64,000 nt of DNA, taken from contig WLMW01000001.1 of NCBI GenBank assembly GCA_009700025.1, positions 18,915-82,914 on the forward strand, in the 5' to 3' direction. Below, one piece after another: positions 1 to 64,000 of the stretch (the stretch's first letter is position 1; every line of letters starts with the position of its first letter). The notes under the pieces were generated by a model. The model was not told the DNA's origin. It worked only from the letters and a program-made list of their open reading frames with translations, and ran no database searches. The DNA comes from Actinomycetota bacterium (GTDB taxonomy: Bacteria > Actinomycetota > Actinomycetes > Nanopelagicales > Nanopelagicaceae). A program made the position numbers and the translations under genes.

Positions 1-994
1 GCGCGGAATCTAGGCCTGATACAACGCGCCTTGCATTACCAAAATCATTTTCTCTCCCCTGGCTGACAAGGGCTTGAATTTCAGCGAGCAGCGGACGGCG
101 ACCTTCTAACGTAACGGTCACACATGTACCCGGAACAGGCTCAGCATGGCGTGAGGTGAAAAGTCCAGTTGGATCTACAACTGATTCAATACCTACATCA
201 CTTAAATCAAAACAACCAACTTCATCTGATGCACCAAATCGGTTTTTAATTGCACGAATCAAGCGAAGTCGAGAATGACGCTCACCTTCGAACTGAAGAA
301 CTACGTCAACGATGTGTTCGAGCAAACGAGGACCGGCAATTGATCCATCTTTAGTCACATGCCCAACAAGTAAAAGAGTTATGTCTCGGTCTTTGCAGAT
401 TCGAATGAGTGCACCAGCGACTTCGCGTACTTGCGTAACACCACCGGGAGAACCATCGGCAGTTGAGCTACCAATTGTTTGTACTGAATCGATAATCACT
501 AACTGTGGTTTCACTGCATCAATATGTGCGATTACTGCACCGAGATCAGTTTCAGAGGCAAGATACAAAAGTGGATCTATTGCTTTAATGCGCTCTGCTC
601 GTAAGCGAACTTGTGAGGCAGATTCTTCACCACTTATATAGAGAGCCGATAAACCTTTTGCTGCTGTTTGGGCAGCTACTGAAAGCAGAAGCGTAGATTT
701 ACCAACACCGGGTTCTCCAGCCAATAAAATTGCAGCGCCTGGAACTAAACCCCCACCTAAAACGCGATCAAGTTCGGTGACTCCTGTTGGTCGCGCATGA
801 GCTGCAGTTAAATCAACATCTCCAATGGGGGTTGCCTTATGTGTTACATGCCCGGCGACGAGTGAAAGTTTCTTTGGCGCAGCAATCTCTTCAACACAAC
901 CCCATGCTTGGCACTCACCGCAGCGACCAACCCATTTCTGCGAGGTCCATCCGCACTCCGTGCAGCGGAATGGATCCTTTTCGACTTTGGCCAT
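1..994 (-). CDS. radA: DNA repair protein RadA (3' part cut by window edge)
   Basis: Minus-strand translation from ATG at 994: MAKVEKDPFRCTECGWTSQKWVGRCGECQAWG (CxxC zinc finger), then GEPGVGKSTLLLS Walker A and ISGEESASQVRLRA; open to the window start. Confidence 0.95.
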   Translation of the reverse strand, partial: MAKVEKDPFRCTECGWTSQKWVGRCGECQAWGCVEEIAAPKKLSLVAGHVTHKATPIGDVDLTAAHARPTGVTELDRVLGGGLVPGAAILLAGEPGVGKSTLLLSVAAQTAAKGLSALYISGEESASQVRLRAERIKAIDPLLYLASETDLGAVIAHIDAVKPQLVIIDSVQTIGSSTADGSPGGVTQVREVAGALIRICKDRDITLLLVGHVTKDGSIAGPRLLEHIVDVVLQFEGERHSRLRLIRAIKNRFGASDEVGCFDLSDVGIESVVDPTGLFTSRHAEPVPGTCVTVTLEGRRPLLAEIQALVSQGRENDFGNARRVVSGLDSA

Positions 995-1020
995 GAGTAG
1001 AGCCTAGAACTAAGGACTGA

Positions 1021-1833
1021 CTATTTCTTGGCCGCGGCCAGTGTTGCTGGATGTTGAATAATGAAGAGGGGGAGGGAGCGTGCTTGGGCATCACGAATTC
1101 CAGCCATACGAATATCGCAGAGCCGCGCAAGTTCGGCATAAGGGACCTCGCCCATGAGTTTTTGCAGTTCATACTTATTTGAGATGTATACGGGCTCTTT
1201 TCCAACGTGTGCTTCGGTATTGCTCGTGCAGTACCAATCAAAATCATCGCCACCATCGCCCCAAGCAAGGCGTTCGTACTCGCCAATCACTGTCACTGAA
1301 TATTCGCGCTCGCCAACTTCGCGAGTTTCATAACTACGTCGAAGTGGTAACTGCCAACAGACATCAGGTTTTGTATCTACGAAATGTTTATTTTCCTTTA
1401 TTGCTAAATGATGTAAGACGCAACCAAAAGATCCCGTAAAACCTCCTGCCTCGTAACCTTTACGGTTTAAGAAAATACAACCATCTTCGACCCGACGAGT
1501 TTTTCGGTCGCCATCTTCATCTTTCTCAGAAATTCGAAGTTTTGCACCAGGTTTTTTAGGACGAGCCTCTGAATAAAACTGCCACATCTCTGGAGTCAAG
1601 TAAGCGGCTGCACGATCGGTGCGTTCTTCATCGTCTTCATCGGTGTACATCGCACCTTCAGTACAACATCCAGAATTGGGTTGGTTCTTAAAAACTCCTT
1701 GGCAACCATCTCCATATATACATGTCCAGTAAGAAGTTAGCCACGTGAGGTCGCACTTAAAAATATCTTCAGGTTGCGAGGGGTCGGTAAATTCAACCCA
1801 ATCTCGGGCGAATCCAGGCTGTATTTCAGACAT
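1021..1833 (-). CDS. conserved Cys-rich hypothetical protein
   Basis: 270-aa ORF with several Cys clusters (CDLTWLTSYWTCIYGDGCQGVF...SGCCTEGAMY); adjacent to radA. Confidence 0.75.
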   Translation of the reverse strand: MSEIQPGFARDWVEFTDPSQPEDIFKCDLTWLTSYWTCIYGDGCQGVFKNQPNSGCCTEGAMYTDEDDEERTDRAAAYLTPEMWQFYSEARPKKPGAKLRISEKDEDGDRKTRRVEDGCIFLNRKGYEAGGFTGSFGCVLHHLAIKENKHFVDTKPDVCWQLPLRRSYETREVGEREYSVTVIGEYERLAWGDGGDDFDWYCTSNTEAHVGKEPVYISNKYELQKLMGEVPYAELARLCDIRMAGIRDAQARSLPLFIIQHPATLAAAKK

Positions 1834-1872
1834 AGACTCAGAGCCTACACGCTTAACAGGTAGGCTTGCACA

Positions 1873-2676
1873 ATGAGTAAGTCGATATCAGTTGGTGTAA
1901 TCGGCGCTGGCATCATGGGTGAAGCGCTAATTGCTGCTTTGATTTCATATGGCGTAGATCCTCAGCTGGTTACTATCTCTGAAAAGCGAAAAGAACGTGC
2001 AGATGAACTTGCAAGTCGCTACGGCATAAAGGTTGACGATATTGAAAAAAATGTTTCAACTGCCGATGCTCTACTTCTGGTTGTAAAGCCACAGGATATG
2101 TTTGGTGTGCTTGAGCAAATAAAGAGTTCGATAAATACCGCAGCAGTTGTAGTCACTTTTGCAGCAGGTAAGAAAATTGCGTTTATCTCTGATGCACTTG
2201 GAACGAGCAACCCAGTTGTCCGAGTAATGCCTAATACCGCCACTCTTGTTGGTGCAGGTATGGCTGCAATCTCTCTTGGCGATGGGGTCAGCGCCGAACA
2301 AACTAACTTTGTAACTGGGTTTCTTGCAGCAACTGGAAAAGTTGTTCAAGTTCCTGAAGATCTTCAAGATGCAGTCACTGCTACTAGTGGATCGGGTCCA
2401 GCATATTTCTTTAGATTTGTAGAAGCTATGGTTGATAGCGCACAGGAGCTTGGACTTTCGAGCGAAGTTGCTACTCAATTAACTGTACAAACAATAGTAG
2501 GTGCCGCAAAATTACTAGAAGAATCAGGAAAGTCCGCTACAACTCTTCGTGAAAATGTCACAAGCCCTAATGGAACAACGGCAGCAGCTTTGGCATCATT
2601 TGATGATGCACAAATTTCAAAGATAGTTGCCACCGCTATGAAAGCCGCGCGCGATCGCTCGCAGGAACTCGCGTGA
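1873..2676 (+). CDS. proC: pyrroline-5-carboxylate reductase
   Basis: N-terminal VGVIGAGIMGEALI Rossmann motif; VVRVMPNTATLVGAGM and ATSGSGPAYFFRFVEAM signature motifs. Confidence 0.95.
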   Translation: MSKSISVGVIGAGIMGEALIAALISYGVDPQLVTISEKRKERADELASRYGIKVDDIEKNVSTADALLLVVKPQDMFGVLEQIKSSINTAAVVVTFAAGKKIAFISDALGTSNPVVRVMPNTATLVGAGMAAISLGDGVSAEQTNFVTGFLAATGKVVQVPEDLQDAVTATSGSGPAYFFRFVEAMVDSAQELGLSSEVATQLTVQTIVGAAKLLEESGKSATTLRENVTSPNGTTAAALASFDDAQISKIVATAMKAARDRSQELA

Positions 2677-3860
2677 AAAGGCTTTTAATAATAGTTATTG
2701 CTTCACTCGTCGTTAGTTTGCCCGCCAACGCCGCAACGCTTAAGCAAATTTCAGTTAAATCACTTACACCCCTGACAACTATTGGCTCCGTGTCTGATGT
2801 TTCAGGAGTATTGACAAGAGGATCAGAGATTGTCATTTATGGCAGTAGGGATGATAAGTCTTATGTGCGGGCCATGGATTCATCAGGCAAGGAATTATGG
2901 AGCTCTGAACTGAGCCCAGATCTGAACACTATTGCAACAGCAGGCACCGTTGATAGTTCTGGAAATATTTGGATAGCAGGTTCAGCATCCAAAACAGTTA
3001 TCGCTCCAGCTCCTACCGAAACTTTGAACCCTATAAATCCTGATGACTTAAGTGCGACAATTATTGGGAAAGAAATTGAATTGAATGCGGTGGCAGTATG
3101 GAAAATACCTATGGGGATTTCAACTCCAGAAACCTTTCTAAATCAACAAGAATCTGCCGTGTTAGTCAATTCAATCACTTCAGACGGTAGTGGAACTTCG
3201 CTGGTTGGAGTAATAGCAACAGAAACAGGGAGTGCAGGTTTTCTGATGAGCACTGATGCTGCAGGAACCTATATAGATTCAATAAAAATTGGCTCACAGG
3301 CCACAAATATAAATTCAGTATTACGGAATAAGGATGGGTCTAAAACTCTCGTTGGTTCCAGTTCTGAAGTTTTAGGTGGAAAAAAACTTTTAGGATTAAC
3401 CGATGGAATCATTATGGCGTTAGATTCAAAAAATGAAGTGACTAAAGTTGTGAGAAGTTCTGAAGTAAAAGCAAAAAGGAGTTGGAATACCGCTAGTAGT
3501 ACTTATTTATTAGGTGGAACTGTGATTAAAGGGTCAACAACCCAGAGCGCAGTTACAAAATTCTCAAAAACATTTGCTCCACAATGGACATATAGGTTTA
3601 ATTCGACGGGTTCCACGTATACGGCCGGGAGCAGTCGAGCTCTGATTGCATCAACCTCGACAATCCAGACTCTTCGGGGTTGGGTTCCAAAAACTGCGCG
3701 GGCACTTCTTCTGACGTTCAACACGAAAGGCCTGATTACTGAGGCTTATAGCGGACCGTCGAAGAGTAATGAGGTATTTGGACTTATTGAATCAAAAGAA
3801 TTAGGAGTCGTTGTGTTTGCCATCAGTGAGCAAACCATCTCAGCTTTCTTGGCTAACTAA
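2673..3860 (+). CDS. secreted hypothetical protein, repeat/propeller-like
   Basis: GTG start overlapping the proC stop; signal peptide MKRLLIIVIASLVVSLPANA; repeated Gly/Ser-rich beta-strand-like segments. Confidence 0.6.
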   Translation: MKRLLIIVIASLVVSLPANAATLKQISVKSLTPLTTIGSVSDVSGVLTRGSEIVIYGSRDDKSYVRAMDSSGKELWSSELSPDLNTIATAGTVDSSGNIWIAGSASKTVIAPAPTETLNPINPDDLSATIIGKEIELNAVAVWKIPMGISTPETFLNQQESAVLVNSITSDGSGTSLVGVIATETGSAGFLMSTDAAGTYIDSIKIGSQATNINSVLRNKDGSKTLVGSSSEVLGGKKLLGLTDGIIMALDSKNEVTKVVRSSEVKAKRSWNTASSTYLLGGTVIKGSTTQSAVTKFSKTFAPQWTYRFNSTGSTYTAGSSRALIASTSTIQTLRGWVPKTARALLLTFNTKGLITEAYSGPSKSNEVFGLIESKELGVVVFAISEQTISAFLAN

Positions 3861-6244
3861 CCTAATTTCGGAGTTAGTAAAGATAACTTGTTGTCAACGG
3901 TAGCAAGAAGGTACCGCACCTTATTTATGGTTACCCAAGCACTTGTTATCTGATTGGGGCTTTGATTACTTGTAACTAACAAGATCGCACTTTGGCCTTT
4001 ATCAATCTTTGTTGTGTCAACGGCACAAAGGCGTTCTTGGCAGTTAAATACCGTCAAATTTGTATCCGATGAAAGATCCGGTCCAGGAACTCCGAAGTTT
4101 TCAGTAGCCATGCTTGATATTTTTTGAGGCTGATACAGAGATGCCCAACGTAATTGATTAGGCACTGGAAAAGAACTAGCTGATGAGGCTAACCAGGTTG
4201 CACGCACGTGACCATTCACCTTAGTTAAAGAAATATCAAACCCAAAAACTGATGCTGTATCCGTTGAAACATCTAATGTTTGGTAGGACCAGGAATTAGG
4301 GAGGATGTTCGTTCGAGATGCCACACGAACTGCCCCTGCTGTAATTTCTCGCCTCTGATTGAGCGCAAGAATTGAGTCATATACAAGATAGGTAACTGTT
4401 CCTTCAACCATCGTCCTCAGATGATTGCCTACGTCACCAATTGAACGTCCTTCGGTATCGCGATCACCATCAATGAGCTCGTAACTCCAAGATAAATTCT
4501 TTGTTTTTATTGCTCCAAGCAAAATACCCTGAGTTTCATCTCGATAAAAAACCTGCACAGAGTTTATTGTGGCAATACAAGCATTTGAGACACTGACATC
4601 ACTTGCCGTACGGACCCGCAAGACACTCTGATAGCTATTTACGGAAGCACCATTGCCATCAACAATGTCGTAGGTAAAAGTTTTGCCATTATATGTAGCG
4701 TATCTGAGGTCGTTGTCAGTTTCGTCGCTATAAAAGAGATGGAGAGTTTGCCGAGAATTGGCACCATTCACGCACATTGATATTGGGCTATTAATCGGAT
4801 TTCGAGTACGCCCACCTGATCCGCCAGCTCCATCCATGGTTATCTTGTTCCAGGATTTTCCATTATAAAGTGCCAGCTTTAAGCGACCAGATTTACTATC
4901 GGTATATGCGACTGCAGGAAGGCCGTTGAAGGTCGTGCTTGTAATATTCGTGGCAGCCGAAGTTGCATCAAAGAGACTTCTTTTCCATCCTGGTTGAGGA
5001 ATCACTGGTTTCGTTGTGGCAGGCATGGAGTTTCCTAGTAAATTCTTAGCGGTAACCGTGAATGAGTAGGAGATACCATTTTTTAGTCCAGTTATTAATG
5101 CCGGACTCGAGGATACTGGGCTTTCAACTCCAGTTTTAAGATTTTTAATGACATAGCCAGAAATTTGTGCAGATCTTAAATTAGCTGGAGGATCAAAGGT
5201 AATTAATGCCCCTGCATCCGCTATTAGAGCTTTAGCGTTTCGCGGTGAATCTGGAAGGCCAGTTGCGATACCAGCCGGTGGTTTACTTCTCATATCTTCT
5301 AGCATGGCTAATAACAGCGGACCAGGTTCAGTAAAGATTTCACCTGGGTCCAGATTTGGTGTCATGAGTGAATCTCTACCGGCTGTAGAAAAAGTCTGCT
5401 CATCTAGGTGGCTAGTTGAAGAGCCAGATTGATACTGCGAAGGTGTATAAAGTTTTGGTTTGACACCGCCATTGGCTTTAATTCCTGCAGGACCAGACCA
5501 AACTAAAGAGGAGGTCAAAGTCTTTGCTAATTCAGCTGAAGGAGTTGGTAAATCTGCCAGGCGACGGCCGTCAGTACTCTGTGCGAAGGCATCAAATGGA
5601 GTTGGTTGATCTAAGCTAGCAATATCTAAAAGCGTTTCGAATGATTCATTAGTAATAAAACCAAGTCCATGTGCAATTTCATGAAGAAATACTGATGTTA
5701 AGTCATATTCATTCGAACGCGGCAGACCATCACCCCGTGAGTTCCAAGCTCCGCTAGAATTAACTTCGATAATCATTTCAGGATTGCTTTTGTCGAGATC
5801 TTTGCCGGAGATTGCATTAGCCAGAGCCGAGGTGTACCAAAGAGATGGGTCTGGTGCGCCAGGGAATGATGAAAAGAAATTTCCGGGCCGCGCGCTTCCA
5901 AGAATTCCCCATGACGTTGAACGGCCCCATGTGGCCTCGATAGATATGGGTACTGTTGATGAGAAATTAACAGACCAAATATCTATTGCACTCTGTACAT
6001 CTTTTTTTGCCCACTCGGGGAAACCGATATAAGTAACTTTAAACTTCGACTTAACAATCCCACTGAAGTTTTGCACCCGTGGAATTTGATTGGTGACATT
6101 AGCTGTGCCAGCATATGTATGAGCCCATTGCCGGGATGGAATTTCAATGAAAAGCGCTTCAGCCGAAGGTGCGCTCAAAAGTGGGGCACATATTAGGAAA
6201 ACTAAAAGTGAGGCCTTGACTGACCTCACACTTATACCCGCCAT
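3857..6244 (-). CDS. secreted matrixin-like zinc metalloprotease with Fn3-like and beta-propeller-like C-terminal regions
   Basis: HEIAHGLGF (HExxHxxGF) zinc motif and a downstream SLMTPN Met-turn-like segment; signal peptide after the internal ATG at 6244 (MAGISVRSVKASLLVFLICAPLLSAPSAEA). Confidence 0.8.
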   Translation of the reverse strand: MAGISVRSVKASLLVFLICAPLLSAPSAEALFIEIPSRQWAHTYAGTANVTNQIPRVQNFSGIVKSKFKVTYIGFPEWAKKDVQSAIDIWSVNFSSTVPISIEATWGRSTSWGILGSARPGNFFSSFPGAPDPSLWYTSALANAISGKDLDKSNPEMIIEVNSSGAWNSRGDGLPRSNEYDLTSVFLHEIAHGLGFITNESFETLLDIASLDQPTPFDAFAQSTDGRRLADLPTPSAELAKTLTSSLVWSGPAGIKANGGVKPKLYTPSQYQSGSSTSHLDEQTFSTAGRDSLMTPNLDPGEIFTEPGPLLLAMLEDMRSKPPAGIATGLPDSPRNAKALIADAGALITFDPPANLRSAQISGYVIKNLKTGVESPVSSSPALITGLKNGISYSFTVTAKNLLGNSMPATTKPVIPQPGWKRSLFDATSAATNITSTTFNGLPAVAYTDSKSGRLKLALYNGKSWNKITMDGAGGSGGRTRNPINSPISMCVNGANSRQTLHLFYSDETDNDLRYATYNGKTFTYDIVDGNGASVNSYQSVLRVRTASDVSVSNACIATINSVQVFYRDETQGILLGAIKTKNLSWSYELIDGDRDTEGRSIGDVGNHLRTMVEGTVTYLVYDSILALNQRREITAGAVRVASRTNILPNSWSYQTLDVSTDTASVFGFDISLTKVNGHVRATWLASSASSFPVPNQLRWASLYQPQKISSMATENFGVPGPDLSSDTNLTVFNCQERLCAVDTTKIDKGQSAILLVTSNQSPNQITSAWVTINKVRYLLATVDNKLSLLTPKLG

Positions 6245-6279
6245 AGGTGCAAACGTTATCAGGGTGAGATGATTTGACC

Positions 6280-6534
6280 ATGTCCGAGGTCGTTTCCATT
6301 TACTCACGTCATGGTTGTCATCTTTGCGAGGTGGCCCTAGAAGTTTTGGACTCAATGAAAACAGAACTTGGCTACACAATTGAGACAATCTACATAGACG
6401 GCGATAGGGAACTAGAGCGCTTGTATGGCGAACAAATTCCAGTTATACATATTGACGGTCAGCACCATGATTTTTGGCGAGTAGATCCAGAGCGCTTTAG
6501 ATCTTCCCTTGAAACACATCGTCAGCATCGATAA
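6280..6534 (+). CDS. glutaredoxin/thioredoxin-like protein (DUF836-type)
   Basis: MSEVVSIYSRHGCHLCEVALEVL: CxxC after a beta strand; QIPVIHIDG cis-Pro region. Confidence 0.85.
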   Translation: MSEVVSIYSRHGCHLCEVALEVLDSMKTELGYTIETIYIDGDRELERLYGEQIPVIHIDGQHHDFWRVDPERFRSSLETHRQHR

Positions 6535-8146
6535 TTTTGTATGAGTACCCCTGCTCAGCTAAAAAGCGTTGGCGGTTTTGGGCAAAGTCTTGATCAATCG
6601 TGTCGCGCGAAATAACTGAATAAAACTTTGCGCTTCGACCATCTGATTTAGGTCGAAGAATGCGTCCTAATCGCTGGGCTTCTTCTTGTCGGCTTCCAAA
6701 AGCACCTGATACTTGTATTGCAATAGTTGCATCAGGTAAGTCAATAGAAAAGTTAGCTACTTTTGATACTACTAAGCAGGTGATCTCTCCGGATCTAAAC
6801 TTATTAAAAAGAACTTCACGTTCTTTAATTGGAGTATCACCTTTAATCAAAGGCACACCGAGAGTTTCTGAAAGTTCATCAAGCTGGTCAATGTATTGAC
6901 CGATTACTAAAATTTGCTCACCCGAATGTTTTTCAACCAAGGCTTCTACTACATTTCGCTTAGTTCGAGTAGTTGCGCAAGAACGATATCGATTTTCAGG
7001 TTCGGCAGTTGCATACATCAACCGTTCAGCTTCAGTTAGGTTTACTCGCACCTCAATGCATTCAGCTGGCGCAATATAACCTTGAGATTCAATCTCTTTC
7101 CAGGGAACGTCATAACGCTTAGGACCAATGAGTGAAAATACTTCACCCTCCATCCCATCTTCACGAACGAGAGTTGCAGTTAAACCAAGGCGACGACGAG
7201 ATTGAATATCAGCCGTAAAGCGAAAGATTGGCGCAGGAAGTAAGTGAACTTCGTCGTAGATGATTAAGCCCCAGTCGTGTGTGTCAAAGAGATCTAAATG
7301 TGCGTAAACACCATTCTTTTTCTTGGTCATTACTTGATACGTTGCAATTGTTACAGGGCGAATCTCTTTTTTAGCCCCTGAATACTCGCCAATCTCATCT
7401 TCGTTTAGTGTTGTTCGCTTTAGTAACTCTTCGCGCCACTGACGGGCGGCAATCGTATTTGTTACCAGAATTAACGTTGTAGCTTTGGCATGCGCCATTG
7501 CTGCCGCACCCACAATAGTTTTTCCAGCACCACAAGGCAGCACAACTACACCTGAGCCACCATGCCAAAAACCTTCAGCCGCCAACTCTTGATAGGGACG
7601 AATTTTCCAATCTTTTTGAACTAACTCAATTGGATGTGCTTGGCCATCTACATAACCAGCGAAATCTTCTGCAGGCCACCCTAAACGGAGTAGGGATTGT
7701 TTAATTGCACCACGTTGACTAGGTAAGACTGCAATTGTTTCAGCATCAATGCGGGCACCAAGTAAAGGTGCAATTTTTCGAGCTCGAATCACTTCTTCTA
7801 AAACTGCAGTATCTGTCGTTACAAGAATTAAGCCGTGGACTGGATCGGCCTCTAAACGTAAGCGGCCATACCGTGACATTGTCTCTGCAACATCAATCAA
7901 AATTGAATGCGGCACTGCATAGCGTGAATATTTAATGAGAGTATCAATAACCTGTTCAGCATCATGACCCGCAGCACGGGCATTCCATAAGCCAAGAGGG
8001 GTAAGACGATAAGTGTGTATGTGCTCGGGTGAGCGCTCTAACTCTGCAAACGGTGCAATTGCTCGACGGCACTCAGTAGACATCGGGTGGTCGATATCTA
8101 AAAGTAAAGTCTTATCGCTTTGAACAATTAACGGGCCTTCAGTCAT
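6497..8146 (-). CDS. XPB-type DNA repair helicase
   Basis: GGSGVVVLPCGAGKTIVGAAAM Walker A, YDEVHLLPA DEVH box, RRRLGLTATLVREDG, EEAQRLGRILRP motif VI. Confidence 0.93.
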   Translation of the reverse strand: MTEGPLIVQSDKTLLLDIDHPMSTECRRAIAPFAELERSPEHIHTYRLTPLGLWNARAAGHDAEQVIDTLIKYSRYAVPHSILIDVAETMSRYGRLRLEADPVHGLILVTTDTAVLEEVIRARKIAPLLGARIDAETIAVLPSQRGAIKQSLLRLGWPAEDFAGYVDGQAHPIELVQKDWKIRPYQELAAEGFWHGGSGVVVLPCGAGKTIVGAAAMAHAKATTLILVTNTIAARQWREELLKRTTLNEDEIGEYSGAKKEIRPVTIATYQVMTKKKNGVYAHLDLFDTHDWGLIIYDEVHLLPAPIFRFTADIQSRRRLGLTATLVREDGMEGEVFSLIGPKRYDVPWKEIESQGYIAPAECIEVRVNLTEAERLMYATAEPENRYRSCATTRTKRNVVEALVEKHSGEQILVIGQYIDQLDELSETLGVPLIKGDTPIKEREVLFNKFRSGEITCLVVSKVANFSIDLPDATIAIQVSGAFGSRQEEAQRLGRILRPKSDGRSAKFYSVISRDTIDQDFAQNRQRFLAEQGYSYKIIDADDVFQGKI

Positions 8147-9200
8147 TGAGGATGTCCTTAATTAGTTCGTGCAAGAAAACACTTCGTGCGTCAAGTGTTG
8201 TGATATCAACCCACTCATGAGCCGCATGCGCGCCGTCTCCGATTGCGCCAAGGCCGTCTAACACCTGTGCACCTGCGGCAGCTGCAAAGTTTCCATCACT
8301 TGCACCGCCCACGGAAGCGTGGCCCAGAACTGGCATTCCAAGTGTTTTAGCCACTTTTTCGGCTCGTTCGTATAAAGCCATCGTTGCACTTAGTTCAAGG
8401 GGGGGCCTGTTAAATCCTCCAGTAATTTCGTAACGAGCAGCAGGATTTACGGGCTGTAAATTTCGTATAGCAGTATCTATGCGCAGTAGTTCGTCGGAAG
8501 TGAAAGAGCGAATATCAATATCGAGCACGGCTAAATCAGGAACAGTGTTAGTCGTATTTCCAGAACGTAACATTGTTGGAACAACTGTCGTTCCAAACTC
8601 TTTGTTTTCAAGTTTTGATACAGCAAGAATTGCATGTGCCATTTCAGTGGTTGAGTTAACGCCTTTTTCTGGCTCGAGACCTGCATGAGAGGCTTTGCCA
8701 TGAATCCTAATTTGATACATCGCAGTGCCTTTACGACCAGTTTTAACTTTGCCGTTGAGTGTGGCTTCAAGTACAAGAACCGCTTTAGCATTAGCTGAAA
8801 TTTCTTTGATGAACTCCTTGCTAGTTGCGCTACCTGTCTCTTCATCGCTCGTTGCAACTAAGGCAACCGATCCTTTAATCCCTTTCATCGCAAATAATGC
8901 TTGTACAAATCCAGCTTTCATATCAAAGATTCCAGGACCAGTTGCTTGGTTTTCTTTTACACTCCATAAAGGCATGAAAGAACCTTTTGGCCAAACGGTA
9001 TCTAAATGTGCAAGCACAACCACATCTGGTTTTTTTACTCCCCACCAAAAAACTGGCCGGCCATTTACATCAAGAATATCTGCAGGGGTACCCAATACTT
9101 CCTGTGCAATTTCACTCGCAAGACTGATTACATCGCGGCAAGCTTCTAAATCATCAGTTGGTGACTCCAACCGAACCAGTCTCTCAAGTGCCGACAGCAT
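8139..9200 (-). CDS. M20 family metallopeptidase (glutamate carboxypeptidase-like)
   Basis: VVLAHLDTVWPKG metal site, DEETGS, GKASHAGLEPEKGVNS, GGASDGNF motifs. Confidence 0.88.
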   Translation of the reverse strand: MLSALERLVRLESPTDDLEACRDVISLASEIAQEVLGTPADILDVNGRPVFWWGVKKPDVVVLAHLDTVWPKGSFMPLWSVKENQATGPGIFDMKAGFVQALFAMKGIKGSVALVATSDEETGSATSKEFIKEISANAKAVLVLEATLNGKVKTGRKGTAMYQIRIHGKASHAGLEPEKGVNSTTEMAHAILAVSKLENKEFGTTVVPTMLRSGNTTNTVPDLAVLDIDIRSFTSDELLRIDTAIRNLQPVNPAARYEITGGFNRPPLELSATMALYERAEKVAKTLGMPVLGHASVGGASDGNFAAAAGAQVLDGLGAIGDGAHAAHEWVDITTLDARSVFLHELIKDILND

Positions 9201-9209
9201 GGACTAAGT

Positions 9210-11405
9210 CTATATCGGTGCTACGCCGGTGATGCGTGGGATTCGAAATGACTGAACTTCTCCAGTTGCATGGTCACGAGCAAGTAAGGCACCGGCACTC
9301 ACGCGGATGGGATCAATGATTCTGTGGGTTACAGAGCCATTATTGTCGGCATATCCAATGGATAGAGATTTTTCTTCTTTAATAAATTTCAGTACTAAAT
9401 CCATTGTTTCATTGGCTGTACTTCGTGGCAGCGCACCCAGAGCTTCATTTGCCACTTGTCGTAACCGTGTTTGTTTATGACTAGATTTTTCACCAGTTCG
9501 AATCGAACGCAAAGCATTCGTTAAAAGCTCTTGGGTTGGAATTTCAATCTCACCAATTACGCGAGGTGGTCGCGGTTTAGTTTGTGCGCGATTCAAACGT
9601 GGTCCACTCAAGAGCAATCCATTCGAAGATTCAGCCGAAGGAATGTATCCACATTCTCTTAAAATACGCATTGCATCTGTGGCATCGTGGTCACAGACAA
9701 TTACTTCAGGCGCAATTCGTCGAAGTGAGAGCACATCTAATTTCTTATCGTTCATAATCTGTGCAATGAGTGCAGTATCTTCACATCGTATAAAAGAAGA
9801 AGTGTTTCCTACCCGTAACTTGCCATGCTTTTTTGCAACATCAGCAATCAAATACTCAAGTGGTTGAGGCATGGAAGTTTTAGAGGTTTTAATGAGAAAA
9901 GCTGTAATTTCATCGCCTGTTTTGCCATGATCTAGTGCACGCCGGATTGTTGCCTCGCTAAAGCGATAAACAGTTGCACCGCCACGGCTTTCAATCTCAG
10001 CCATAATCGCTAACTGTTGCGAAATCTCATGTTCAAGTGGTCCGGGTGCAATCGCAGTATTGTCACTTTGAATAAGGATATGATCAACAGTCTTTGGCAA
10101 GTCTTCATTAATTACATTTAAATCCTCGCCACTTTGAAAGATGACGCCATACTTTGATATCGCCCCTTGCCCAGTGATTCCGAGCCACTCTGCTTCGCGT
10201 AAAGTCCAAGCAGATAAATCTTCTTGTGAAGAAGAGTTGCGTCGCACCGGAGCCCGCCAAGCCATCAGTGCATTAAAAGAAGACAAGTCTGGTGCTAGGG
10301 AGGGGTTTTCATTGAGAATTGAGAGCGCAAGGGCGCGCACGCGGGATGCATTTACCCTATCTAGTTCTGGTCCCAGTGCTGCAACATTTTTTGCTTCGGC
10401 TCTACCTACTAATCCGCTTACTCGAGATGTTATCAACCAAGCAGACGCGATTACTTGCCAGCGATCAGCAGGTGACTGCATAAGCCAGATATCAAACTTA
10501 TTACTTGGCATAATTCGGTCATCGGCATCGATACTTATTAATGAAGTTAAATATGCGAGTTCAGTGATGAAAGCCGCACATGACTCATCTACTCCAAGAT
10601 GGTTGGCAATAATTTTTAAATCTCGCACACCTAATCCACCAGCACGAAGTGCATCAGCAGGCTCTTCGGCCCAGAAATTTAATAGCTCTTCAACCCAGCG
10701 CAGCACTGTAGAAATATTTGCAATCGCTGCGAGATTAACTTGACGTTCATCACGTTTTGAACCAGTCAGGACTGGCGATTTAACTAAATTCTCTTTATGA
10801 GTTTTTCCTCCACGCAGATATAAGCCAACTTCTCTGGGCAAGATAACCGTGCGCTGATCTAATGGAAGTAAAAACTTTCGCTCAAGAAGCCAGGCAACAC
10901 CTGGGCCTGGATTTTTAATATCTCCAACACTTCCGCGCGGAGGCCCCCAAATGAGTCTTTCCAAAACCTTTGTTGCCTCAGTTGGAGCCTTGTCCAAATC
11001 ATCAAGTTTTAGTTTTATCATCGAAGTTGGTCCAAGACCTGCAGGTTCATTACCAATCACATCTCGCAGTTGCGACGGAAGACGCATGCCATCCTCAGAT
11101 GGATAGACGAGTCCAATAGAAATTAGATGAGAAAGGGCTTCTGCAGCGGCTTTATCGGTAAGTGCAACTAGCCCTTTCTGAGTGAAAGGTTCATTCAGAG
11201 CACCAGCAGCCTCGAGCACTTGGAACTGCCATTGATTTAGCGAGTCGATTGCCCGTGCCAAACTCGGAGCCGAGCAAGCACGTACAGCTAAAGATGCAAT
11301 ATCTGGTGGGACAGGTGTGATGAGATCAGGACGTGCGGAAAACAGTTCTAAAAAGGCAGCATCATCAATGCTACGTAAGTAGTCGGAGAATGAACGCATT
11401 TCCAT
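9210..11405 (-). CDS. helicase-associated-domain protein, partner of the XPB helicase
   Basis: 731-aa ORF; FSDYLRSIDDAAFLELFSARPDL N-terminus typical of actinobacterial helicase C-terminal-domain proteins encoded beside XPB; WYL-like C-terminal segment. Confidence 0.75.
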   Translation of the reverse strand: MEMRSFSDYLRSIDDAAFLELFSARPDLITPVPPDIASLAVRACSAPSLARAIDSLNQWQFQVLEAAGALNEPFTQKGLVALTDKAAAEALSHLISIGLVYPSEDGMRLPSQLRDVIGNEPAGLGPTSMIKLKLDDLDKAPTEATKVLERLIWGPPRGSVGDIKNPGPGVAWLLERKFLLPLDQRTVILPREVGLYLRGGKTHKENLVKSPVLTGSKRDERQVNLAAIANISTVLRWVEELLNFWAEEPADALRAGGLGVRDLKIIANHLGVDESCAAFITELAYLTSLISIDADDRIMPSNKFDIWLMQSPADRWQVIASAWLITSRVSGLVGRAEAKNVAALGPELDRVNASRVRALALSILNENPSLAPDLSSFNALMAWRAPVRRNSSSQEDLSAWTLREAEWLGITGQGAISKYGVIFQSGEDLNVINEDLPKTVDHILIQSDNTAIAPGPLEHEISQQLAIMAEIESRGGATVYRFSEATIRRALDHGKTGDEITAFLIKTSKTSMPQPLEYLIADVAKKHGKLRVGNTSSFIRCEDTALIAQIMNDKKLDVLSLRRIAPEVIVCDHDATDAMRILRECGYIPSAESSNGLLLSGPRLNRAQTKPRPPRVIGEIEIPTQELLTNALRSIRTGEKSSHKQTRLRQVANEALGALPRSTANETMDLVLKFIKEEKSLSIGYADNNGSVTHRIIDPIRVSAGALLARDHATGEVQSFRIPRITGVAPI

Positions 11406-11445
11406 AACTTGCTAACATTAGTGGGCGTTAGTGCTTATTGTGTAA

Positions 11446-12213
11446 TCAGCGCGACTTTCTGCGGGGAGTTAGCCACGTTGCGAGGGCGGCAAGGCGCACC
11501 ACGATGGGGGAAAGAGCGCGACCGATGAATCGAGCACGACGAAAATCATGTATCGGCCAACCCTCAGCCATTGCGCGTAACCCCAATATCGCATCTGGAT
11601 TTATCGCAGATGGATTCCCAACAGATTGCAACAGCGGTAAATCGTTGTTGCTGTCGGAGTATGCATAACAGTCGGCGAGATTAAATCCTTCTCGTTTGGC
11701 TAACTCCGTGATGGCAGTTGCTTTTTCTTTTCCATGAAGCAATGGACCAACCATTGCGCCTGTATACATGCCTTCATTTATTTCAGCTTTGCTGCCAAGA
11801 GCGCCAGTAAAACCTAATCGTTTAGCAATAAGAACTGCCATGTCTTCAGGGGCGGCAGTAACCAGCCAAACTTCTTCCTTGTTTGCAAGGTGCTTTTGTG
11901 CAATATCTATGGTGCCCTGCCACATAGCAGGAGATACAAATTCATCATAAATCTCTTGCGCAATCGCTTCAATATCTTTCACGCTATGACCACCGATGAA
12001 ATCAGTTGCAGATTTTTGGAAGCGAGCGATTTCTTCTTTATTCTCTTTTCCCGTTAAGCGAAATCTCAGATTTGCGAGCACAAAGCGAGAAATATCCTTC
12101 TTCGTGAAGTAACCACGCTGATACATGCCTCGACCTAAAAAATAGATCGTTGAGCCACGAATCAGCGTGTTATCAACGTCGAAAAAGGCCGCTCGTTTCG
12201 CCGTGAGTGCCAT
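11446..12213 (-). CDS. HAD-IB family hydrolase
   Basis: AAFFDVDNTLIRGST, VWLVTAAPEDMA, YAYSDSNNDLPLLQSVG motifs. Confidence 0.9.
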   Translation of the reverse strand: MALTAKRAAFFDVDNTLIRGSTIYFLGRGMYQRGYFTKKDISRFVLANLRFRLTGKENKEEIARFQKSATDFIGGHSVKDIEAIAQEIYDEFVSPAMWQGTIDIAQKHLANKEEVWLVTAAPEDMAVLIAKRLGFTGALGSKAEINEGMYTGAMVGPLLHGKEKATAITELAKREGFNLADCYAYSDSNNDLPLLQSVGNPSAINPDAILGLRAMAEGWPIHDFRRARFIGRALSPIVVRLAALATWLTPRRKSR

Positions 12214-12263
12214 GTCACTACCTTAACTAACTTGCTCCATAAGTGAGGCTTTATGATTGAGCA

Positions 12264-12884
12264 ATGAGTTCATCGGTCCACGTGATTCGTCACGGCGAAG
12301 TAGAAAATCCAGGCAAAATTCTCTACGGTCGTCAACCGGGATGGACTCTTTCTACACGTGGCCAAGAAATGGCTCAGGTATTAGGTGATTGGTCGAAATC
12401 AATTGACCTTGGAGCACTCCATGTCTCACCCTTGCAACGGGCACAAGAAACGGCAGCTCCGATTTCGGCAGCACATAAGATTGCAATTACAACTGATGAG
12501 CGATTAATCGAAGCAGCAAATGTTTTTGAGGGTAAACCATTCGGCGTTGGCGATGGTGTATTACGCCACCCGGGTGCATGGCGCTATTTATGGAATCCAT
12601 GGCAACCATCGTGGGGTGAACCATACGACGAGCAGATTAATAGAATGCTGGCAGCAATTTTTGCCGCGCGTGATAGCGCACAAGGTAAAGATGCCATCTG
12701 TATTTCTCATCAACTCCCGATTTGGATTCTGCGAAGTGCAATCGAAAATCGACGCTTATTACATGATCCACGTAAACGCGAATGCTCGTTGGCATCGGTG
12801 ACTAGTGTGCACTTTGATGATGACGGACTCATCTCTGGTCTCACTTACTCTGAACCTGCACGCCACTTGCTGCCAAAGAAATAA
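12264..12884 (+). CDS. histidine phosphatase (phosphoglycerate mutase-like)
   Basis: VHVIRHGEVENP RHG motif; SPLQRAQETA. Confidence 0.9.
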   Translation: MSSSVHVIRHGEVENPGKILYGRQPGWTLSTRGQEMAQVLGDWSKSIDLGALHVSPLQRAQETAAPISAAHKIAITTDERLIEAANVFEGKPFGVGDGVLRHPGAWRYLWNPWQPSWGEPYDEQINRMLAAIFAARDSAQGKDAICISHQLPIWILRSAIENRRLLHDPRKRECSLASVTSVHFDDDGLISGLTYSEPARHLLPKK

Positions 12885-12885
12885 A

Positions 12886-13431
12886 ATGAAGCACATTTAT
12901 CGATTTCTTCTGATACTACTCACTGTATTTTTGATATCGAGTTGCAGTGGTGGTGGCTCTTCTAGCACCCAGGAGAGTTTTGTTTCTGGCAATGGATCCG
13001 TGACTTTCATAAAGTCAGGAGACAGAGTTCAAGCGCCCACACTAGTTGGAATGACTTTATCGGGAACAAACTATTCACATGGTTTTGGCCGAGTTACGGT
13101 AGTTAATGTTTGGGCTTCATGGTGCGCTCCGTGCCGCGCAGAAATTCCAACTCTTATTGCGCTTTCAAAGAAATATAGTGATGTTACTTTTCTTGGAATT
13201 TTGACACGGGACAATCCACCTACAGCCGAAGCTTTTCAGCGGCGATTTAAAATTCCGTATCCAACCTTGATTGATGATACGATTTTGCTCGGGTTTAAGG
13301 GCTCATTGGCGGCGAATGCAATTCCATCAACGGTTGTTATCGACAAAAACGGGAAGGTAGCAGGACGCATTTCTGGTGAAGTCACTGTTGCATCGCTTTC
13401 AGATTTGATTGAAAAAGTGAGCACAGAATGA
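12886..13431 (+). CDS. TlpA/ResA-like thiol-disulfide lipoprotein
   Basis: Lipobox-like FLISSCSGGG; VVNVWASWCAPCRAEIPTL. Confidence 0.9.
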   Translation: MKHIYRFLLILLTVFLISSCSGGGSSSTQESFVSGNGSVTFIKSGDRVQAPTLVGMTLSGTNYSHGFGRVTVVNVWASWCAPCRAEIPTLIALSKKYSDVTFLGILTRDNPPTAEAFQRRFKIPYPTLIDDTILLGFKGSLAANAIPSTVVIDKNGKVAGRISGEVTVASLSDLIEKVSTE

Positions 13432-14153
13432 AAGATTTCTTTGTCGAGCAGATTCTAAGTGGCTTCTTAATTACTGCATTCCCGATTGCTTTCATTGCTG
13501 GCTTGATCTCTTTTCTATCCCCTTGTGTTCTGCCACTCGTACCCGGATATATATCTTTCGCGGCAGGATTTTCGTCTAGTCGAGGAAAAATATTTATTGG
13601 CTCCACTTTATTTGTCATGGGTTTTTCAATTGTATTTATCTCTTACGGTACTTTGTTTGGCGGAATTGGTAATGAACTTATCGCGCGCGAGGCAATAATT
13701 TCGCGATTTCTTGGTCTGCTGACAATATTCCTAGGCTTTATTTTCCTCGGAAAGTTCCCGATGACACCTACATTTCGTCCCAGCATTAAAACAACAGGTG
13801 GATTAATCGGAGCACCACTACTTGGATTCTTATTTGGAATTGGCTGGACTCCTTGCATTGGTCCGGCACTTGCTGCGGTACAAACTTTGGCATTTCAAGA
13901 GTCAAGCGCCTTACGTGGTGCAGTTCTTTCATTTGGCTATTGCTTAGGTCTAGGTATTCCATTTATTGCTTCGGGAGTTTTTCTAGATCGTTCTCAAAAA
14001 CTTCGCAAATTCCTGGTTCGCCGAGGAGATTTGATTTCAAAAATTGGTGGGATATTTCTCATCACAATTGGAGTTTTACAAGTCACTGGCACATGGGGTC
14101 AGATTATGAATTCTTTACGCTCGACAATCTCAGATTTTATTCCGGTTGTATAG
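13428..14153 (+). CDS. ccdA: cytochrome c biogenesis protein CcdA
   Basis: GLISFLSPCVLPLVPGYISF and GFLFGIGWTPCIGPALA motifs; multi-TM. Confidence 0.93.
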   Translation: MKDFFVEQILSGFLITAFPIAFIAGLISFLSPCVLPLVPGYISFAAGFSSSRGKIFIGSTLFVMGFSIVFISYGTLFGGIGNELIAREAIISRFLGLLTIFLGFIFLGKFPMTPTFRPSIKTTGGLIGAPLLGFLFGIGWTPCIGPALAAVQTLAFQESSALRGAVLSFGYCLGLGIPFIASGVFLDRSQKLRKFLVRRGDLISKIGGIFLITIGVLQVTGTWGQIMNSLRSTISDFIPVV

Positions 14154-15635
14154 ATGACAAACGACGTACAACTTCCAGAGCTCGATAGTGTGGGCTTATT
14201 GCGTTACGGGTGGCGTCAATTAACGAGCATGCGTACCGCATTAATTCTGCTTATGCTATTGGGAATTGCAGCCATACCTGGCTCACTGGTTCCGCAGCGG
14301 ACACAAAATCCAATGGCTGTGAGTGCGGCCTTCAAGGGTTCGCCAGAACTCTCACAATGGATGGACCGTTTATCACTCTTTGATGTCTATGGTTCCCCCT
14401 GGTTTAGTGCGATTTATATACTCCTGTTTATTTCGCTGATTGGATGTGTGCTTCCGCGCACTTTCGAGCATTTTCATGCAGCTCGTGCACTACCACCTGC
14501 AACTCCTAAAAATCTGAATCGTATGGAGTTCTATTCAAGTTGGCCTGCTACGGGCAATGAACTAGAAGCTGCTCGAAAGTGGTTCAAGACCAATAGATTT
14601 AGAATTTTAGAAAAAGATGGTTCAATTTCTGCAGAGAAAGGTTTTTTACGAGAAACAGGTAATCTTTTCTTTCACTTGGCTCTCATTTTAATTTTACTTG
14701 GAATATCTCTTTCTTCGTTATTTGGAATGCGTGGTGATGCAATTCTTAATGTGGGTGAAAGATTCGTTAATACACCAACAAGCTATGACTCCTTAGCTTA
14801 TGGAAAACTTTTTAAAGATGGAAAACTTGAGAGTTTTATTCTCAATATTGATAATTTTGATGCTAAATATAATATTGTCACAAACGCACCCGAAGATTAC
14901 ACACTCAGTATCTCTCTACGGCGTGGGAATCTAGAAAATATTGAAAAGCATTTAATTAAAGTTAATTCCCCGCTTGCAATAGGAAACACGAAGATTTATC
15001 TGCAGGCTAATGGATATTCACCAGTTGTGACTGTTCGAGATTCAAAAGGTAACGTTGCCATGCAAGGTCCAATTCCATTCTTGTCACAAGATGGAAACCT
15101 CCGATCAATTGGTGCGATAAAAGTTCCAGATGCAGATCCACAAGTTGGTTTCGTTGGATCCTTTGTTCCAACTTATGCACGCAGTAATGGAAATGGCGCA
15201 ATTAGTGTTTTCCCTCAAGCTCTAGATCCGCGACTTTTACTCGCAGCATGGAGCGGTGATCTCGGGCTTGATTCAGGGACTCCTCAATCTGTTTATCGAA
15301 TCGACACGTCATCTATGTCACAGTTGGGGCTTAAGTCCTTGAAACCTGGTGAAGTTTTTATCTATCCGGGTGGCTCAATAACCTTTGAAGGATATGTGCA
15401 ATGGGTGAACCTTCAAATTGTGAATGACCCCGGGAAGAACTTTGCACTTCTCGGGGCTATTGTTGCCATCCTCGGTTTACTCGCATCGCTCTTTACTCGC
15501 CGTCGTAGAATCTGGATTCGTGTCGGAGATGTAGTAGAAGTTGCCGGTCTTGCAAAAAATGCAGCACCAGGGTTAGAGCAAGAGTTGAAAGTCTTTATTG
15601 AAGCGGTAAAGAGTGAAGCAAAAGGAGAGAAGTAA
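14154..15635 (+). CDS. resB: cytochrome c biogenesis protein ResB/Ccs1
   Basis: LTSMRTALILLMLLGIAAIPGSLVPQR; gene order between ccdA and ccsA. Confidence 0.92.
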   Translation: MTNDVQLPELDSVGLLRYGWRQLTSMRTALILLMLLGIAAIPGSLVPQRTQNPMAVSAAFKGSPELSQWMDRLSLFDVYGSPWFSAIYILLFISLIGCVLPRTFEHFHAARALPPATPKNLNRMEFYSSWPATGNELEAARKWFKTNRFRILEKDGSISAEKGFLRETGNLFFHLALILILLGISLSSLFGMRGDAILNVGERFVNTPTSYDSLAYGKLFKDGKLESFILNIDNFDAKYNIVTNAPEDYTLSISLRRGNLENIEKHLIKVNSPLAIGNTKIYLQANGYSPVVTVRDSKGNVAMQGPIPFLSQDGNLRSIGAIKVPDADPQVGFVGSFVPTYARSNGNGAISVFPQALDPRLLLAAWSGDLGLDSGTPQSVYRIDTSSMSQLGLKSLKPGEVFIYPGGSITFEGYVQWVNLQIVNDPGKNFALLGAIVAILGLLASLFTRRRRIWIRVGDVVEVAGLAKNAAPGLEQELKVFIEAVKSEAKGEK

Positions 15636-16529
15636 ATGTCACGCACCTGGGCCTATCTCTCGAACTATTTAATTTATTCATCAATGGCTGTTTATACACT
15701 CTCGTTTTTTGCTCATGCAGTAGAAACAGCTTGGGCGGTAAAGATAACTAAGGTATCTACCGATAAAAACTTAGATTATAAACGCACTGAAAAAGTTGCT
15801 CGTATTGCAACAGCGATGATGATTCTTGGTTTCATTCTTTTATTTGCAGGCGTTATCGCGCGTGGGATTTCGGCTGGTCGAGTGCCTTGGGGCAACATGT
15901 ACGAGTTCTCAATTACAGGCGCACTTGCATTTTCTGGTGCATATTTAGTTGCATTGCGTAAACATGATTTACGTTGGTTAGGACTTTTGGTTTCAATTGC
16001 AGTCCTATTGACATTAGGTACTGCAGTTGCCGTTTTATATCGACCAAGTGCGCCACTTGTTCCAGCGCTTAAATCAACTTGGTTAGTAATTCATGTTTCT
16101 GCCGCAATTATTTCAGGTGGAGTCTTCTTGCTTGCAAATGCAGTTGCTGCGGCATATCTCTATTTGGATTCAATGGAGTCTAAAGGTGAACGTTCTCATT
16201 GGGCCAAACGTCTTCCATCGCTTGAGTATTTGGATCAACTCTCATATCGACTAGTTGCATTTGTTTTTCCCTTATGGACTTTTGCCGTCATCGCAGGTGC
16301 TATCTGGGCAGAAAGCGCTTGGGGTCGCTATTGGGGTTGGGATCCAAAAGAGACTTGGGCATTCATTACTTGGGTTGCATATGCAGCATATTTACATGCG
16401 CGCGTAACTATAGGTTGGCGTGGACGTAGAGCAGCCTGGCTCTGTTTATTTGCGGGTTCAACATTTTTGTTTAACTATGTATATGTAAATATTTGGGGAA
16501 CTGGCAAGCACACATATTCGGGGCTTTAA
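15636..16529 (+). CDS. ccsB: cytochrome c biogenesis protein CcsA/CcsB
   Basis: WGRYWGWDPKETWAFITWVAYAAYLHAR tryptophan-rich heme-handling motif. Confidence 0.94.
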   Translation: MSRTWAYLSNYLIYSSMAVYTLSFFAHAVETAWAVKITKVSTDKNLDYKRTEKVARIATAMMILGFILLFAGVIARGISAGRVPWGNMYEFSITGALAFSGAYLVALRKHDLRWLGLLVSIAVLLTLGTAVAVLYRPSAPLVPALKSTWLVIHVSAAIISGGVFLLANAVAAAYLYLDSMESKGERSHWAKRLPSLEYLDQLSYRLVAFVFPLWTFAVIAGAIWAESAWGRYWGWDPKETWAFITWVAYAAYLHARVTIGWRGRRAAWLCLFAGSTFLFNYVYVNIWGTGKHTYSGL

Positions 16530-16789
16530 AGCTTTCTTAAGAAATCCGGATCATCATCTGGTGGAAGGATGCGTCGTCTAGGGCCTCTGTTACCTTTTGG
16601 TTTATTTCTACCAGCTACAAGATAGGCCAGTGGACCTATTGCCAATGCTTGAGGACCTAAGAGAATTATTATTAATAGCCAGCCCCACTTAGGGAGATTT
16701 CTAATGTGTGACTCATCTGAGCGCGCACAATCCACAAGAGCGTAGATGGTTAAGCCGAAGACAAGGATTGCAGGGATTATGCGTGACAT
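16526..16789 (-). CDS. small membrane protein with PLD nuclease N-terminal (PLDc_N)-type domain
   Basis: MSRIIPAILVFGLTIYALVDCARSDESHIRNLPKWGWLLIIILLGP. Confidence 0.75.
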   Translation of the reverse strand: MSRIIPAILVFGLTIYALVDCARSDESHIRNLPKWGWLLIIILLGPQALAIGPLAYLVAGRNKPKGNRGPRRRILPPDDDPDFLRKL

Positions 16790-16793
16790 GGTT

Positions 16794-17642
16794 TTAGTAT
16801 ATCGCCAGACCAGTCGCAAACAACAGCGCGAAAATTAGCTGGAGCTTTCCAGTCTTTCCTAAAAGTGGGATTAAATCCTTACCATTCACTCCGCTCATGA
16901 CTTGGCGCGCAAGCGAAAAAGTGAGAGGTGCAACTAATAGCGTTAAAAGTGCAGCTGGTCTAAAAGTAGCAATAGCAGCGGTGTGAGCAAGAACGAGCAG
17001 TGCAACAAAGCCACGTCGCGCTGCCAAATCTCCCACGCGCACAGCCAGAGTTTTTTTGCCTACCAAAGCATCCTGATTCAGATCCCGCAGATTGTTGATA
17101 GCAAGAATTGCACAAGAGAGGGCTCCCATAGGAATTGCAACAATGAAACTCATTAAGGTAATTCTTTCAGTCTGAACATAGAAACTTCCAACGGTGGCAA
17201 CTAAACCAAAGAAAACAAAGACTGATAATTCCCCAAAACCAATGTAACCGTATGGTTTACGCCCTCCTGTGTAATTCCAAGCCGCAGCAATTGCAATAAC
17301 TCCAACAAAAATGAGAACAGGTGACGTCAACATTGCTAAGCACAGGCCACAAATAGATGCGATTCCAAATGATATGAATGCGGCGATTTTTACACTCTGG
17401 GCAGTCGCTAGACCACTTGCAACAAGACGTGTAGGTCCAACGCGATTCGTATCTGTGCCTTTAACTCCATCAGAGTAATCATTTGCAAAGTTAACGCCGA
17501 TTTGAAGCCATAGCGAAACCATTAGGGCAAGAGCGGCACGAAACCAGTTGAATTCAAGCCCAGCAAGCGAAGAGGCAACCAAGACTGGCGCAATCGCCGC
17601 GGGAAGCGTGCGTGGTCGCGCTCCGATGAGCCATCTATTCAT
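16794..17642 (-). CDS. menA: 1,4-dihydroxy-2-naphthoate polyprenyltransferase
   Basis: GVNFANDYSDGVKGTDTNRVGPTRLVASG and LRDLNQDALVGKKTLAVRVG motifs. Confidence 0.93.
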   Translation of the reverse strand: MNRWLIGARPRTLPAAIAPVLVASSLAGLEFNWFRAALALMVSLWLQIGVNFANDYSDGVKGTDTNRVGPTRLVASGLATAQSVKIAAFISFGIASICGLCLAMLTSPVLIFVGVIAIAAAWNYTGGRKPYGYIGFGELSVFVFFGLVATVGSFYVQTERITLMSFIVAIPMGALSCAILAINNLRDLNQDALVGKKTLAVRVGDLAARRGFVALLVLAHTAAIATFRPAALLTLLVAPLTFSLARQVMSGVNGKDLIPLLGKTGKLQLIFALLFATGLAIY

Positions 17643-18711
17643 GTTCCACCAATTCCAAGAGAGCTACGCGGTCTACTTTGCCAATACCAAGTAATGGTAG
17701 TGACTTCAGCCGATGAATTCCTTTGGGTTTTGCGATTTGTCCAAAAGCCGCTTCCAAGAAATGTGAAATTTCGGTTTCATTCGCATCACCAACAATCGCT
17801 AAGTGGAGTGCTTGTCCCCATTGAGGATCATTGATTGCAAATGCGGCGCACTCAATATCGGGATAACGAACCGAAAGCGTTGCTTCAATTGCAGTAAGAG
17901 AGAGATTTTCACCACCAGTAATTATTACATCATCTGCACGACCAATTACACGAAGTCTTCCATCAATAATTTCTCCAAGATCATTTGAAATAAACCAACC
18001 TTCATTAATATTAAATAGATCTGGAGCATTCAAGTAATTATTTGCTACAACAGGTCCACGTATTTTGATCAAGCCTTCATTAGTCAATCCAAACTCAACA
18101 CCCTTGAGTGCTTGACCATCATAAATACAACCACCACATGTTTCGGTCATTCCATATGTTTCAATAACTTTTATACCTGCACTTTGTGCTTGCAAACGTA
18201 GTGATGAACTGAGAGCAGCACCGCCGACTAAAACTGCTGTAGCACTTTGTAAATGACTTAACAAACGTTCATCGGAATTTAATGCACGAAACAATTGAGT
18301 AGGTACAATCGAAGTAAAATCAACTTTTGGATAATTTCCTATTGAATTGCGTAAATCAATGGGAAGTGTTCCAACTTCCATCGAGCGAATAATTACATTT
18401 ACCGCTGCAATATGAGTAGCAGGGAGTAATAAAGACCACTGTGCGCCTAACTCTGCACCAATAAAAGCATTCGATGCCTGCGCAGATGCAATGAGGTTCC
18501 TACGAGTAAATGCGACTTCTTTACTTATTCCAGTGCTTCCGCTTGTACCAACAACGATGGCGATATTTTTTGGTGCGGATTCCGAATTGACATCCCCAAA
18601 GCCCAGTGCAGGCCCAGCTCCGACCAGGGCAGCGGTGATTTGCACCGCCAACTGCGTGATTTCAATCGCAGGGCTGGCGCGTACCAGTTCTCGTTGTGAC
18701 GACATGTCCAT
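17635..18711 (-). CDS. menE: O-succinylbenzoate-CoA ligase
   Basis: VVGTSGSTGISKEV, YGMTETCGG, GRADDVIITGGENLSL; overlaps menA. Confidence 0.9.
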   Translation of the reverse strand: MDMSSQRELVRASPAIEITQLAVQITAALVGAGPALGFGDVNSESAPKNIAIVVGTSGSTGISKEVAFTRRNLIASAQASNAFIGAELGAQWSLLLPATHIAAVNVIIRSMEVGTLPIDLRNSIGNYPKVDFTSIVPTQLFRALNSDERLLSHLQSATAVLVGGAALSSSLRLQAQSAGIKVIETYGMTETCGGCIYDGQALKGVEFGLTNEGLIKIRGPVVANNYLNAPDLFNINEGWFISNDLGEIIDGRLRVIGRADDVIITGGENLSLTAIEATLSVRYPDIECAAFAINDPQWGQALHLAIVGDANETEISHFLEAAFGQIAKPKGIHRLKSLPLLGIGKVDRVALLELVEHE

Positions 18712-18759
18712 TGCAGCCGTAGGCTATCGCTTGCAACGAGTGAATTGAAATGAGGAGAT

Positions 18760-19638
18760 GTGAGTAAGCCGATCAATCGTGAATATGGGAGTCGTGAGAT
18801 CCCTAACTGGACCGTCGCCCCAGGTGGAGAGAATTTTGCTGATATCAAGTATCAGGTGGGCGATGGCATAGCCAAAATAACCATAAATCGTCCGGAAATT
18901 CACAATGCTTTTCGCCCACAAACAATTATTGAGTTAATCGAAGCTTTTTCACTTGCGCGAGACAATGAAGATGTTGGGGTGATAATCCTTACTGGCGAAG
19001 GAACAAACGCTTTCTGTTCCGGTGGGGACATTAGTGTTCGTGGAGATGATGGTTATTTAGGCGATGATAAGTTGTCTAAAAAAGGAATTGGTCGCTTAAA
19101 TGTTTTGGATTTACAAGTACAGATTCGCAGAACACCTAAACCTGTAGTCGCGATGGTTGCCGGATGGGCAATTGGCGGTGGACATGTATTACATGTTGTC
19201 TGTGATTTAACGATTGCTGCAGATAATGCAAAGTTTGGTCAAACTGGTCCAATGGTTGGATCTTTTGATGGTGGATATGGTGCTGGCTTATTAGCCGCAC
19301 ATGTTGGTCAGAAGAAAGCACGTGAGATTTGGTTTATGACCAGACAGTACGATGCACAGGAAGCACTTGCAATGGGATTGGTAAATACTGTTGTTCCGGT
19401 AAGTGAATTAGAAGCCGAAACTGTTTCATGGTGCCGCGAAATGCTGCGCAACTCTCCACTTGCGCTCCGTTTATTAAAATCAAGTTTAAATGCAGCTGAT
19501 GATGGTCTAGCTGGTGTCCAACAATTAGCTGGTGATGCAACGCTTTTGTTTTATATGAGTGAAGAAGGTCAAGAAGGGCGCGATGCATACAAAGAAAAGC
19601 GCACACCGGATTTCGAGAAATTCCCAAAGCGCCCTTAA
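18760..19638 (+). CDS. menB: 1,4-dihydroxy-2-naphthoyl-CoA synthase
   Basis: Crotonase fold: [61 protein letters not shown]. Confidence 0.96.
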
Positions 19639-19641
19639 AAG

Positions 19642-20613
19642 ATGCTTGATTCAATTCTAGGTTCACTCAAAGTAGTTACGCTTGCAACTAAGACTGATTT
19701 CCGGTCGGTTACATCTCGCGAAATTGCACTCTTTGAAGGACCAATGGGTTGGGGGGAGTTCTCACCATTTCTTGAATACAGTTATGAAGAATCCATCCCG
19801 TGGTTACTGAGCGGGATAGAAGCCGCTTTTGCGAGGATTCCAACATCTATAAGAAACGCGATTGAGGTCAATGCAACCATGCCGGCCATCAATAATCCAA
19901 TTGAAATCGCTGAAATTCTAGCCGCTTTTGCTGGAGCAAAAGTAATAAAGATTAAAGTCGGCGAGGATCTCACCTCAGATTTTGCACGCATTGCTTGTGT
20001 TCGCGAACTTCGTCCGGAAGCAAAGATACGTCTTGATGTGAATGGATTATGGAACGTAGATGAAGCGGAAGAATTTCTTAAACAAGTTGGAGACATTGAG
20101 TATGTTGAGCAACCATGCTCAACTATTGAAGAACTGCGTGAGCTTAAATTGCGCACCGGAGTAAAAATTGCAGGGGACGAGGTAATAAGAAAAGCTAAAG
20201 ATCCACTTTCTGTAGATCTTGCTGGTGCGATTGATGTACTTATGTTAAAGGTTGCACCATTAGGAGGAATTTCTCGCGCACTTGAGATAGCTAATCATCA
20301 TCAGCTACCTGTTGCGGTATCAAGTGCACTTGAAAGTGCGGTTGGAATTTCTCATGGTTTAAAACTTGCGGCAGCAGTGTCAAAGCTAGATTTTGCTTGT
20401 GGTCTAGGGACCGGCGCACTTCTTGCTGTAGATGTTGCCCACCTTCCAATAGTGAATGGATCAATAGAAGTAAAAGATGTAATTCCAGATTCAACAGCTT
20501 TAGCCAAATATGCTGTTTCAAACGAACGTCTAAACTGGTGGAGGAATAGAATTCGAAAAGTGTGGGAGGCTGGAGCACATTCGATTATTCAAGAGAAGGG
20601 GTGGAGCCTATGA
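19642..20613 (+). CDS. menC: O-succinylbenzoate synthase
   Basis: Enolase superfamily: IKIKVGED, RLDVNGLW, YVEQP, AGDEV; men gene context. Confidence 0.9.
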   Translation: MLDSILGSLKVVTLATKTDFRSVTSREIALFEGPMGWGEFSPFLEYSYEESIPWLLSGIEAAFARIPTSIRNAIEVNATMPAINNPIEIAEILAAFAGAKVIKIKVGEDLTSDFARIACVRELRPEAKIRLDVNGLWNVDEAEEFLKQVGDIEYVEQPCSTIEELRELKLRTGVKIAGDEVIRKAKDPLSVDLAGAIDVLMLKVAPLGGISRALEIANHHQLPVAVSSALESAVGISHGLKLAAAVSKLDFACGLGTGALLAVDVAHLPIVNGSIEVKDVIPDSTALAKYAVSNERLNWWRNRIRKVWEAGAHSIIQEKGWSL

Positions 20614-22184
20614 GTACAGCAACATCCCTAGCTAGAGTCATTGTTCGACAGATTATTGAAGCTGGAATTACTGATGTGGTGGTTTCTCCGGGATCGCGTA
20701 ATGCACCTCTTTCACTTGCATTTAACGCCGCTGAAAATCGTGGATTGATAAAGATGCATATACGTATTGATGAACGCACAGCTGCTTTTTTTGCTTTGGG
20801 TTTGACCAAATCCACAGGTCGCCCAGTACCAGTTGTTTGCACGAGTGGTACAGCGGTTGCGAATTATCATCCAGCAGTTTTAGAGGCCCATCACACCAAT
20901 GCACCATTGCTAGTTTTAACTGCAGATCGACCAGCCATGCTAAGGCGAACTGGTGCAAATCAAACTACGGAGCAGGCTCGAATCTTTGGAAAAGCAGTTC
21001 GATACTTTGCTGATATTGATGGCCCAGTTTTTCCCATGGATATACCGTTAGATAGCCTGCGCTCAGGTCCAGTTCATTTAAATCTACAATTTGATGAGCC
21101 CTTGTTACCTGATGATTCAAAGCAGTGGCTAGATGATATTTCAATAGCTCCAGTCTTATTTAAACCACGCAATAAGACCGCAACATTAAAAATTCAAGCC
21201 ACGCGCGGGGTGCTTGTCGTCGGTCATGATCGCGGTGGTTTAACTGTTACCGATGTTAGAAAATTTGCGAAAAAACTTAATTGGCCAATTATTGCAGAGG
21301 ATCCACTGTCCTTTCCAGATGCTATTGGGCATGCTTCAATCTTTCTTACATCACCCGCGGTACGCAGTATTTTCACTCCACAAGCCGTTGTAGTGATTGG
21401 CCGAACAACTCTCTCACGTTCTATCAATGCATTTATTGGCCTAGCTCCAGTTAAATTTGTTATTGATTCACGAATTGCAACGGTTGATAGTGATCGGCAG
21501 GCAGACAAACGCTTCACTGAAATACCAAATCTAGATTGTGCAATGGCATCTGATGATTGGATTGTACAATGGCAGAAATATTCACATCGTGCAACCAAAA
21601 TAATTAACGAAATAAATGGTTGGAATGAAGCTTCAATAGCCAAAGAGATTGCAGAATCAATTCCTGATGGCACCGCACTTTATGTCTCATCTTCTCGTCC
21701 CATTAGAGACTTTGAGGGTTTTGCAAAACCACGCACTGGGGTGACGACATATGCCAACCGTGGATTAGCTGGAATCGATGGCAACATCTCAACGGCGCTA
21801 GGAATTGCTTCAGGGCACTCTCAGACAATTGCTGTTTTAGGCGATTTATCTTTCCTCCACGACATCACGGGTTTGATTACTCGTGAAGAAATTAACTGCA
21901 GATTTATCGTTATTAATAATGACGGTGGAGGGATTTTTTCAACGTTGCCCCAGCGTGGAGTAGAGGGTTTTGAAAAGGTATTTGGAACTCCACATGGTTT
22001 AGATCCTGCGGTAATTGCGCAGTCATTTGGGGTGGATTCCTCAACTATTACTAATATCGAGGAGCTGAAACGAGCGGTAGCTTCCCCAATTAAAGGCATA
22101 TCTGTCGTTGTTGCAAAAACGCCATCACGAGAAGTAAATGCGGACTCTTTAAAATCAATTTACGAAAAAATGAGTTCTATCTAA
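20610..22184 (+). CDS. menD: SEPHCHC synthase (MenD)
   Basis: IVRQIIEAGITDVVVSPGSRNAPLSLAF, ANRGLAGIDGNISTALGIA, FIVINNDGGGIFSTLPQ. Confidence 0.96.
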   Translation: MSTATSLARVIVRQIIEAGITDVVVSPGSRNAPLSLAFNAAENRGLIKMHIRIDERTAAFFALGLTKSTGRPVPVVCTSGTAVANYHPAVLEAHHTNAPLLVLTADRPAMLRRTGANQTTEQARIFGKAVRYFADIDGPVFPMDIPLDSLRSGPVHLNLQFDEPLLPDDSKQWLDDISIAPVLFKPRNKTATLKIQATRGVLVVGHDRGGLTVTDVRKFAKKLNWPIIAEDPLSFPDAIGHASIFLTSPAVRSIFTPQAVVVIGRTTLSRSINAFIGLAPVKFVIDSRIATVDSDRQADKRFTEIPNLDCAMASDDWIVQWQKYSHRATKIINEINGWNEASIAKEIAESIPDGTALYVSSSRPIRDFEGFAKPRTGVTTYANRGLAGIDGNISTALGIASGHSQTIAVLGDLSFLHDITGLITREEINCRFIVINNDGGGIFSTLPQRGVEGFEKVFGTPHGLDPAVIAQSFGVDSSTITNIEELKRAVASPIKGISVVVAKTPSREVNADSLKSIYEKMSSI

Positions 22185-23401
22185 GTAAGCGCGCTGCGCA
22201 TAGGAACGAGTTTGGCTTGGCTTTCGGCCAACTCTTTAATTGGATCTGAACCTGCAACAATTCCACATCCAGCAAATATTCTTATCGAATCTTCATTTAT
22301 TTGACCACATCTGAGGGCGATACCAAGTTCACCGTCTCCTGCTGCATCAATCCAACCAACAGGACCTGCATATCGTCCTCGCGAAAGTGATTCAATCTCA
22401 GAAATTAAATCTGCGGCTTTTTCACGTGGCGTTCCACAAACTGCTGCAGAGGGGTGGAGCTGTTCAAGAATTGTAAAAGCGTCAACGTGTGTTAACTTTT
22501 CAGCAAGCGCACCAGTTACATCTGTTGCTAGATGCATAACATTTGCTAAATGCAGAACAAATGGAGATTCGGGAACATTTGTTGAAGTACAGAACGGTTC
22601 GAGTGCGTCAGCGACCGAACGCACGGCATATTCATGTTCTTCTAAATCCTTTGAAGAACGCGCAAGAGATGCTGCAAGAGCTAAATCACGTTCATCGTTT
22701 CCTGTCTTGCTAATCGTGCCGGCTAAAACACGAGAAGTAACCATTTTTCGTGATAGCCGCAAAAGTAGTTCAGGTGTTGCACCAACTAAACCATCGACTG
22801 CAAAGCACCATGTAGATGGGTACTCGACTGAAAGTTTTCCAAGAATTGAGCGAACTTCGATTTTATGAGCAGATCGGCCGGTTAATTCTCGAGCCAGAAC
22901 TACTTTTTCAAGCTCGCCACTTTGTATTCGATTAACTGCCGTCGACACCCGAGACTTCCAAGCAGTATCTGCCGCATTATCGATATTCCAAACAATTGAG
23001 TTAGGAGTAAGAGCAGGTGGATTTTCGTTAAGGACGGGTTGCGGTGCAGAACCAATCCAAGTGATCCATGATTTCCCAGCTTTTTTCCCAACAATTACTT
23101 GGGGAATTATTAAAACTGACGCATCGTCGGGAGAAAATGAGAAAGAGGTAAACAAGATTGGCCCGGTTCCATTTCCATGAACTGAGTTGGTAATTGCGAA
23201 ACTCTCTAGCTGTGCAGACCACCACTTGCGCGCATCCTCAAAGCGATGTGGGCCGCTCACTGTTGTCGTTGCGTGAACACCCCAACCAACTATTCCTTCA
23301 CCAGCTCGAATCCATGAAACCAGATTTCCATCAGGTAACAGGTCTAGGAGCGGTAGGTGCTCACCAAGGTGTGTAGTTGTTACGGGGATAAGCGAAGGCA
23401 T
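22181..23401 (-). CDS. menF: isochorismate synthase
   Basis: KVVLARELTGRS, HPSAAVCGTPREKA, GRYAGPVGWIDAAGDGELGIALRC, FAGCGIVAGSDP. Confidence 0.94.
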   Translation of the reverse strand: MPSLIPVTTTHLGEHLPLLDLLPDGNLVSWIRAGEGIVGWGVHATTTVSGPHRFEDARKWWSAQLESFAITNSVHGNGTGPILFTSFSFSPDDASVLIIPQVIVGKKAGKSWITWIGSAPQPVLNENPPALTPNSIVWNIDNAADTAWKSRVSTAVNRIQSGELEKVVLARELTGRSAHKIEVRSILGKLSVEYPSTWCFAVDGLVGATPELLLRLSRKMVTSRVLAGTISKTGNDERDLALAASLARSSKDLEEHEYAVRSVADALEPFCTSTNVPESPFVLHLANVMHLATDVTGALAEKLTHVDAFTILEQLHPSAAVCGTPREKAADLISEIESLSRGRYAGPVGWIDAAGDGELGIALRCGQINEDSIRIFAGCGIVAGSDPIKELAESQAKLVPMRSALT

Positions 23402-23412
23402 TTGAAATCTAA

Positions 23413-23997
23413 TTATTTTTTCTTAGCATTTACTATGCGCCACAAAATTGGCAGAGATGTTCCAGCAATTGCAATCTTCAAAATTTCACCAATGATAAAT
23501 GGAGTGAAGCCAGCGTTAATAGACCATGCCCAATCTTTGCCAGTGAAATAGTGCAACCAAGAAACACCAAACAAGAAAATTATTGCGTTTGCAAATAGCA
23601 TTGCTGGAAGCGCAGTGAGAAATTTCTGATCTAGATGGCGCTTAGCTAAGATTCCTAAGAAGTAAGTCGCAACCATCATTCCAATTAAATAACCACCAGT
23701 TGCGCCAGTAATTTTTTCTAAACCGTGACTAGCACCTGCGAATACTGGTGCACCTGCGATTCCTGCGAGCAAATAAAATAGATAAGTTGCAACTCCCATC
23801 CCAGCTCCGTAGCTGGTTCCAATTAGAAGTACTCCAAGTGTTTGACCTGTAACAGGTACTGGCGAACCTGGAACCGGAATTGCAATTTGCGCTAATGCTG
23901 AAAGAAAAATCGCCCCGCCCACAATCAGTGAAGCGTTAGTCAGAGCAGAGCTCTTTGGCACGACGCTTGCTCGTAATGAATTAGCAGGAAATGTCAT
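23413..23997 (-). CDS. bioY: biotin transporter BioY
   Basis: IAIPVPGSPVPVTGQTLGVLL, GVATYLFYLLAGIAGAPVFAG, TGGYLIG. Confidence 0.92.
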   Translation of the reverse strand: MTFPANSLRASVVPKSSALTNASLIVGGAIFLSALAQIAIPVPGSPVPVTGQTLGVLLIGTSYGAGMGVATYLFYLLAGIAGAPVFAGASHGLEKITGATGGYLIGMMVATYFLGILAKRHLDQKFLTALPAMLFANAIIFLFGVSWLHYFTGKDWAWSINAGFTPFIIGEILKIAIAGTSLPILWRIVNAKKK

Positions 23998-24055
23998 GTG
24001 CTTCCTTTCGGCAGGTTAAGTTGTGGATGAGCCTACTTCACGAGAGAATCCCCTT

Positions 24056-24748
24056 ATGTCCCGCGCAAATCTCGGTAAAGATCCTGATGAAGTTGCCGCA
24101 ATGTTTGACGGTGTGGCTAAGCGTTATGACATTGTCAACGATCTCCTCTCACTTGGACGTACCAAGGCATGGCGTAGGGCGGCCACGAAGATAATCGCCC
24201 CGGCCCCTGGCATGAAGATCCTGGATTTAGCGGCAGGCCCGGGCTCATCCTCTGAGCCTCTCCACAAAGCTGGTGCTGCCGTCTTTTCAACCGATTTCTC
24301 TGAAGGCATGCTGGCTCAGGGCCGTAAATCCCGTCCCTACCTGAATTTCTCAAAGGCAGATGCCCTCAATCTCCCCTTTGATGCCGACAGTTTTGACGTC
24401 ACAACAATCTCTTTTGGCCTGCGGAACACGGTTGACTACCCAACTGCGCTCGCAGAAGCGCTTCGAGTGACGAAAAAAGGGGGTCGAATGGTGGTCGTAG
24501 AGTTCTCCCACCCCACATGGGCTCCTTTTCGAGGCCTATACATGGGCTATTTAATGCGAGCCCTGCCAGCAATTGCCCGAAAAACCGCATCCAACCCGGA
24601 TGCCTACGTGTATTTAGCTGAGTCCATTCGTGCTTGGCCCGATCAGGCTGGGTTAGCCGAGGCGATGAAGTTGGCGGGATGGATGTCAGTCTCCTGGAAA
24701 AATCTCACCTTTGGGGTTGTTGCAGTTCACAGCGGCATTAAGGGCTAG
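24056..24748 (+). CDS. menG: demethylmenaquinone methyltransferase
   Basis: VAAMFDGVAKRYDIVNDLLSLGRTKAWRR, ILDLAAGPGSS, ISFGLRNTVDY UbiE/MenG motifs. Confidence 0.93.
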   Translation: MSRANLGKDPDEVAAMFDGVAKRYDIVNDLLSLGRTKAWRRAATKIIAPAPGMKILDLAAGPGSSSEPLHKAGAAVFSTDFSEGMLAQGRKSRPYLNFSKADALNLPFDADSFDVTTISFGLRNTVDYPTALAEALRVTKKGGRMVVVEFSHPTWAPFRGLYMGYLMRALPAIARKTASNPDAYVYLAESIRAWPDQAGLAEAMKLAGWMSVSWKNLTFGVVAVHSGIKG

Positions 24749-24788
24749 CGGTCATTGGCATAGGCCATCCGACCCTAAGATTTCACTC

Positions 24789-25160
24789 GTGATATCCACA
24801 TCAAATCCATACGTGCCAATTCTGGTGCTAGGGGCGATTGGTTTCGGCTTTGCCATATTCTCTGTCGCGGCAGGGGCGTTAGCGGGACCAGCTCGATACA
24901 ACCGGGCAAAGTTGGATGCTTATGAATGCGGAATCGAGCCATCACCGCAGGCAGCCGAAGGTGGACGTTTCCCAGTTAAATATTTTTTAACCGCAATGCT
25001 TTTCATTATCTTTGATATTGAAATCGTATTTCTTTATCCATGGGCAGTGACTTTTGATTTCTTAGGCATTTTTGGTTTGGTTGAAATGGCAATCTTTATC
25101 GGTACGGTCTTTGTTGCATATGCATACGTGTGGCGCCGCGGCGGATTGGAATGGGATTAA
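24789..25160 (+). CDS. nuoA: NADH-quinone oxidoreductase subunit A
   Basis: YECGIEPSPQAAEGGRFPVKYFLTAMLFIIFDIEIVFLYPWA; probable GTG start. Confidence 0.94.
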   Translation: MISTSNPYVPILVLGAIGFGFAIFSVAAGALAGPARYNRAKLDAYECGIEPSPQAAEGGRFPVKYFLTAMLFIIFDIEIVFLYPWAVTFDFLGIFGLVEMAIFIGTVFVAYAYVWRRGGLEWD

Positions 25161-25163
25161 AGA

Positions 25164-25721
25164 ATGGGTCTAGAAGAGAAGATTCCAAGTGGTTTTCTTT
25201 TAACTACAGTTGAAAAACTTGCAGGCTACATGCGAAAGAACTCTCTGTGGCCGGCGACCTTTGGTCTTGCATGTTGCGCAATTGAAATGATGGCAGTCGG
25301 TTCTGCTGCAAAATATGATATCTCGCGTTTTGGAATGGAAGTTTTCCGCGCATCACCACGACAGGCTGATTTAATGATTGTCGCTGGTCGAGTTTCTAAC
25401 AAGATGGCTCCAGTTCTTCGCCAAATTTACGATCAAATGTCAGCACCTAAATGGGTTCTTGCGATGGGAGCCTGCGCTTCATCAGGTGGAATGTTTAATA
25501 ACTACGCAATTGTGCAAGGCGTTGATCACGTAGTTCCTGTTGATATTTACTTACCTGGATGCCCTCCACGTCCTGAAATGTTGATGGATGCAATTTTAAA
25601 ACTGCACGAAAAGATTAATGTTGAAAAATTGGGAGCTAACCGCGCACAGGTGATTAAAGAAGTTGAGCTCGCAGCCATGAACGCAAAGCCAACTCACGAA
25701 ATGAAGGGTCTGCTCGCATAA
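25164..25721 (+). CDS. nuoB: NADH-quinone oxidoreductase subunit B
   Basis: [37 protein letters not shown]. Confidence 0.97.
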
Positions 25722-26351
25722 ATGACTGACTCAGGAATGTTTGGTGCACGTGGAACTGGAGATACCTCTGGCTACGGTGGCCTTGTGCGCACCGCGGCAT
25801 CCACTGGCTCATCAGAGCGCCCATTTGGCGGATATTTTGATGATGTTGCTGACGATTTAGAGCGTGCCTATCCTGCATTTTCACAAGCTATAGAGCGCAT
25901 TGTTGTCGACCGCGGCGAACTGACTTTGCATGTCAAGCGTGAAAAACTCGTTGAGGTTGCATTTGTTTTGCGAGATTCTCTAAAGTTTGAAATGTGTATG
26001 GGTGTTTCAGGGATTCATTATCCAGAAAACATCGGTTGTGAACTTGTTGCCGTTTATCCGCTTCTTTCAATGACTAATAACCGACGCATTCGTCTTGAAG
26101 TATGTGTCTCTGATTCAGATTCACATATTCCATCTTTAGTTGAGGTGTGGGCAGGAAACAACTGGCATGAACGTGAAACTTTTGACATGTTTGGAATTAT
26201 TTTTGACGGCCACCCAGGATTAACTCGAATTTTGATGCCAGATGATTGGCAAGGTCACCCACAACGCAAAGATTATGCACTAGGTGGAATTCCAGTTGAG
26301 TACAAAGGCGCAACTACTCCTCCACCAAATGATCGCCGGAGTTACAAATGA
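25722..26351 (+). CDS. nuoC: NADH-quinone oxidoreductase subunit C
   Basis: [43 protein letters not shown]. Confidence 0.96.
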
Positions 26352-27685
26352 CAACATTTGATCCATACGCACCATCTCGCGAAACAACTGAGGGCACGGT
26401 TTTCTCCGTTACTGGTGGAGATTGGGATTCGCTGGTCCAAGAAATTGGATCCACTAAAGAAGAGCGAGTTGTTGTCAACATGGGACCACAGCACCCTTCA
26501 ACACATGGCGTTCTTCGTTTGATTCTTGAGCTTGAAGGTGAAACCGTCACTGAAGTTCGTTGTGGAATCGGATATTTGCATACTGGAATTGAAAAGAACA
26601 TGGAGTTCCGCAATTGGACCCAGGGCACAACTTTTGTAACTCGCATGGATTACTTAGGTCCAATTTTCAATGAAACCGCATATTGCTTAGCGGTAGAAAA
26701 ACTTCTTGGTATCACTAATGATGTTCCAGAACGGGCAAGTGTTATTCGTGTGATGATGATGGAGCTCAATCGAATTTCATCACACATGGTCGCCCTCGGA
26801 ACCGGTGCTCTCGAACTTGGTGCAATTACTCCCATGTTCTTTGCATTCCGTGAGCGTGAAATTGTTTTAGATCTCTTTGAAATGATCTCTGGTTTACGCA
26901 TGAATATGGCCTATATCCGCCCAGGTGGAGTCCAACAAGATTTACCAGAAGGTGCGCTACCAAAGATTCGCCAGGCAGTTAAGCAGATGCGCAAAAACTT
27001 CAAGGACAACACTTCTTTGTTGGTTGGAAATTCAATTTGGTTAAAGCGAACCCAGGGAATTGGCTACTTAGATTTGGCTGGTGCAACAACTCTTGGAGTA
27101 ACCGGACCAGTACTCCGTGCTACTGGCCTGCCTTGGGATTTGCGGAAGGTGCAACCTTATTGTGGTTATGAAAACTACAACTTTGATGTCATTACCGCTG
27201 ATACATGCGATGTATATGGACGATTCTTAATTCGGATGAATGAATTAGAGCAGTCACTTCGCATCATTGAGCAAGCAGTTGACAAATTGGAAGCCCTAGA
27301 AGGTGCACCAGTGATGGTGGCAGATAAAAAAATTGCATGGCCAGCACAGTTAGCACTTGGTGGTGATGGACTTGGTAATTCACTTAACCATATCCGTGAA
27401 ATTATGGGTACATCAATGGAGTCATTGATTCATCACTTCAAGTTAGTTACTGAAGGTTTCTACGTTCCAGCTGGACAGGTTTATCAAGCAATCGAGTCTG
27501 CACGTGGAGAACTCGGTGCACATGTCGTGTCCGATGGCGGTACACGTCCTTACCGAATGCATTTTCGCGAACCATCTTTTAATAACTTGCAGGCGACATC
27601 TGCAATGAGTGAAGGCGGAATGATTGCCGACATTATTGGCGCAGTTGCTTCGATTGATCCTGTTATGGGAGGCGTTGACCGCTAA
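26348..27685 (+). CDS. nuoD: NADH-quinone oxidoreductase subunit D
   Basis: [33 protein letters not shown]. Confidence 0.97.
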
Positions 27686-28311
27686 TGGCTTACTCACAAG
27701 AAGATCTTGCAACAATGGATTCAATTATCAAGCGATACCCTCGCTCTCGCTCAGCGATTATGCCGTTACTACACTTTGTTCAATCTCGCGTTGGTTTTGT
27801 TAATGGTGAAGGTATTGAATTAATTGCAAAACTTCTCTCGCTTGAGTCGGCAGAAGTATCTGCAGTTGCAACTTTTTATACACAGTACAAGCGTAGGTCC
27901 GTTGGTGAATATCATGTTGGCGTATGCACAAATACTTTATGCGCAGTAATGGGTGGCGACGCCATATTTGCAGGGCTAAAAGCGCACTTAGGTGTCGAAA
28001 ATGATGGTGTTACTGAAGATGGAAAAGTCTCCCTTGAACACATTGAATGTAATGCCGCTTGTGATTACGCACCAGTCGTCATGGCTAACTGGGAGTTCTA
28101 TGACAATCAAACTGTGGAATCAGCTAAAGATTTGGTTGATTCAATGCGCAGCGGAAATCCAAAGCCGCCAACACGTGGACCAAACTCTTTGGTTACATGG
28201 AAAGAAGCATCAGCGGTTCTTGCAGGAATCAATGATGGAAAAGCACACGAAGGTGTTCAAGCGGGCGAGCCAACACTTCTTGGTTTAAAGATTTCGAAAG
28301 AGGGCAAGTAA
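27685..28311 (+). CDS. nuoE: NADH-quinone oxidoreductase subunit E
   Basis: 2Fe-2S thioredoxin-like: VGVCTNTLCAVMGG ... IECNAACDYAPVVMANW. Confidence 0.95.
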   Translation: MAYSQEDLATMDSIIKRYPRSRSAIMPLLHFVQSRVGFVNGEGIELIAKLLSLESAEVSAVATFYTQYKRRSVGEYHVGVCTNTLCAVMGGDAIFAGLKAHLGVENDGVTEDGKVSLEHIECNAACDYAPVVMANWEFYDNQTVESAKDLVDSMRSGNPKPPTRGPNSLVTWKEASAVLAGINDGKAHEGVQAGEPTLLGLKISKEGK

Positions 28312-29591
28312 TGACGAAATTAGCGCCAGTACTTTCTGCACATTGGGATGAGAAAGACTCTTTCACGATTGAGGCTTATACGCGCCATGGAGGGTATAAA
28401 GCTTCACAAAAAGCTTTAGCGATGGATCCAGATGCTGTAATTCAATTAGTTAAAAACTCGGGTTTACGCGGACGTGGTGGAGCAGGTTTCCCAACTGGAA
28501 TGAAGTGGGGCTTTATTCCACAAGGTGATAATAAAGATCACTACTTAGTTGTAAACGCCGATGAATCTGAACCAGGTACATGTAAAGACACACCTTTGCT
28601 CATGGCAAATCCTCATGTGTTAATTGAAGGATGCATCATCGCTTGTCACGCGATTCGTGCTAAACATGCATTTATTTATATTCGCGGTGAAGTCACGCAT
28701 GTCGTCCGTCGCGTCAATCAAGCAATTGAAGATGCTTACAGAGCAGGTCATCTTGGAAATGGAATAGATTTAGTTCTTCACGTTGGAGCCGGTGCTTACA
28801 TCTGCGGTGAAGAGACTGCACTTTTGGATTCACTTGAAGGTTTCCGTGGTCAACCACGATTGCGTCCGCCATTCCCGGCGATTGCAGGTTTGTATGCACG
28901 CCCAACCGTTGTTAATAACGTCGAATCAATCTCTGCAGTCCCTGCGATAGTTGCCAATGGTGCGGAGTGGTATCAATCAATGGGTACAGAAAAAAGCAAG
29001 GGAACAACGCTGTATTCACTTTCGGGCCATGTAAATAATCCAGGCCAGTTTGAAGCCCCATTAGGTATAACACTTCGCGAAATCCTTGAGCTTTCTGGCG
29101 GAATTCGCAATGGTCATACCTTGAAGTTTTGGACACCTGGTGGCTCATCAACGCCAATATTCACACAAGAGCACCTCGATACTCCATTGGATTATGAAGG
29201 AGTGGCTGCAGCAGGTTCGATGTTAGGTACAAAAGCTTTGCAGATATTTGATGAAACAACATGCGTTGTGCGTGCCGTTCTGCGATGGACTGAGTTTTAT
29301 AAGCACGAGTCTTGCGGCAAGTGCACTCCTTGTCGTGAAGGCACTTGGTGGTTAGTACAGATTCTGCGCGACTTAGAAGCTGGAAAAGGAACTGAAGCAG
29401 ATCTTGCAAAGCTACTTGATCTTTGCGACAACATCATGGGCCGTTCTTTCTGCGCACTAGGTGATGGTGCAACAAGTCCAATTACTTCATCGATTAAGTA
29501 TTTCCGTGACGAATATATTGCACACATAACTCATGGTGGTTGCCCATTTGATCCAGTCGCGTCAACTTTATTTGTTGGAGCGGGAGCTTAA
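28311..29591 (+). CDS. nuoF: NADH-quinone oxidoreductase subunit F
   Basis: SGLRGRGGAGFPTGMKW; CGEETALLDSLEGFRGQPRLRPPFPA; ESCGKCTPCREGT. Confidence 0.97.
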   Translation: MTKLAPVLSAHWDEKDSFTIEAYTRHGGYKASQKALAMDPDAVIQLVKNSGLRGRGGAGFPTGMKWGFIPQGDNKDHYLVVNADESEPGTCKDTPLLMANPHVLIEGCIIACHAIRAKHAFIYIRGEVTHVVRRVNQAIEDAYRAGHLGNGIDLVLHVGAGAYICGEETALLDSLEGFRGQPRLRPPFPAIAGLYARPTVVNNVESISAVPAIVANGAEWYQSMGTEKSKGTTLYSLSGHVNNPGQFEAPLGITLREILELSGGIRNGHTLKFWTPGGSSTPIFTQEHLDTPLDYEGVAAAGSMLGTKALQIFDETTCVVRAVLRWTEFYKHESCGKCTPCREGTWWLVQILRDLEAGKGTEADLAKLLDLCDNIMGRSFCALGDGATSPITSSIKYFRDEYIAHITHGGCPFDPVASTLFVGAGA

Positions 29592-31943
29592 ATGACTACT
29601 TCAGAAATCACCGACTTGATCACCGTTGTAATCGATGGTTTTGAAGTCAGCGTTCCAAAGGGAACATTAGTAATTCGTGCGGCTGAGCAGCTTGGAATTC
29701 AAATTCCACGTTTTTGTGATCATCCACTTCTTGATCCAGTGGGAGCTTGCCGTCAATGTTTAGTTGATATTGAAATTAATGGTCGCGCATTTCCAAAACC
29801 ACAAGCATCATGCACGATTCCTGTTGAGCCAGGAATGATTGTAAAAACTCAACTGACTTCTGTAGTCGCTGATAAGGCACAAAAAGGTGTGATGGAGCTT
29901 TTACTAATTAATCACCCATTAGATTGTCCCGTTTGCGATAAAGGTGGTGAGTGCCCGCTACAGAATCAAGCGATGAGTACTGGCCGCAGTGAAACGCGTT
30001 TTGAAGGCGTAAAGCGTACGTTTGAAAAACCAGTGAACATCTCTTCACAAGTTTTACTTGATCGCGAACGTTGCGTTTTATGTGCGCGCTGTACTCGTTT
30101 TTCCGATCAAATTGCCAGCGATCCTTTTATTACTCTGAATGAACGCGGTGCGCTTCAGCAAGTTGGCATTTATGAAAAAGCTCCATTTAAATCATATTTC
30201 TCAGGTAACGCCGTACAGATATGTCCGGTTGGCGCGCTAACTGGTGCTTCTTATCGTTTTCGTGCACGCCCATTCGATTTAGTATCAACACCGTCGGCAT
30301 GTGAACACTGTGCATCAGGCTGTGATATGCGCACCGATGTTCGTCGAGGAAAAACTCTTCGCCGTCTTGCCGGTGATGATGCATCGGTTAATGAAGAGTG
30401 GAACTGCGACAAAGGCAGATGGGCATTTAAATATGTCACTGCTGTTGATCGCCTGACTCATCCATTAATCCGCGATGCTTCTGGTGAGCTAGTTCAAGCC
30501 TCATGGCCAGAAGCTTTGGCTGCTGCAGCTAAAGGCTTACAAGAAAATACTTCTGCTGTTCTAGTTGGTGGTCGTGCAACACATGAAGACGCATATGGTT
30601 ATAGCAAGTTTGCAAGAATTGCACTTGGAACAAATGATATTGATTTCCGCTCACGTATCTCTTCCAATGAAGAGCGTGAATTTTTAGCTGCACATGTGGT
30701 TGGGTCATCAACAACATATCGCGATATCGACCGCGCCGATCACGTGCTTTTAGTGGGCTTTGAACCTGAGGAAGAATCACCGATTGTTTTCTTACGTCTG
30801 AATAAGCAGTTCCGTAAACGGGCTTTGAAAGTTTCTGCTATTGCCAGCAAATTATCTATCGGAGTTGAAAAACTAAAGGGTGATTTTATAAAAGTTGCAC
30901 CAGGTCAAGAAGCTTCGGCTATTGCTAAACAAGCTCTAACTTCTTTATCTGTAATCCTTGTAGGAGAGCGAGCATCAGAAAGCGCTGGTGCATTGAGCGC
31001 GGTTGCGGCTCTTGCAGATTCAACCGGTGCAAAAATTGCTTGGATTCCTCGACGTGCAGGTGAGCGCGGAGCATTAGAGGCTGGAGCAATAGGCAACCTC
31101 TTGCCAGGTGGGCGTCCAGTTCAAGATCCTGCAGCCAGAGTGGATATTGCGGCGCTCTGGGGTGTTTCGTCGCTTCCATCAGATAATGGCCGCAGCAGCG
31201 ATGAGATTTATGCCGGTATAAGTACAGGTGCCATTGGGGCGCTTCTAGTTGGTGGGGTTGATCCACTTGATGGAGTCAATAGCGCGGATGCATTAGCTGC
31301 ACTCGATAAAGCTTTTGTAGTTTCACTTGAGATTGCACCAAGTGAAGTAACTCTACGAGCAGACGTCGTTTTACCAGTCGCGGCAATTACCGAAAAGAGT
31401 GGGTCATTTTTGAATTGGGAAGGCCGCGCACGTTCATTTGATGCCGCAGTAAGTGATTCACTCAACCGTAGTGACCTTCGTATCCTTTCAATGATTGCCG
31501 ATGCTATGGGAGCCTCACTCAATCTGAGCACAGTCACTTCTGCAGCGAAAGAGATTTCAACATTAGGAAAATGGGATGGTGCGCGTGTATCAATGCAAGC
31601 TGTGCCTGCATCACAAAGCTCAAATCTTAATAGTGATCAATTCATTCTTAACTCATGGCGTCGCCTGTTAGATCTCGGAACTTTACAAAAAGGTGAAGAA
31701 AATCTTGCTGGCACTGCACGCCAAACAGTCGCCGTCATTTCTCCAAGCCGTGCACAGGCGTTAGGTATAACTGATGGTAATCTCTTAAAGATTTCCACCA
31801 CTCAAGGTTCAGTAACTTTGCCGGCGTTAGTAGAAGATATTCATGACGATGCAATTTGGGCGCCTCGAAATTCACTTGGCTCTCAGTTACTTGTAAACCT
31901 AGGCGCAGGACATGGCGCAGTAGTTACGGTGGTGAAGTTATGA
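29592..31943 (+). CDS. nuoG: NADH-quinone oxidoreductase subunit G
   Basis: [50 protein letters not shown]. Confidence 0.96.
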
Positions 31944-33187
31944 AAACTGCAGAACTAATAGGTAACGATCCAGGTTGGTTAATCACCGTCAAAGCATTAC
32001 TTGTCTTTATTTTCTGTGTTGTTTTAACGCTTCTTTCTGTTTGGGGAGAACGGCGTTTAGTTGGTCGTATGCAGCAACGACCAGGACCTAACCGTGTTGG
32101 TCCATTTGGTTTGATTCAAGCACTTGCCGACGGCGTGAAACTCGCACTCAAGGAAGACATCATTCCGGCAGCTGCCGATAAAGTAGTTTTCATTCTTGCA
32201 CCGATTATCAGCGCTACTACTTGCTTTATGTCATTTGCCGTCATACCAATTACCGGGCCAGTTAATCTCTTTGGCCGGCAAACTGCAATGCAATTAACTG
32301 ATCTGCCAATTGGAGTTCTCTACGTTTTAGCGATTGCATCCGTTGGAGTGTATGGAATTATTTTGGCCGGCTGGTCATCAGGTTCAACATATCCACTTCT
32401 TGGTGGTCTTCGCTCAAGCGCACAGGTCATTTCATATGAAATCGCAATGGGTCTTTCATTGGTTGCCGTATTTATTTATGCAGGCTCGATGTCAACTTCA
32501 GATATTGTGGCAGCACAATCAAACACTTGGTATGCCGTTGTTTTGTTCCCATCCTTTGTTATTTATGCTATTTCAATGGTCGGTGAAACCAACCGTGCAC
32601 CATTTGATTTAGCTGAAGCTGAAGGCGAACTCGTTGGCGGTTTCCACACAGAATATTCATCACTTAAATTCGCACTCTTTTTCTTGGCTGAGTACGTCAA
32701 CATCATTGCAGTATCAGCTCTTGCCACAACGTTATTTCTTGGTGGGTACCACGCTCCGCCGTTCCTAGGATTTACCGAAAACTGGCTTGGTGGATGGTTC
32801 ACTGCGATCTGGTTCTTCTCAAAAGTCTTGGTCTTTTTCTTTGTATTCGTTTGGCTACGTGGAACTTTGCCGCGTTTGCGTTACGACCAATTCATGCAGT
32901 TCGGTTGGAAAATTTTGATTCCAGTCTCGATTGTTTGGATTTTGGTAGTTGCGACTCTGCGCCTATTGTCTTTGCAAAGTGCACCACGTATTTACGTTGT
33001 TGGGTTTGCAAGCGTAGTTGTGCTACTGGTTATGTTAGTAAATATCGGATTTGATAATGCTAAAAATAAGAAGATTAAAGCAATTGTTGATGATTCTTCT
33101 GCTCCAAGTTTTGCCGTTCCGGAACTTCCAATGAACATCTCTTCTATCAATGTCTCTGCACCAAAGAAGGGCTCTGACCGTGGCTGA
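31940..33187 (+). CDS. nuoH: NADH-quinone oxidoreductase subunit H
   Basis: [58 protein letters not shown]. Confidence 0.96.
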
Positions 33188-33791
33188 AATCGAAGCATTC
33201 AAAAATAACGATCGTGATCTTAAGAAAGTTGAGTTCACACAAGTCGATCAACCCGGGTCGGTCGGGTTCCTTGGTCACGCTAAAGGCTTTTGGGTGACTT
33301 TTTCAACCATCTTTAAGAAGCCTGAAACTGTTGAATACCCTGAAGTTAAAGCTCCTACACAAGAGCGTTTTCACGGCCGCCATCAGCTCAATCGCCACCC
33401 AGATGGGTTAGAAAAGTGCATTGGTTGTGAACTGTGTGCATGGGCATGTCCAGCTGATGCCATTTATGTTGAAGGTGCAGATAACACCGAAGAAAATCGC
33501 ATGTCGCCCGGGGAGCGCTACGGCAAGGTTTACCAAATAAATTATCTCCGCTGTGTTTTCTGCGGTCTATGTATTGAAGCATGTCCAACTCGCGCATTAA
33601 CAATGACAAATGAGTATGAACTCGCAGATGATTCACGAGAAAAACTTATCTTTGAAAAAGATGATTTACTTGGCCCACTGCGAGCTGGAATGTTGATGCC
33701 TCCCCATCCGATGTATCCAGATATGAATGACACTAATTATTACAAGGGCGAAGTAACACAAGCACACCCCTCGCAGGATGTGAATAAATGA
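33180..33791 (+). CDS. nuoI: NADH-quinone oxidoreductase subunit I
   Basis: Two 4Fe-4S motifs: [12 protein letters not shown] and [15 protein letters not shown] start. Confidence 0.96.
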
Positions 33792-34579
33792 ATGATTTAG
33801 CCTTACAAGTTGGTCAGACTGCCGCGCCTGAAGCAACTCTTTTCTGGATTCTCGCACCATTAACTCTGATTGCGGCTTTAGGAATGCTGTTAGTTAAGAA
33901 GGCAGTTCACTCTGCAATCTTGATGGCTTTCGTAATGGTTGCTTTGGCAATTTTTTATATTGCAGAAGGAGCTCCATTTCTTGGAATAGTTCAGATTGTT
34001 GTTTATACAGGCGCAGTTATGATGCTCTTCCTCTTCATACTTATGCTGGTTGGTGTTGATTCTTCGGATTCCCTTACTGAAACAATTCGTGGTTTGCGCC
34101 CCATCGCAATTACGGCAGCAGTAGGTTTTGGCGGACTCATGATTTCTCTGTTGAGTCGTGCAACTCTTGGTCGTACCGCAGTCGGGGTAGAAGGCGTGAA
34201 CGCCGATGGAAACGTGCAAGGTATTGCACGTCTGCTTTTCTCAACATTTGTTTGGCCATTTGAAGTTGTCTCCGCACTTCTTATTACTGCGGCATTAGGT
34301 GCAATGGTTTTAGCGCATCATCAGCGAGTACAAGAGCGGCCAACACAACGCCAACTTTCGATTGCTAGGTTTCGCGGAGAGTCCCTGGCAACCACTGCAG
34401 GTCTTCCGGCACCCGGCGTTTTTGCCCGACACAACGCTGTGGATGTACCTGCACTATTGCCCGATGGGACCGCAGCTGCAGCATCAGTAAATGCCAGCCT
34501 TAAAGCGCGTGGAGATGTTTTAGAGTCATCCAGTTTTGAACTTGGGACGATCGATACCAGCGTCGAGGAGGAGAAGTAA
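33788..34579 (+). CDS. nuoJ: NADH-quinone oxidoreductase subunit J
   Basis: [28 protein letters not shown]; position in operon. Confidence 0.95.
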
Positions 34580-34879
34580 ATGGATGCCGCCAATTACCTC
34601 TATCTCTCAGCGCTACTTTTCACTATCGGTGCAGTCGGCGTCGTTGTGAGGCGCAATGCGATAGTAGTTTTCATGTGTATTGAACTCATGCTTAACGCAG
34701 CGAATCTTTCATTTGTAACTTTTTCTCGCATTAATGGTGATCTCAATGGACAAGTGATTGCATTCTTCACCATGGTAGTAGCCGCGTGTGAAGTTGTAGT
34801 GGGATTAGCAATCATTGTGACAATTTATCGCTCACGTCGATCAGCATCTGTTGATGATGCTAGTTTATTGAAACGATAA
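34580..34879 (+). CDS. nuoK: NADH-quinone oxidoreductase subunit K
   Basis: [18 protein letters not shown]; 99 aa, 3 TM. Confidence 0.96.
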
Positions 34880-34881
34880 CT

Positions 34882-36771
34882 GTGATGATTTCAAACAGCC
34901 TCGTTTATTTGATTGCCTTGCCGCTAGCCGGTGCGGCAATACTTCTACTTGCTGGACGACGCAGCGATAAGTGGGGACACCTGCTTGCAACTGCACTATC
35001 AGCATCCTCATTCTTTGTTGGTCTTTACCAACTTTCCTTGATGCTTGGCCGTTCAAATGAGCAGCGTCCAATTTCACAAAAACTATTTGAGTGGATTTCA
35101 GTCGGATCTTTTAAAATTGATGCTGGGTTAATGCTTGATCAACTTTCCATTTGCTTTGTACTACTAATCACCGGAGTTGGAACGCTCATTCATGTTTATT
35201 CAATTTCATATATGTCGCATGACCCTGATCGCCGACGTTTCTTCGCTTTCTTAAATCTTTTTATTGCCGCAATGTTGTTGCTTGTTTTGGGCGATAGTTA
35301 CCTCAACCTTTATGTTGGGTGGGAAGGTGTAGGTCTAGCTTCCTATCTATTGATTGGTTTTTGGAATCAAAAGCCTGCATATGCAACAGCTTCTAAGAAA
35401 GCTTTTGTCATGAACCGCGTTGGTGACATGGGGCTCTCTTTTGCCATCATGATCGCTTTTGCAACGATGGGAACAGTTTCCTTCACTGGTGTTAAAGCTG
35501 CGGTAGAGCACACATCAACTGCGGCTCTTACAGGTATCGGAATAATGTTGTTGGTTGCTGCTACTGGAAAATCTGCCCAATTCCCGTTGCAGGCATGGCT
35601 GGGAGATGCGATGGCTGGACCAACACCAGTATCAGCGCTCATCCACGCGGCGACGATGGTGACAGCAGGTGTTTACTTAATTACTCGCTCTAACTTCATC
35701 TTTGATGCAGCCCCAACTGCACAGTTATTGGTTGTTATTGTTGGAGCCGTTACTTTGATGTTTGGTGCCCTTATTGGTACCGCTAAAGATGATATTAAAA
35801 AGGCACTTGCTGCATCGACCATGTCTCAGATTGGCTACATGATTTTAGGTGCCGGCCTGGGCCCAGTTGGTTATGCATTCGCAATCATGCACTTGCTCAC
35901 ACATGGATTCTTCAAAGCTGGAATGTTCCTTGGTGCTGGCTCAGTCATGCACGGAATGAATGATGAAGTCAACATGCGCAAATATGGAGCACTTCGAAAG
36001 TTTATGCCAATAACTTTTGCAACATTTGGTCTTGGTTATCTAGCAATTCTGGGAGTTCCCCCATTTGCTGGTTTTTATTCAAAAGATATGATTATTGAAA
36101 CTGCATTTAATTCTGGTGGCATAAAAGGAATAATTCTTGGAAGCGTCACTTTGTTAGGTGCGAGTATTACTGCGTTTTATATGACACGTGTAATGATTCT
36201 TACTTTCACTGGAAAATCACGCTGGGATGATCAGGCGCATCCACACGAATCTCCGTGGTTGATGTGGTTACCAATGGCAATTTTGGCTATTGGCTCAGTT
36301 ACTTCTGGTTATTTACTAAGCCATGGCAATGCTTTAGTTAATTGGCTGTCACCACTCTTTGAAAACCATGGTGAGCACGAAGAACTTCTTTCACCAATTG
36401 TTGTTTCGGGGCTCGCTCTAACGATGGTGGCAATTGGAGTTGCGATTGCCTTCCTGAAGTATTCACGGAATCAAGTCTCTGATGTTGCCCCAGAGAATGT
36501 TTCGATTTTTACACGTATAGCTCGCCAAGACTTGTTGCAAGATCGATTCAATGAATCGGTATTCATGCGCCCGGGCCAAGTTCTAACCAAGATCTTGGTG
36601 AGAACCGATGACTCAGTTATTGATGGTGCAGTCCGCACGGTAGGTCGGGCAGCCATGGGATCAGGTGCATCTCTGCGTGGGGTTCAGAGTGGTTTTGTAC
36701 GTAGCTATGCAGCATTAATTTTGGTTGGTGCTGTTGCACTTATCGCAGCGATTTGGGTGGTGACTCAATAA
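34882..36771 (+). CDS. nuoL: NADH-quinone oxidoreductase subunit L
   Basis: [37 protein letters not shown]. Confidence 0.96.
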
Positions 36772-38279
36772 TGATCTGGTTAACACTCCTAATGGCCTTG
36801 CCTTTGGCAGGCTCGGTGGCAGTTGCTCTAGTTCCAAAAGCAAACGAGAAGTTGATTAAGCAAACTGCATTTATAACAACCCTTATTGTCATGGGAACCA
36901 CGATTGCCATGGCCGTTAATTTTCAGCGCGATAATGTTGAACTTCAATTTATAGAAAAGTATTCCTGGATTCCATCCTTTGGAATCAATTATGCACTCGG
37001 AATTGATGGTCTTGCCCTAGTTCTAATTTTAATGTCAACGATTCTGGCACCAGTAGTTGTCCTTGCCGGCTGGAATGAATCCCATGGTGGACGTTGGAGC
37101 ATAAAGAGTTTCTATATTCTTATTCTCGTTCTAGAAACAATGATGATTGGAGTTTTTGCTGCAACTGATGTTTTCCTTTTCTATGTAATCTTTGAAGCAA
37201 TGCTCATTCCAGTGTATTTCCTTATCGGAGGCTATGGTTCAGGAGAACGCGCAGCTGCTGCAGTTAAGTTTTTGATTTATAGTCTCTTCGGTGGGCTTTT
37301 AATGTTGGCCTCAATTATTGCTCTGTATGTAATGTCAGGCGCACAAGGCGGCCACACGTTCGATTTAAAGGCACTTTCACAACTTGAAATGAGTTCAACG
37401 ACTCAGAATCTTCTCTTTTTAGGTTTCTTTATTGCTTTTGCAATTAAAGCTCCACTATGGCCGCTCCATACATGGTTACCTGATGCGGCGGATTCAGCGA
37501 CACCTGGTACTTCAGTTCTCTTGCTTGGCGTGCTGGATAAAGTTGGCACTTTTGGAATGATTCGATACTGCTTAACGCTTTTTCCAGAAGCCAGCAGAAC
37601 ATTCACGCCATTGATTTTAGTTTTAGCAGTAATTTCGATTGTTTATGGTGCAATTCTTGCCATCGGGCAACGAGATCTAAAGCGCCTCATCGCATTTACC
37701 TCGATATCTCACTTCGGATTTATCACCATGGGAATCTTTGCTATGACCTCACAAGGCTATAGCGGGGCAGCGTTATATATGTTTAATCATGGTTTTTCTA
37801 CTGCCGCGCTCTTCTTAGTTGGAGGCTGGATGATCTCTCGTAGAGGATCTTCAACAATTGCAGATTTCGGTGGTTTGCAGCGCATCACCCCAGTTATGGC
37901 CTGGATGTTTTTCATAGCTGGCATGTCCTCACTTGCACTCCCTGGACTCTCTAGTTTTGTTAGCGAGTTTTTAGTTCTAGTGGGAACTTTCACCCGTTAT
38001 CCAGTTCATGCGGTGATAGCCACATTTGGAATAGTTTTAGCTGCTTTGTACATTTTAATTCCAGTACAGAAAGCGCTCCATGGACCGACTACTCCGGGCA
38101 ATGAAAACTTAAGCGATTTAAATCTTCGTGAAAAAATTGCTATTGCTCCTATAATTGCGATAATTATTGCTTTGGGCTTCTATCCATCACCACTGCTCAA
38201 TGTAATCAACCCAGCAGCAACACATGTCATTGCTCAACTGGGCTTTAGTGACCCTGTTCCAACTAGTGGGGAAAAATAA
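36771..38279 (+). CDS. nuoM: NADH-quinone oxidoreductase subunit M
   Basis: FEAMLIPVYFLIGGYG; KAPLWPLHTWLPDAADSATPGTSVLLLGVLDKVG. Confidence 0.95.
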   Translation: MIWLTLLMALPLAGSVAVALVPKANEKLIKQTAFITTLIVMGTTIAMAVNFQRDNVELQFIEKYSWIPSFGINYALGIDGLALVLILMSTILAPVVVLAGWNESHGGRWSIKSFYILILVLETMMIGVFAATDVFLFYVIFEAMLIPVYFLIGGYGSGERAAAAVKFLIYSLFGGLLMLASIIALYVMSGAQGGHTFDLKALSQLEMSSTTQNLLFLGFFIAFAIKAPLWPLHTWLPDAADSATPGTSVLLLGVLDKVGTFGMIRYCLTLFPEASRTFTPLILVLAVISIVYGAILAIGQRDLKRLIAFTSISHFGFITMGIFAMTSQGYSGAALYMFNHGFSTAALFLVGGWMISRRGSSTIADFGGLQRITPVMAWMFFIAGMSSLALPGLSSFVSEFLVLVGTFTRYPVHAVIATFGIVLAALYILIPVQKALHGPTTPGNENLSDLNLREKIAIAPIIAIIIALGFYPSPLLNVINPAATHVIAQLGFSDPVPTSGEK

Positions 38280-39796
38280 TGGTATTTACAGCGCCGGTTC
38301 TGAACTACACACTTTTATCACCAATACTAATACTCCTTGGTGGCGCATTAATTGGTGTGCTTGTAGAGGCTTTTGTTTCTAAAGGACTTCGTGCGATAAC
38401 CCAGTTGAGCGTTACTCTTGGAACCTTAATCTTGTCTCTCGTGCAAGTGTGGAAGATACGCAATGAACAATCACTCACTGCCGCTGCAGGTTCGGTTGTT
38501 ATTGACGGTCCAGCTGTATTATTGCAAGCATCAATTCTGATCATTGCAATTATTTCAGTATTTGTTATTGCTGACACTGATCACTTCACCGCTTTAGCTG
38601 CATCCCTGCCAGGTTCAGATGAAGAACGTCATGCAGTTCAAAGTGGTAATCAAGTAACTGAGGTTTATCCACTCACTCTCTTTGCAATCTCAGGAATGAT
38701 GCTCTTCCCGATTTCAAGTGACCTCATCACCCTGTTTGTTGCTCTTGAAATGCTTTCATTACCGCTTTATCTCATGGCGGGATTATCCCGGCGTCGCAGA
38801 TTGGCATCACAAGAAGCCGCTCTTAAGTACTTCTTGCTCGGCGCTTTTTCATCAGCATTTTTCCTCTTTGGAATGGCTTATTTATATGGTTATTCAGCGT
38901 CAGTTACTTTCGCCGGAATCCGTGAATCAGTTGTAGGCGGTAGTGGAAATGACGTATTGCTTTTGATTGGAATGGCCTTTGTTTCAATTGGCCTGCTCTT
39001 TAAAGTCGGTGCAGTTCCATTCCATGCTTGGTCACCTGATGTTTATCAAGGTGCGCCAACTCCAATAACAGGTTTCATGGCAGCAGCGACCAAGGTCGCT
39101 GCGTTCGGTGCAATGCTTCGTATTTACTATACGGTTTTTGCAAATGCACAGTGGTCATGGACCCCTTTGTTATCTGCAATTGCAATCATAACTATGCTCT
39201 TTGGTTCACTCGTGGCAATTGCTCAGCGCGATGTTAAGCGCATGTTGGCTTATTCATCAATTGCACATGCAGGTTTCTTGCTGGCAGGTGTTATTGCTTT
39301 GAATAAAGCTGGACTAGATGCATCAATCTTCTACTTATTTGCATACGGTGTTGCAACAGTTGGAGCATTTGCAATAGTTACTTTAGTTCGCGATGCGGGG
39401 GGAGAGGTCACAGATCTAAATCGCTGGAAAGGTCTTGGCAAGCGCTCACCTTGGATTGCAACAACTTTTGCGGGCTTCTTGTTAGCTTTTGCTGGAATTC
39501 CACTAACAAGTGGTTTCATCGGAAAGTTTTCAATCTTTTCCGCAGCGTATGAAAGTGGAGCTAAAAGTGTTGTAATCGCGGGTGTGCTTTCAAGTGCGAT
39601 TGCAGCATTTTTCTATATTCGTGTGATTGTTTTAATGTTCTTTACAGATTCAGTGCAAGATGGCACCAGCGTTGAGATTCCATCGGCACTGACACGCATT
39701 ACGATAATCTTTTCAACGGTTGTCACTTTCGCACTTGGTATCTATCCAGCTCCGCTACTTAGCTTCATTACAAATCTCGCGACGTTTATTCGCTAA
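38279..39796 (+). CDS. nuoN: NADH-quinone oxidoreductase subunit N
   Basis: GAVPFHAWSPDVYQGAPTPITGFMAAATKVAAF. Confidence 0.96.
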   Translation: MVFTAPVLNYTLLSPILILLGGALIGVLVEAFVSKGLRAITQLSVTLGTLILSLVQVWKIRNEQSLTAAAGSVVIDGPAVLLQASILIIAIISVFVIADTDHFTALAASLPGSDEERHAVQSGNQVTEVYPLTLFAISGMMLFPISSDLITLFVALEMLSLPLYLMAGLSRRRRLASQEAALKYFLLGAFSSAFFLFGMAYLYGYSASVTFAGIRESVVGGSGNDVLLLIGMAFVSIGLLFKVGAVPFHAWSPDVYQGAPTPITGFMAAATKVAAFGAMLRIYYTVFANAQWSWTPLLSAIAIITMLFGSLVAIAQRDVKRMLAYSSIAHAGFLLAGVIALNKAGLDASIFYLFAYGVATVGAFAIVTLVRDAGGEVTDLNRWKGLGKRSPWIATTFAGFLLAFAGIPLTSGFIGKFSIFSAAYESGAKSVVIAGVLSSAIAAFFYIRVIVLMFFTDSVQDGTSVEIPSALTRITIIFSTVVTFALGIYPAPLLSFITNLATFIR

Positions 39797-40785
39797 TGTC
39801 ATCTTTTGGCATTCCTAATGTTGCGCCAGAGCTTGAGGCGATATTAATTGAGCAGATGGCTCAAGTCGAGGCGCTACTGCTCAGCCATACCAAAAGCGAG
39901 TATCCATTTGTCGATGAGACCGCTCACCACTTAGTCGCAGCCGGTGGCAAGCGATTACGCCCGCTATTAACCCTATTAACGGCTCAGTTTGGCAAGCCAG
40001 CAGGTCAACGGGTTATTGCCGCCGCTGTGGCTTGCGAAATTACTCACCTGGCAACTTTGTATCACGATGATGTTATGGATCAGGCTCCACTTCGCAGAGG
40101 AGTAGAAAGTGCTAACTTTCGATGGGGAAATACCATTGCGATTTTGACAGGGGATTTTCTCTTTGCAAAGTCTTCAGATTTATTAGCTGATCTCGGTGCT
40201 GAAGCCGTGCGTTTACAAGCACGCACTTTTGAACGTTTAGTTATTGGCCAAATTATGGAAACGCAGGGACCCAATCCCGGTCAAGACCCTCTTGAACATT
40301 ATTTGAAAGTGGTTGCAGATAAGACTGGCTCTTTAATCGCTGCAAGTGCTCGCTATGGTGGAATGATTTCAGGTGCACCCCTAGACATAACTGACACTGT
40401 CACACGGTTTGGCGAAAAAATCGGAGTGGCTTTTCAGTTGGCTGATGATGTTATCGATATTGCAAGTGAATCAAATCAATCAGGCAAGACCCCCGGAACA
40501 GATTTACGCGAAGGTGTTCCAACTTTGGTCACTTTAAATGTAATGAAATCAACTGATTCTGCTGATCGCGATTTACAACAATTGCTATCTGCTCCGATTG
40601 AAGACGAAAATACTGTACAACAAGTGCTTACAACTCTGCGTGGTCACAGAGCCCTTGATGAATCACGTGAGCAGTTACATCAGGTTGCAAAAGAAGCGCG
40701 CCTTGCACTTGGACCATTACCGATTTGTGATGCAACGGGTGCATTGATGTCGCTATGCGACGCGGTTATCGACCGTTCGACTTGA
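39796..40785 (+). CDS. polyprenyl diphosphate synthase (probably menaquinone side-chain)
   Basis: GGKRLRPLLTLL; YHDDVMDQAPLRRG; QLADDVIDI aspartate-rich motifs. Confidence 0.92.
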   Translation: MSSFGIPNVAPELEAILIEQMAQVEALLLSHTKSEYPFVDETAHHLVAAGGKRLRPLLTLLTAQFGKPAGQRVIAAAVACEITHLATLYHDDVMDQAPLRRGVESANFRWGNTIAILTGDFLFAKSSDLLADLGAEAVRLQARTFERLVIGQIMETQGPNPGQDPLEHYLKVVADKTGSLIAASARYGGMISGAPLDITDTVTRFGEKIGVAFQLADDVIDIASESNQSGKTPGTDLREGVPTLVTLNVMKSTDSADRDLQQLLSAPIEDENTVQQVLTTLRGHRALDESREQLHQVAKEARLALGPLPICDATGALMSLCDAVIDRST

Positions 40786-41643
40786 TTTTAACAGATCAAA
40801 ACTCAACGCAATTAGGGCTGCCCAAATAAACCCAAACCCTATTACCTTCCCGGTCGACATATCTTCGTTGAATAAAAAAACGCCTAAAAGAAAGAAGATT
40901 GTTGGTGTTATGTACTGGAGAAGTCCTAATGTTGAGAGTGGAAGTCTTACGACTGCACCATTAAAGAAAAGCAGTGGAATTACGGTTGCTACTCCAGCCA
41001 AAGCAAGCAGGATGGTGACTGAGACTCCATGCCCAAACTGTGCGCTGCCATTACCTTCAATGTAGAAAAGAAATACCACATTTGGTATGAATGCAATAAG
41101 TGTCTCAATTGCTAAGGACTCTAAGGCACCTAGATCAATCTTTTTCTTGACTAAACCATACGTGCCCCAAGAAAGCGCCAAAGTAAAGGCAACCCAAGGA
41201 AATTGATCATACTCATAAGTAATTACTAGAACTGAAATTGTGCCAAGTGAAACCGCTATCCACTGAAGCTTGCGCAGAGACTCTCTAAAGATAATGATTC
41301 CAAACAAGACATTGAGTAATGGAGCAATGTAATAGCCGAGCGCGCTTTCAACAACTCGATTAGCACCAACTGCCCAAATGAATACTCCCCAATTGATCGT
41401 GAGCAAACCAGATGAAATTGCAAGAATTGAAAACATTCGCTTTGTTTTTATAATGGAAAGAGTTCGTTTGAGTTGTTTGCGAAATGCAAGCAGGCCGACA
41501 CAAAGAATCAGCGACCAAATTCCTCTATTTGCAAGAATTTCAAAGGATGACGCACCTTCAATATGCTTCCAATAGATAGGTAGAAATCCCCAGAAGAAAT
41601 ATGCACACAGACCATAGAGCAGGCCAAGCTTATATTTACTCAA
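40753..41643 (-). CDS. rarD: EamA/RarD family transporter
   Basis: LLYGLCAYFFWGFLPIYWKHIEGASSFEILANRGIWSL typical RarD start; 10 TM. Confidence 0.9.
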   Translation of the reverse strand: MSKYKLGLLYGLCAYFFWGFLPIYWKHIEGASSFEILANRGIWSLILCVGLLAFRKQLKRTLSIIKTKRMFSILAISSGLLTINWGVFIWAVGANRVVESALGYYIAPLLNVLFGIIIFRESLRKLQWIAVSLGTISVLVITYEYDQFPWVAFTLALSWGTYGLVKKKIDLGALESLAIETLIAFIPNVVFLFYIEGNGSAQFGHGVSVTILLALAGVATVIPLLFFNGAVVRLPLSTLGLLQYITPTIFFLLGVFLFNEDMSTGKVIGFGFIWAALIALSFDLLKSSRTVDNRVA

Positions 41644-42135
41644 TTATCTAAAGTTCGTGAATTGAACTGCAAAATCCCAGCCACCATCTTTAATCATTGC
41701 CATTGTGTCCTGAAGATCATCGCGACTTTTAGAAATTACACGTAGTTCGTCACCTTGAATCTGAGTCTTAACTGATTTTGGGCCCTCATCTCGCACCATC
41801 TTCGCAATCTTTTTGGCATTCTCGGTTGAAATGCCCTCTTTTAATGGTGCTGCTATTTTGTAAATCTTTCCACTTAACTGTGGCTGACCTGCATCCAAAT
41901 GCTTCAAAGAAACTCCACGCTTAATCATCTTGTCTTTGACGACATCAAGGGCGGCTTTAGCACGCTCTTCAGTATCGGCCTCGATTAAAATCTTCTCGCC
42001 TTCAAGTTCAATCTTTGATCCAGTATTTTTAAAATCAAAGCGAGTATCGATTTCACGGATTGCCTGATTAATTGCGTTATCGAGCTCCATCCGATCAATT
42101 TTGGAGGTTACGTCAAAACTACTATCTGCTGCCAC
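41644..42135 (-). CDS. YajQ family nucleotide-binding protein
   Basis: [34 protein letters not shown]; probable GTG start. Confidence 0.93.
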
Positions 42136-42251
42136 TGGGGGCTCCTTCACTCGAAAAGGCGGTCTCAATAAATTGGGTTTTGGTGCCTACGGGCTTAAGG
42201 TATCCTTTCCCTTCGCACTATCCATAATTGCCGCAGTACTTGTACGACCCT

Positions 42252-42336
42252 GGCGGGTTGCCCGAGCGGCCAATGGGAGGGGACTGTAAATCCCCCGGCT
42301 CTGCCTTCGAAGGTTCAAATCCTTCACCCGCCACCA
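42252..42336 (+). tRNA. tRNA-Tyr (anticodon GTA)
   Basis: Acceptor GGCGGGT pairs with ACCCGCC; anticodon loop CTGTAAA; long variable arm; TTCAAATCC T-loop; encoded CCA. Confidence 0.95.
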
Positions 42337-42372
42337 GTAAGAACTCATGAGAATGAGCGTTAATGTTTAGCG

Positions 42373-42860
42373 TTACTTTGCAGCTCCTTTTGTACGGGCG
42401 GCACGCGCTAAAAATAAGGCAAAGACAAGTGCCAAAACGATTCCAGTATTTACGCCCATTTCCATCAGAGCGCGGTTGAAATACTCAGTTGTCTTCTTTT
42501 TTCCATAGTTAGCGATGCTCCAACGGTGAGAATGTGTCGCACCGCTGCAATGACACCGATGATTAAGAAGTTATCCAACTGGAAAATTCCATCTGTAAAT
42601 CGCACGATTACGGTTCGCATAATCTCAAGAATGATAACAACAAAGAGTATGTCGTTGATTCCCTGAATCATTCCTATAGGGAAAAAGGGGCGGGTTTCAA
42701 TTAGTCGTTGCAGGCTGTAACCAGCAGCCAATACGGAGATTACAAACAATATAATTCCGAGAAAACCGTGTAAAATATCTTCAAGTTTATCGATAAAAGT
42801 TACAGGGATGAGTGACTCATCGTTTGTGAGTAAACCCTTGACTGATTTGTACTTCATCAT
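42373..42860 (-). pseudogene. PsiE-like phosphate-starvation membrane protein, frameshifted near its 3' end
   Basis: ORF 42465-42860 stops after RRQLSISTAL; the adjacent frame continues as KKTTEYFNRALMEMGVNTGIVLALVFALFLARAARTKGAAK* with a plausible last TM helix; an A6 tract lies at the switch. Confidence 0.7.
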
Positions 42861-42948
42861 GTCCGCCTCTCAAATCAATATCTAAGAGTAAGTGGAGGCG
42901 GTGAGCCTCGCAATGCGAAATAGCTTGCCGAGATCTATTACTCCTAGA

Positions 42949-43026
42949 AGGTTGCCCTAGTGGCCAATGGGGGGGAGTGTAGATCCCCACACCTTCGAAG
43001 ACCCAAATCCAGACATCAGGCCACCA
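42949..43026 (+). pseudogene. degenerate tRNA-Tyr copy
   Basis: GGTTGCCCTAGTGGCCAATGGGGGGGAGTGTAGATCCCC...CCTTCGAAGACCCAAATCC...GGCCACCA aligns along the intact tRNA-Tyr at 42252 with substitutions and small gaps; the acceptor stem is not preserved. Confidence 0.8.
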
Positions 43027-43098
43027 CGCAGCATGGATTTCAAGCTAACTGAACTCGATGCTCTTGCGGTGATTTAACACCTGTGTCAGAGTTCTAGA

Positions 43099-44076
43099 AT
43101 GCCTCACCATTCAGAGTTAGTTGAAATTCCTGGGACTGAAATCGAACTTTCTCGGTATAGCTTGGGTACGGCCCCGCTATCAGGCCTTTTTAAAAAAGTA
43201 TCCGAGCAAGAAAGCGATCATGTAGTGCAATGCGCACTCAATAGTGGCATGAACTATTTTGATACAGCTCCTTTGTATGGATCAGGAGTTGGTGAGACAA
43301 GGTTAGGGTGAATATTAAGTCAGACGAGCAAGCCATTTGTTATCTCTACAAAAGTTGGAAGAGTACTTACTCCAGGTAGAAATCCAGAGGCGACGAAATG
43401 GCCTGATTCAGACCCAGAAATAAGGGCTGAATTTGATTACACACCAGACGGAATTAAGCGCTCACTTGAAGAGAGTTTAATTCGACTTAATTTAGATCAC
43501 GTTGACATCGTATACATACACGAACCGGATGATTTAGTCACAGAAGCAGTAGAGGTTGTCTTTCCAGTCTTAGATGACTTGCGACGACAAGGGATTATTA
43601 AAGCTATTGGAATCGGAATAAATAATTGCGCACCAGCAGTAGCGATCATGAATGCAGTAGATCTTGACGTAGTATTAATCGCTGGACGGTTCACCCTTTT
43701 AGATCAAAGTGCTCAGCAAGAACTACTGCCGATTGCACTCAAGACAGGTGTCGCTATTGTTGCTGCTGGAGTCTATAACTCTGGAATATTAGCCAATCCA
43801 ATACCTGGAGCACATTTTGATTACGAACCAGCTAGTGCTGAGATATTGCACCGCGCAGAAAAGATTCGTAATTTTCTAAAAGAGAATGGGCTCCCTCTAA
43901 CAGCTGCTGCTTTGCAGTTTCCTCTGAGGCATCCAGCAGTAGTGTCAGTCCTGAATGGATCTGCCAATTTGGCTGAGATTGAGTCCAACATCGCAAATTT
44001 TGACCTGCCGCTTCCTTCTGATCTGTGGGAAAAAATGGAAGGTGCTGGTCTGATTGAACCAATTCTCAGTCTCTGA
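43099..44076 (+). pseudogene. aldo/keto reductase (D-threo-aldose 1-dehydrogenase-like) with an in-frame TGA
   Basis: YFDTAPLYGSGVGETRLG*ILSQTSKPFVISTKVGRVLTPGRN...DIVYIHEPDD... stays in one frame across TGA at 43309-43311. Confidence 0.8.
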
Positions 44077-44914
44077 ATTTACGACCTATCACCTGTCGAT
44101 TGAGGAGGAGATCGATCTCTTTTTGAGAATGGGAATTACAGGCATAGATATTGCCGAGAGAAAACTCTCCTTAGATTTAGAAATTGCTCGCGTACAGATT
44201 GAAAAAGTTCTAGCTGCGGGATTAATAGTGACAGGCTTTATTCCAAGAGTCCATGCACTTCTTCCGGATTCACTGAATCCACAGATTTTAGATCTTAAAG
44301 TACGCGAAGAAGCCTTCAGAAACTCACTTTCTTTTGTTGGTTCTATATGGCCTAAAAATCCTCCGGTGGTGCTAACAATTACTGGAGCAGCCAACAATTT
44401 AGATTACAAATCGGCTATGGAGCATATTGAGGGCGCGTATGTACGACTGGCCAAGTGTGCACAAGATTTTGGCATCACGATTGTTTTTGAACCACTGAAC
44501 CCAATTATGATGAATACAGATACAGTTATTTGTACATGGAGTAATTCGGTCAAATTAGCCTCAAAAATAGGAGCCGACAATTTTAAATTAGTCTTTGACA
44601 CATGGCATATCTGGGATGAGTACGAAATTTATTCACAGTTTATAAATACATTGGATTTAGTTGGGACAGTCCATGTTTCGGATTGGCTTAATCCTGGACC
44701 TCGAAGTTTTGCTGACCGTGGTATACCTGGAGAAGGTGAAGTTGACTGGGTAACTTTGGCTAAAACCCTTAAAACAAGTAACTATCAGGGGCCGATAGTT
44801 CTCGAAATCTTTAGTAGTGATGAGTTTCCTGATTCGCTCTGGCAGAGATCTCCATCAGAAGTAATAGAAATTAGTCGCGAATTTCTAGAGAACACTTTTG
44901 GCTTAATGAAGTAG
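44054..44914 (+). CDS. sugar phosphate isomerase/epimerase (AP endonuclease-2-type TIM barrel)
   Basis: FEPLNPIMMNTD, FDTWHIWDEYE, HVSDWLNPGPRSFADRGIPGEGEVDW motifs; TTG start. Confidence 0.82.
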   Translation: MNQFSVSEFTTYHLSIEEEIDLFLRMGITGIDIAERKLSLDLEIARVQIEKVLAAGLIVTGFIPRVHALLPDSLNPQILDLKVREEAFRNSLSFVGSIWPKNPPVVLTITGAANNLDYKSAMEHIEGAYVRLAKCAQDFGITIVFEPLNPIMMNTDTVICTWSNSVKLASKIGADNFKLVFDTWHIWDEYEIYSQFINTLDLVGTVHVSDWLNPGPRSFADRGIPGEGEVDWVTLAKTLKTSNYQGPIVLEIFSSDEFPDSLWQRSPSEVIEISREFLENTFGLMK

Positions 44915-44959
44915 CTGCTGGTCTAATCTAGCAACAATCTAAGCGTCAAAATGAAATTC

Positions 44960-45199
44960 CTAAGCAGTTTCAATACTGACATAAGGAGAACCTGGTGCAA
45001 TCTCATCATCAAGTTTTACTAAAAACTCAATAACGACTCCTGCAACTGGTGATTCAACATCAACAGTGGCTTTGTCAGTTTCTACTGAAAGCAAAATGTC
45101 ACCAGCATTAATCTGTTGCCCAGGTTCCGCTTTAATTTCTACGACGAAAACGGAGTTGACGTTCTCACCGAGTCTTGGCATTTTTACTTTGGTGATCAT
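44960..45199 (-). CDS. stand-alone lipoyl/biotinyl carrier domain
   Basis: 79 aa; MPRLGENVNSVFVVEIKAEPGQQINAGDILLSVETDKATVDVESPVAGVV with ETDKA lipoylation motif; no catalytic E2 domain follows. Confidence 0.9.
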   Translation of the reverse strand: MITKVKMPRLGENVNSVFVVEIKAEPGQQINAGDILLSVETDKATVDVESPVAGVVIEFLVKLDDEIAPGSPYVSIETA

Positions 45200-45221
45200 G
45201 GATATTCCTTTTCTGATTTGG

Positions 45222-46439
45222 TTAGTTGATTAATTTACTATCTCTAAGGGCCTGAATTTCTCCTTGGTCCAGTTGAAGAATCCGTTTGAGAACTTCGTCG
45301 GTATCCGCCCCAAATTTGTGAGCAGATTGTGCCTCAAGGTTATGCGTATTTGCAAAGCGTATTGGGGATGAAATATTTGGCAATTCTCCGATGTCTTCTT
45401 GATCCTTCACGGAAAAAATTGGGTTTGCCTCTGACGCACGGGGGTCATTCGCCAGAAGCTCTGTGAAAGTTTGATACTTTGACCAACTTACATTAAATTT
45501 CTTGAATATTTCACTCAGATCCTTTAAATCAATCGCAGAAATAGCAGGTCTAATGACTTCAGATATTTCTCTTCTAAGTCTGTATCGATCAGCTTCAAGA
45601 TCAAGATTTCCATCATGTTTTTCTTCGATCTCCTTCAGCCCATCTTGGATGTCTAACGAATTCTTGATTGAAACCCATTGCCTAGGAGTGAGGCCGACAA
45701 TCATTACTTCAAAATTATCTCTTGTGGTGAAGTTGGCCCCAAAAGCTCCATACAGAAAGTTTCCATCGGCTTGAATCTTTTCGGTTCCTAAATGTGCTTG
45801 TGATAACCTGCCTAGAGCTCCAACCACTGATAGAGCTACATCTGAAAGAGCAATCTTTATAAATTCTCCTTCACCCGTGGCTCTTCTTTTTCTTTCAGCT
45901 ACGAGGATTGCAATGGCAACCATGTTTCCCAGGATTAAATCCCACGTTGGTAACACGCTATTCACGGGTGCATTCGACCCCAATGGGCCTGTTATTAATG
46001 GATATCCAAAAGCCGGATGCACCGTGTAATCAACTTCGCTTGTGCCATCATAATTTCCCGTGAGGGAAACCATAATCAAATCAGGTCGCTTCTTCTTGAG
46101 TGCTTCGTAACTGAGTTCGTCCTTAGCAGGTAAGTTAGTCAGAAATATTCCTGCGTCTTTGCCCGGAGCGGTTATCAGATCAGAAACAATTTCTCTGCCC
46201 TTGCTTGATTTTAAATCCACCTGAATTGAACTTTTACCTCGGTTAAGTCCAATCCAAAACAAACTCTGGTTCTCATTAGTCACTGGCCAACGGTGGAAAT
46301 CAAGACCACCGCTTAAGTGATCAAATCTAATGACATCAGCACCCAGCTGCGCCAAAGTTAATCCACCCAATGGAGCTGCAACAAATGCTGAGCCTTCAAC
46401 GATCCTCAAATCGCTCAGAGCAGCATTTGGCAAATTCAT
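45222..46439 (-). CDS. mct: CaiB/BaiF (family III) CoA-transferase, mesaconyl-CoA C1-C4 CoA transferase-like
   Basis: LRIVEGSAFVAAPLGGLTLAQLGADVIRFDHLSGGLDFHRWPVTNENQSLFWIGLNRGK and SEVDYTVHPAFGYPLITGP resemble Chloroflexus Mct as I recall it. Confidence 0.82.
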   Translation of the reverse strand: MNLPNAALSDLRIVEGSAFVAAPLGGLTLAQLGADVIRFDHLSGGLDFHRWPVTNENQSLFWIGLNRGKSSIQVDLKSSKGREIVSDLITAPGKDAGIFLTNLPAKDELSYEALKKKRPDLIMVSLTGNYDGTSEVDYTVHPAFGYPLITGPLGSNAPVNSVLPTWDLILGNMVAIAILVAERKRRATGEGEFIKIALSDVALSVVGALGRLSQAHLGTEKIQADGNFLYGAFGANFTTRDNFEVMIVGLTPRQWVSIKNSLDIQDGLKEIEEKHDGNLDLEADRYRLRREISEVIRPAISAIDLKDLSEIFKKFNVSWSKYQTFTELLANDPRASEANPIFSVKDQEDIGELPNISSPIRFANTHNLEAQSAHKFGADTDEVLKRILQLDQGEIQALRDSKLIN

Positions 46440-46441
46440 AA

Positions 46442-46981
46442 TTAGTTCAGTCGGCCTTCAATGGGACCGGTAACTGGAGTGGGGAAGTAGTTCTGTCCAA
46501 TCCCGGAGCTCTTTTTTGGAATCATGACACTTCTATGCCAGGTGACGATTTCAACACCATCTTGGTTTAACCCGCGAGTGAACATCGAAATGATTCCCAT
46601 GTCAGGTTTTGAAGAAGACTCTCGAACCCCTGTACAGATACTCTCTGCATACAGGGTATCTCCAACATAGACGGGATGAGTCAGTTTGATATCAGTCCAG
46701 CCAAGGTTAGCTACTGCATTTTGGCTCATGTCTATGACAGAGATTCCTAGGATGATTGCAACGGTTAAACCTGAATTAACGATGATTTTTCCATTCGAAA
46801 CAGGGTTCGAAAGCGCCAAGTGAGCATTGAAGTGATTTTGATTCGTGTTACATGTTAATTGTGTGAACCACGTACAGTCTGTTTCACTAATAGTTCTACC
46901 AAATGGATGTTCATAAGAATCTCCAACAACGAAATCTTCGAGAAACCTTCCCAGTACTGCTTCGTGCTTAGCCATTTTCAT
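46442..46981 (-). CDS. MaoC-like hydratase/dehydratase (candidate mesaconyl-CoA hydratase)
   Basis: LGRFLEDFVVGDSYEHPFGRTISETDCTWFTQLTCNTNQNHFNA hot-dog fold hydratase motif. Confidence 0.82.
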   Translation of the reverse strand: MKMAKHEAVLGRFLEDFVVGDSYEHPFGRTISETDCTWFTQLTCNTNQNHFNAHLALSNPVSNGKIIVNSGLTVAIILGISVIDMSQNAVANLGWTDIKLTHPVYVGDTLYAESICTGVRESSSKPDMGIISMFTRGLNQDGVEIVTWHRSVMIPKKSSGIGQNYFPTPVTGPIEGRLN

Positions 46982-47924
46982 CTCCTCGTGTTGAAGGTAC
47001 TAACCCACTTGCAATTCCTTTTGCGTATAAACCTTCAGCCATTTTTCTGGACGCTTCATCAATCATCTTTCCCTCGAAAAGTAGCGCACCTTTTTGATTT
47101 GTGTTGGTTGACTCGTTAGCAAAATGTTCGATTATTCTTGCAGCTCCATCAAAAGCCGCCTGGCTTGGAGTAAACGCTGTATTAACTGTTTCAATTTGCC
47201 CTGGATGAATAACCCATTTACCGTCGTAGCCAAGTGCCGCCGAAAGCCTTGATCGATTTACCAGACCTTCAATATTAGAGATATCCGAATACGGTCCGTC
47301 GATGGCCATCAAATTATTTGCCCGTGCTGCAATTAAAATTGACATTAATACGTAGTGATAAGCATCGTCACCTGGAAAGTTAATGGGATTTTCGCCGATA
47401 TGAATAACTTGCATTCCGATACTCGCCGCAAAATCTCCAGGACCAAATATCAGTGCTTCAATTCGATCAGAGGATGATGCGATTTCACCGACACGAGAAA
47501 GCCCGAGCGCGGATTCAATTTGAATTTGTATTCTTATTGATCCAGGATTGAGCTCTCCTGATTTTTCTAATTCAGTAAGTCTCTTGCTTAAATCTCTTAC
47601 TTGTTCGGCTGATTCCACTTTTGGAATAATCAGAGAATTAAGATATTTACCAGCTTGTAGAACTATCGATGAGACATCTTCAATTCCTATAGAAGTGATT
47701 TGTTCATTTACACGCACAGCAACGGTTTTTGATTTGAATCCACCATTAATCAGTACACCAACAACCTTTTCTCTGGCAAGAGTTTTTTCAGATAATGCAA
47801 CGGAGTCTTCGAGATCCAAGAATATTTCATCTACTTCAATGGTTTTTGCTTTCTCAAGCATTTTTATACTTGATCCAGGAACAGCAAGCGTAGATCTCTT
47901 TGGACTTGTATTACTTCTTATCAT
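46968..47924 (-). CDS. HpcH/HpaI/CitE-type lyase (candidate malyl/methylmalyl/citramalyl-CoA lyase)
   Basis: RSTLAVPGSSIKMLEKAKTIEVDEIFLDLEDSVALSEK; GPGDFAASIGM; KWVIHPGQIE. Confidence 0.87.
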   Translation of the reverse strand: MIRSNTSPKRSTLAVPGSSIKMLEKAKTIEVDEIFLDLEDSVALSEKTLAREKVVGVLINGGFKSKTVAVRVNEQITSIGIEDVSSIVLQAGKYLNSLIIPKVESAEQVRDLSKRLTELEKSGELNPGSIRIQIQIESALGLSRVGEIASSSDRIEALIFGPGDFAASIGMQVIHIGENPINFPGDDAYHYVLMSILIAARANNLMAIDGPYSDISNIEGLVNRSRLSAALGYDGKWVIHPGQIETVNTAFTPSQAAFDGAARIIEHFANESTNTNQKGALLFEGKMIDEASRKMAEGLYAKGIASGLVPSTRGDENG

Positions 47925-49056
47925 TTATCTCGCTAACAATCTCTGCTGTGTGTTCGCCTAGTTTAGGCCCGGCAGAGGTGATTTTTCCTGGTGTTTTTGA
48001 CATTCGAGCAACTAAATTCTGCATCAGAATCCCGTCGACGTGGGTGAAACTCTCTCTTGCGATGAAATGTGGATCTTCAATGACTTGTTGCATGTTGTAT
48101 ACGGGAGCTATGGCTGCATCAGCGGCTTCGATTATTCTAATCACCTCTTGCGAAGGCCTAGAGCCAATCCAATTTTGAGTGAGTTCTTCTAGTGCGTCTC
48201 TATTCTCAAACCGAGCTTGAAATGATTGGAATCGTGGGTCCCCACCGCCGCCAAGGGTTTCAATCAATCTGCCAGCAACTGATTCGGCTGAAGCCGAAAG
48301 TGCAACCCACACCCCATCAGAACATTGATATGTGCCTCTAGGAATTGAGTAGGGAATGCTCGAACCTAAGCGTGGCTGCAAGTAACCCAAAGAATCCCAA
48401 GCAGCGGGCAGCGGTCCCATGATTTGCAGAACTGAATCAACGAGATCGATATCAACGACCTGCCCTTGACCTGTTTGCTTCGCGTGAAAAATCGCCATCA
48501 TCGCCGAGAAAGATCCGACGAGAGCAGTTACTTCATCGGTGAGCGCAATAGGTGGGAGCAGAGGTCCTCCATCAGGTTCACCTAGTAAACCTGATAAACC
48601 AGATAAGGCTTCAGCAATCGTTGCAAAGCCAGGTTTTTGCGCATATGGACCTGTCTGCCCAAAACCAGAAACTCTTAAAATTACTAACTTTGGATTGCGC
48701 TTAATTAGCTCATCTGGATCTAACCCTAAATGTTCGAGTTTTCCAGGACGCATATTTTCAATGAGCAAGTCTGCAGTGGAAATTAATTCCAGCAGTATCT
48801 CTAACTCTGATTGCTGCTTCAAATCAAGAACAACTGAACGCTTTCCACGGTTTACAAGTTTCCACCATAAAGAATCGGTTTCTCCTGGACGTGTCCAACC
48901 CATGCTTCGCGTTGAATCACCAGATGGTCGTTCAATTTTTATTACATCTGCGCCGTAGTCAGCAAAATATTTTGCTACACCTGGTCCTGCAACCACAGTT
49001 GCTAAATCAATAACCTTGATGCCCACTAGTGGGCCTTGGCGATCTCTATTTCCCAT
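47911..49056 (-). CDS. CaiB/BaiF (family III) CoA-transferase
   Basis: LVGIKVIDLATVVAGPGVAKYFADYGADVIKIERPSGDSTRSMGW. Confidence 0.92.
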   Translation of the reverse strand: MGNRDRQGPLVGIKVIDLATVVAGPGVAKYFADYGADVIKIERPSGDSTRSMGWTRPGETDSLWWKLVNRGKRSVVLDLKQQSELEILLELISTADLLIENMRPGKLEHLGLDPDELIKRNPKLVILRVSGFGQTGPYAQKPGFATIAEALSGLSGLLGEPDGGPLLPPIALTDEVTALVGSFSAMMAIFHAKQTGQGQVVDIDLVDSVLQIMGPLPAAWDSLGYLQPRLGSSIPYSIPRGTYQCSDGVWVALSASAESVAGRLIETLGGGGDPRFQSFQARFENRDALEELTQNWIGSRPSQEVIRIIEAADAAIAPVYNMQQVIEDPHFIARESFTHVDGILMQNLVARMSKTPGKITSAGPKLGEHTAEIVSEINDKK

Positions 49057-49541
49057 TAGTTTGCCGGCTTAAGGGGAAGTAATACCGCACGTTCAAATAT
49101 GCAGACGACGTCACCATTTTGGTTTGTGCCAGTCGTTTTTACTGTGAGGATACCTTGATTGGGTTTGCTATTAGAAACTCGTTTTTCCAAGATTTCAGTA
49201 TGGGCATAAATAGTGTCGCCATGAAATACGGGGAGTATGTGCTTAAGCTCTTTAACTCCCAAACTTGCAATTGCTTTACCCGATATATCACTCACTGACA
49301 TTCCAGTTAACAAGGCGTAAATATATGTTCCAAGAACTAAATTCTTGCCACTAGGTAATTCATTTTTTGCATAATTACTATCTACGTGGATTGGACTGCC
49401 GGCCATAGTCAGCATGCTAAATATATGATCTTCGGATTCAGTAATTGTCTTGCCGGGCCAGTGCTTATAGATATCTCCAACTTCAAATTCGTCAAAGAAG
49501 CGGCCATAGCGATCAGAACGAGCGTCAAATTCGCGTGTCAT
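49056..49541 (-). CDS. MaoC-like dehydratase
   Basis: GRFFDEFEVGDIYKHWPGKTITESEDHIFSMLTMAGSPIHVDSNYA. Confidence 0.88.
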   Translation of the reverse strand: MTREFDARSDRYGRFFDEFEVGDIYKHWPGKTITESEDHIFSMLTMAGSPIHVDSNYAKNELPSGKNLVLGTYIYALLTGMSVSDISGKAIASLGVKELKHILPVFHGDTIYAHTEILEKRVSNSKPNQGILTVKTTGTNQNGDVVCIFERAVLLPLKPAN

Positions 49542-49579
49542 ATGCAGCCCTCGCCGTATTCCAATCTTTTAGTACCCCT

Positions 49580-49642
49580 AACATACAGAAAAGGCGATTT
49601 TTAGTCAATCGGTTGACTAAGCACTGCTCTCTACTTTATATT
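49580..49642. promoter_or_regulatory. candidate divergent promoters sharing an operator
   Basis: Plus: TTGACT (49613-49618)-N18-TATATT (49637-49642). Minus: TTGACT (complement of 49603-49608)-N17-TATGTT (complement of 49580-49585). Confidence 0.6.
49601..49620. promoter_or_regulatory. LacI-type operator candidate, site 1
   Basis: TTAGTCAATCGGTTGACTAA; 8-bp inverted arms around TCGG, in a divergent intergenic region; identical to 53987-54006. Confidence 0.75.
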
Positions 49643-49648
49643 TCATTT

Positions 49649-50785
49649 GTGTCTAATTCTAAGGTCACTCAACTAAACGCCGCAACAGTTGAGGCAGAGT
49701 TACCAGCCCCTGTTGTGTTTGGCGATTGGATAATGCGTACTCGCGAATTTGCAGTAGTCAGAGTGGTTTTAAGTTCTGGGGTTGAAGGTTGGGCTTTTGG
49801 ACTTACTCGTGATGGTGCCATTGCTGAGCAAATCAGAAAAACATTGCGAAACATATATGTAGGTACTTTCTCAAAGGACTTGGAAACTACTTTTAAAATC
49901 GCTCAACGCCGGAGTTTGGCATCACATTCAGCTGGTGTAGGTCTCAGAGCTCTTTCTCTCGTTGATTTAGCAATGTGGGATGCATGTGCAAAAGAGGCGG
50001 GTCAATCCATTGCAAAGTTCTTAAGTGGAGATAGACCTAAAATGCCAGCAACTGCAATCATTGGTTACCCCCCGGCCACCATGGGGCCACAGGAAGTCTT
50101 TGATCAAGTTACAGATTTATACGCTCAAGGCTGGCGAAGATTTAAAGCACCGGTAGGAACAAGTAATCAAGCTACGGCCGACAGACTTCTTGCTGCAAGA
50201 AAAGCAGCACCTGATGCATGGATCGGCTGTGATGCTGCATGGATTTATAACGATGTTCCATCCGCATTAGAGCTTTTAGATTTATTACAGGAAGTCAATC
50301 TGGGGTGGTTTGAAGATATTTTTCCACCTGGTAATGCTCAAGTTGTTGCAGATCTAAGAAAAAGTACAAATATTCCAATCGCAATGGGCGATGAACAAGG
50401 GGGGATATATTACCCAGAAGCGCTAATCGCAAAAAATGCTGTCGATGTAGTCCGAATTGATTTAACGTGCATGGGCGGGATAACGGGCGGTAGAAGAATT
50501 GTGGATGAGTGTTTGAGCGCAAATGTAAGCTTTGCCGCTCATATGTTTGCCCATGTGCATAGCCAAGTTTTTGGTGCTTGGGGCTTTACGGAAGTTCCGA
50601 TTGAGTGGGGAGTTCCTTGGACAGGGGTCGATCCTTATGCAGATAGTTTAGAGCAGCCAAAAATTGTGGCCGGCGGACTCATGAAGCCGCTCAGTGAAAA
50701 ACCTGGATTTGGTGATTTGGTAAATTTTGATTGGATAAAGACACAGAAATGCGTAGACCCAGAAGGGATTTTAGTAAGTAAATGA
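49649..50785 (+). CDS. mandelate racemase/enolase-superfamily sugar-acid dehydratase (paralog A)
   Basis: LPAPVVFGDWIMRTREFAVVRV..., RFKAPVG, WIGCDAAW, WFEDIFPPGN, AMGDEQGG; GTG start. Confidence 0.85.
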   Translation: MSNSKVTQLNAATVEAELPAPVVFGDWIMRTREFAVVRVVLSSGVEGWAFGLTRDGAIAEQIRKTLRNIYVGTFSKDLETTFKIAQRRSLASHSAGVGLRALSLVDLAMWDACAKEAGQSIAKFLSGDRPKMPATAIIGYPPATMGPQEVFDQVTDLYAQGWRRFKAPVGTSNQATADRLLAARKAAPDAWIGCDAAWIYNDVPSALELLDLLQEVNLGWFEDIFPPGNAQVVADLRKSTNIPIAMGDEQGGIYYPEALIAKNAVDVVRIDLTCMGGITGGRRIVDECLSANVSFAAHMFAHVHSQVFGAWGFTEVPIEWGVPWTGVDPYADSLEQPKIVAGGLMKPLSEKPGFGDLVNFDWIKTQKCVDPEGILVSK

Positions 50786-51648
50786 AACTTGCATGCGGAG
50801 ACCATAGTTTTCCATTACTAGATCATGAGTCCACTATAGATTTAATTGCTGGGATGGGTTTTGAGGGTTTTGATCTAGCACTGATGGGTAATCGTTCACA
50901 CATTAGACCAGAACACATTCGCAGTGATATCCCATTGGCTGCAGACACAATTGGAAAATCTATTCGCCGCCGAGGTTTAGAAATAAGTGATGTTTTTTCT
51001 ATACCTTGGACAACTTTTGACACCATGGCACCTAATAATCCTGATCCAGAAGAAAAAATTGCTTCACGCAAATTATTTGAAGATCTTCTTGAGTTCACCC
51101 TGCGCATAAAGGCTCCAGGTATCACTATGGTTCCTGGAATTGATTTCGAAACTCTTGGTCATGAGAGATCCTTAGAATTAGCTGCAGAGGAGTTGCAGTG
51201 GCGTGCGGCAAAAATGAAAACCGAAGGCCTCCGCTTTAGTGTTGAGTGCCATATTGGCTCGGTTGCTGCGTCACCAGAAGATGTTTTGACTTTACTTAGC
51301 CTTGCACCAGATCTTAAATTAACATTGGATTACACACACTTTATTGCTCCGGGTTATTTGCAAGAAGATATTGATCGTCTTGCTCCATACGCTGGCCATG
51401 CTCAAATTCGCGGTGGACGTCCAGGGGCAGGTCAGTGCTCCATGAAAGAGAACACTATTGATTATGAATCTGTAGTTTCTGTGTTAGATCAATCTGGTTA
51501 CGACGGCTATCTTGCAGTTGAATACGTTTGGATTGATTGGGAAAATATGAATCGTTGCGACATTGTCTCGGAAAGTGTTTTGATGCGGGATCGCCTTAAG
51601 GCCGCTTTGGCTGGAGAAAAGTGGACTTATCCGGAGTCTTCAACTTAA
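50782..51648 (+). CDS. sugar phosphate isomerase/epimerase, TIM-barrel
   Basis: KLACGDHSFPLLDHESTIDLIAGMGFEGFDLALMG; VECHIGSVAASPED; LTLDYTHFIAPG; GYDGYLAVEYVWID. Confidence 0.85.
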   Translation: MKLACGDHSFPLLDHESTIDLIAGMGFEGFDLALMGNRSHIRPEHIRSDIPLAADTIGKSIRRRGLEISDVFSIPWTTFDTMAPNNPDPEEKIASRKLFEDLLEFTLRIKAPGITMVPGIDFETLGHERSLELAAEELQWRAAKMKTEGLRFSVECHIGSVAASPEDVLTLLSLAPDLKLTLDYTHFIAPGYLQEDIDRLAPYAGHAQIRGGRPGAGQCSMKENTIDYESVVSVLDQSGYDGYLAVEYVWIDWENMNRCDIVSESVLMRDRLKAALAGEKWTYPESST

Positions 51649-51665
51649 TTTGTTACTGTAATTCG

Positions 51666-52247
51666 TTAGTGAAGCGAACTATCTGCATCACCAATAGTCC
51701 ATGATGTGAACTCACCAATTAAATTAGGCCCAGTTGGCGCGCAAAGATACGGTCCTGCTTGCCATAATAAATTCTCATTTAATGGTGCTACACGAACCAT
51801 TTGAAAATCACCATCAGATTTTGCTCGAATCGTCAGTGCATTACCTTGGCGACTCGCCCGAATAGTTACTAGTTTGCCAAACCACTCTGACACTGGCGCG
51901 GTAGACCAGTCGGAATTATTAATCGTAACTACTGCCCCTAGTTGTGGAGTTCCATCAGATTGCTCAACAGAGGCTTTAGTCCAATTTTCCTCATCTGCAT
52001 AAACAAAAATTCCACATTGATCAAAATTTTGTGTGTAGTTCAGTCGAAATGTAACCTCCATCGCGGTACCGTCGTCAAAACTTCTCAGTAATGCGTGGCC
52101 ATCATCATGCACAAAGTTATAAGAAGTATTTCTCCACCAATCACTACCTTCGGCGGCCTTCACTAGAAGGTGGCCTTCGTTATTTTCCAAAGAGACAGGA
52201 TCCCGTGACCAGTTTCCTGAAGTCCAACTAAGCGAGCGACTATTCAC
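51666..52247 (-). CDS. DUF1349-type (concanavalin-like) protein
   Basis: WWRNTSYNFVHDDGHALLRSF...MEVTFRLNYTQNFDQCGIFVYADEENWTKASVE; GTG at 52247 preceded by AAGGAG. Confidence 0.75.
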   Translation of the reverse strand: MNSRSLSWTSGNWSRDPVSLENNEGHLLVKAAEGSDWWRNTSYNFVHDDGHALLRSFDDGTAMEVTFRLNYTQNFDQCGIFVYADEENWTKASVEQSDGTPQLGAVVTINNSDWSTAPVSEWFGKLVTIRASRQGNALTIRAKSDGDFQMVRVAPLNENLLWQAGPYLCAPTGPNLIGEFTSWTIGDADSSLH

Positions 52248-52339
52248 AATAATCTCCTTGCTATTTGCTGCCTGATAGAAGTCTTTCGGCATGCCCTTTT
52301 GAAGCCCAAATACTGCTAAGAAGTGAGTCAAACTCCTTA

Positions 52340-52855
52340 TTAAATCGAGAAGTAGGTGCTGACACAGTTAATGCTGCAATCAAATGTATCGAGATTGAAG
52401 ATGTCAGTGAAGAACAATGGCAAAATCACATGGACTCCAACGTTAATGCAACCTTTTTTCTCTCCCGGGCGGCAGCGAACATTATGAAAGGCCAAGACTT
52501 TGGCGGAAAAATAATTCTGATGTCATCTGTTGCTTGGTTATCAGGTGGCATGTCCACACGTTTGCCATATGCAACGACTAAAGGTGCAGTCACCACAATG
52601 GCCAGAGGATTGGCTAAAGCTTATGGGCCTTATGGAATAACAGTGAATACAGTTGCCCCAGGATTAATTGATACCGCCATGATGCGAAAAGGTTTAAGTG
52701 ATTCTGCACGAAGCCAAATGGAAGAGGCAACCCCGCTCAAGCGCTTTGGTACTCCTGAAGAGGTGGCATCGGTCATCGTTTTTCTTGCTTCGGATGGTGC
52801 GAGTTTTATTTCTGGGGCGACAATAAACGTGTCAGGTGGGTTTACCCTCTATTGA
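52340..52855 (+). pseudogene. SDR family oxidoreductase, 5'-truncated
   Basis: Homology-like segment begins at VNAAIKCIEIEDVSEEQWQ...; YATTKG catalytic motif and C-terminus present, but no Rossmann GxxxGxG N-terminus upstream. Confidence 0.75.
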
Positions 52856-52938
52856 TTCAGGGGCTCTTTTGTATTGATTCCGACTACACTAAGAGTGGTT
52901 CGTAGAGTGCGAGCAGTCCACGGAATAAGGGGTGCAAG

Positions 52939-53979
52939 GTGGCTAGAAACAGTGATTTAGCTAGCGCTAAACCCCAAAGAGCAACTATTCGTGACGTAGC
53001 CCGAATAGCCAAAGTCGATCCAAGTCTGGTTTCAAGAATTGTAAATAACGATCCAAAAGCTAGTGCAACGTTAGCAACCAGAAAACGAGTTCTAGATGCA
53101 GTTGAAGAGTTAGGATATCGAGCTAACTCGGCTGCACGAATGCTAAAAACTGCTCGTACGCAGATGATCGGTCTCCTTTTACCAGATTTTTCTAATCCCA
53201 TGTATTCAGCAATTATCTCTGGAGTTGAAAAACGGTGTACAGAGATTGGGTATGGAGTTTTGCTCGGCGATCATGCTGAGGGTCACTCCGAAAAAACCTT
53301 CACAGATTTACTTGAAAGTGGTCAAGTCGATGGACTTCTCATTGCCTCAGGAACTCTTCCTGACTCATTTTTAAAAAATAATATTTTAAATCACCATGCT
53401 TCAGTTGTGATGATAAATAGAAGAGTAAGAGGCGCAGATGCCAGCGTGATTGTAAAAGACGAACTCGGGGCAGAGCTTGCAGTCCAACATCTTTCACAGT
53501 ATGGAACAAAGACAATTACTGGAATTTTTGGTCACCGAAATGTTGATACCGCCCAGCGTCGTAAAAAGGGTTTTGAGAGTGCTGCTGAAAAATTTGGGCT
53601 TAAACATCAGAGTATCGAAGTGGCATCTTGGGGCATGGAGGACGGCAGAAAAGTCGGAGTTGAACTTTTAAGTAAGAAAGTAATACCTGATGCCGTATTT
53701 GCTTCAACCATCATGATGGGAATTGGATTCTTAAGAGCGGCACACGAGATGTCGATTAAAATTCCAGAGGATTTACGGGTGGTCGCACTTCACGATAGTC
53801 CGATCGCTAATTACCTCACCCCATCCCTTACAACTATTAATCTTCCGACCATTGAGATGGGTGCGCAGGCAGTCGACTTGCTGGTCAGCATGATGAATGG
53901 AGGTTCACCACGGAACATGGTGGTGAGTGATCTTCCGACCTTGACTATTCGCGAGTCATCGCGCTTGGATATTGATTAG
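52939..53979 (+). CDS. LacI family transcriptional regulator
   Basis: RATIRDVARIAKVDPSLVSRIVNNDPKASATLATRKRVLDAVEELGYRANSAARML; C-terminal periplasmic-binding-protein-like domain; GTG start. Confidence 0.93.
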   Translation: MARNSDLASAKPQRATIRDVARIAKVDPSLVSRIVNNDPKASATLATRKRVLDAVEELGYRANSAARMLKTARTQMIGLLLPDFSNPMYSAIISGVEKRCTEIGYGVLLGDHAEGHSEKTFTDLLESGQVDGLLIASGTLPDSFLKNNILNHHASVVMINRRVRGADASVIVKDELGAELAVQHLSQYGTKTITGIFGHRNVDTAQRRKKGFESAAEKFGLKHQSIEVASWGMEDGRKVGVELLSKKVIPDAVFASTIMMGIGFLRAAHEMSIKIPEDLRVVALHDSPIANYLTPSLTTINLPTIEMGAQAVDLLVSMMNGGSPRNMVVSDLPTLTIRESSRLDID

Positions 53980-53986
53980 ATCGAAT

Positions 53987-54006
53987 TTAGTCAATCGGTT
54001 GACTAA
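53987..54006. promoter_or_regulatory. LacI-type operator candidate, site 2
   Basis: TTAGTCAATCGGTTGACTAA, identical to site 1; between lacI-type gene and the VOC gene. Confidence 0.75.
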
Positions 54007-54068
54007 ATATAGCCTTTCTAATAGCCTGAGCGTTATTATCGCAAAATGACACGAAAGGGGCTTGCTGG

Positions 54069-54542
54069 ATGGCACAGATAACCAAAGCTCATCACACTGG
54101 AATATCTGTGCGCTCTTTAAAAGAGTCAACAAAGTTTTATAAAGAACTTTTAGGTTTTGAAGAGGTTTTTTCTTGGAATCCACAAGCAGATTACATTGGA
54201 GTTCTTACAGGTTATCCCGAGGTAAATCTCAATGCAACTATTCTAAAAATGCCAGGAGTGGAGATTTTTCTAGAGCTTTTAGAGTATGGAAATGTTGATC
54301 TCAAGACAATTGATCACGGAAATGCTAACCCTGGGATTGCTCACATAGCTTTTTTTGTTGATGATGTTGATGAGTGGTACACAATCTTGACAAGTAAAGG
54401 TGTTAAAAGTGTTTCAGAACCCGTGACTCCCACGATAGGTCCAAATAAAGGCGGCCGTGCAATCTATATGATTGATCCAGATGGTGTCAGGGTGGAGTTA
54501 ATTCAAAGTTCACAATCTTTCGGTGAGTATAAGGGGGAGTAA
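54069..54542 (+). CDS. VOC (glyoxalase/bleomycin resistance) family protein
   Basis: KAHHTGISVRSLKESTKFYKELLGFEEVF...IDPDGVRVELIQ. Confidence 0.88.
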   Translation: MAQITKAHHTGISVRSLKESTKFYKELLGFEEVFSWNPQADYIGVLTGYPEVNLNATILKMPGVEIFLELLEYGNVDLKTIDHGNANPGIAHIAFFVDDVDEWYTILTSKGVKSVSEPVTPTIGPNKGGRAIYMIDPDGVRVELIQSSQSFGEYKGE

Positions 54543-54546
54543 AAAT

Positions 54547-54828
54547 ATGGAGTTTATGGTGCACATTAAAAATACTTTCCCAGCTGATGGAAGTAAAGAA
54601 CTTCTGACACAGTTAGTTAAGCAAGAAGGTGAGAGAGCTGCTGAACTAGCTGCCCAAGGAGTAATTAAAAAGCTTTGGCGAAGAGCAGGCCAAAAATCAA
54701 ATGTTGGAATCTGGATAGCAGCTGATGCAACTCAGTTACATTCGGCGATATCGAGTTTACCTTTCTTCCCTTGGCTTGAAGTTGAAGTCTGGCCATTAGC
54801 TGAACATCCAAATGACCCAAAGAAATAG
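54547..54828 (+). CDS. muconolactone delta-isomerase (CatC)-like small protein
   Basis: MEFMVHIKNTFPADGSKELLTQLVKQEGERAAELAAQGVIKKLWRRAGQKSNVGIWIAADATQLHSAISSLPFFPWLEVEVWPLAEHP. Confidence 0.82.
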   Translation: MEFMVHIKNTFPADGSKELLTQLVKQEGERAAELAAQGVIKKLWRRAGQKSNVGIWIAADATQLHSAISSLPFFPWLEVEVWPLAEHPNDPKK

Positions 54829-54839
54829 GGAGATCTCAA

Positions 54840-55844
54840 ATGACTGTAATGCGAACTCGTCAGGCTGTTATTCAGGCGTTATCGGATGAGCTTGAAAGCG
54901 ACCCAACGGTTTTCTTGATGGGCGAAGACATTGGTTCGGGGGGTCCATTCAAAGCCACTGAAGGTCTGATTGAAAAATTTGGAGAAGAGCGCGTTATCGA
55001 TACGCCAATTTCTGAGATGGCTTTTCTAGGTGCTGGCGTTGGCGCAGCTGCGATGGGCATGCGTCCAGTTGTAGAGATGATGTTCATTGAGTTTATTGGC
55101 GTTGCTCTCGATCAACTCACTACACAAGGGGCTTTTTACCGGTACCTGTCGAGAGGCGCTTATCAAGTCCCGCTAACAATTCGCGCTGCAGCTGGTGCAG
55201 GAATGGGTTTTGGTTGTCAACATTCTCAGATTCTAGATCAGTGGTTTAGAGGCAATGCCGGAATAAGTCTGGTTATTCCTTCGAGTCCACAGTCGATGTA
55301 TGGACTTTTAAGAAGTGCTATTAGAAGCAATGATCCAGTCGTAGTTCTTGAACATAAAGCTTTGTATGGTGAGCGCGGCGATGTCATTACGGGTGAAGCA
55401 GGAATAATCCCAATCGGTCAAGCAAATGTAATTACTGAAGGTACAGATTTAACTATCGTAGCAATTGGTAGCACTGTACATACAGCCAAGGCAGCAATGG
55501 AATCACAAAGTGAATGGAGCGCTGACATAATCGATCTTCAGACTTTAATTCCATGGGATAAAGCAACAGTTATGAAGAGTGTCGCCAAGACCGGACGCCT
55601 GGTGATTGTAGAAGAGAGTTCTTATTCCGGAGGTTGGGGCAGTGAGATTTCCTCAGAGGTTGTTTCACAGTTGTGGGGAAAACTTAAAGCTCCGCCGCAT
55701 CGCATAACTTCTCCGGATGCTCCAATTCCATATGCGCAAGAGTTAGAAAAGCGCTACTTACCAAGTCCTGAATATGTAACTTCTCAAATTAGTGAATTGC
55801 TAAAAACTGGTAAATGTCCAGCACCATGGTGGGAGGGGTTTTAA
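54840..55844 (+). CDS. 2-oxoacid dehydrogenase E1 component, beta subunit
   Basis: TVMRTRQAVIQALSDELESDPTVFLMGEDIGSGGPFKATEGLIEKFGEERVIDTPISE. Confidence 0.92.
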   Translation: MTVMRTRQAVIQALSDELESDPTVFLMGEDIGSGGPFKATEGLIEKFGEERVIDTPISEMAFLGAGVGAAAMGMRPVVEMMFIEFIGVALDQLTTQGAFYRYLSRGAYQVPLTIRAAAGAGMGFGCQHSQILDQWFRGNAGISLVIPSSPQSMYGLLRSAIRSNDPVVVLEHKALYGERGDVITGEAGIIPIGQANVITEGTDLTIVAIGSTVHTAKAAMESQSEWSADIIDLQTLIPWDKATVMKSVAKTGRLVIVEESSYSGGWGSEISSEVVSQLWGKLKAPPHRITSPDAPIPYAQELEKRYLPSPEYVTSQISELLKTGKCPAPWWEGF

Positions 55845-55846
55845 GA

Positions 55847-56833
55847 ATGACTACATCACTAATTCGTCGTCAAGCATTAGATACAGAGCTCGGACGTCTT
55901 GAAAGAATGCTTGAAATCCGTGCAGTGGAAGAAAGTATTCAGACTCTTTATAACGACGGTCATGTGCGCGGTAGTACCCACTTAGCAAATGGACAAGAAG
56001 CCATTTCGGTTGGAATCGCAAGTATTTTGCGGCCAACAGATGTTGTCACGTGTACTTATCGTGGCCACGCAACTGCATTGGCTTTAGGTGTTTCTCCTGA
56101 AGGAGTTCTTGGAGAAATCTGCGGACGAGTAATCGGTTGCTCTGGCGGCTTGGGTGGATCAATGCACCTCATGGATGCCAGCGTCGGACTTATGCCAACG
56201 TTTGCCATCGTTGGTGCGGGCTTGCCAGTGGCAGCTGGCGTGGCTCTTGCAGCCAAACTGAAAAAGAATGACTCTGTTGCTCTTACTATTTTTGGAGATG
56301 GCTCAACCAATATTGGCGCTTTCCATGAAACATTGAACATGGCAAGCATATTCAAACTCCCAATAGTTTTTGTCATTGAAAATAACTTATATGGTGAGTA
56401 CACGAGAATTAACCTCAGTACTCCAATTAGCGATTTAGCTGACCGTGCCGATTCTTACGCGATGCGAAAAGAAATAGTAGATGGCCAAGATATTGATGCA
56501 GTCCGTGCGTCAATATCAGCAGCTGTTAAGTATGCACGCGAAGGAAATGGTCCATCACTTATTGAAGCTAAGACTTATCGATATAGCGGCCACTCGCGTT
56601 CAGACCCAGCGACCTACCGTTTACCTGGCGAACTTGATGAGTGGAAGAAACGCGATCCTTTGGATATTGCGGCAGCAAAGCTGATCTCAAATGGAACCAT
56701 AACTGGCCAGGATTTAGAAAAGTTGAAATCTGAAATCGACACTCGAGTTGCAAAAGCTATTGAGACTGTTCTCGCTAGCGATGGTCCTTCACTAGAGGCA
56801 CTCATGCAACACGTGAGTGCGAGCCGGAAGTAG
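55847..56833 (+). CDS. 2-oxoacid dehydrogenase E1 component, alpha subunit
   Basis: TPP motif FGDGSTNIGAFHETLNMASIFKLPIVFVIENN; YRGHATALALGV; YRYSGHSRSDPATYR. Confidence 0.93.
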   Translation: MTTSLIRRQALDTELGRLERMLEIRAVEESIQTLYNDGHVRGSTHLANGQEAISVGIASILRPTDVVTCTYRGHATALALGVSPEGVLGEICGRVIGCSGGLGGSMHLMDASVGLMPTFAIVGAGLPVAAGVALAAKLKKNDSVALTIFGDGSTNIGAFHETLNMASIFKLPIVFVIENNLYGEYTRINLSTPISDLADRADSYAMRKEIVDGQDIDAVRASISAAVKYAREGNGPSLIEAKTYRYSGHSRSDPATYRLPGELDEWKKRDPLDIAAAKLISNGTITGQDLEKLKSEIDTRVAKAIETVLASDGPSLEALMQHVSASRK

Positions 56834-56840
56834 TTATTAA

Positions 56841-57638
56841 ATGAGTGAAGACGATCTAGTTCCTGTTGATTATGCAAAAAACCTTTTTAATTTGCATGGT
56901 CGCACTGCAGTCGTAACTGGTGGTGGGAGTGGATTAGGCGCTGCAATAGCAATCGGATATGCCCAAGTAGGCGTAAAGGTTGCATTGTTAGACGTGAATG
57001 AGCAGGGCATGAAAGCCACGCAAGCAATCATTGAGTCGCAGGGTGGAATTGCTAAGAGCTTTACTTGTGATGTGACTTCAAAGGAAAATCTACAATCAGT
57101 ATCCGATCAGATTGTTACTGAATTTTCAAGCGCGGATATTTTAGTAAATAGTGCAGGCTCAGCTTTTAGGTGTCCAGCTGAAGATTTTCCAGAGGATAAA
57201 CTGGACTTTATTCTCAACCTCAATCTAAAAGGAACCTATCTAGCTGGTCAGGTTTTTGGCAATGTGATGCTTAAGCAGGGCAAAGGAAGCATTATTAATA
57301 TTGCATCCATTGGTGGTTTTAATGCGTACCCTCTAGCAAGCGCTTACTTGGCTTCTAAAGGTGGAGTTGTGCAGTTAACAAAGTCATTTGCGCTTGAGTG
57401 GGGTAGCCGAGGTGTTCGCGTCAATGGCATTGGCCCAACTCTGATGGATTCTCCGCTTACAAAAGCCGGTGCAGCAACATCATCTATAACTGCTGACTTC
57501 ATCAAGTCCAGAATGCTCAGAGACCGACTTGGCCTGCCACGCGAACTAGTGGGAGCTGCAATTTTCTTAGGCAGTGATGCATCGCTATTGGTTAATGGTC
57601 ACACAATTATGTGTGACGACGGATACTTGATTGCATAA
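56841..57638 (+). CDS. SDR family oxidoreductase
   Basis: AVVTGGGSGLGAAIAIGYAQVG; SAYLASKGG; GSDASLLVNGHTIMCDDGYLIA. Confidence 0.9.
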   Translation: MSEDDLVPVDYAKNLFNLHGRTAVVTGGGSGLGAAIAIGYAQVGVKVALLDVNEQGMKATQAIIESQGGIAKSFTCDVTSKENLQSVSDQIVTEFSSADILVNSAGSAFRCPAEDFPEDKLDFILNLNLKGTYLAGQVFGNVMLKQGKGSIINIASIGGFNAYPLASAYLASKGGVVQLTKSFALEWGSRGVRVNGIGPTLMDSPLTKAGAATSSITADFIKSRMLRDRLGLPRELVGAAIFLGSDASLLVNGHTIMCDDGYLIA

Positions 57639-57641
57639 TAG

Positions 57642-58781
57642 ATGAAGATTACTAGCGTCCGCGTAGCAACAATTAACCACATACTTCCTGTGCCGATTAT
57701 TTACGGCAATTGGATAATGGATCATCGAGAGTTTGCTTTAGTGCGCGTTGATTTAGAGGATGGTACCGCTGGTTTTGCATATGGATTAACTCGAGATGGC
57801 CCCATTGCATCGATAGTTCACCGTTCAATCGCGCCTTGTTATGTTGGCAGAGAGATTGATGACCCACAACAGGTCTTTTATGGAGCTTTGTGGACTAATC
57901 ACGCAGTGCACGCTGGTGGAATCGGAATGAGAGCTCTTTCATTAGTTGATATCGCCTGCTGGGATGCACTTGCGAGGCACAAAAATAAATCATTTCAAGA
58001 AATTCTTGGCGGGGAGTTATCTGAACTACCTGCTACAGCAATTGTGGGATACCCGCCAACAATGCCTGCGGATGAGCTTGCAGAGCAGATTGTCGAGTTA
58101 CAGAAAAAAGGTTGGAATCGTTTCAAGATACCGATTTCACCCGATCTAGAGTTTTCTGAATTACGTTTACGAGCCGCACGTGAAGCTGCGCCCAATGACT
58201 GGATTGGTTTTGACATTAATATGGTTTTGCGAACAAGTGAGGCAGTCCTTGAATTCGAAAGTAAAGTCAGAGATTTGAAGTTAGGTTGGATCGAAGATGT
58301 TGTACCGCCAGGTGATGCTGAGATGGTTGCACGAGTAAGACGCGGTTCAAAAACACCCATTGCAATGGGAGATGAGCAAGGTGGTGCTTACCATCCAGAA
58401 GCTCTTCTTACTGCTAATGCAGTTGATGTTATTCGAGTTGACGCAACTACAAATGGTGGAATAACTGGACTCCGTAAATCCCTTGCGCAAGCAAAACTAG
58501 CTAATGTAAAAGTGTCTCCACACATGTTTCCACATTTGCATTCACGGCTTCTGCCGATTTTAGGATTTAAAGATGTTCCTATCGAATGGGGGATTCCAGG
58601 TACTGGGGTGCATCCAATGGATGACGGGTTGGAGCAACCGGTCATTATTGACGGAAAAATGAAACCGCTGGCAACTTCAATAGGTTTGGGCAAAATAGTT
58701 GATTACGATTGGATAACGAAACAGCAGGTTAGTGATGAGCATGGAGCGCTAGCGAATATTCCCACAACCTGCCTCAAATAA
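57642..58781 (+). CDS. mandelate racemase/enolase-superfamily sugar-acid dehydratase (paralog B)
   Basis: LPVPIIYGNWIMDHREFALVRVDLEDGTAGFAYGLTRDGPIA, RFKIPIS, WIEDVVPPGDAEM, AMGDEQGG; clearly related to 49649-50785. Confidence 0.86.
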   Translation: MKITSVRVATINHILPVPIIYGNWIMDHREFALVRVDLEDGTAGFAYGLTRDGPIASIVHRSIAPCYVGREIDDPQQVFYGALWTNHAVHAGGIGMRALSLVDIACWDALARHKNKSFQEILGGELSELPATAIVGYPPTMPADELAEQIVELQKKGWNRFKIPISPDLEFSELRLRAAREAAPNDWIGFDINMVLRTSEAVLEFESKVRDLKLGWIEDVVPPGDAEMVARVRRGSKTPIAMGDEQGGAYHPEALLTANAVDVIRVDATTNGGITGLRKSLAQAKLANVKVSPHMFPHLHSRLLPILGFKDVPIEWGIPGTGVHPMDDGLEQPVIIDGKMKPLATSIGLGKIVDYDWITKQQVSDEHGALANIPTTCLK

Positions 58782-58825
58782 ACTCAGAAGTTTTTAGATT
58801 TTCCTAAAATTACTCAAAGCTGGCA

Positions 58826-58845
58826 TAGGTCAAACGCTTGACTTA
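58826..58845. promoter_or_regulatory. LacI-type operator candidate, site 3 (diverged)
   Basis: TAGGTCAAACGCTTGACTTA; same GTCAA-N4-TTGAC core and spacing as sites 1 and 2; upstream of an SDR gene. Confidence 0.5.
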
Positions 58846-58948
58846 TGGCTGGTGGAAACCTTAGTGTTTATTCAAAGGCTCAGGTTGAGTCAATTAGAAA
58901 GATCCTTCAGGGGGAATAATGGTTACAAAATCGTAAGAGAGGATAATT

Positions 58949-59734
58949 ATGTTAGATCAAGAATTTAGTAGTGATATCGCAGTTGTTACCGGAGGAGCTG
59001 CTGGACTTGGCCGTGAAATATCTCTCGCACTAGCATTAAGCGGGGCAAAAGTTTTAGCACTCGATGTTGATCTAGTTGGTTTAGAGGAAACGAAGGCAAT
59101 CGCAGCTGAATCTGGCGGAGAAGTAATTATTCTTCAATGTGATGTTGCGGATAGCGAGAAAGTTAAAGAGGCTTTCAAATATGTAGAAAAAGAGTTTGGC
59201 TTGTGCACAATTATGGTAGCAGCAGCTGGAATTGCCTTATATACAGAGTATTTGGCAATGGGTGAAAAGGAGATGGACCGTGCAATCGCTGTAAATCTTA
59301 AGGGACCATTGTTGTGCGCCCAAGAATCACTTCGTCATATGGAAAAAGCTGGCAGGGGAAATATTATTTTTATCTCGTCAGTTCAAGCGGTCATGAGTTT
59401 ATTTGGTTGTGTGGTTTATGCAGCAACTAAGGCGGGATTAATTGCGGCTGCTCGAACATTGTCGCTTGAAACAGGAAAGATGGGAGTTCGTGTAAATACT
59501 ATTTCCCCAGGAACGATTGATACACCAATGCTCGCTCGAGACTTAGCAAGTATGAACCGTGAAGAGGCATCAAAGTTTCTTGAAAAGGTAAAGGCCGCAA
59601 ATGTTCTAGGCCGTATTGGAAAGCCATCAGAAATCGCCGATGCCGTTAAGTATTTATCATCATCTAAAGCGTCATATGTAACGGGCATCGATTTAAGAGT
59701 TGATGCTGGCTTCACAGCATTGAAAGTCATCTAG
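58949..59734 (+). CDS. SDR family oxidoreductase
   Basis: AVVTGGAAGLGREISLALALSGAKVLALDVD; VVYAATKAGLIAAART; VTGIDLRVDAGFTALK. Confidence 0.9.
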   Translation: MLDQEFSSDIAVVTGGAAGLGREISLALALSGAKVLALDVDLVGLEETKAIAAESGGEVIILQCDVADSEKVKEAFKYVEKEFGLCTIMVAAAGIALYTEYLAMGEKEMDRAIAVNLKGPLLCAQESLRHMEKAGRGNIIFISSVQAVMSLFGCVVYAATKAGLIAAARTLSLETGKMGVRVNTISPGTIDTPMLARDLASMNREEASKFLEKVKAANVLGRIGKPSEIADAVKYLSSSKASYVTGIDLRVDAGFTALKVI

Positions 59735-59752
59735 CGGAGATCGGAGGATACC

Positions 59753-60304
59753 TTGGCCACAACTAGAAAAGAGTTTGAAGAAAGACAGGCTTGGACGGCA
59801 AACCAACTTAGGGCAGCAGGTTATCCATTGACGGATGATGAAGAAAGACGCATAGAAGTTGCAGATTTTGGTCTTGGCGAGATTGACCACTTCGGAATTC
59901 AATTGATTACCTACATCAATACCGAACGAGTGTGCTCCAAAGATATAGTCATGAAACCTTGGCAGATTTGTCCTGAGCATCTTCATCCAAATGTGGGCAC
60001 AGAATTGGGTAAAGAGGAGACTTTCCGCTGCAGAAAAGGCTTGGTCTACTTATATGTTCAGGGAGAGCCAACAAACTCTCCATCACATCGACTGCGCGCA
60101 GATGATGAAGGAAAAGTGAGTGTGTTTCACGAAGTAGTTTTGAAGCCAGGAGACCAATACACCATTTTTCCCAATAGTTTGCACTGGTTTCAAGCAGGAG
60201 AAGAAGGGTGCATCGTCACTGAGTTCTCAACAAGCAGTACCGACGGTTCTGATATTTTCACGGACAAAGAAATCATTCGTGCTCCTAAGGTTCCAACACA
60301 ATAG
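59753..60304 (+). CDS. D-lyxose isomerase-like cupin
   Basis: CSKDIVMKPWQICPEHLHPNVGTELGKEETFRCRKGLVYLYVQGEP; GDQYTIFPNSLHWFQAG. Confidence 0.8.
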   Translation: MATTRKEFEERQAWTANQLRAAGYPLTDDEERRIEVADFGLGEIDHFGIQLITYINTERVCSKDIVMKPWQICPEHLHPNVGTELGKEETFRCRKGLVYLYVQGEPTNSPSHRLRADDEGKVSVFHEVVLKPGDQYTIFPNSLHWFQAGEEGCIVTEFSTSSTDGSDIFTDKEIIRAPKVPTQ

Positions 60305-60377
60305 ATTGAAAAAATAGCCTTCATCAAATGATGAAAAGAAGACAACAGTGAAACACGAGCTAGAAAAGGAGACTACG

Positions 60378-61220
60378 ATGAAATACACACTAGATGATGT
60401 ACAAAACCTCGCTTCTGGAATTGATCACTCTGAGGGGATTTGTTTAGGTAAAGATGGAAATCTGTACCTAGGAGGCGAAGCTGGCCAGATTTACCGACTC
60501 ACACAAGAAGGAAATCTGTCTCAAGTCGCCCAACTCGCTGGAGGAGGAATTTTACTAGGATTGACAGCCTGCTTGGACGGTCGTTTAATTGTGTGCGATC
60601 CGGGCAATAGATGCCTTTGGAAAGTTAACGTTGAGGATGATACTTGGACACTGTTTGCCGAAAGTAGTTCGACGGTCAAATTATTTTGTCCTAACTGGGG
60701 TGCATATCTACCCGATGGAAGCTATGTTTTCTCTGATTCCGGAAACTGGAAAGCAGCTGACGGATTCTTAGTTCGGGTATTAGTCAATGGGGATATTGAA
60801 AAGTGGGATTCTCAGTGTCCAGATTTTCCTAATGGCCTTGCGCTTTCAGCAGATGGAAAAGGGTTATATGTACTTGAGAGCACTCCAGGAGCTTTAGTTT
60901 ATATTCCAATTTTAAGCGATGGCTCTGCTGGTACAAAAGAAGTCATTTCTAAAATTCCGGGAGTACCTGATGGTGTGACTGTCACAACAACTGGAGAGCT
61001 AATTATTAGTTGCTATCGGCCAGATACTATTTTCGTCTGGTCGAAGGGTAATGGTTTGGAGATCTTGGTAGGAGATCCAGAGGGAGCAATAGTGGCCGCT
61101 CCAACAAATACTGTATTTGCTGGAACAGCAAGTAAGACTCTTATCTGGCCAAACTTTGCACGTTGGAATGTGTCTAAGTTAGAGACAAGTTACGAAGGAG
61201 TGCCGATTCTCGCCTTCTAA
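60378..61220 (+). CDS. SMP-30/gluconolactonase-like protein
   Basis: HSEGICLGKDGNLYLGGEAGQIYRL; CPDFPNGLALSADGKGLYVLES; VPDGVTV; ATG at 60378 preceded by AAGGAG. Confidence 0.85.
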   Translation: MKYTLDDVQNLASGIDHSEGICLGKDGNLYLGGEAGQIYRLTQEGNLSQVAQLAGGGILLGLTACLDGRLIVCDPGNRCLWKVNVEDDTWTLFAESSSTVKLFCPNWGAYLPDGSYVFSDSGNWKAADGFLVRVLVNGDIEKWDSQCPDFPNGLALSADGKGLYVLESTPGALVYIPILSDGSAGTKEVISKIPGVPDGVTVTTTGELIISCYRPDTIFVWSKGNGLEILVGDPEGAIVAAPTNTVFAGTASKTLIWPNFARWNVSKLETSYEGVPILAF

Positions 61221-61243
61221 GGGTTTGGCGAAGTTACACAACT

Positions 61244-62140
61244 ATGAATTTCATTTCTGAATTACTCGCAGATAACTTAGGGTGGGCAGAAGGCCCAGCG
61301 ATTCTTCCAGATGGCCGCGTGTGCTTTGTAGAGACCTATAGAAGCCAGGTAAGTGTGTGAGAGAAAGGTAAAGGTGTTTCTCAGTACTCATTCACAACAG
61401 GTGGGCCTAATAGTTGTGTTCTTGGAAACGCTGGAGAGCTTTATGTTTGTCAGAATGGTGGAACAACTGGGCCTTGGCGCGCCGACACAATGGTTGAACC
61501 ATCTATTCAAGTTATATTTTCTGAAGGGGAAAATGCACAATTTCTTGCAACAGAGATCGATGGAATTAAGTTTAATGGACCAAATGATTTAGTTTTCGGT
61601 AAAAATGGTTGTCTCTATTTTACTGATCCTGGCACATATAACACGGTAAACCCGGATCCATCGTATATTTTTGAGTTATCACCTAATGGGAAAGGAAGAC
61701 TTCTTGCAGAACTTAAGCCAGCGACATTTCCCAATGGCATAGCAGTGGAAGCAGATGGCTCAATAGTGTGGGCTGAATCGTATTCGGGAATGGTGAGAAG
61801 ATTAAATATTAATACTTTAGCAATTCAAGATATTTGTAAATTACCAGGAGATCACCCAATTGCTGATGGGTTGGCAGTTGCCGAAGATGGAAGATTGTTT
61901 GTTACTACAGTTAACGGCGGCGGAATCGACGTAATTAATTCTGATGGAAGCTATGACCAATTCATTACAGTGGGAAAGATTCCGACAAACTGTGTTTTTT
62001 CAGGAAATGACTTATATGTCACTGATGCAGGCATGTTAGCCAACACTGCGGAGCCTTCTATGGTCGGCCAACTTTGGCGATTGAATAATGTGACACTAGG
62101 CCTGCCTGTTTCGTTTGGTTCTATAGCCTACAGCAGCTAG
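61244..62140 (+). pseudogene. SMP-30/gluconolactonase-like gene interrupted by in-frame TGA
   Basis: MNFISELLADNLGWAEGPAILPDGRVCFVETYRSQVSV*EKGKGVSQYSFTTGGPNSCVLGNAGELYVCQNGG... one frame from 61244 to 62140 except TGA at 61358-61360. Confidence 0.82.
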
Positions 62141-62258
62141 TTTGGTAGAAGTTTAAGTCCGTCTCTTGAAAAGAATTTAACCAAGCTCATGAATTGGCCA
62201 TCGAAGTCCAACTAAGCGAGATACCATAAGTTCAACTTTGCCTTGGAAGGATATTTAA

Positions 62259-63413
62259 TTGAACCATAATCTCGCAAGGCCGAGTAGTTTTATATCTTCG
62301 CTAAAATATCGCTTCTCACCCGAGCTTTGGTTCATTATAAAAGCGTTTCTGATTTCCAGAGTTTTGTATTACTCAGCGGTCTTAGTAGTTACATATGCAA
62401 AAGGTTTAGAGTTTAAGTTAAGAATCTTGTGTCAATATGACTGTGGTTGGTACAAATCGATAACAGCCCACGGCTATATGACGACAGCGCTTACCGAAGG
62501 TCAAATTGGCGCTGCAAATTGGGCATTTTTTCCACTCCACCCGCTGGTTGTGAAAGCGGTATCGGATTTAACTCGAATTCACGTTCTAAGTGCTGCTTAC
62601 TTATTAGGCAATCTCTTCCTACTTGGTTCTTTGATTTATATATATAAGTATATTTCTGAGAACTTTTCAGATAATGCCGCACGTTATACGGTATTTCTGA
62701 TCGCACTGTCTCCAGTCAATGTTTACTTCACCTCTTTTTATACCGAGTCATTATTTTTATTTCTATCGTCAGCGACAATTTATTATGTAACACAGAGGCG
62801 CTGGATTCTTGCGGGAGTCTTAGGATCACTTTTGGGTGCAACTCGGAACACGGGCTTTTTAGTTGGCCTAATATTTATTGCTGTTTATGTCTTCAATAAG
62901 GACTGGAAACGTGAAGACGCGCAGGTGCGTAATTTTCTCTTCTCACTTTCACTTCTTCCACTAGGTCTATTTTCATACATGATTTTCTTACATTATCGAA
63001 CCGGTGATTTCCTCGCTTTTTACCACACTCATAAAGCTGGATGGGGATGGACCCAAAACAAATCACCATTATGGATTGTAGATAGTCTGCGATGGTTGCT
63101 CCACGGAGAAATATTTGGTCCAATGTCTACAAAAGTACTTCACATGGTATTAATTGTTTCCTGTTTTGCCTGCCTCTATTTCCTGCTAAAAAAGCGGTAT
63201 ATCGAACTCATAGTGCTTTTACCGATAACTCTCTTCACGCTAAATTCCACTTTGTTTGCTTACAGATATTTCTTGGGGTTGTATCCAATTTATTTGATGT
63301 TTGCCCTTCTTAGTGAGAAAAGAAAGTGGCTATTTAGGACGTTTCTCGCATGTGAAGTCGCCATCATGCCGCTTGCTGTATATCTCTGGGTGACTGGGTT
63401 TGGGCCTACATAG
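62259..63413 (+). CDS. multi-TM mannosyltransferase (PIG-V-like)
   Basis: [73 protein letters not shown] start. Confidence 0.78.
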
Positions 63414-63433
63414 AAAATGAGTGGTATACCGAA

Positions 63434-64000
63434 ATGCGCTTAAATCTTCGCAACTTATCTGTCCTATCAATCTTTTTGGTTGGACTGACACTGTTTTCAC
63501 CGGTCCAAGCTCGTTCTCGGCAAACAATCAACTTCACTCTCTTAAAAACTATGCAAGTTGGATCAGCACCTCAGATTTTAAAGGCAAAGAGTTCGAGTGG
63601 TTTATCAGTTATTTACTTAGCATCACCAAAATCCATCTGCACAGTGAGTAAGACAGGGTTGAAAACGGTTGTACGTGCATTAAGTGTTGGTAAGTGTGCA
63701 GTTACAAGTCGTCAAAATGGCAATTCACGTTTTGACCCCGCAAAATCTGTAACTCGATACTTCCTGATCACGCCTTCGCCTTCGCCTTCGCCTTCGCCTT
63801 CGCCTTCGCCAACACCAACACCAACACCAACACCAACGTCGACACCAACGTCGACACCGACACCAACACCGACGCCAACACCTACGCCAACACCTACGCC
63901 AACACCTACGCCAACACCTACGCCAACACCTACGCCAACACCTACGCCAACACCTACGCCAACACCTACGCCAACACCTACGCCAACACCTACGCCAACA
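63434..64000 (+). CDS. secreted protein with Pro-Ser/Pro-Thr repeat tract (cut by window end)
   Basis: ATG at 63434, signal peptide [26 protein letters not shown]; frame stays open through (PS)n(PT)n to 64000. Confidence 0.85.
63773..64000 (+). repeat. coding minisatellite: (CCTTCG)6, (CCAACA)n, and a 12-bp CCAACACCTACG array
   Basis: Six CCTTCG units 63773-63808, CCAACA/CCAACGTCGACA units to 63874, then ten full CCAACACCTACG units from 63875 continuing to the window end. Confidence 0.97.

Follow-up and report, generated by a model that had tools for sequence, protein, structure and literature searches.

A LacI-family gene in this actinobacterial genome is predicted to encode a repressor that acts locally, on a single regulon for the catabolism of a sugar or sugar acid, at three operators (sites 1 to 3) within the window, i.e., the whole stretch of 64,000 nucleotides that was analysed. 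We give this reading a probability of about 0.88. Sites 1 (49601..49620) and 2 (53987..54006) are exact copies of the 20-mer TTAGTCAATCGGTTGACTAA. The first lies between an operon for CoA-ester enzymes, on its left, and the enolase-superfamily gene Enol1, on its right; the second lies between the regulator gene, lacI, and a unit running from VOC to a second enolase gene. Site 3 (58826..58845) is a variant, TAGGTCAAACGCTTGACTTA, that shares the core GTCAA-N4-TTGAC with the other two, in the form GTCAA-ACGC-TTGAC. All three sites are intergenic. The first-pass annotation of the window had described an exact repeat, a diverged third site with a common core, intergenic positions, and even palindromes with a central CG like those of LacI operators, and each of these points was confirmed at 49601, 53987 and 58826. 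The operator is an even palindrome of 20 bp with an NCGN centre that is kept in all loci, which is the norm in the LacI family (PMC4052901). The central letters are TCGG at sites 1 and 2 and ACGC at site 3, with one exception among the relatives, locus L112 of genome G594, in which site 1 has ACGC; they are thus not fixed per site.

The 20-mer had no match with up to three mismatches in 100 dinucleotide shuffles. By itself, the GTCAA-N4-TTGAC core is not significant in the window (5 matches with at most one mismatch, for 3.1 expected), and site 3 was therefore judged by comparison with relatives. Only this comparison makes it credible: the same variant, with its ACGC centre, follows the second enolase gene in 9/9 loci examined. 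Site 1 is kept in 9 orthologous loci, including L112 with ACGC for TCGG, and the 14-base core of site 2 is invariant in 10/10 loci. At site 1 of one locus, L109 (the G643 contig), two central positions are N, which prevented scoring.

The genes flanked by these sites suggest a catabolic function. The CoA-ester operon (44960..49541, reverse strand) encodes MaoC2, CoA transferase 2, a CitE-type lyase, MaoC1, CoA transferase 1, and a stand-alone lipoyl domain (PF19315, PF02515, PF03328, PF00364). On the forward strand, Enol1 (PF13378/PF02746) is followed by a xylose-isomerase-like TIM barrel (PF01261; 49649..51648). Its start is most likely the GTG at 49649, rather than the TTG at 49445 given by the mechanical list of open reading frames. 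The next forward unit (54069..58781) comprises VOC, MIase (CatC-like), E1beta, E1alpha, SDR, and Enol2, and the last one (58949..62140, forward) comprises an SDR, a D-lyxose-isomerase-like cupin, whose closest solved chains are D-lyxose isomerases, an SMP-30 lactonase, and a second, interrupted SMP-30. This gene set suggests the oxidation of an aldose (SDR, SMP-30) and then dehydration or cycloisomerisation by the two enolase-superfamily enzymes. Later steps would involve E1 and the stand-alone lipoyl-domain protein, and then CoA-ester reactions with enzymes resembling mesaconyl-CoA hydratase and CitE. The enzyme families point to a single pathway for the units of the island. The models did not identify the substrate sugar: those for enolase, SDR, and SMP-30 were far below their curated cut-offs or too general.

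The regulator (346 aa; 52939..53979, forward strand; recognition helix ..AKVDPSLVSRIVNNDP..) matches the N-terminal LacI-type HTH domain (PF00356, E 1.3e-10, 41.3 bits for a cut-off of 27) and the periplasmic-binding-protein-like effector domain (PF13377, E 4.8e-32, 111.8 bits for a cut-off of 26.5). The earlier assignment of a LacI-family gene beside site 2 is thus correct. The protein shares the full-length LacI-family architecture of RbsR, CytR, PurR, and CcpA, and its best solved chain is a ribose operon repressor. However, it scores far below the equivalog cut-offs of all these proteins (188.3 bits against 382 for the best NCBIfam model, RbsR, NF047341), and is therefore none of them. We found no characterised orthologue. 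Among orthologues with overall identities of 62-97%, the HTH is almost invariant. The recognition helix VDPSLVSR is also common to much more distant regulators in G527 and G517 (38-39% identity), and GTCAAACGCTTGAC occurs beside the diverged regulators of G527, G517 (with one mismatch), and G508 (a partial homologue, 42%). The motif thus appears to go with the recognition helix even across diverged regulators, which is a correlation.

We then analysed the distribution of the regulator and of its putative operator across genomes. The first 36 genomes of the same genus contained no orthologue (best match 34%); orthologues were found only by wider class, genus and family searches. They occur in the cultivated strain IMCC19121 (acI-A7, 88% identity; PMC5301498) and in several MAGs (62-97%), and the other 130 genomes of the genus gave none. 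Among 296 genomes of the family, TCGG-type sites are present in 8/8 of those with an orthologue (62-97% identity) and in 0/288 of those lacking it (Fisher p = 7.5e-16, uncorrected for phylogeny, and orthologous sites are not independent observations). In every orthologous locus of sufficient length, the CoA-ester operon and Enol1 have site 1 between them, lacI and the VOC unit are separated by site 2, and site 3 comes after Enol2. The core is 98-100% conserved, for 62-70% in the flanks, and the positions of the sites are kept while the flanks drift. The comparison with relatives proposed in the first-pass annotation therefore shows the three sites recurring at the same units in every locus that is long enough. 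Its suggestion that the regulator controls the enolase/TIM-barrel, CoA-ester, and VOC-CatC-E1-SDR-enolase units is supported by this conservation and by the co-occurrence of the regulator with TCGG sites.

We searched the entire assembly (1.38 Mb, 69 contigs, 85% complete) for the motif. The exact core, GTCAANCGNTTGAC, occurs six times: at the three island sites, twice on contig C26, and once on contig C18. The motif thus also lies outside the island. It is not, however, scattered without relation to this gene set, the outcome that would have spoken against a regulon: the three additional cores adjoin two private catabolic operons. On C26, one core precedes a divergent 694-aa protein (no Pfam match) and the other an ABC sugar transporter, around an SDR and a DUF4432 protein; a search for the latter in the other 134 genomes of the genus gave nothing at E 1e-60 or better. 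The C18 core precedes a P450-SDR-SDR operon (names judged from sequence), and the P450 has relatives at 33-37% only. All three cores show TTGACT-N17-TANNNT toward the gene. The background consisted of 286 genomes of the family with neither an orthologue of the regulator nor a diverged paralogue. These have 8 exact cores in all, which makes three additional ones in a single genome improbable as a chance event (Poisson p ~4e-6). The regulon probably extends beyond the island to the C26 and C18 operons, with the caveat that the assignment of these contigs is made in a draft of 69 contigs.

Weaker matches were treated with caution. The degenerate 20-mer gave 15 matches with up to three mismatches, for 10 with the reversed control, and we therefore dropped the matches with three. 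Of those with two, C68:32367 was dropped because it lies inside a coding ORF resembling pyruvate phosphate dikinase, and C26:13119, which has no -10 box at 17-18 nt, was kept only as a possible auxiliary site.

The sites could instead be operators of another LacI-family protein, such as that of C26, or of a regulator that the assembly lacks. There are six LacI genes in the assembly, that of C26 is only 6-8 kb from the C26 sites, and the core seems to serve diverged paralogues in G527, G508, and G517 as well. Since the assembly is 85% complete, it may lack a second regulator of this specificity that acts at the C26 and C18 sites. We nevertheless regard this alternative as very unlikely. The TCGG sites track the orthologue of this regulator exactly across the 296 genomes, its gene adjoins site 2 in every locus with readable gene order, and the nearly complete genomes G228 and G345 carry the three sites together with this regulator. 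The recognition helices of the other five LacI proteins all differ from that of the window regulator. We also rejected the attribution of site 3 and the C26 sites to the C26 protein: besides its different helix, a different palindrome, TGAAACCGCTTTCA, is found in a nearby intergenic region, and site 3 is conserved with the window regulator.

The position of the operators relative to putative promoters suggests how a repressor encoded by lacI would act. Each arm of the operator holds TTGACT, a good -35 hexamer. At site 1, the right arm is followed by an 18-nt spacer and the -10 box TATATT (P1R, 49613..49642, forward strand), close enough to the Enol1 GTG at 49649 for the mRNA to be leaderless or nearly so. 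The left arm has a 17-nt spacer and TATGTT toward the CoA-ester operon (P1L, 49580..49608, reverse strand; 9/9 loci). Site 2 has a 17-nt spacer and TAGCCT (P2, 53999..54027, forward; 10/10 loci), and site 3 an 18-nt spacer and TAGTGT (P3, 58838..58867, forward; 9/9 loci), both with nothing at 17-18 nt on the opposite side. Counting -10 boxes simply as matches to TANNNT, one is present 17 or 18 nt after TTGACT in all 37 scored promoter directions (both directions at site 1, the rightward one at sites 2 and 3), including one, the left side of site 1 in L112, that is at a contig end with the gene out of view. The 19 leftward directions of sites 2 and 3, which serve no target gene, have none (intergenic background ~4%).

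This regularity raises the question of whether the palindrome amounts to no more than a strong promoter element made of TTGACT boxes, with the symmetry of site 1 reflecting a bidirectional promoter and no operator being involved. The arms do look like -35 boxes, with -10 boxes at the right distance. Yet the arms of sites 2 and 3 that lack a promoter are as conserved as those that have one, and so is the central CG, which a pure promoter reading fails to explain. The motif is also very rare in some 290 related genomes, which must hold many sigma-70-type promoters, and a LacI gene is always adjacent to it. We consider this alternative extremely improbable. The operator reading would work as follows: a dimer of the regulator most likely binds TTAGTCAA-NCGN-TTGACTAA at sites 1 to 3 and, when bound, covers the -35 box of each controlled promoter, since the arm itself is the TTGACT. 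The two arms of site 1 would be the -35 boxes of back-to-back promoters, leftward to the CoA-ester operon and rightward to the enolase unit, so that a single dimer should silence both, and RNA polymerase should use only one direction at a time. The sugar or an intermediate of the pathway would release the repressor. The two private operons (SDR, DUF4432, ABC transporter, and 694-aa protein on C26; P450 and two SDRs on C18) appear to have joined this regulon. The direction of control is not readable from sequence, and some LacI-family proteins are activators. It is however very unlikely that the regulator activates, or has a dual role, at some of the sites, because all island sites lie across the -35 hexamer itself, where repressors classically act by steric hindrance.

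The unit that follows site 3 differs between the window and its relatives. The first-pass annotation placed this site upstream of an SDR-lyxose isomerase unit, which is accurate for the window but not for those relatives in which the following genes were read, where site 3 precedes an ABC transporter. This transporter is XylFGH-like in G228 and G502, and of a different, SBP_bac_1 type in G345 and G643 (types judged from sequence). Comparison with locus L105, in which ABC transporter genes fill about 3.2 kb at the corresponding point, indicates that the transporter is deleted in the window genome. Just before the SDR gene is the scar (58919..58940, forward strand), in which the beginning of the gene for the binding protein (ATGGTTACAAA) runs into the end of that for the permease (ATCGTAAGAG). 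With the deletion, the SDR, lyxose-isomerase-like, and SMP-30 genes come immediately after site 3. The ABC transporter on C26 may replace the lost one.

By the available tests, all made on sequence, the system is a local LacI catabolic regulon of the kind surveyed in PMC4052901. As in these sugar regulons, the operator is an even 20-bp palindrome with a central CG, the regulator lies beside its targets (in the relatives, catabolic units adjoin all three island sites), the sites are about 40-115 bp upstream of start codons, and the targets are a few operons of carbohydrate genes. The system differs from them in that the operator arms coincide with -35 boxes, probable targets are on unlinked contigs, and no site is directly upstream of the regulator gene: the region before lacI (52855-52939) has no core with up to two mismatches. 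Regulators of this family often control their own genes (72%; PMC4052901). In L068, L100, and L114, lacI follows Enol1 on the same strand, and transcription from the promoter at site 1 could include it.

The acI freshwater actinobacteria are among the most abundant bacteria of lakes and are hard to culture; to our knowledge, their regulation has hardly been studied, and our literature search found no paper on LacI operators in them. Here, a regulator, its putative operator, promoters, and a catabolic gene set are linked by their sequences alone, and the orthologous system of IMCC19121 is in a cultivated strain. The operator offers a way to trace the remainder of the pathway and the substrate.

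The most unusual features of the system are the arms doubling as -35 boxes and, at site 1 in one clade of relatives, a long co-varying palindrome whose ~25-bp arms are identical within each site and differ in sequence between species. In the bidirectional promoters of E. coli, pseudo-symmetrical DNA also engages RNA polymerase in either orientation, and one binding event blocks the other, but the two promoters share a -10 element (PMC12825309). Site 1 lacks such a shared symmetrical element: its -35 boxes are 4 bp apart inside the operator and its separate -10 boxes are outside, one on each side. Our literature search gave no LacI-family case of a single operator shared by divergent promoters. 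A tentative reading, which we consider possible rather than probable, is that one palindrome serves as LacI operator and as the -35 boxes of two mutually exclusive divergent promoters, the ~25-bp arms being kept in that clade by selection or by palindrome correction. Two transcription units in competition would then be governed by one switch. They would belong to a route that may not have been described before, with oxidation of a sugar, dehydration of the enolase type, a step by E1 and the stand-alone lipoyl protein, and cleavage of a CoA ester, and the unlinked private operons would have been added through the operator that they carry. In the clade of G345, the Enol1 promoter reads TTGACT-N17-TACTTT-N6-start codon; with the start six bases after the -10 box, the mRNA would be leaderless.

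In relatives carrying the sugar-breakdown island, site 1, the predicted LacI-family operator, is enclosed in a longer palindrome with arms of about 25 bp (L068:3707, L100:14037, L101:5794, and L114:8079). The two arms agree with each other within each of these loci, save for one pair in the TCGG centre, and the arm sequence varies between species; the L110 palindrome is slightly imperfect. This pattern points to concerted change of the two halves, for instance through palindrome correction or a constraint common to both.

The L110 and L114 contigs, which carry the same island, are labelled as Betaproteobacteria and Alphaproteobacteria MAGs. The YqhA-like gene of L114 is 93% identical to that of the window, which makes binning or labelling errors more likely than inter-phylum transfer.

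The window has an intact tRNA-Tyr gene (42252-42336) and a degraded tRNA-like copy at the left edge of the island (42945-43027). In G454 (L101), too, the island is found close to a tRNA-Tyr gene, with YqhA-like and YajQ genes on either side, which points to a possible tRNA-linked integration site.

The island looks partly decayed. The aldo/keto reductase (43101-44076) and SMP-30 (61246-62140) genes are each broken by an in-frame TGA codon, at about 43309 and 61361, both of which were possibly once tryptophan codons, and an SDR gene (52265-52855) lacks its N-terminus. The E1alpha/E1beta genes (54840-56833) are accompanied by a gene for a 79-aa stand-alone lipoyl-domain protein (44960-45199); a separate gene for E2 catalysis did not turn up in the set of genes examined.

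Outside the window, the 694-aa protein encoded at L006:10899-12983 has no matches in Pfam or NCBIfam. Its gene is divergent from an SDR operon and has an exact operator core upstream.
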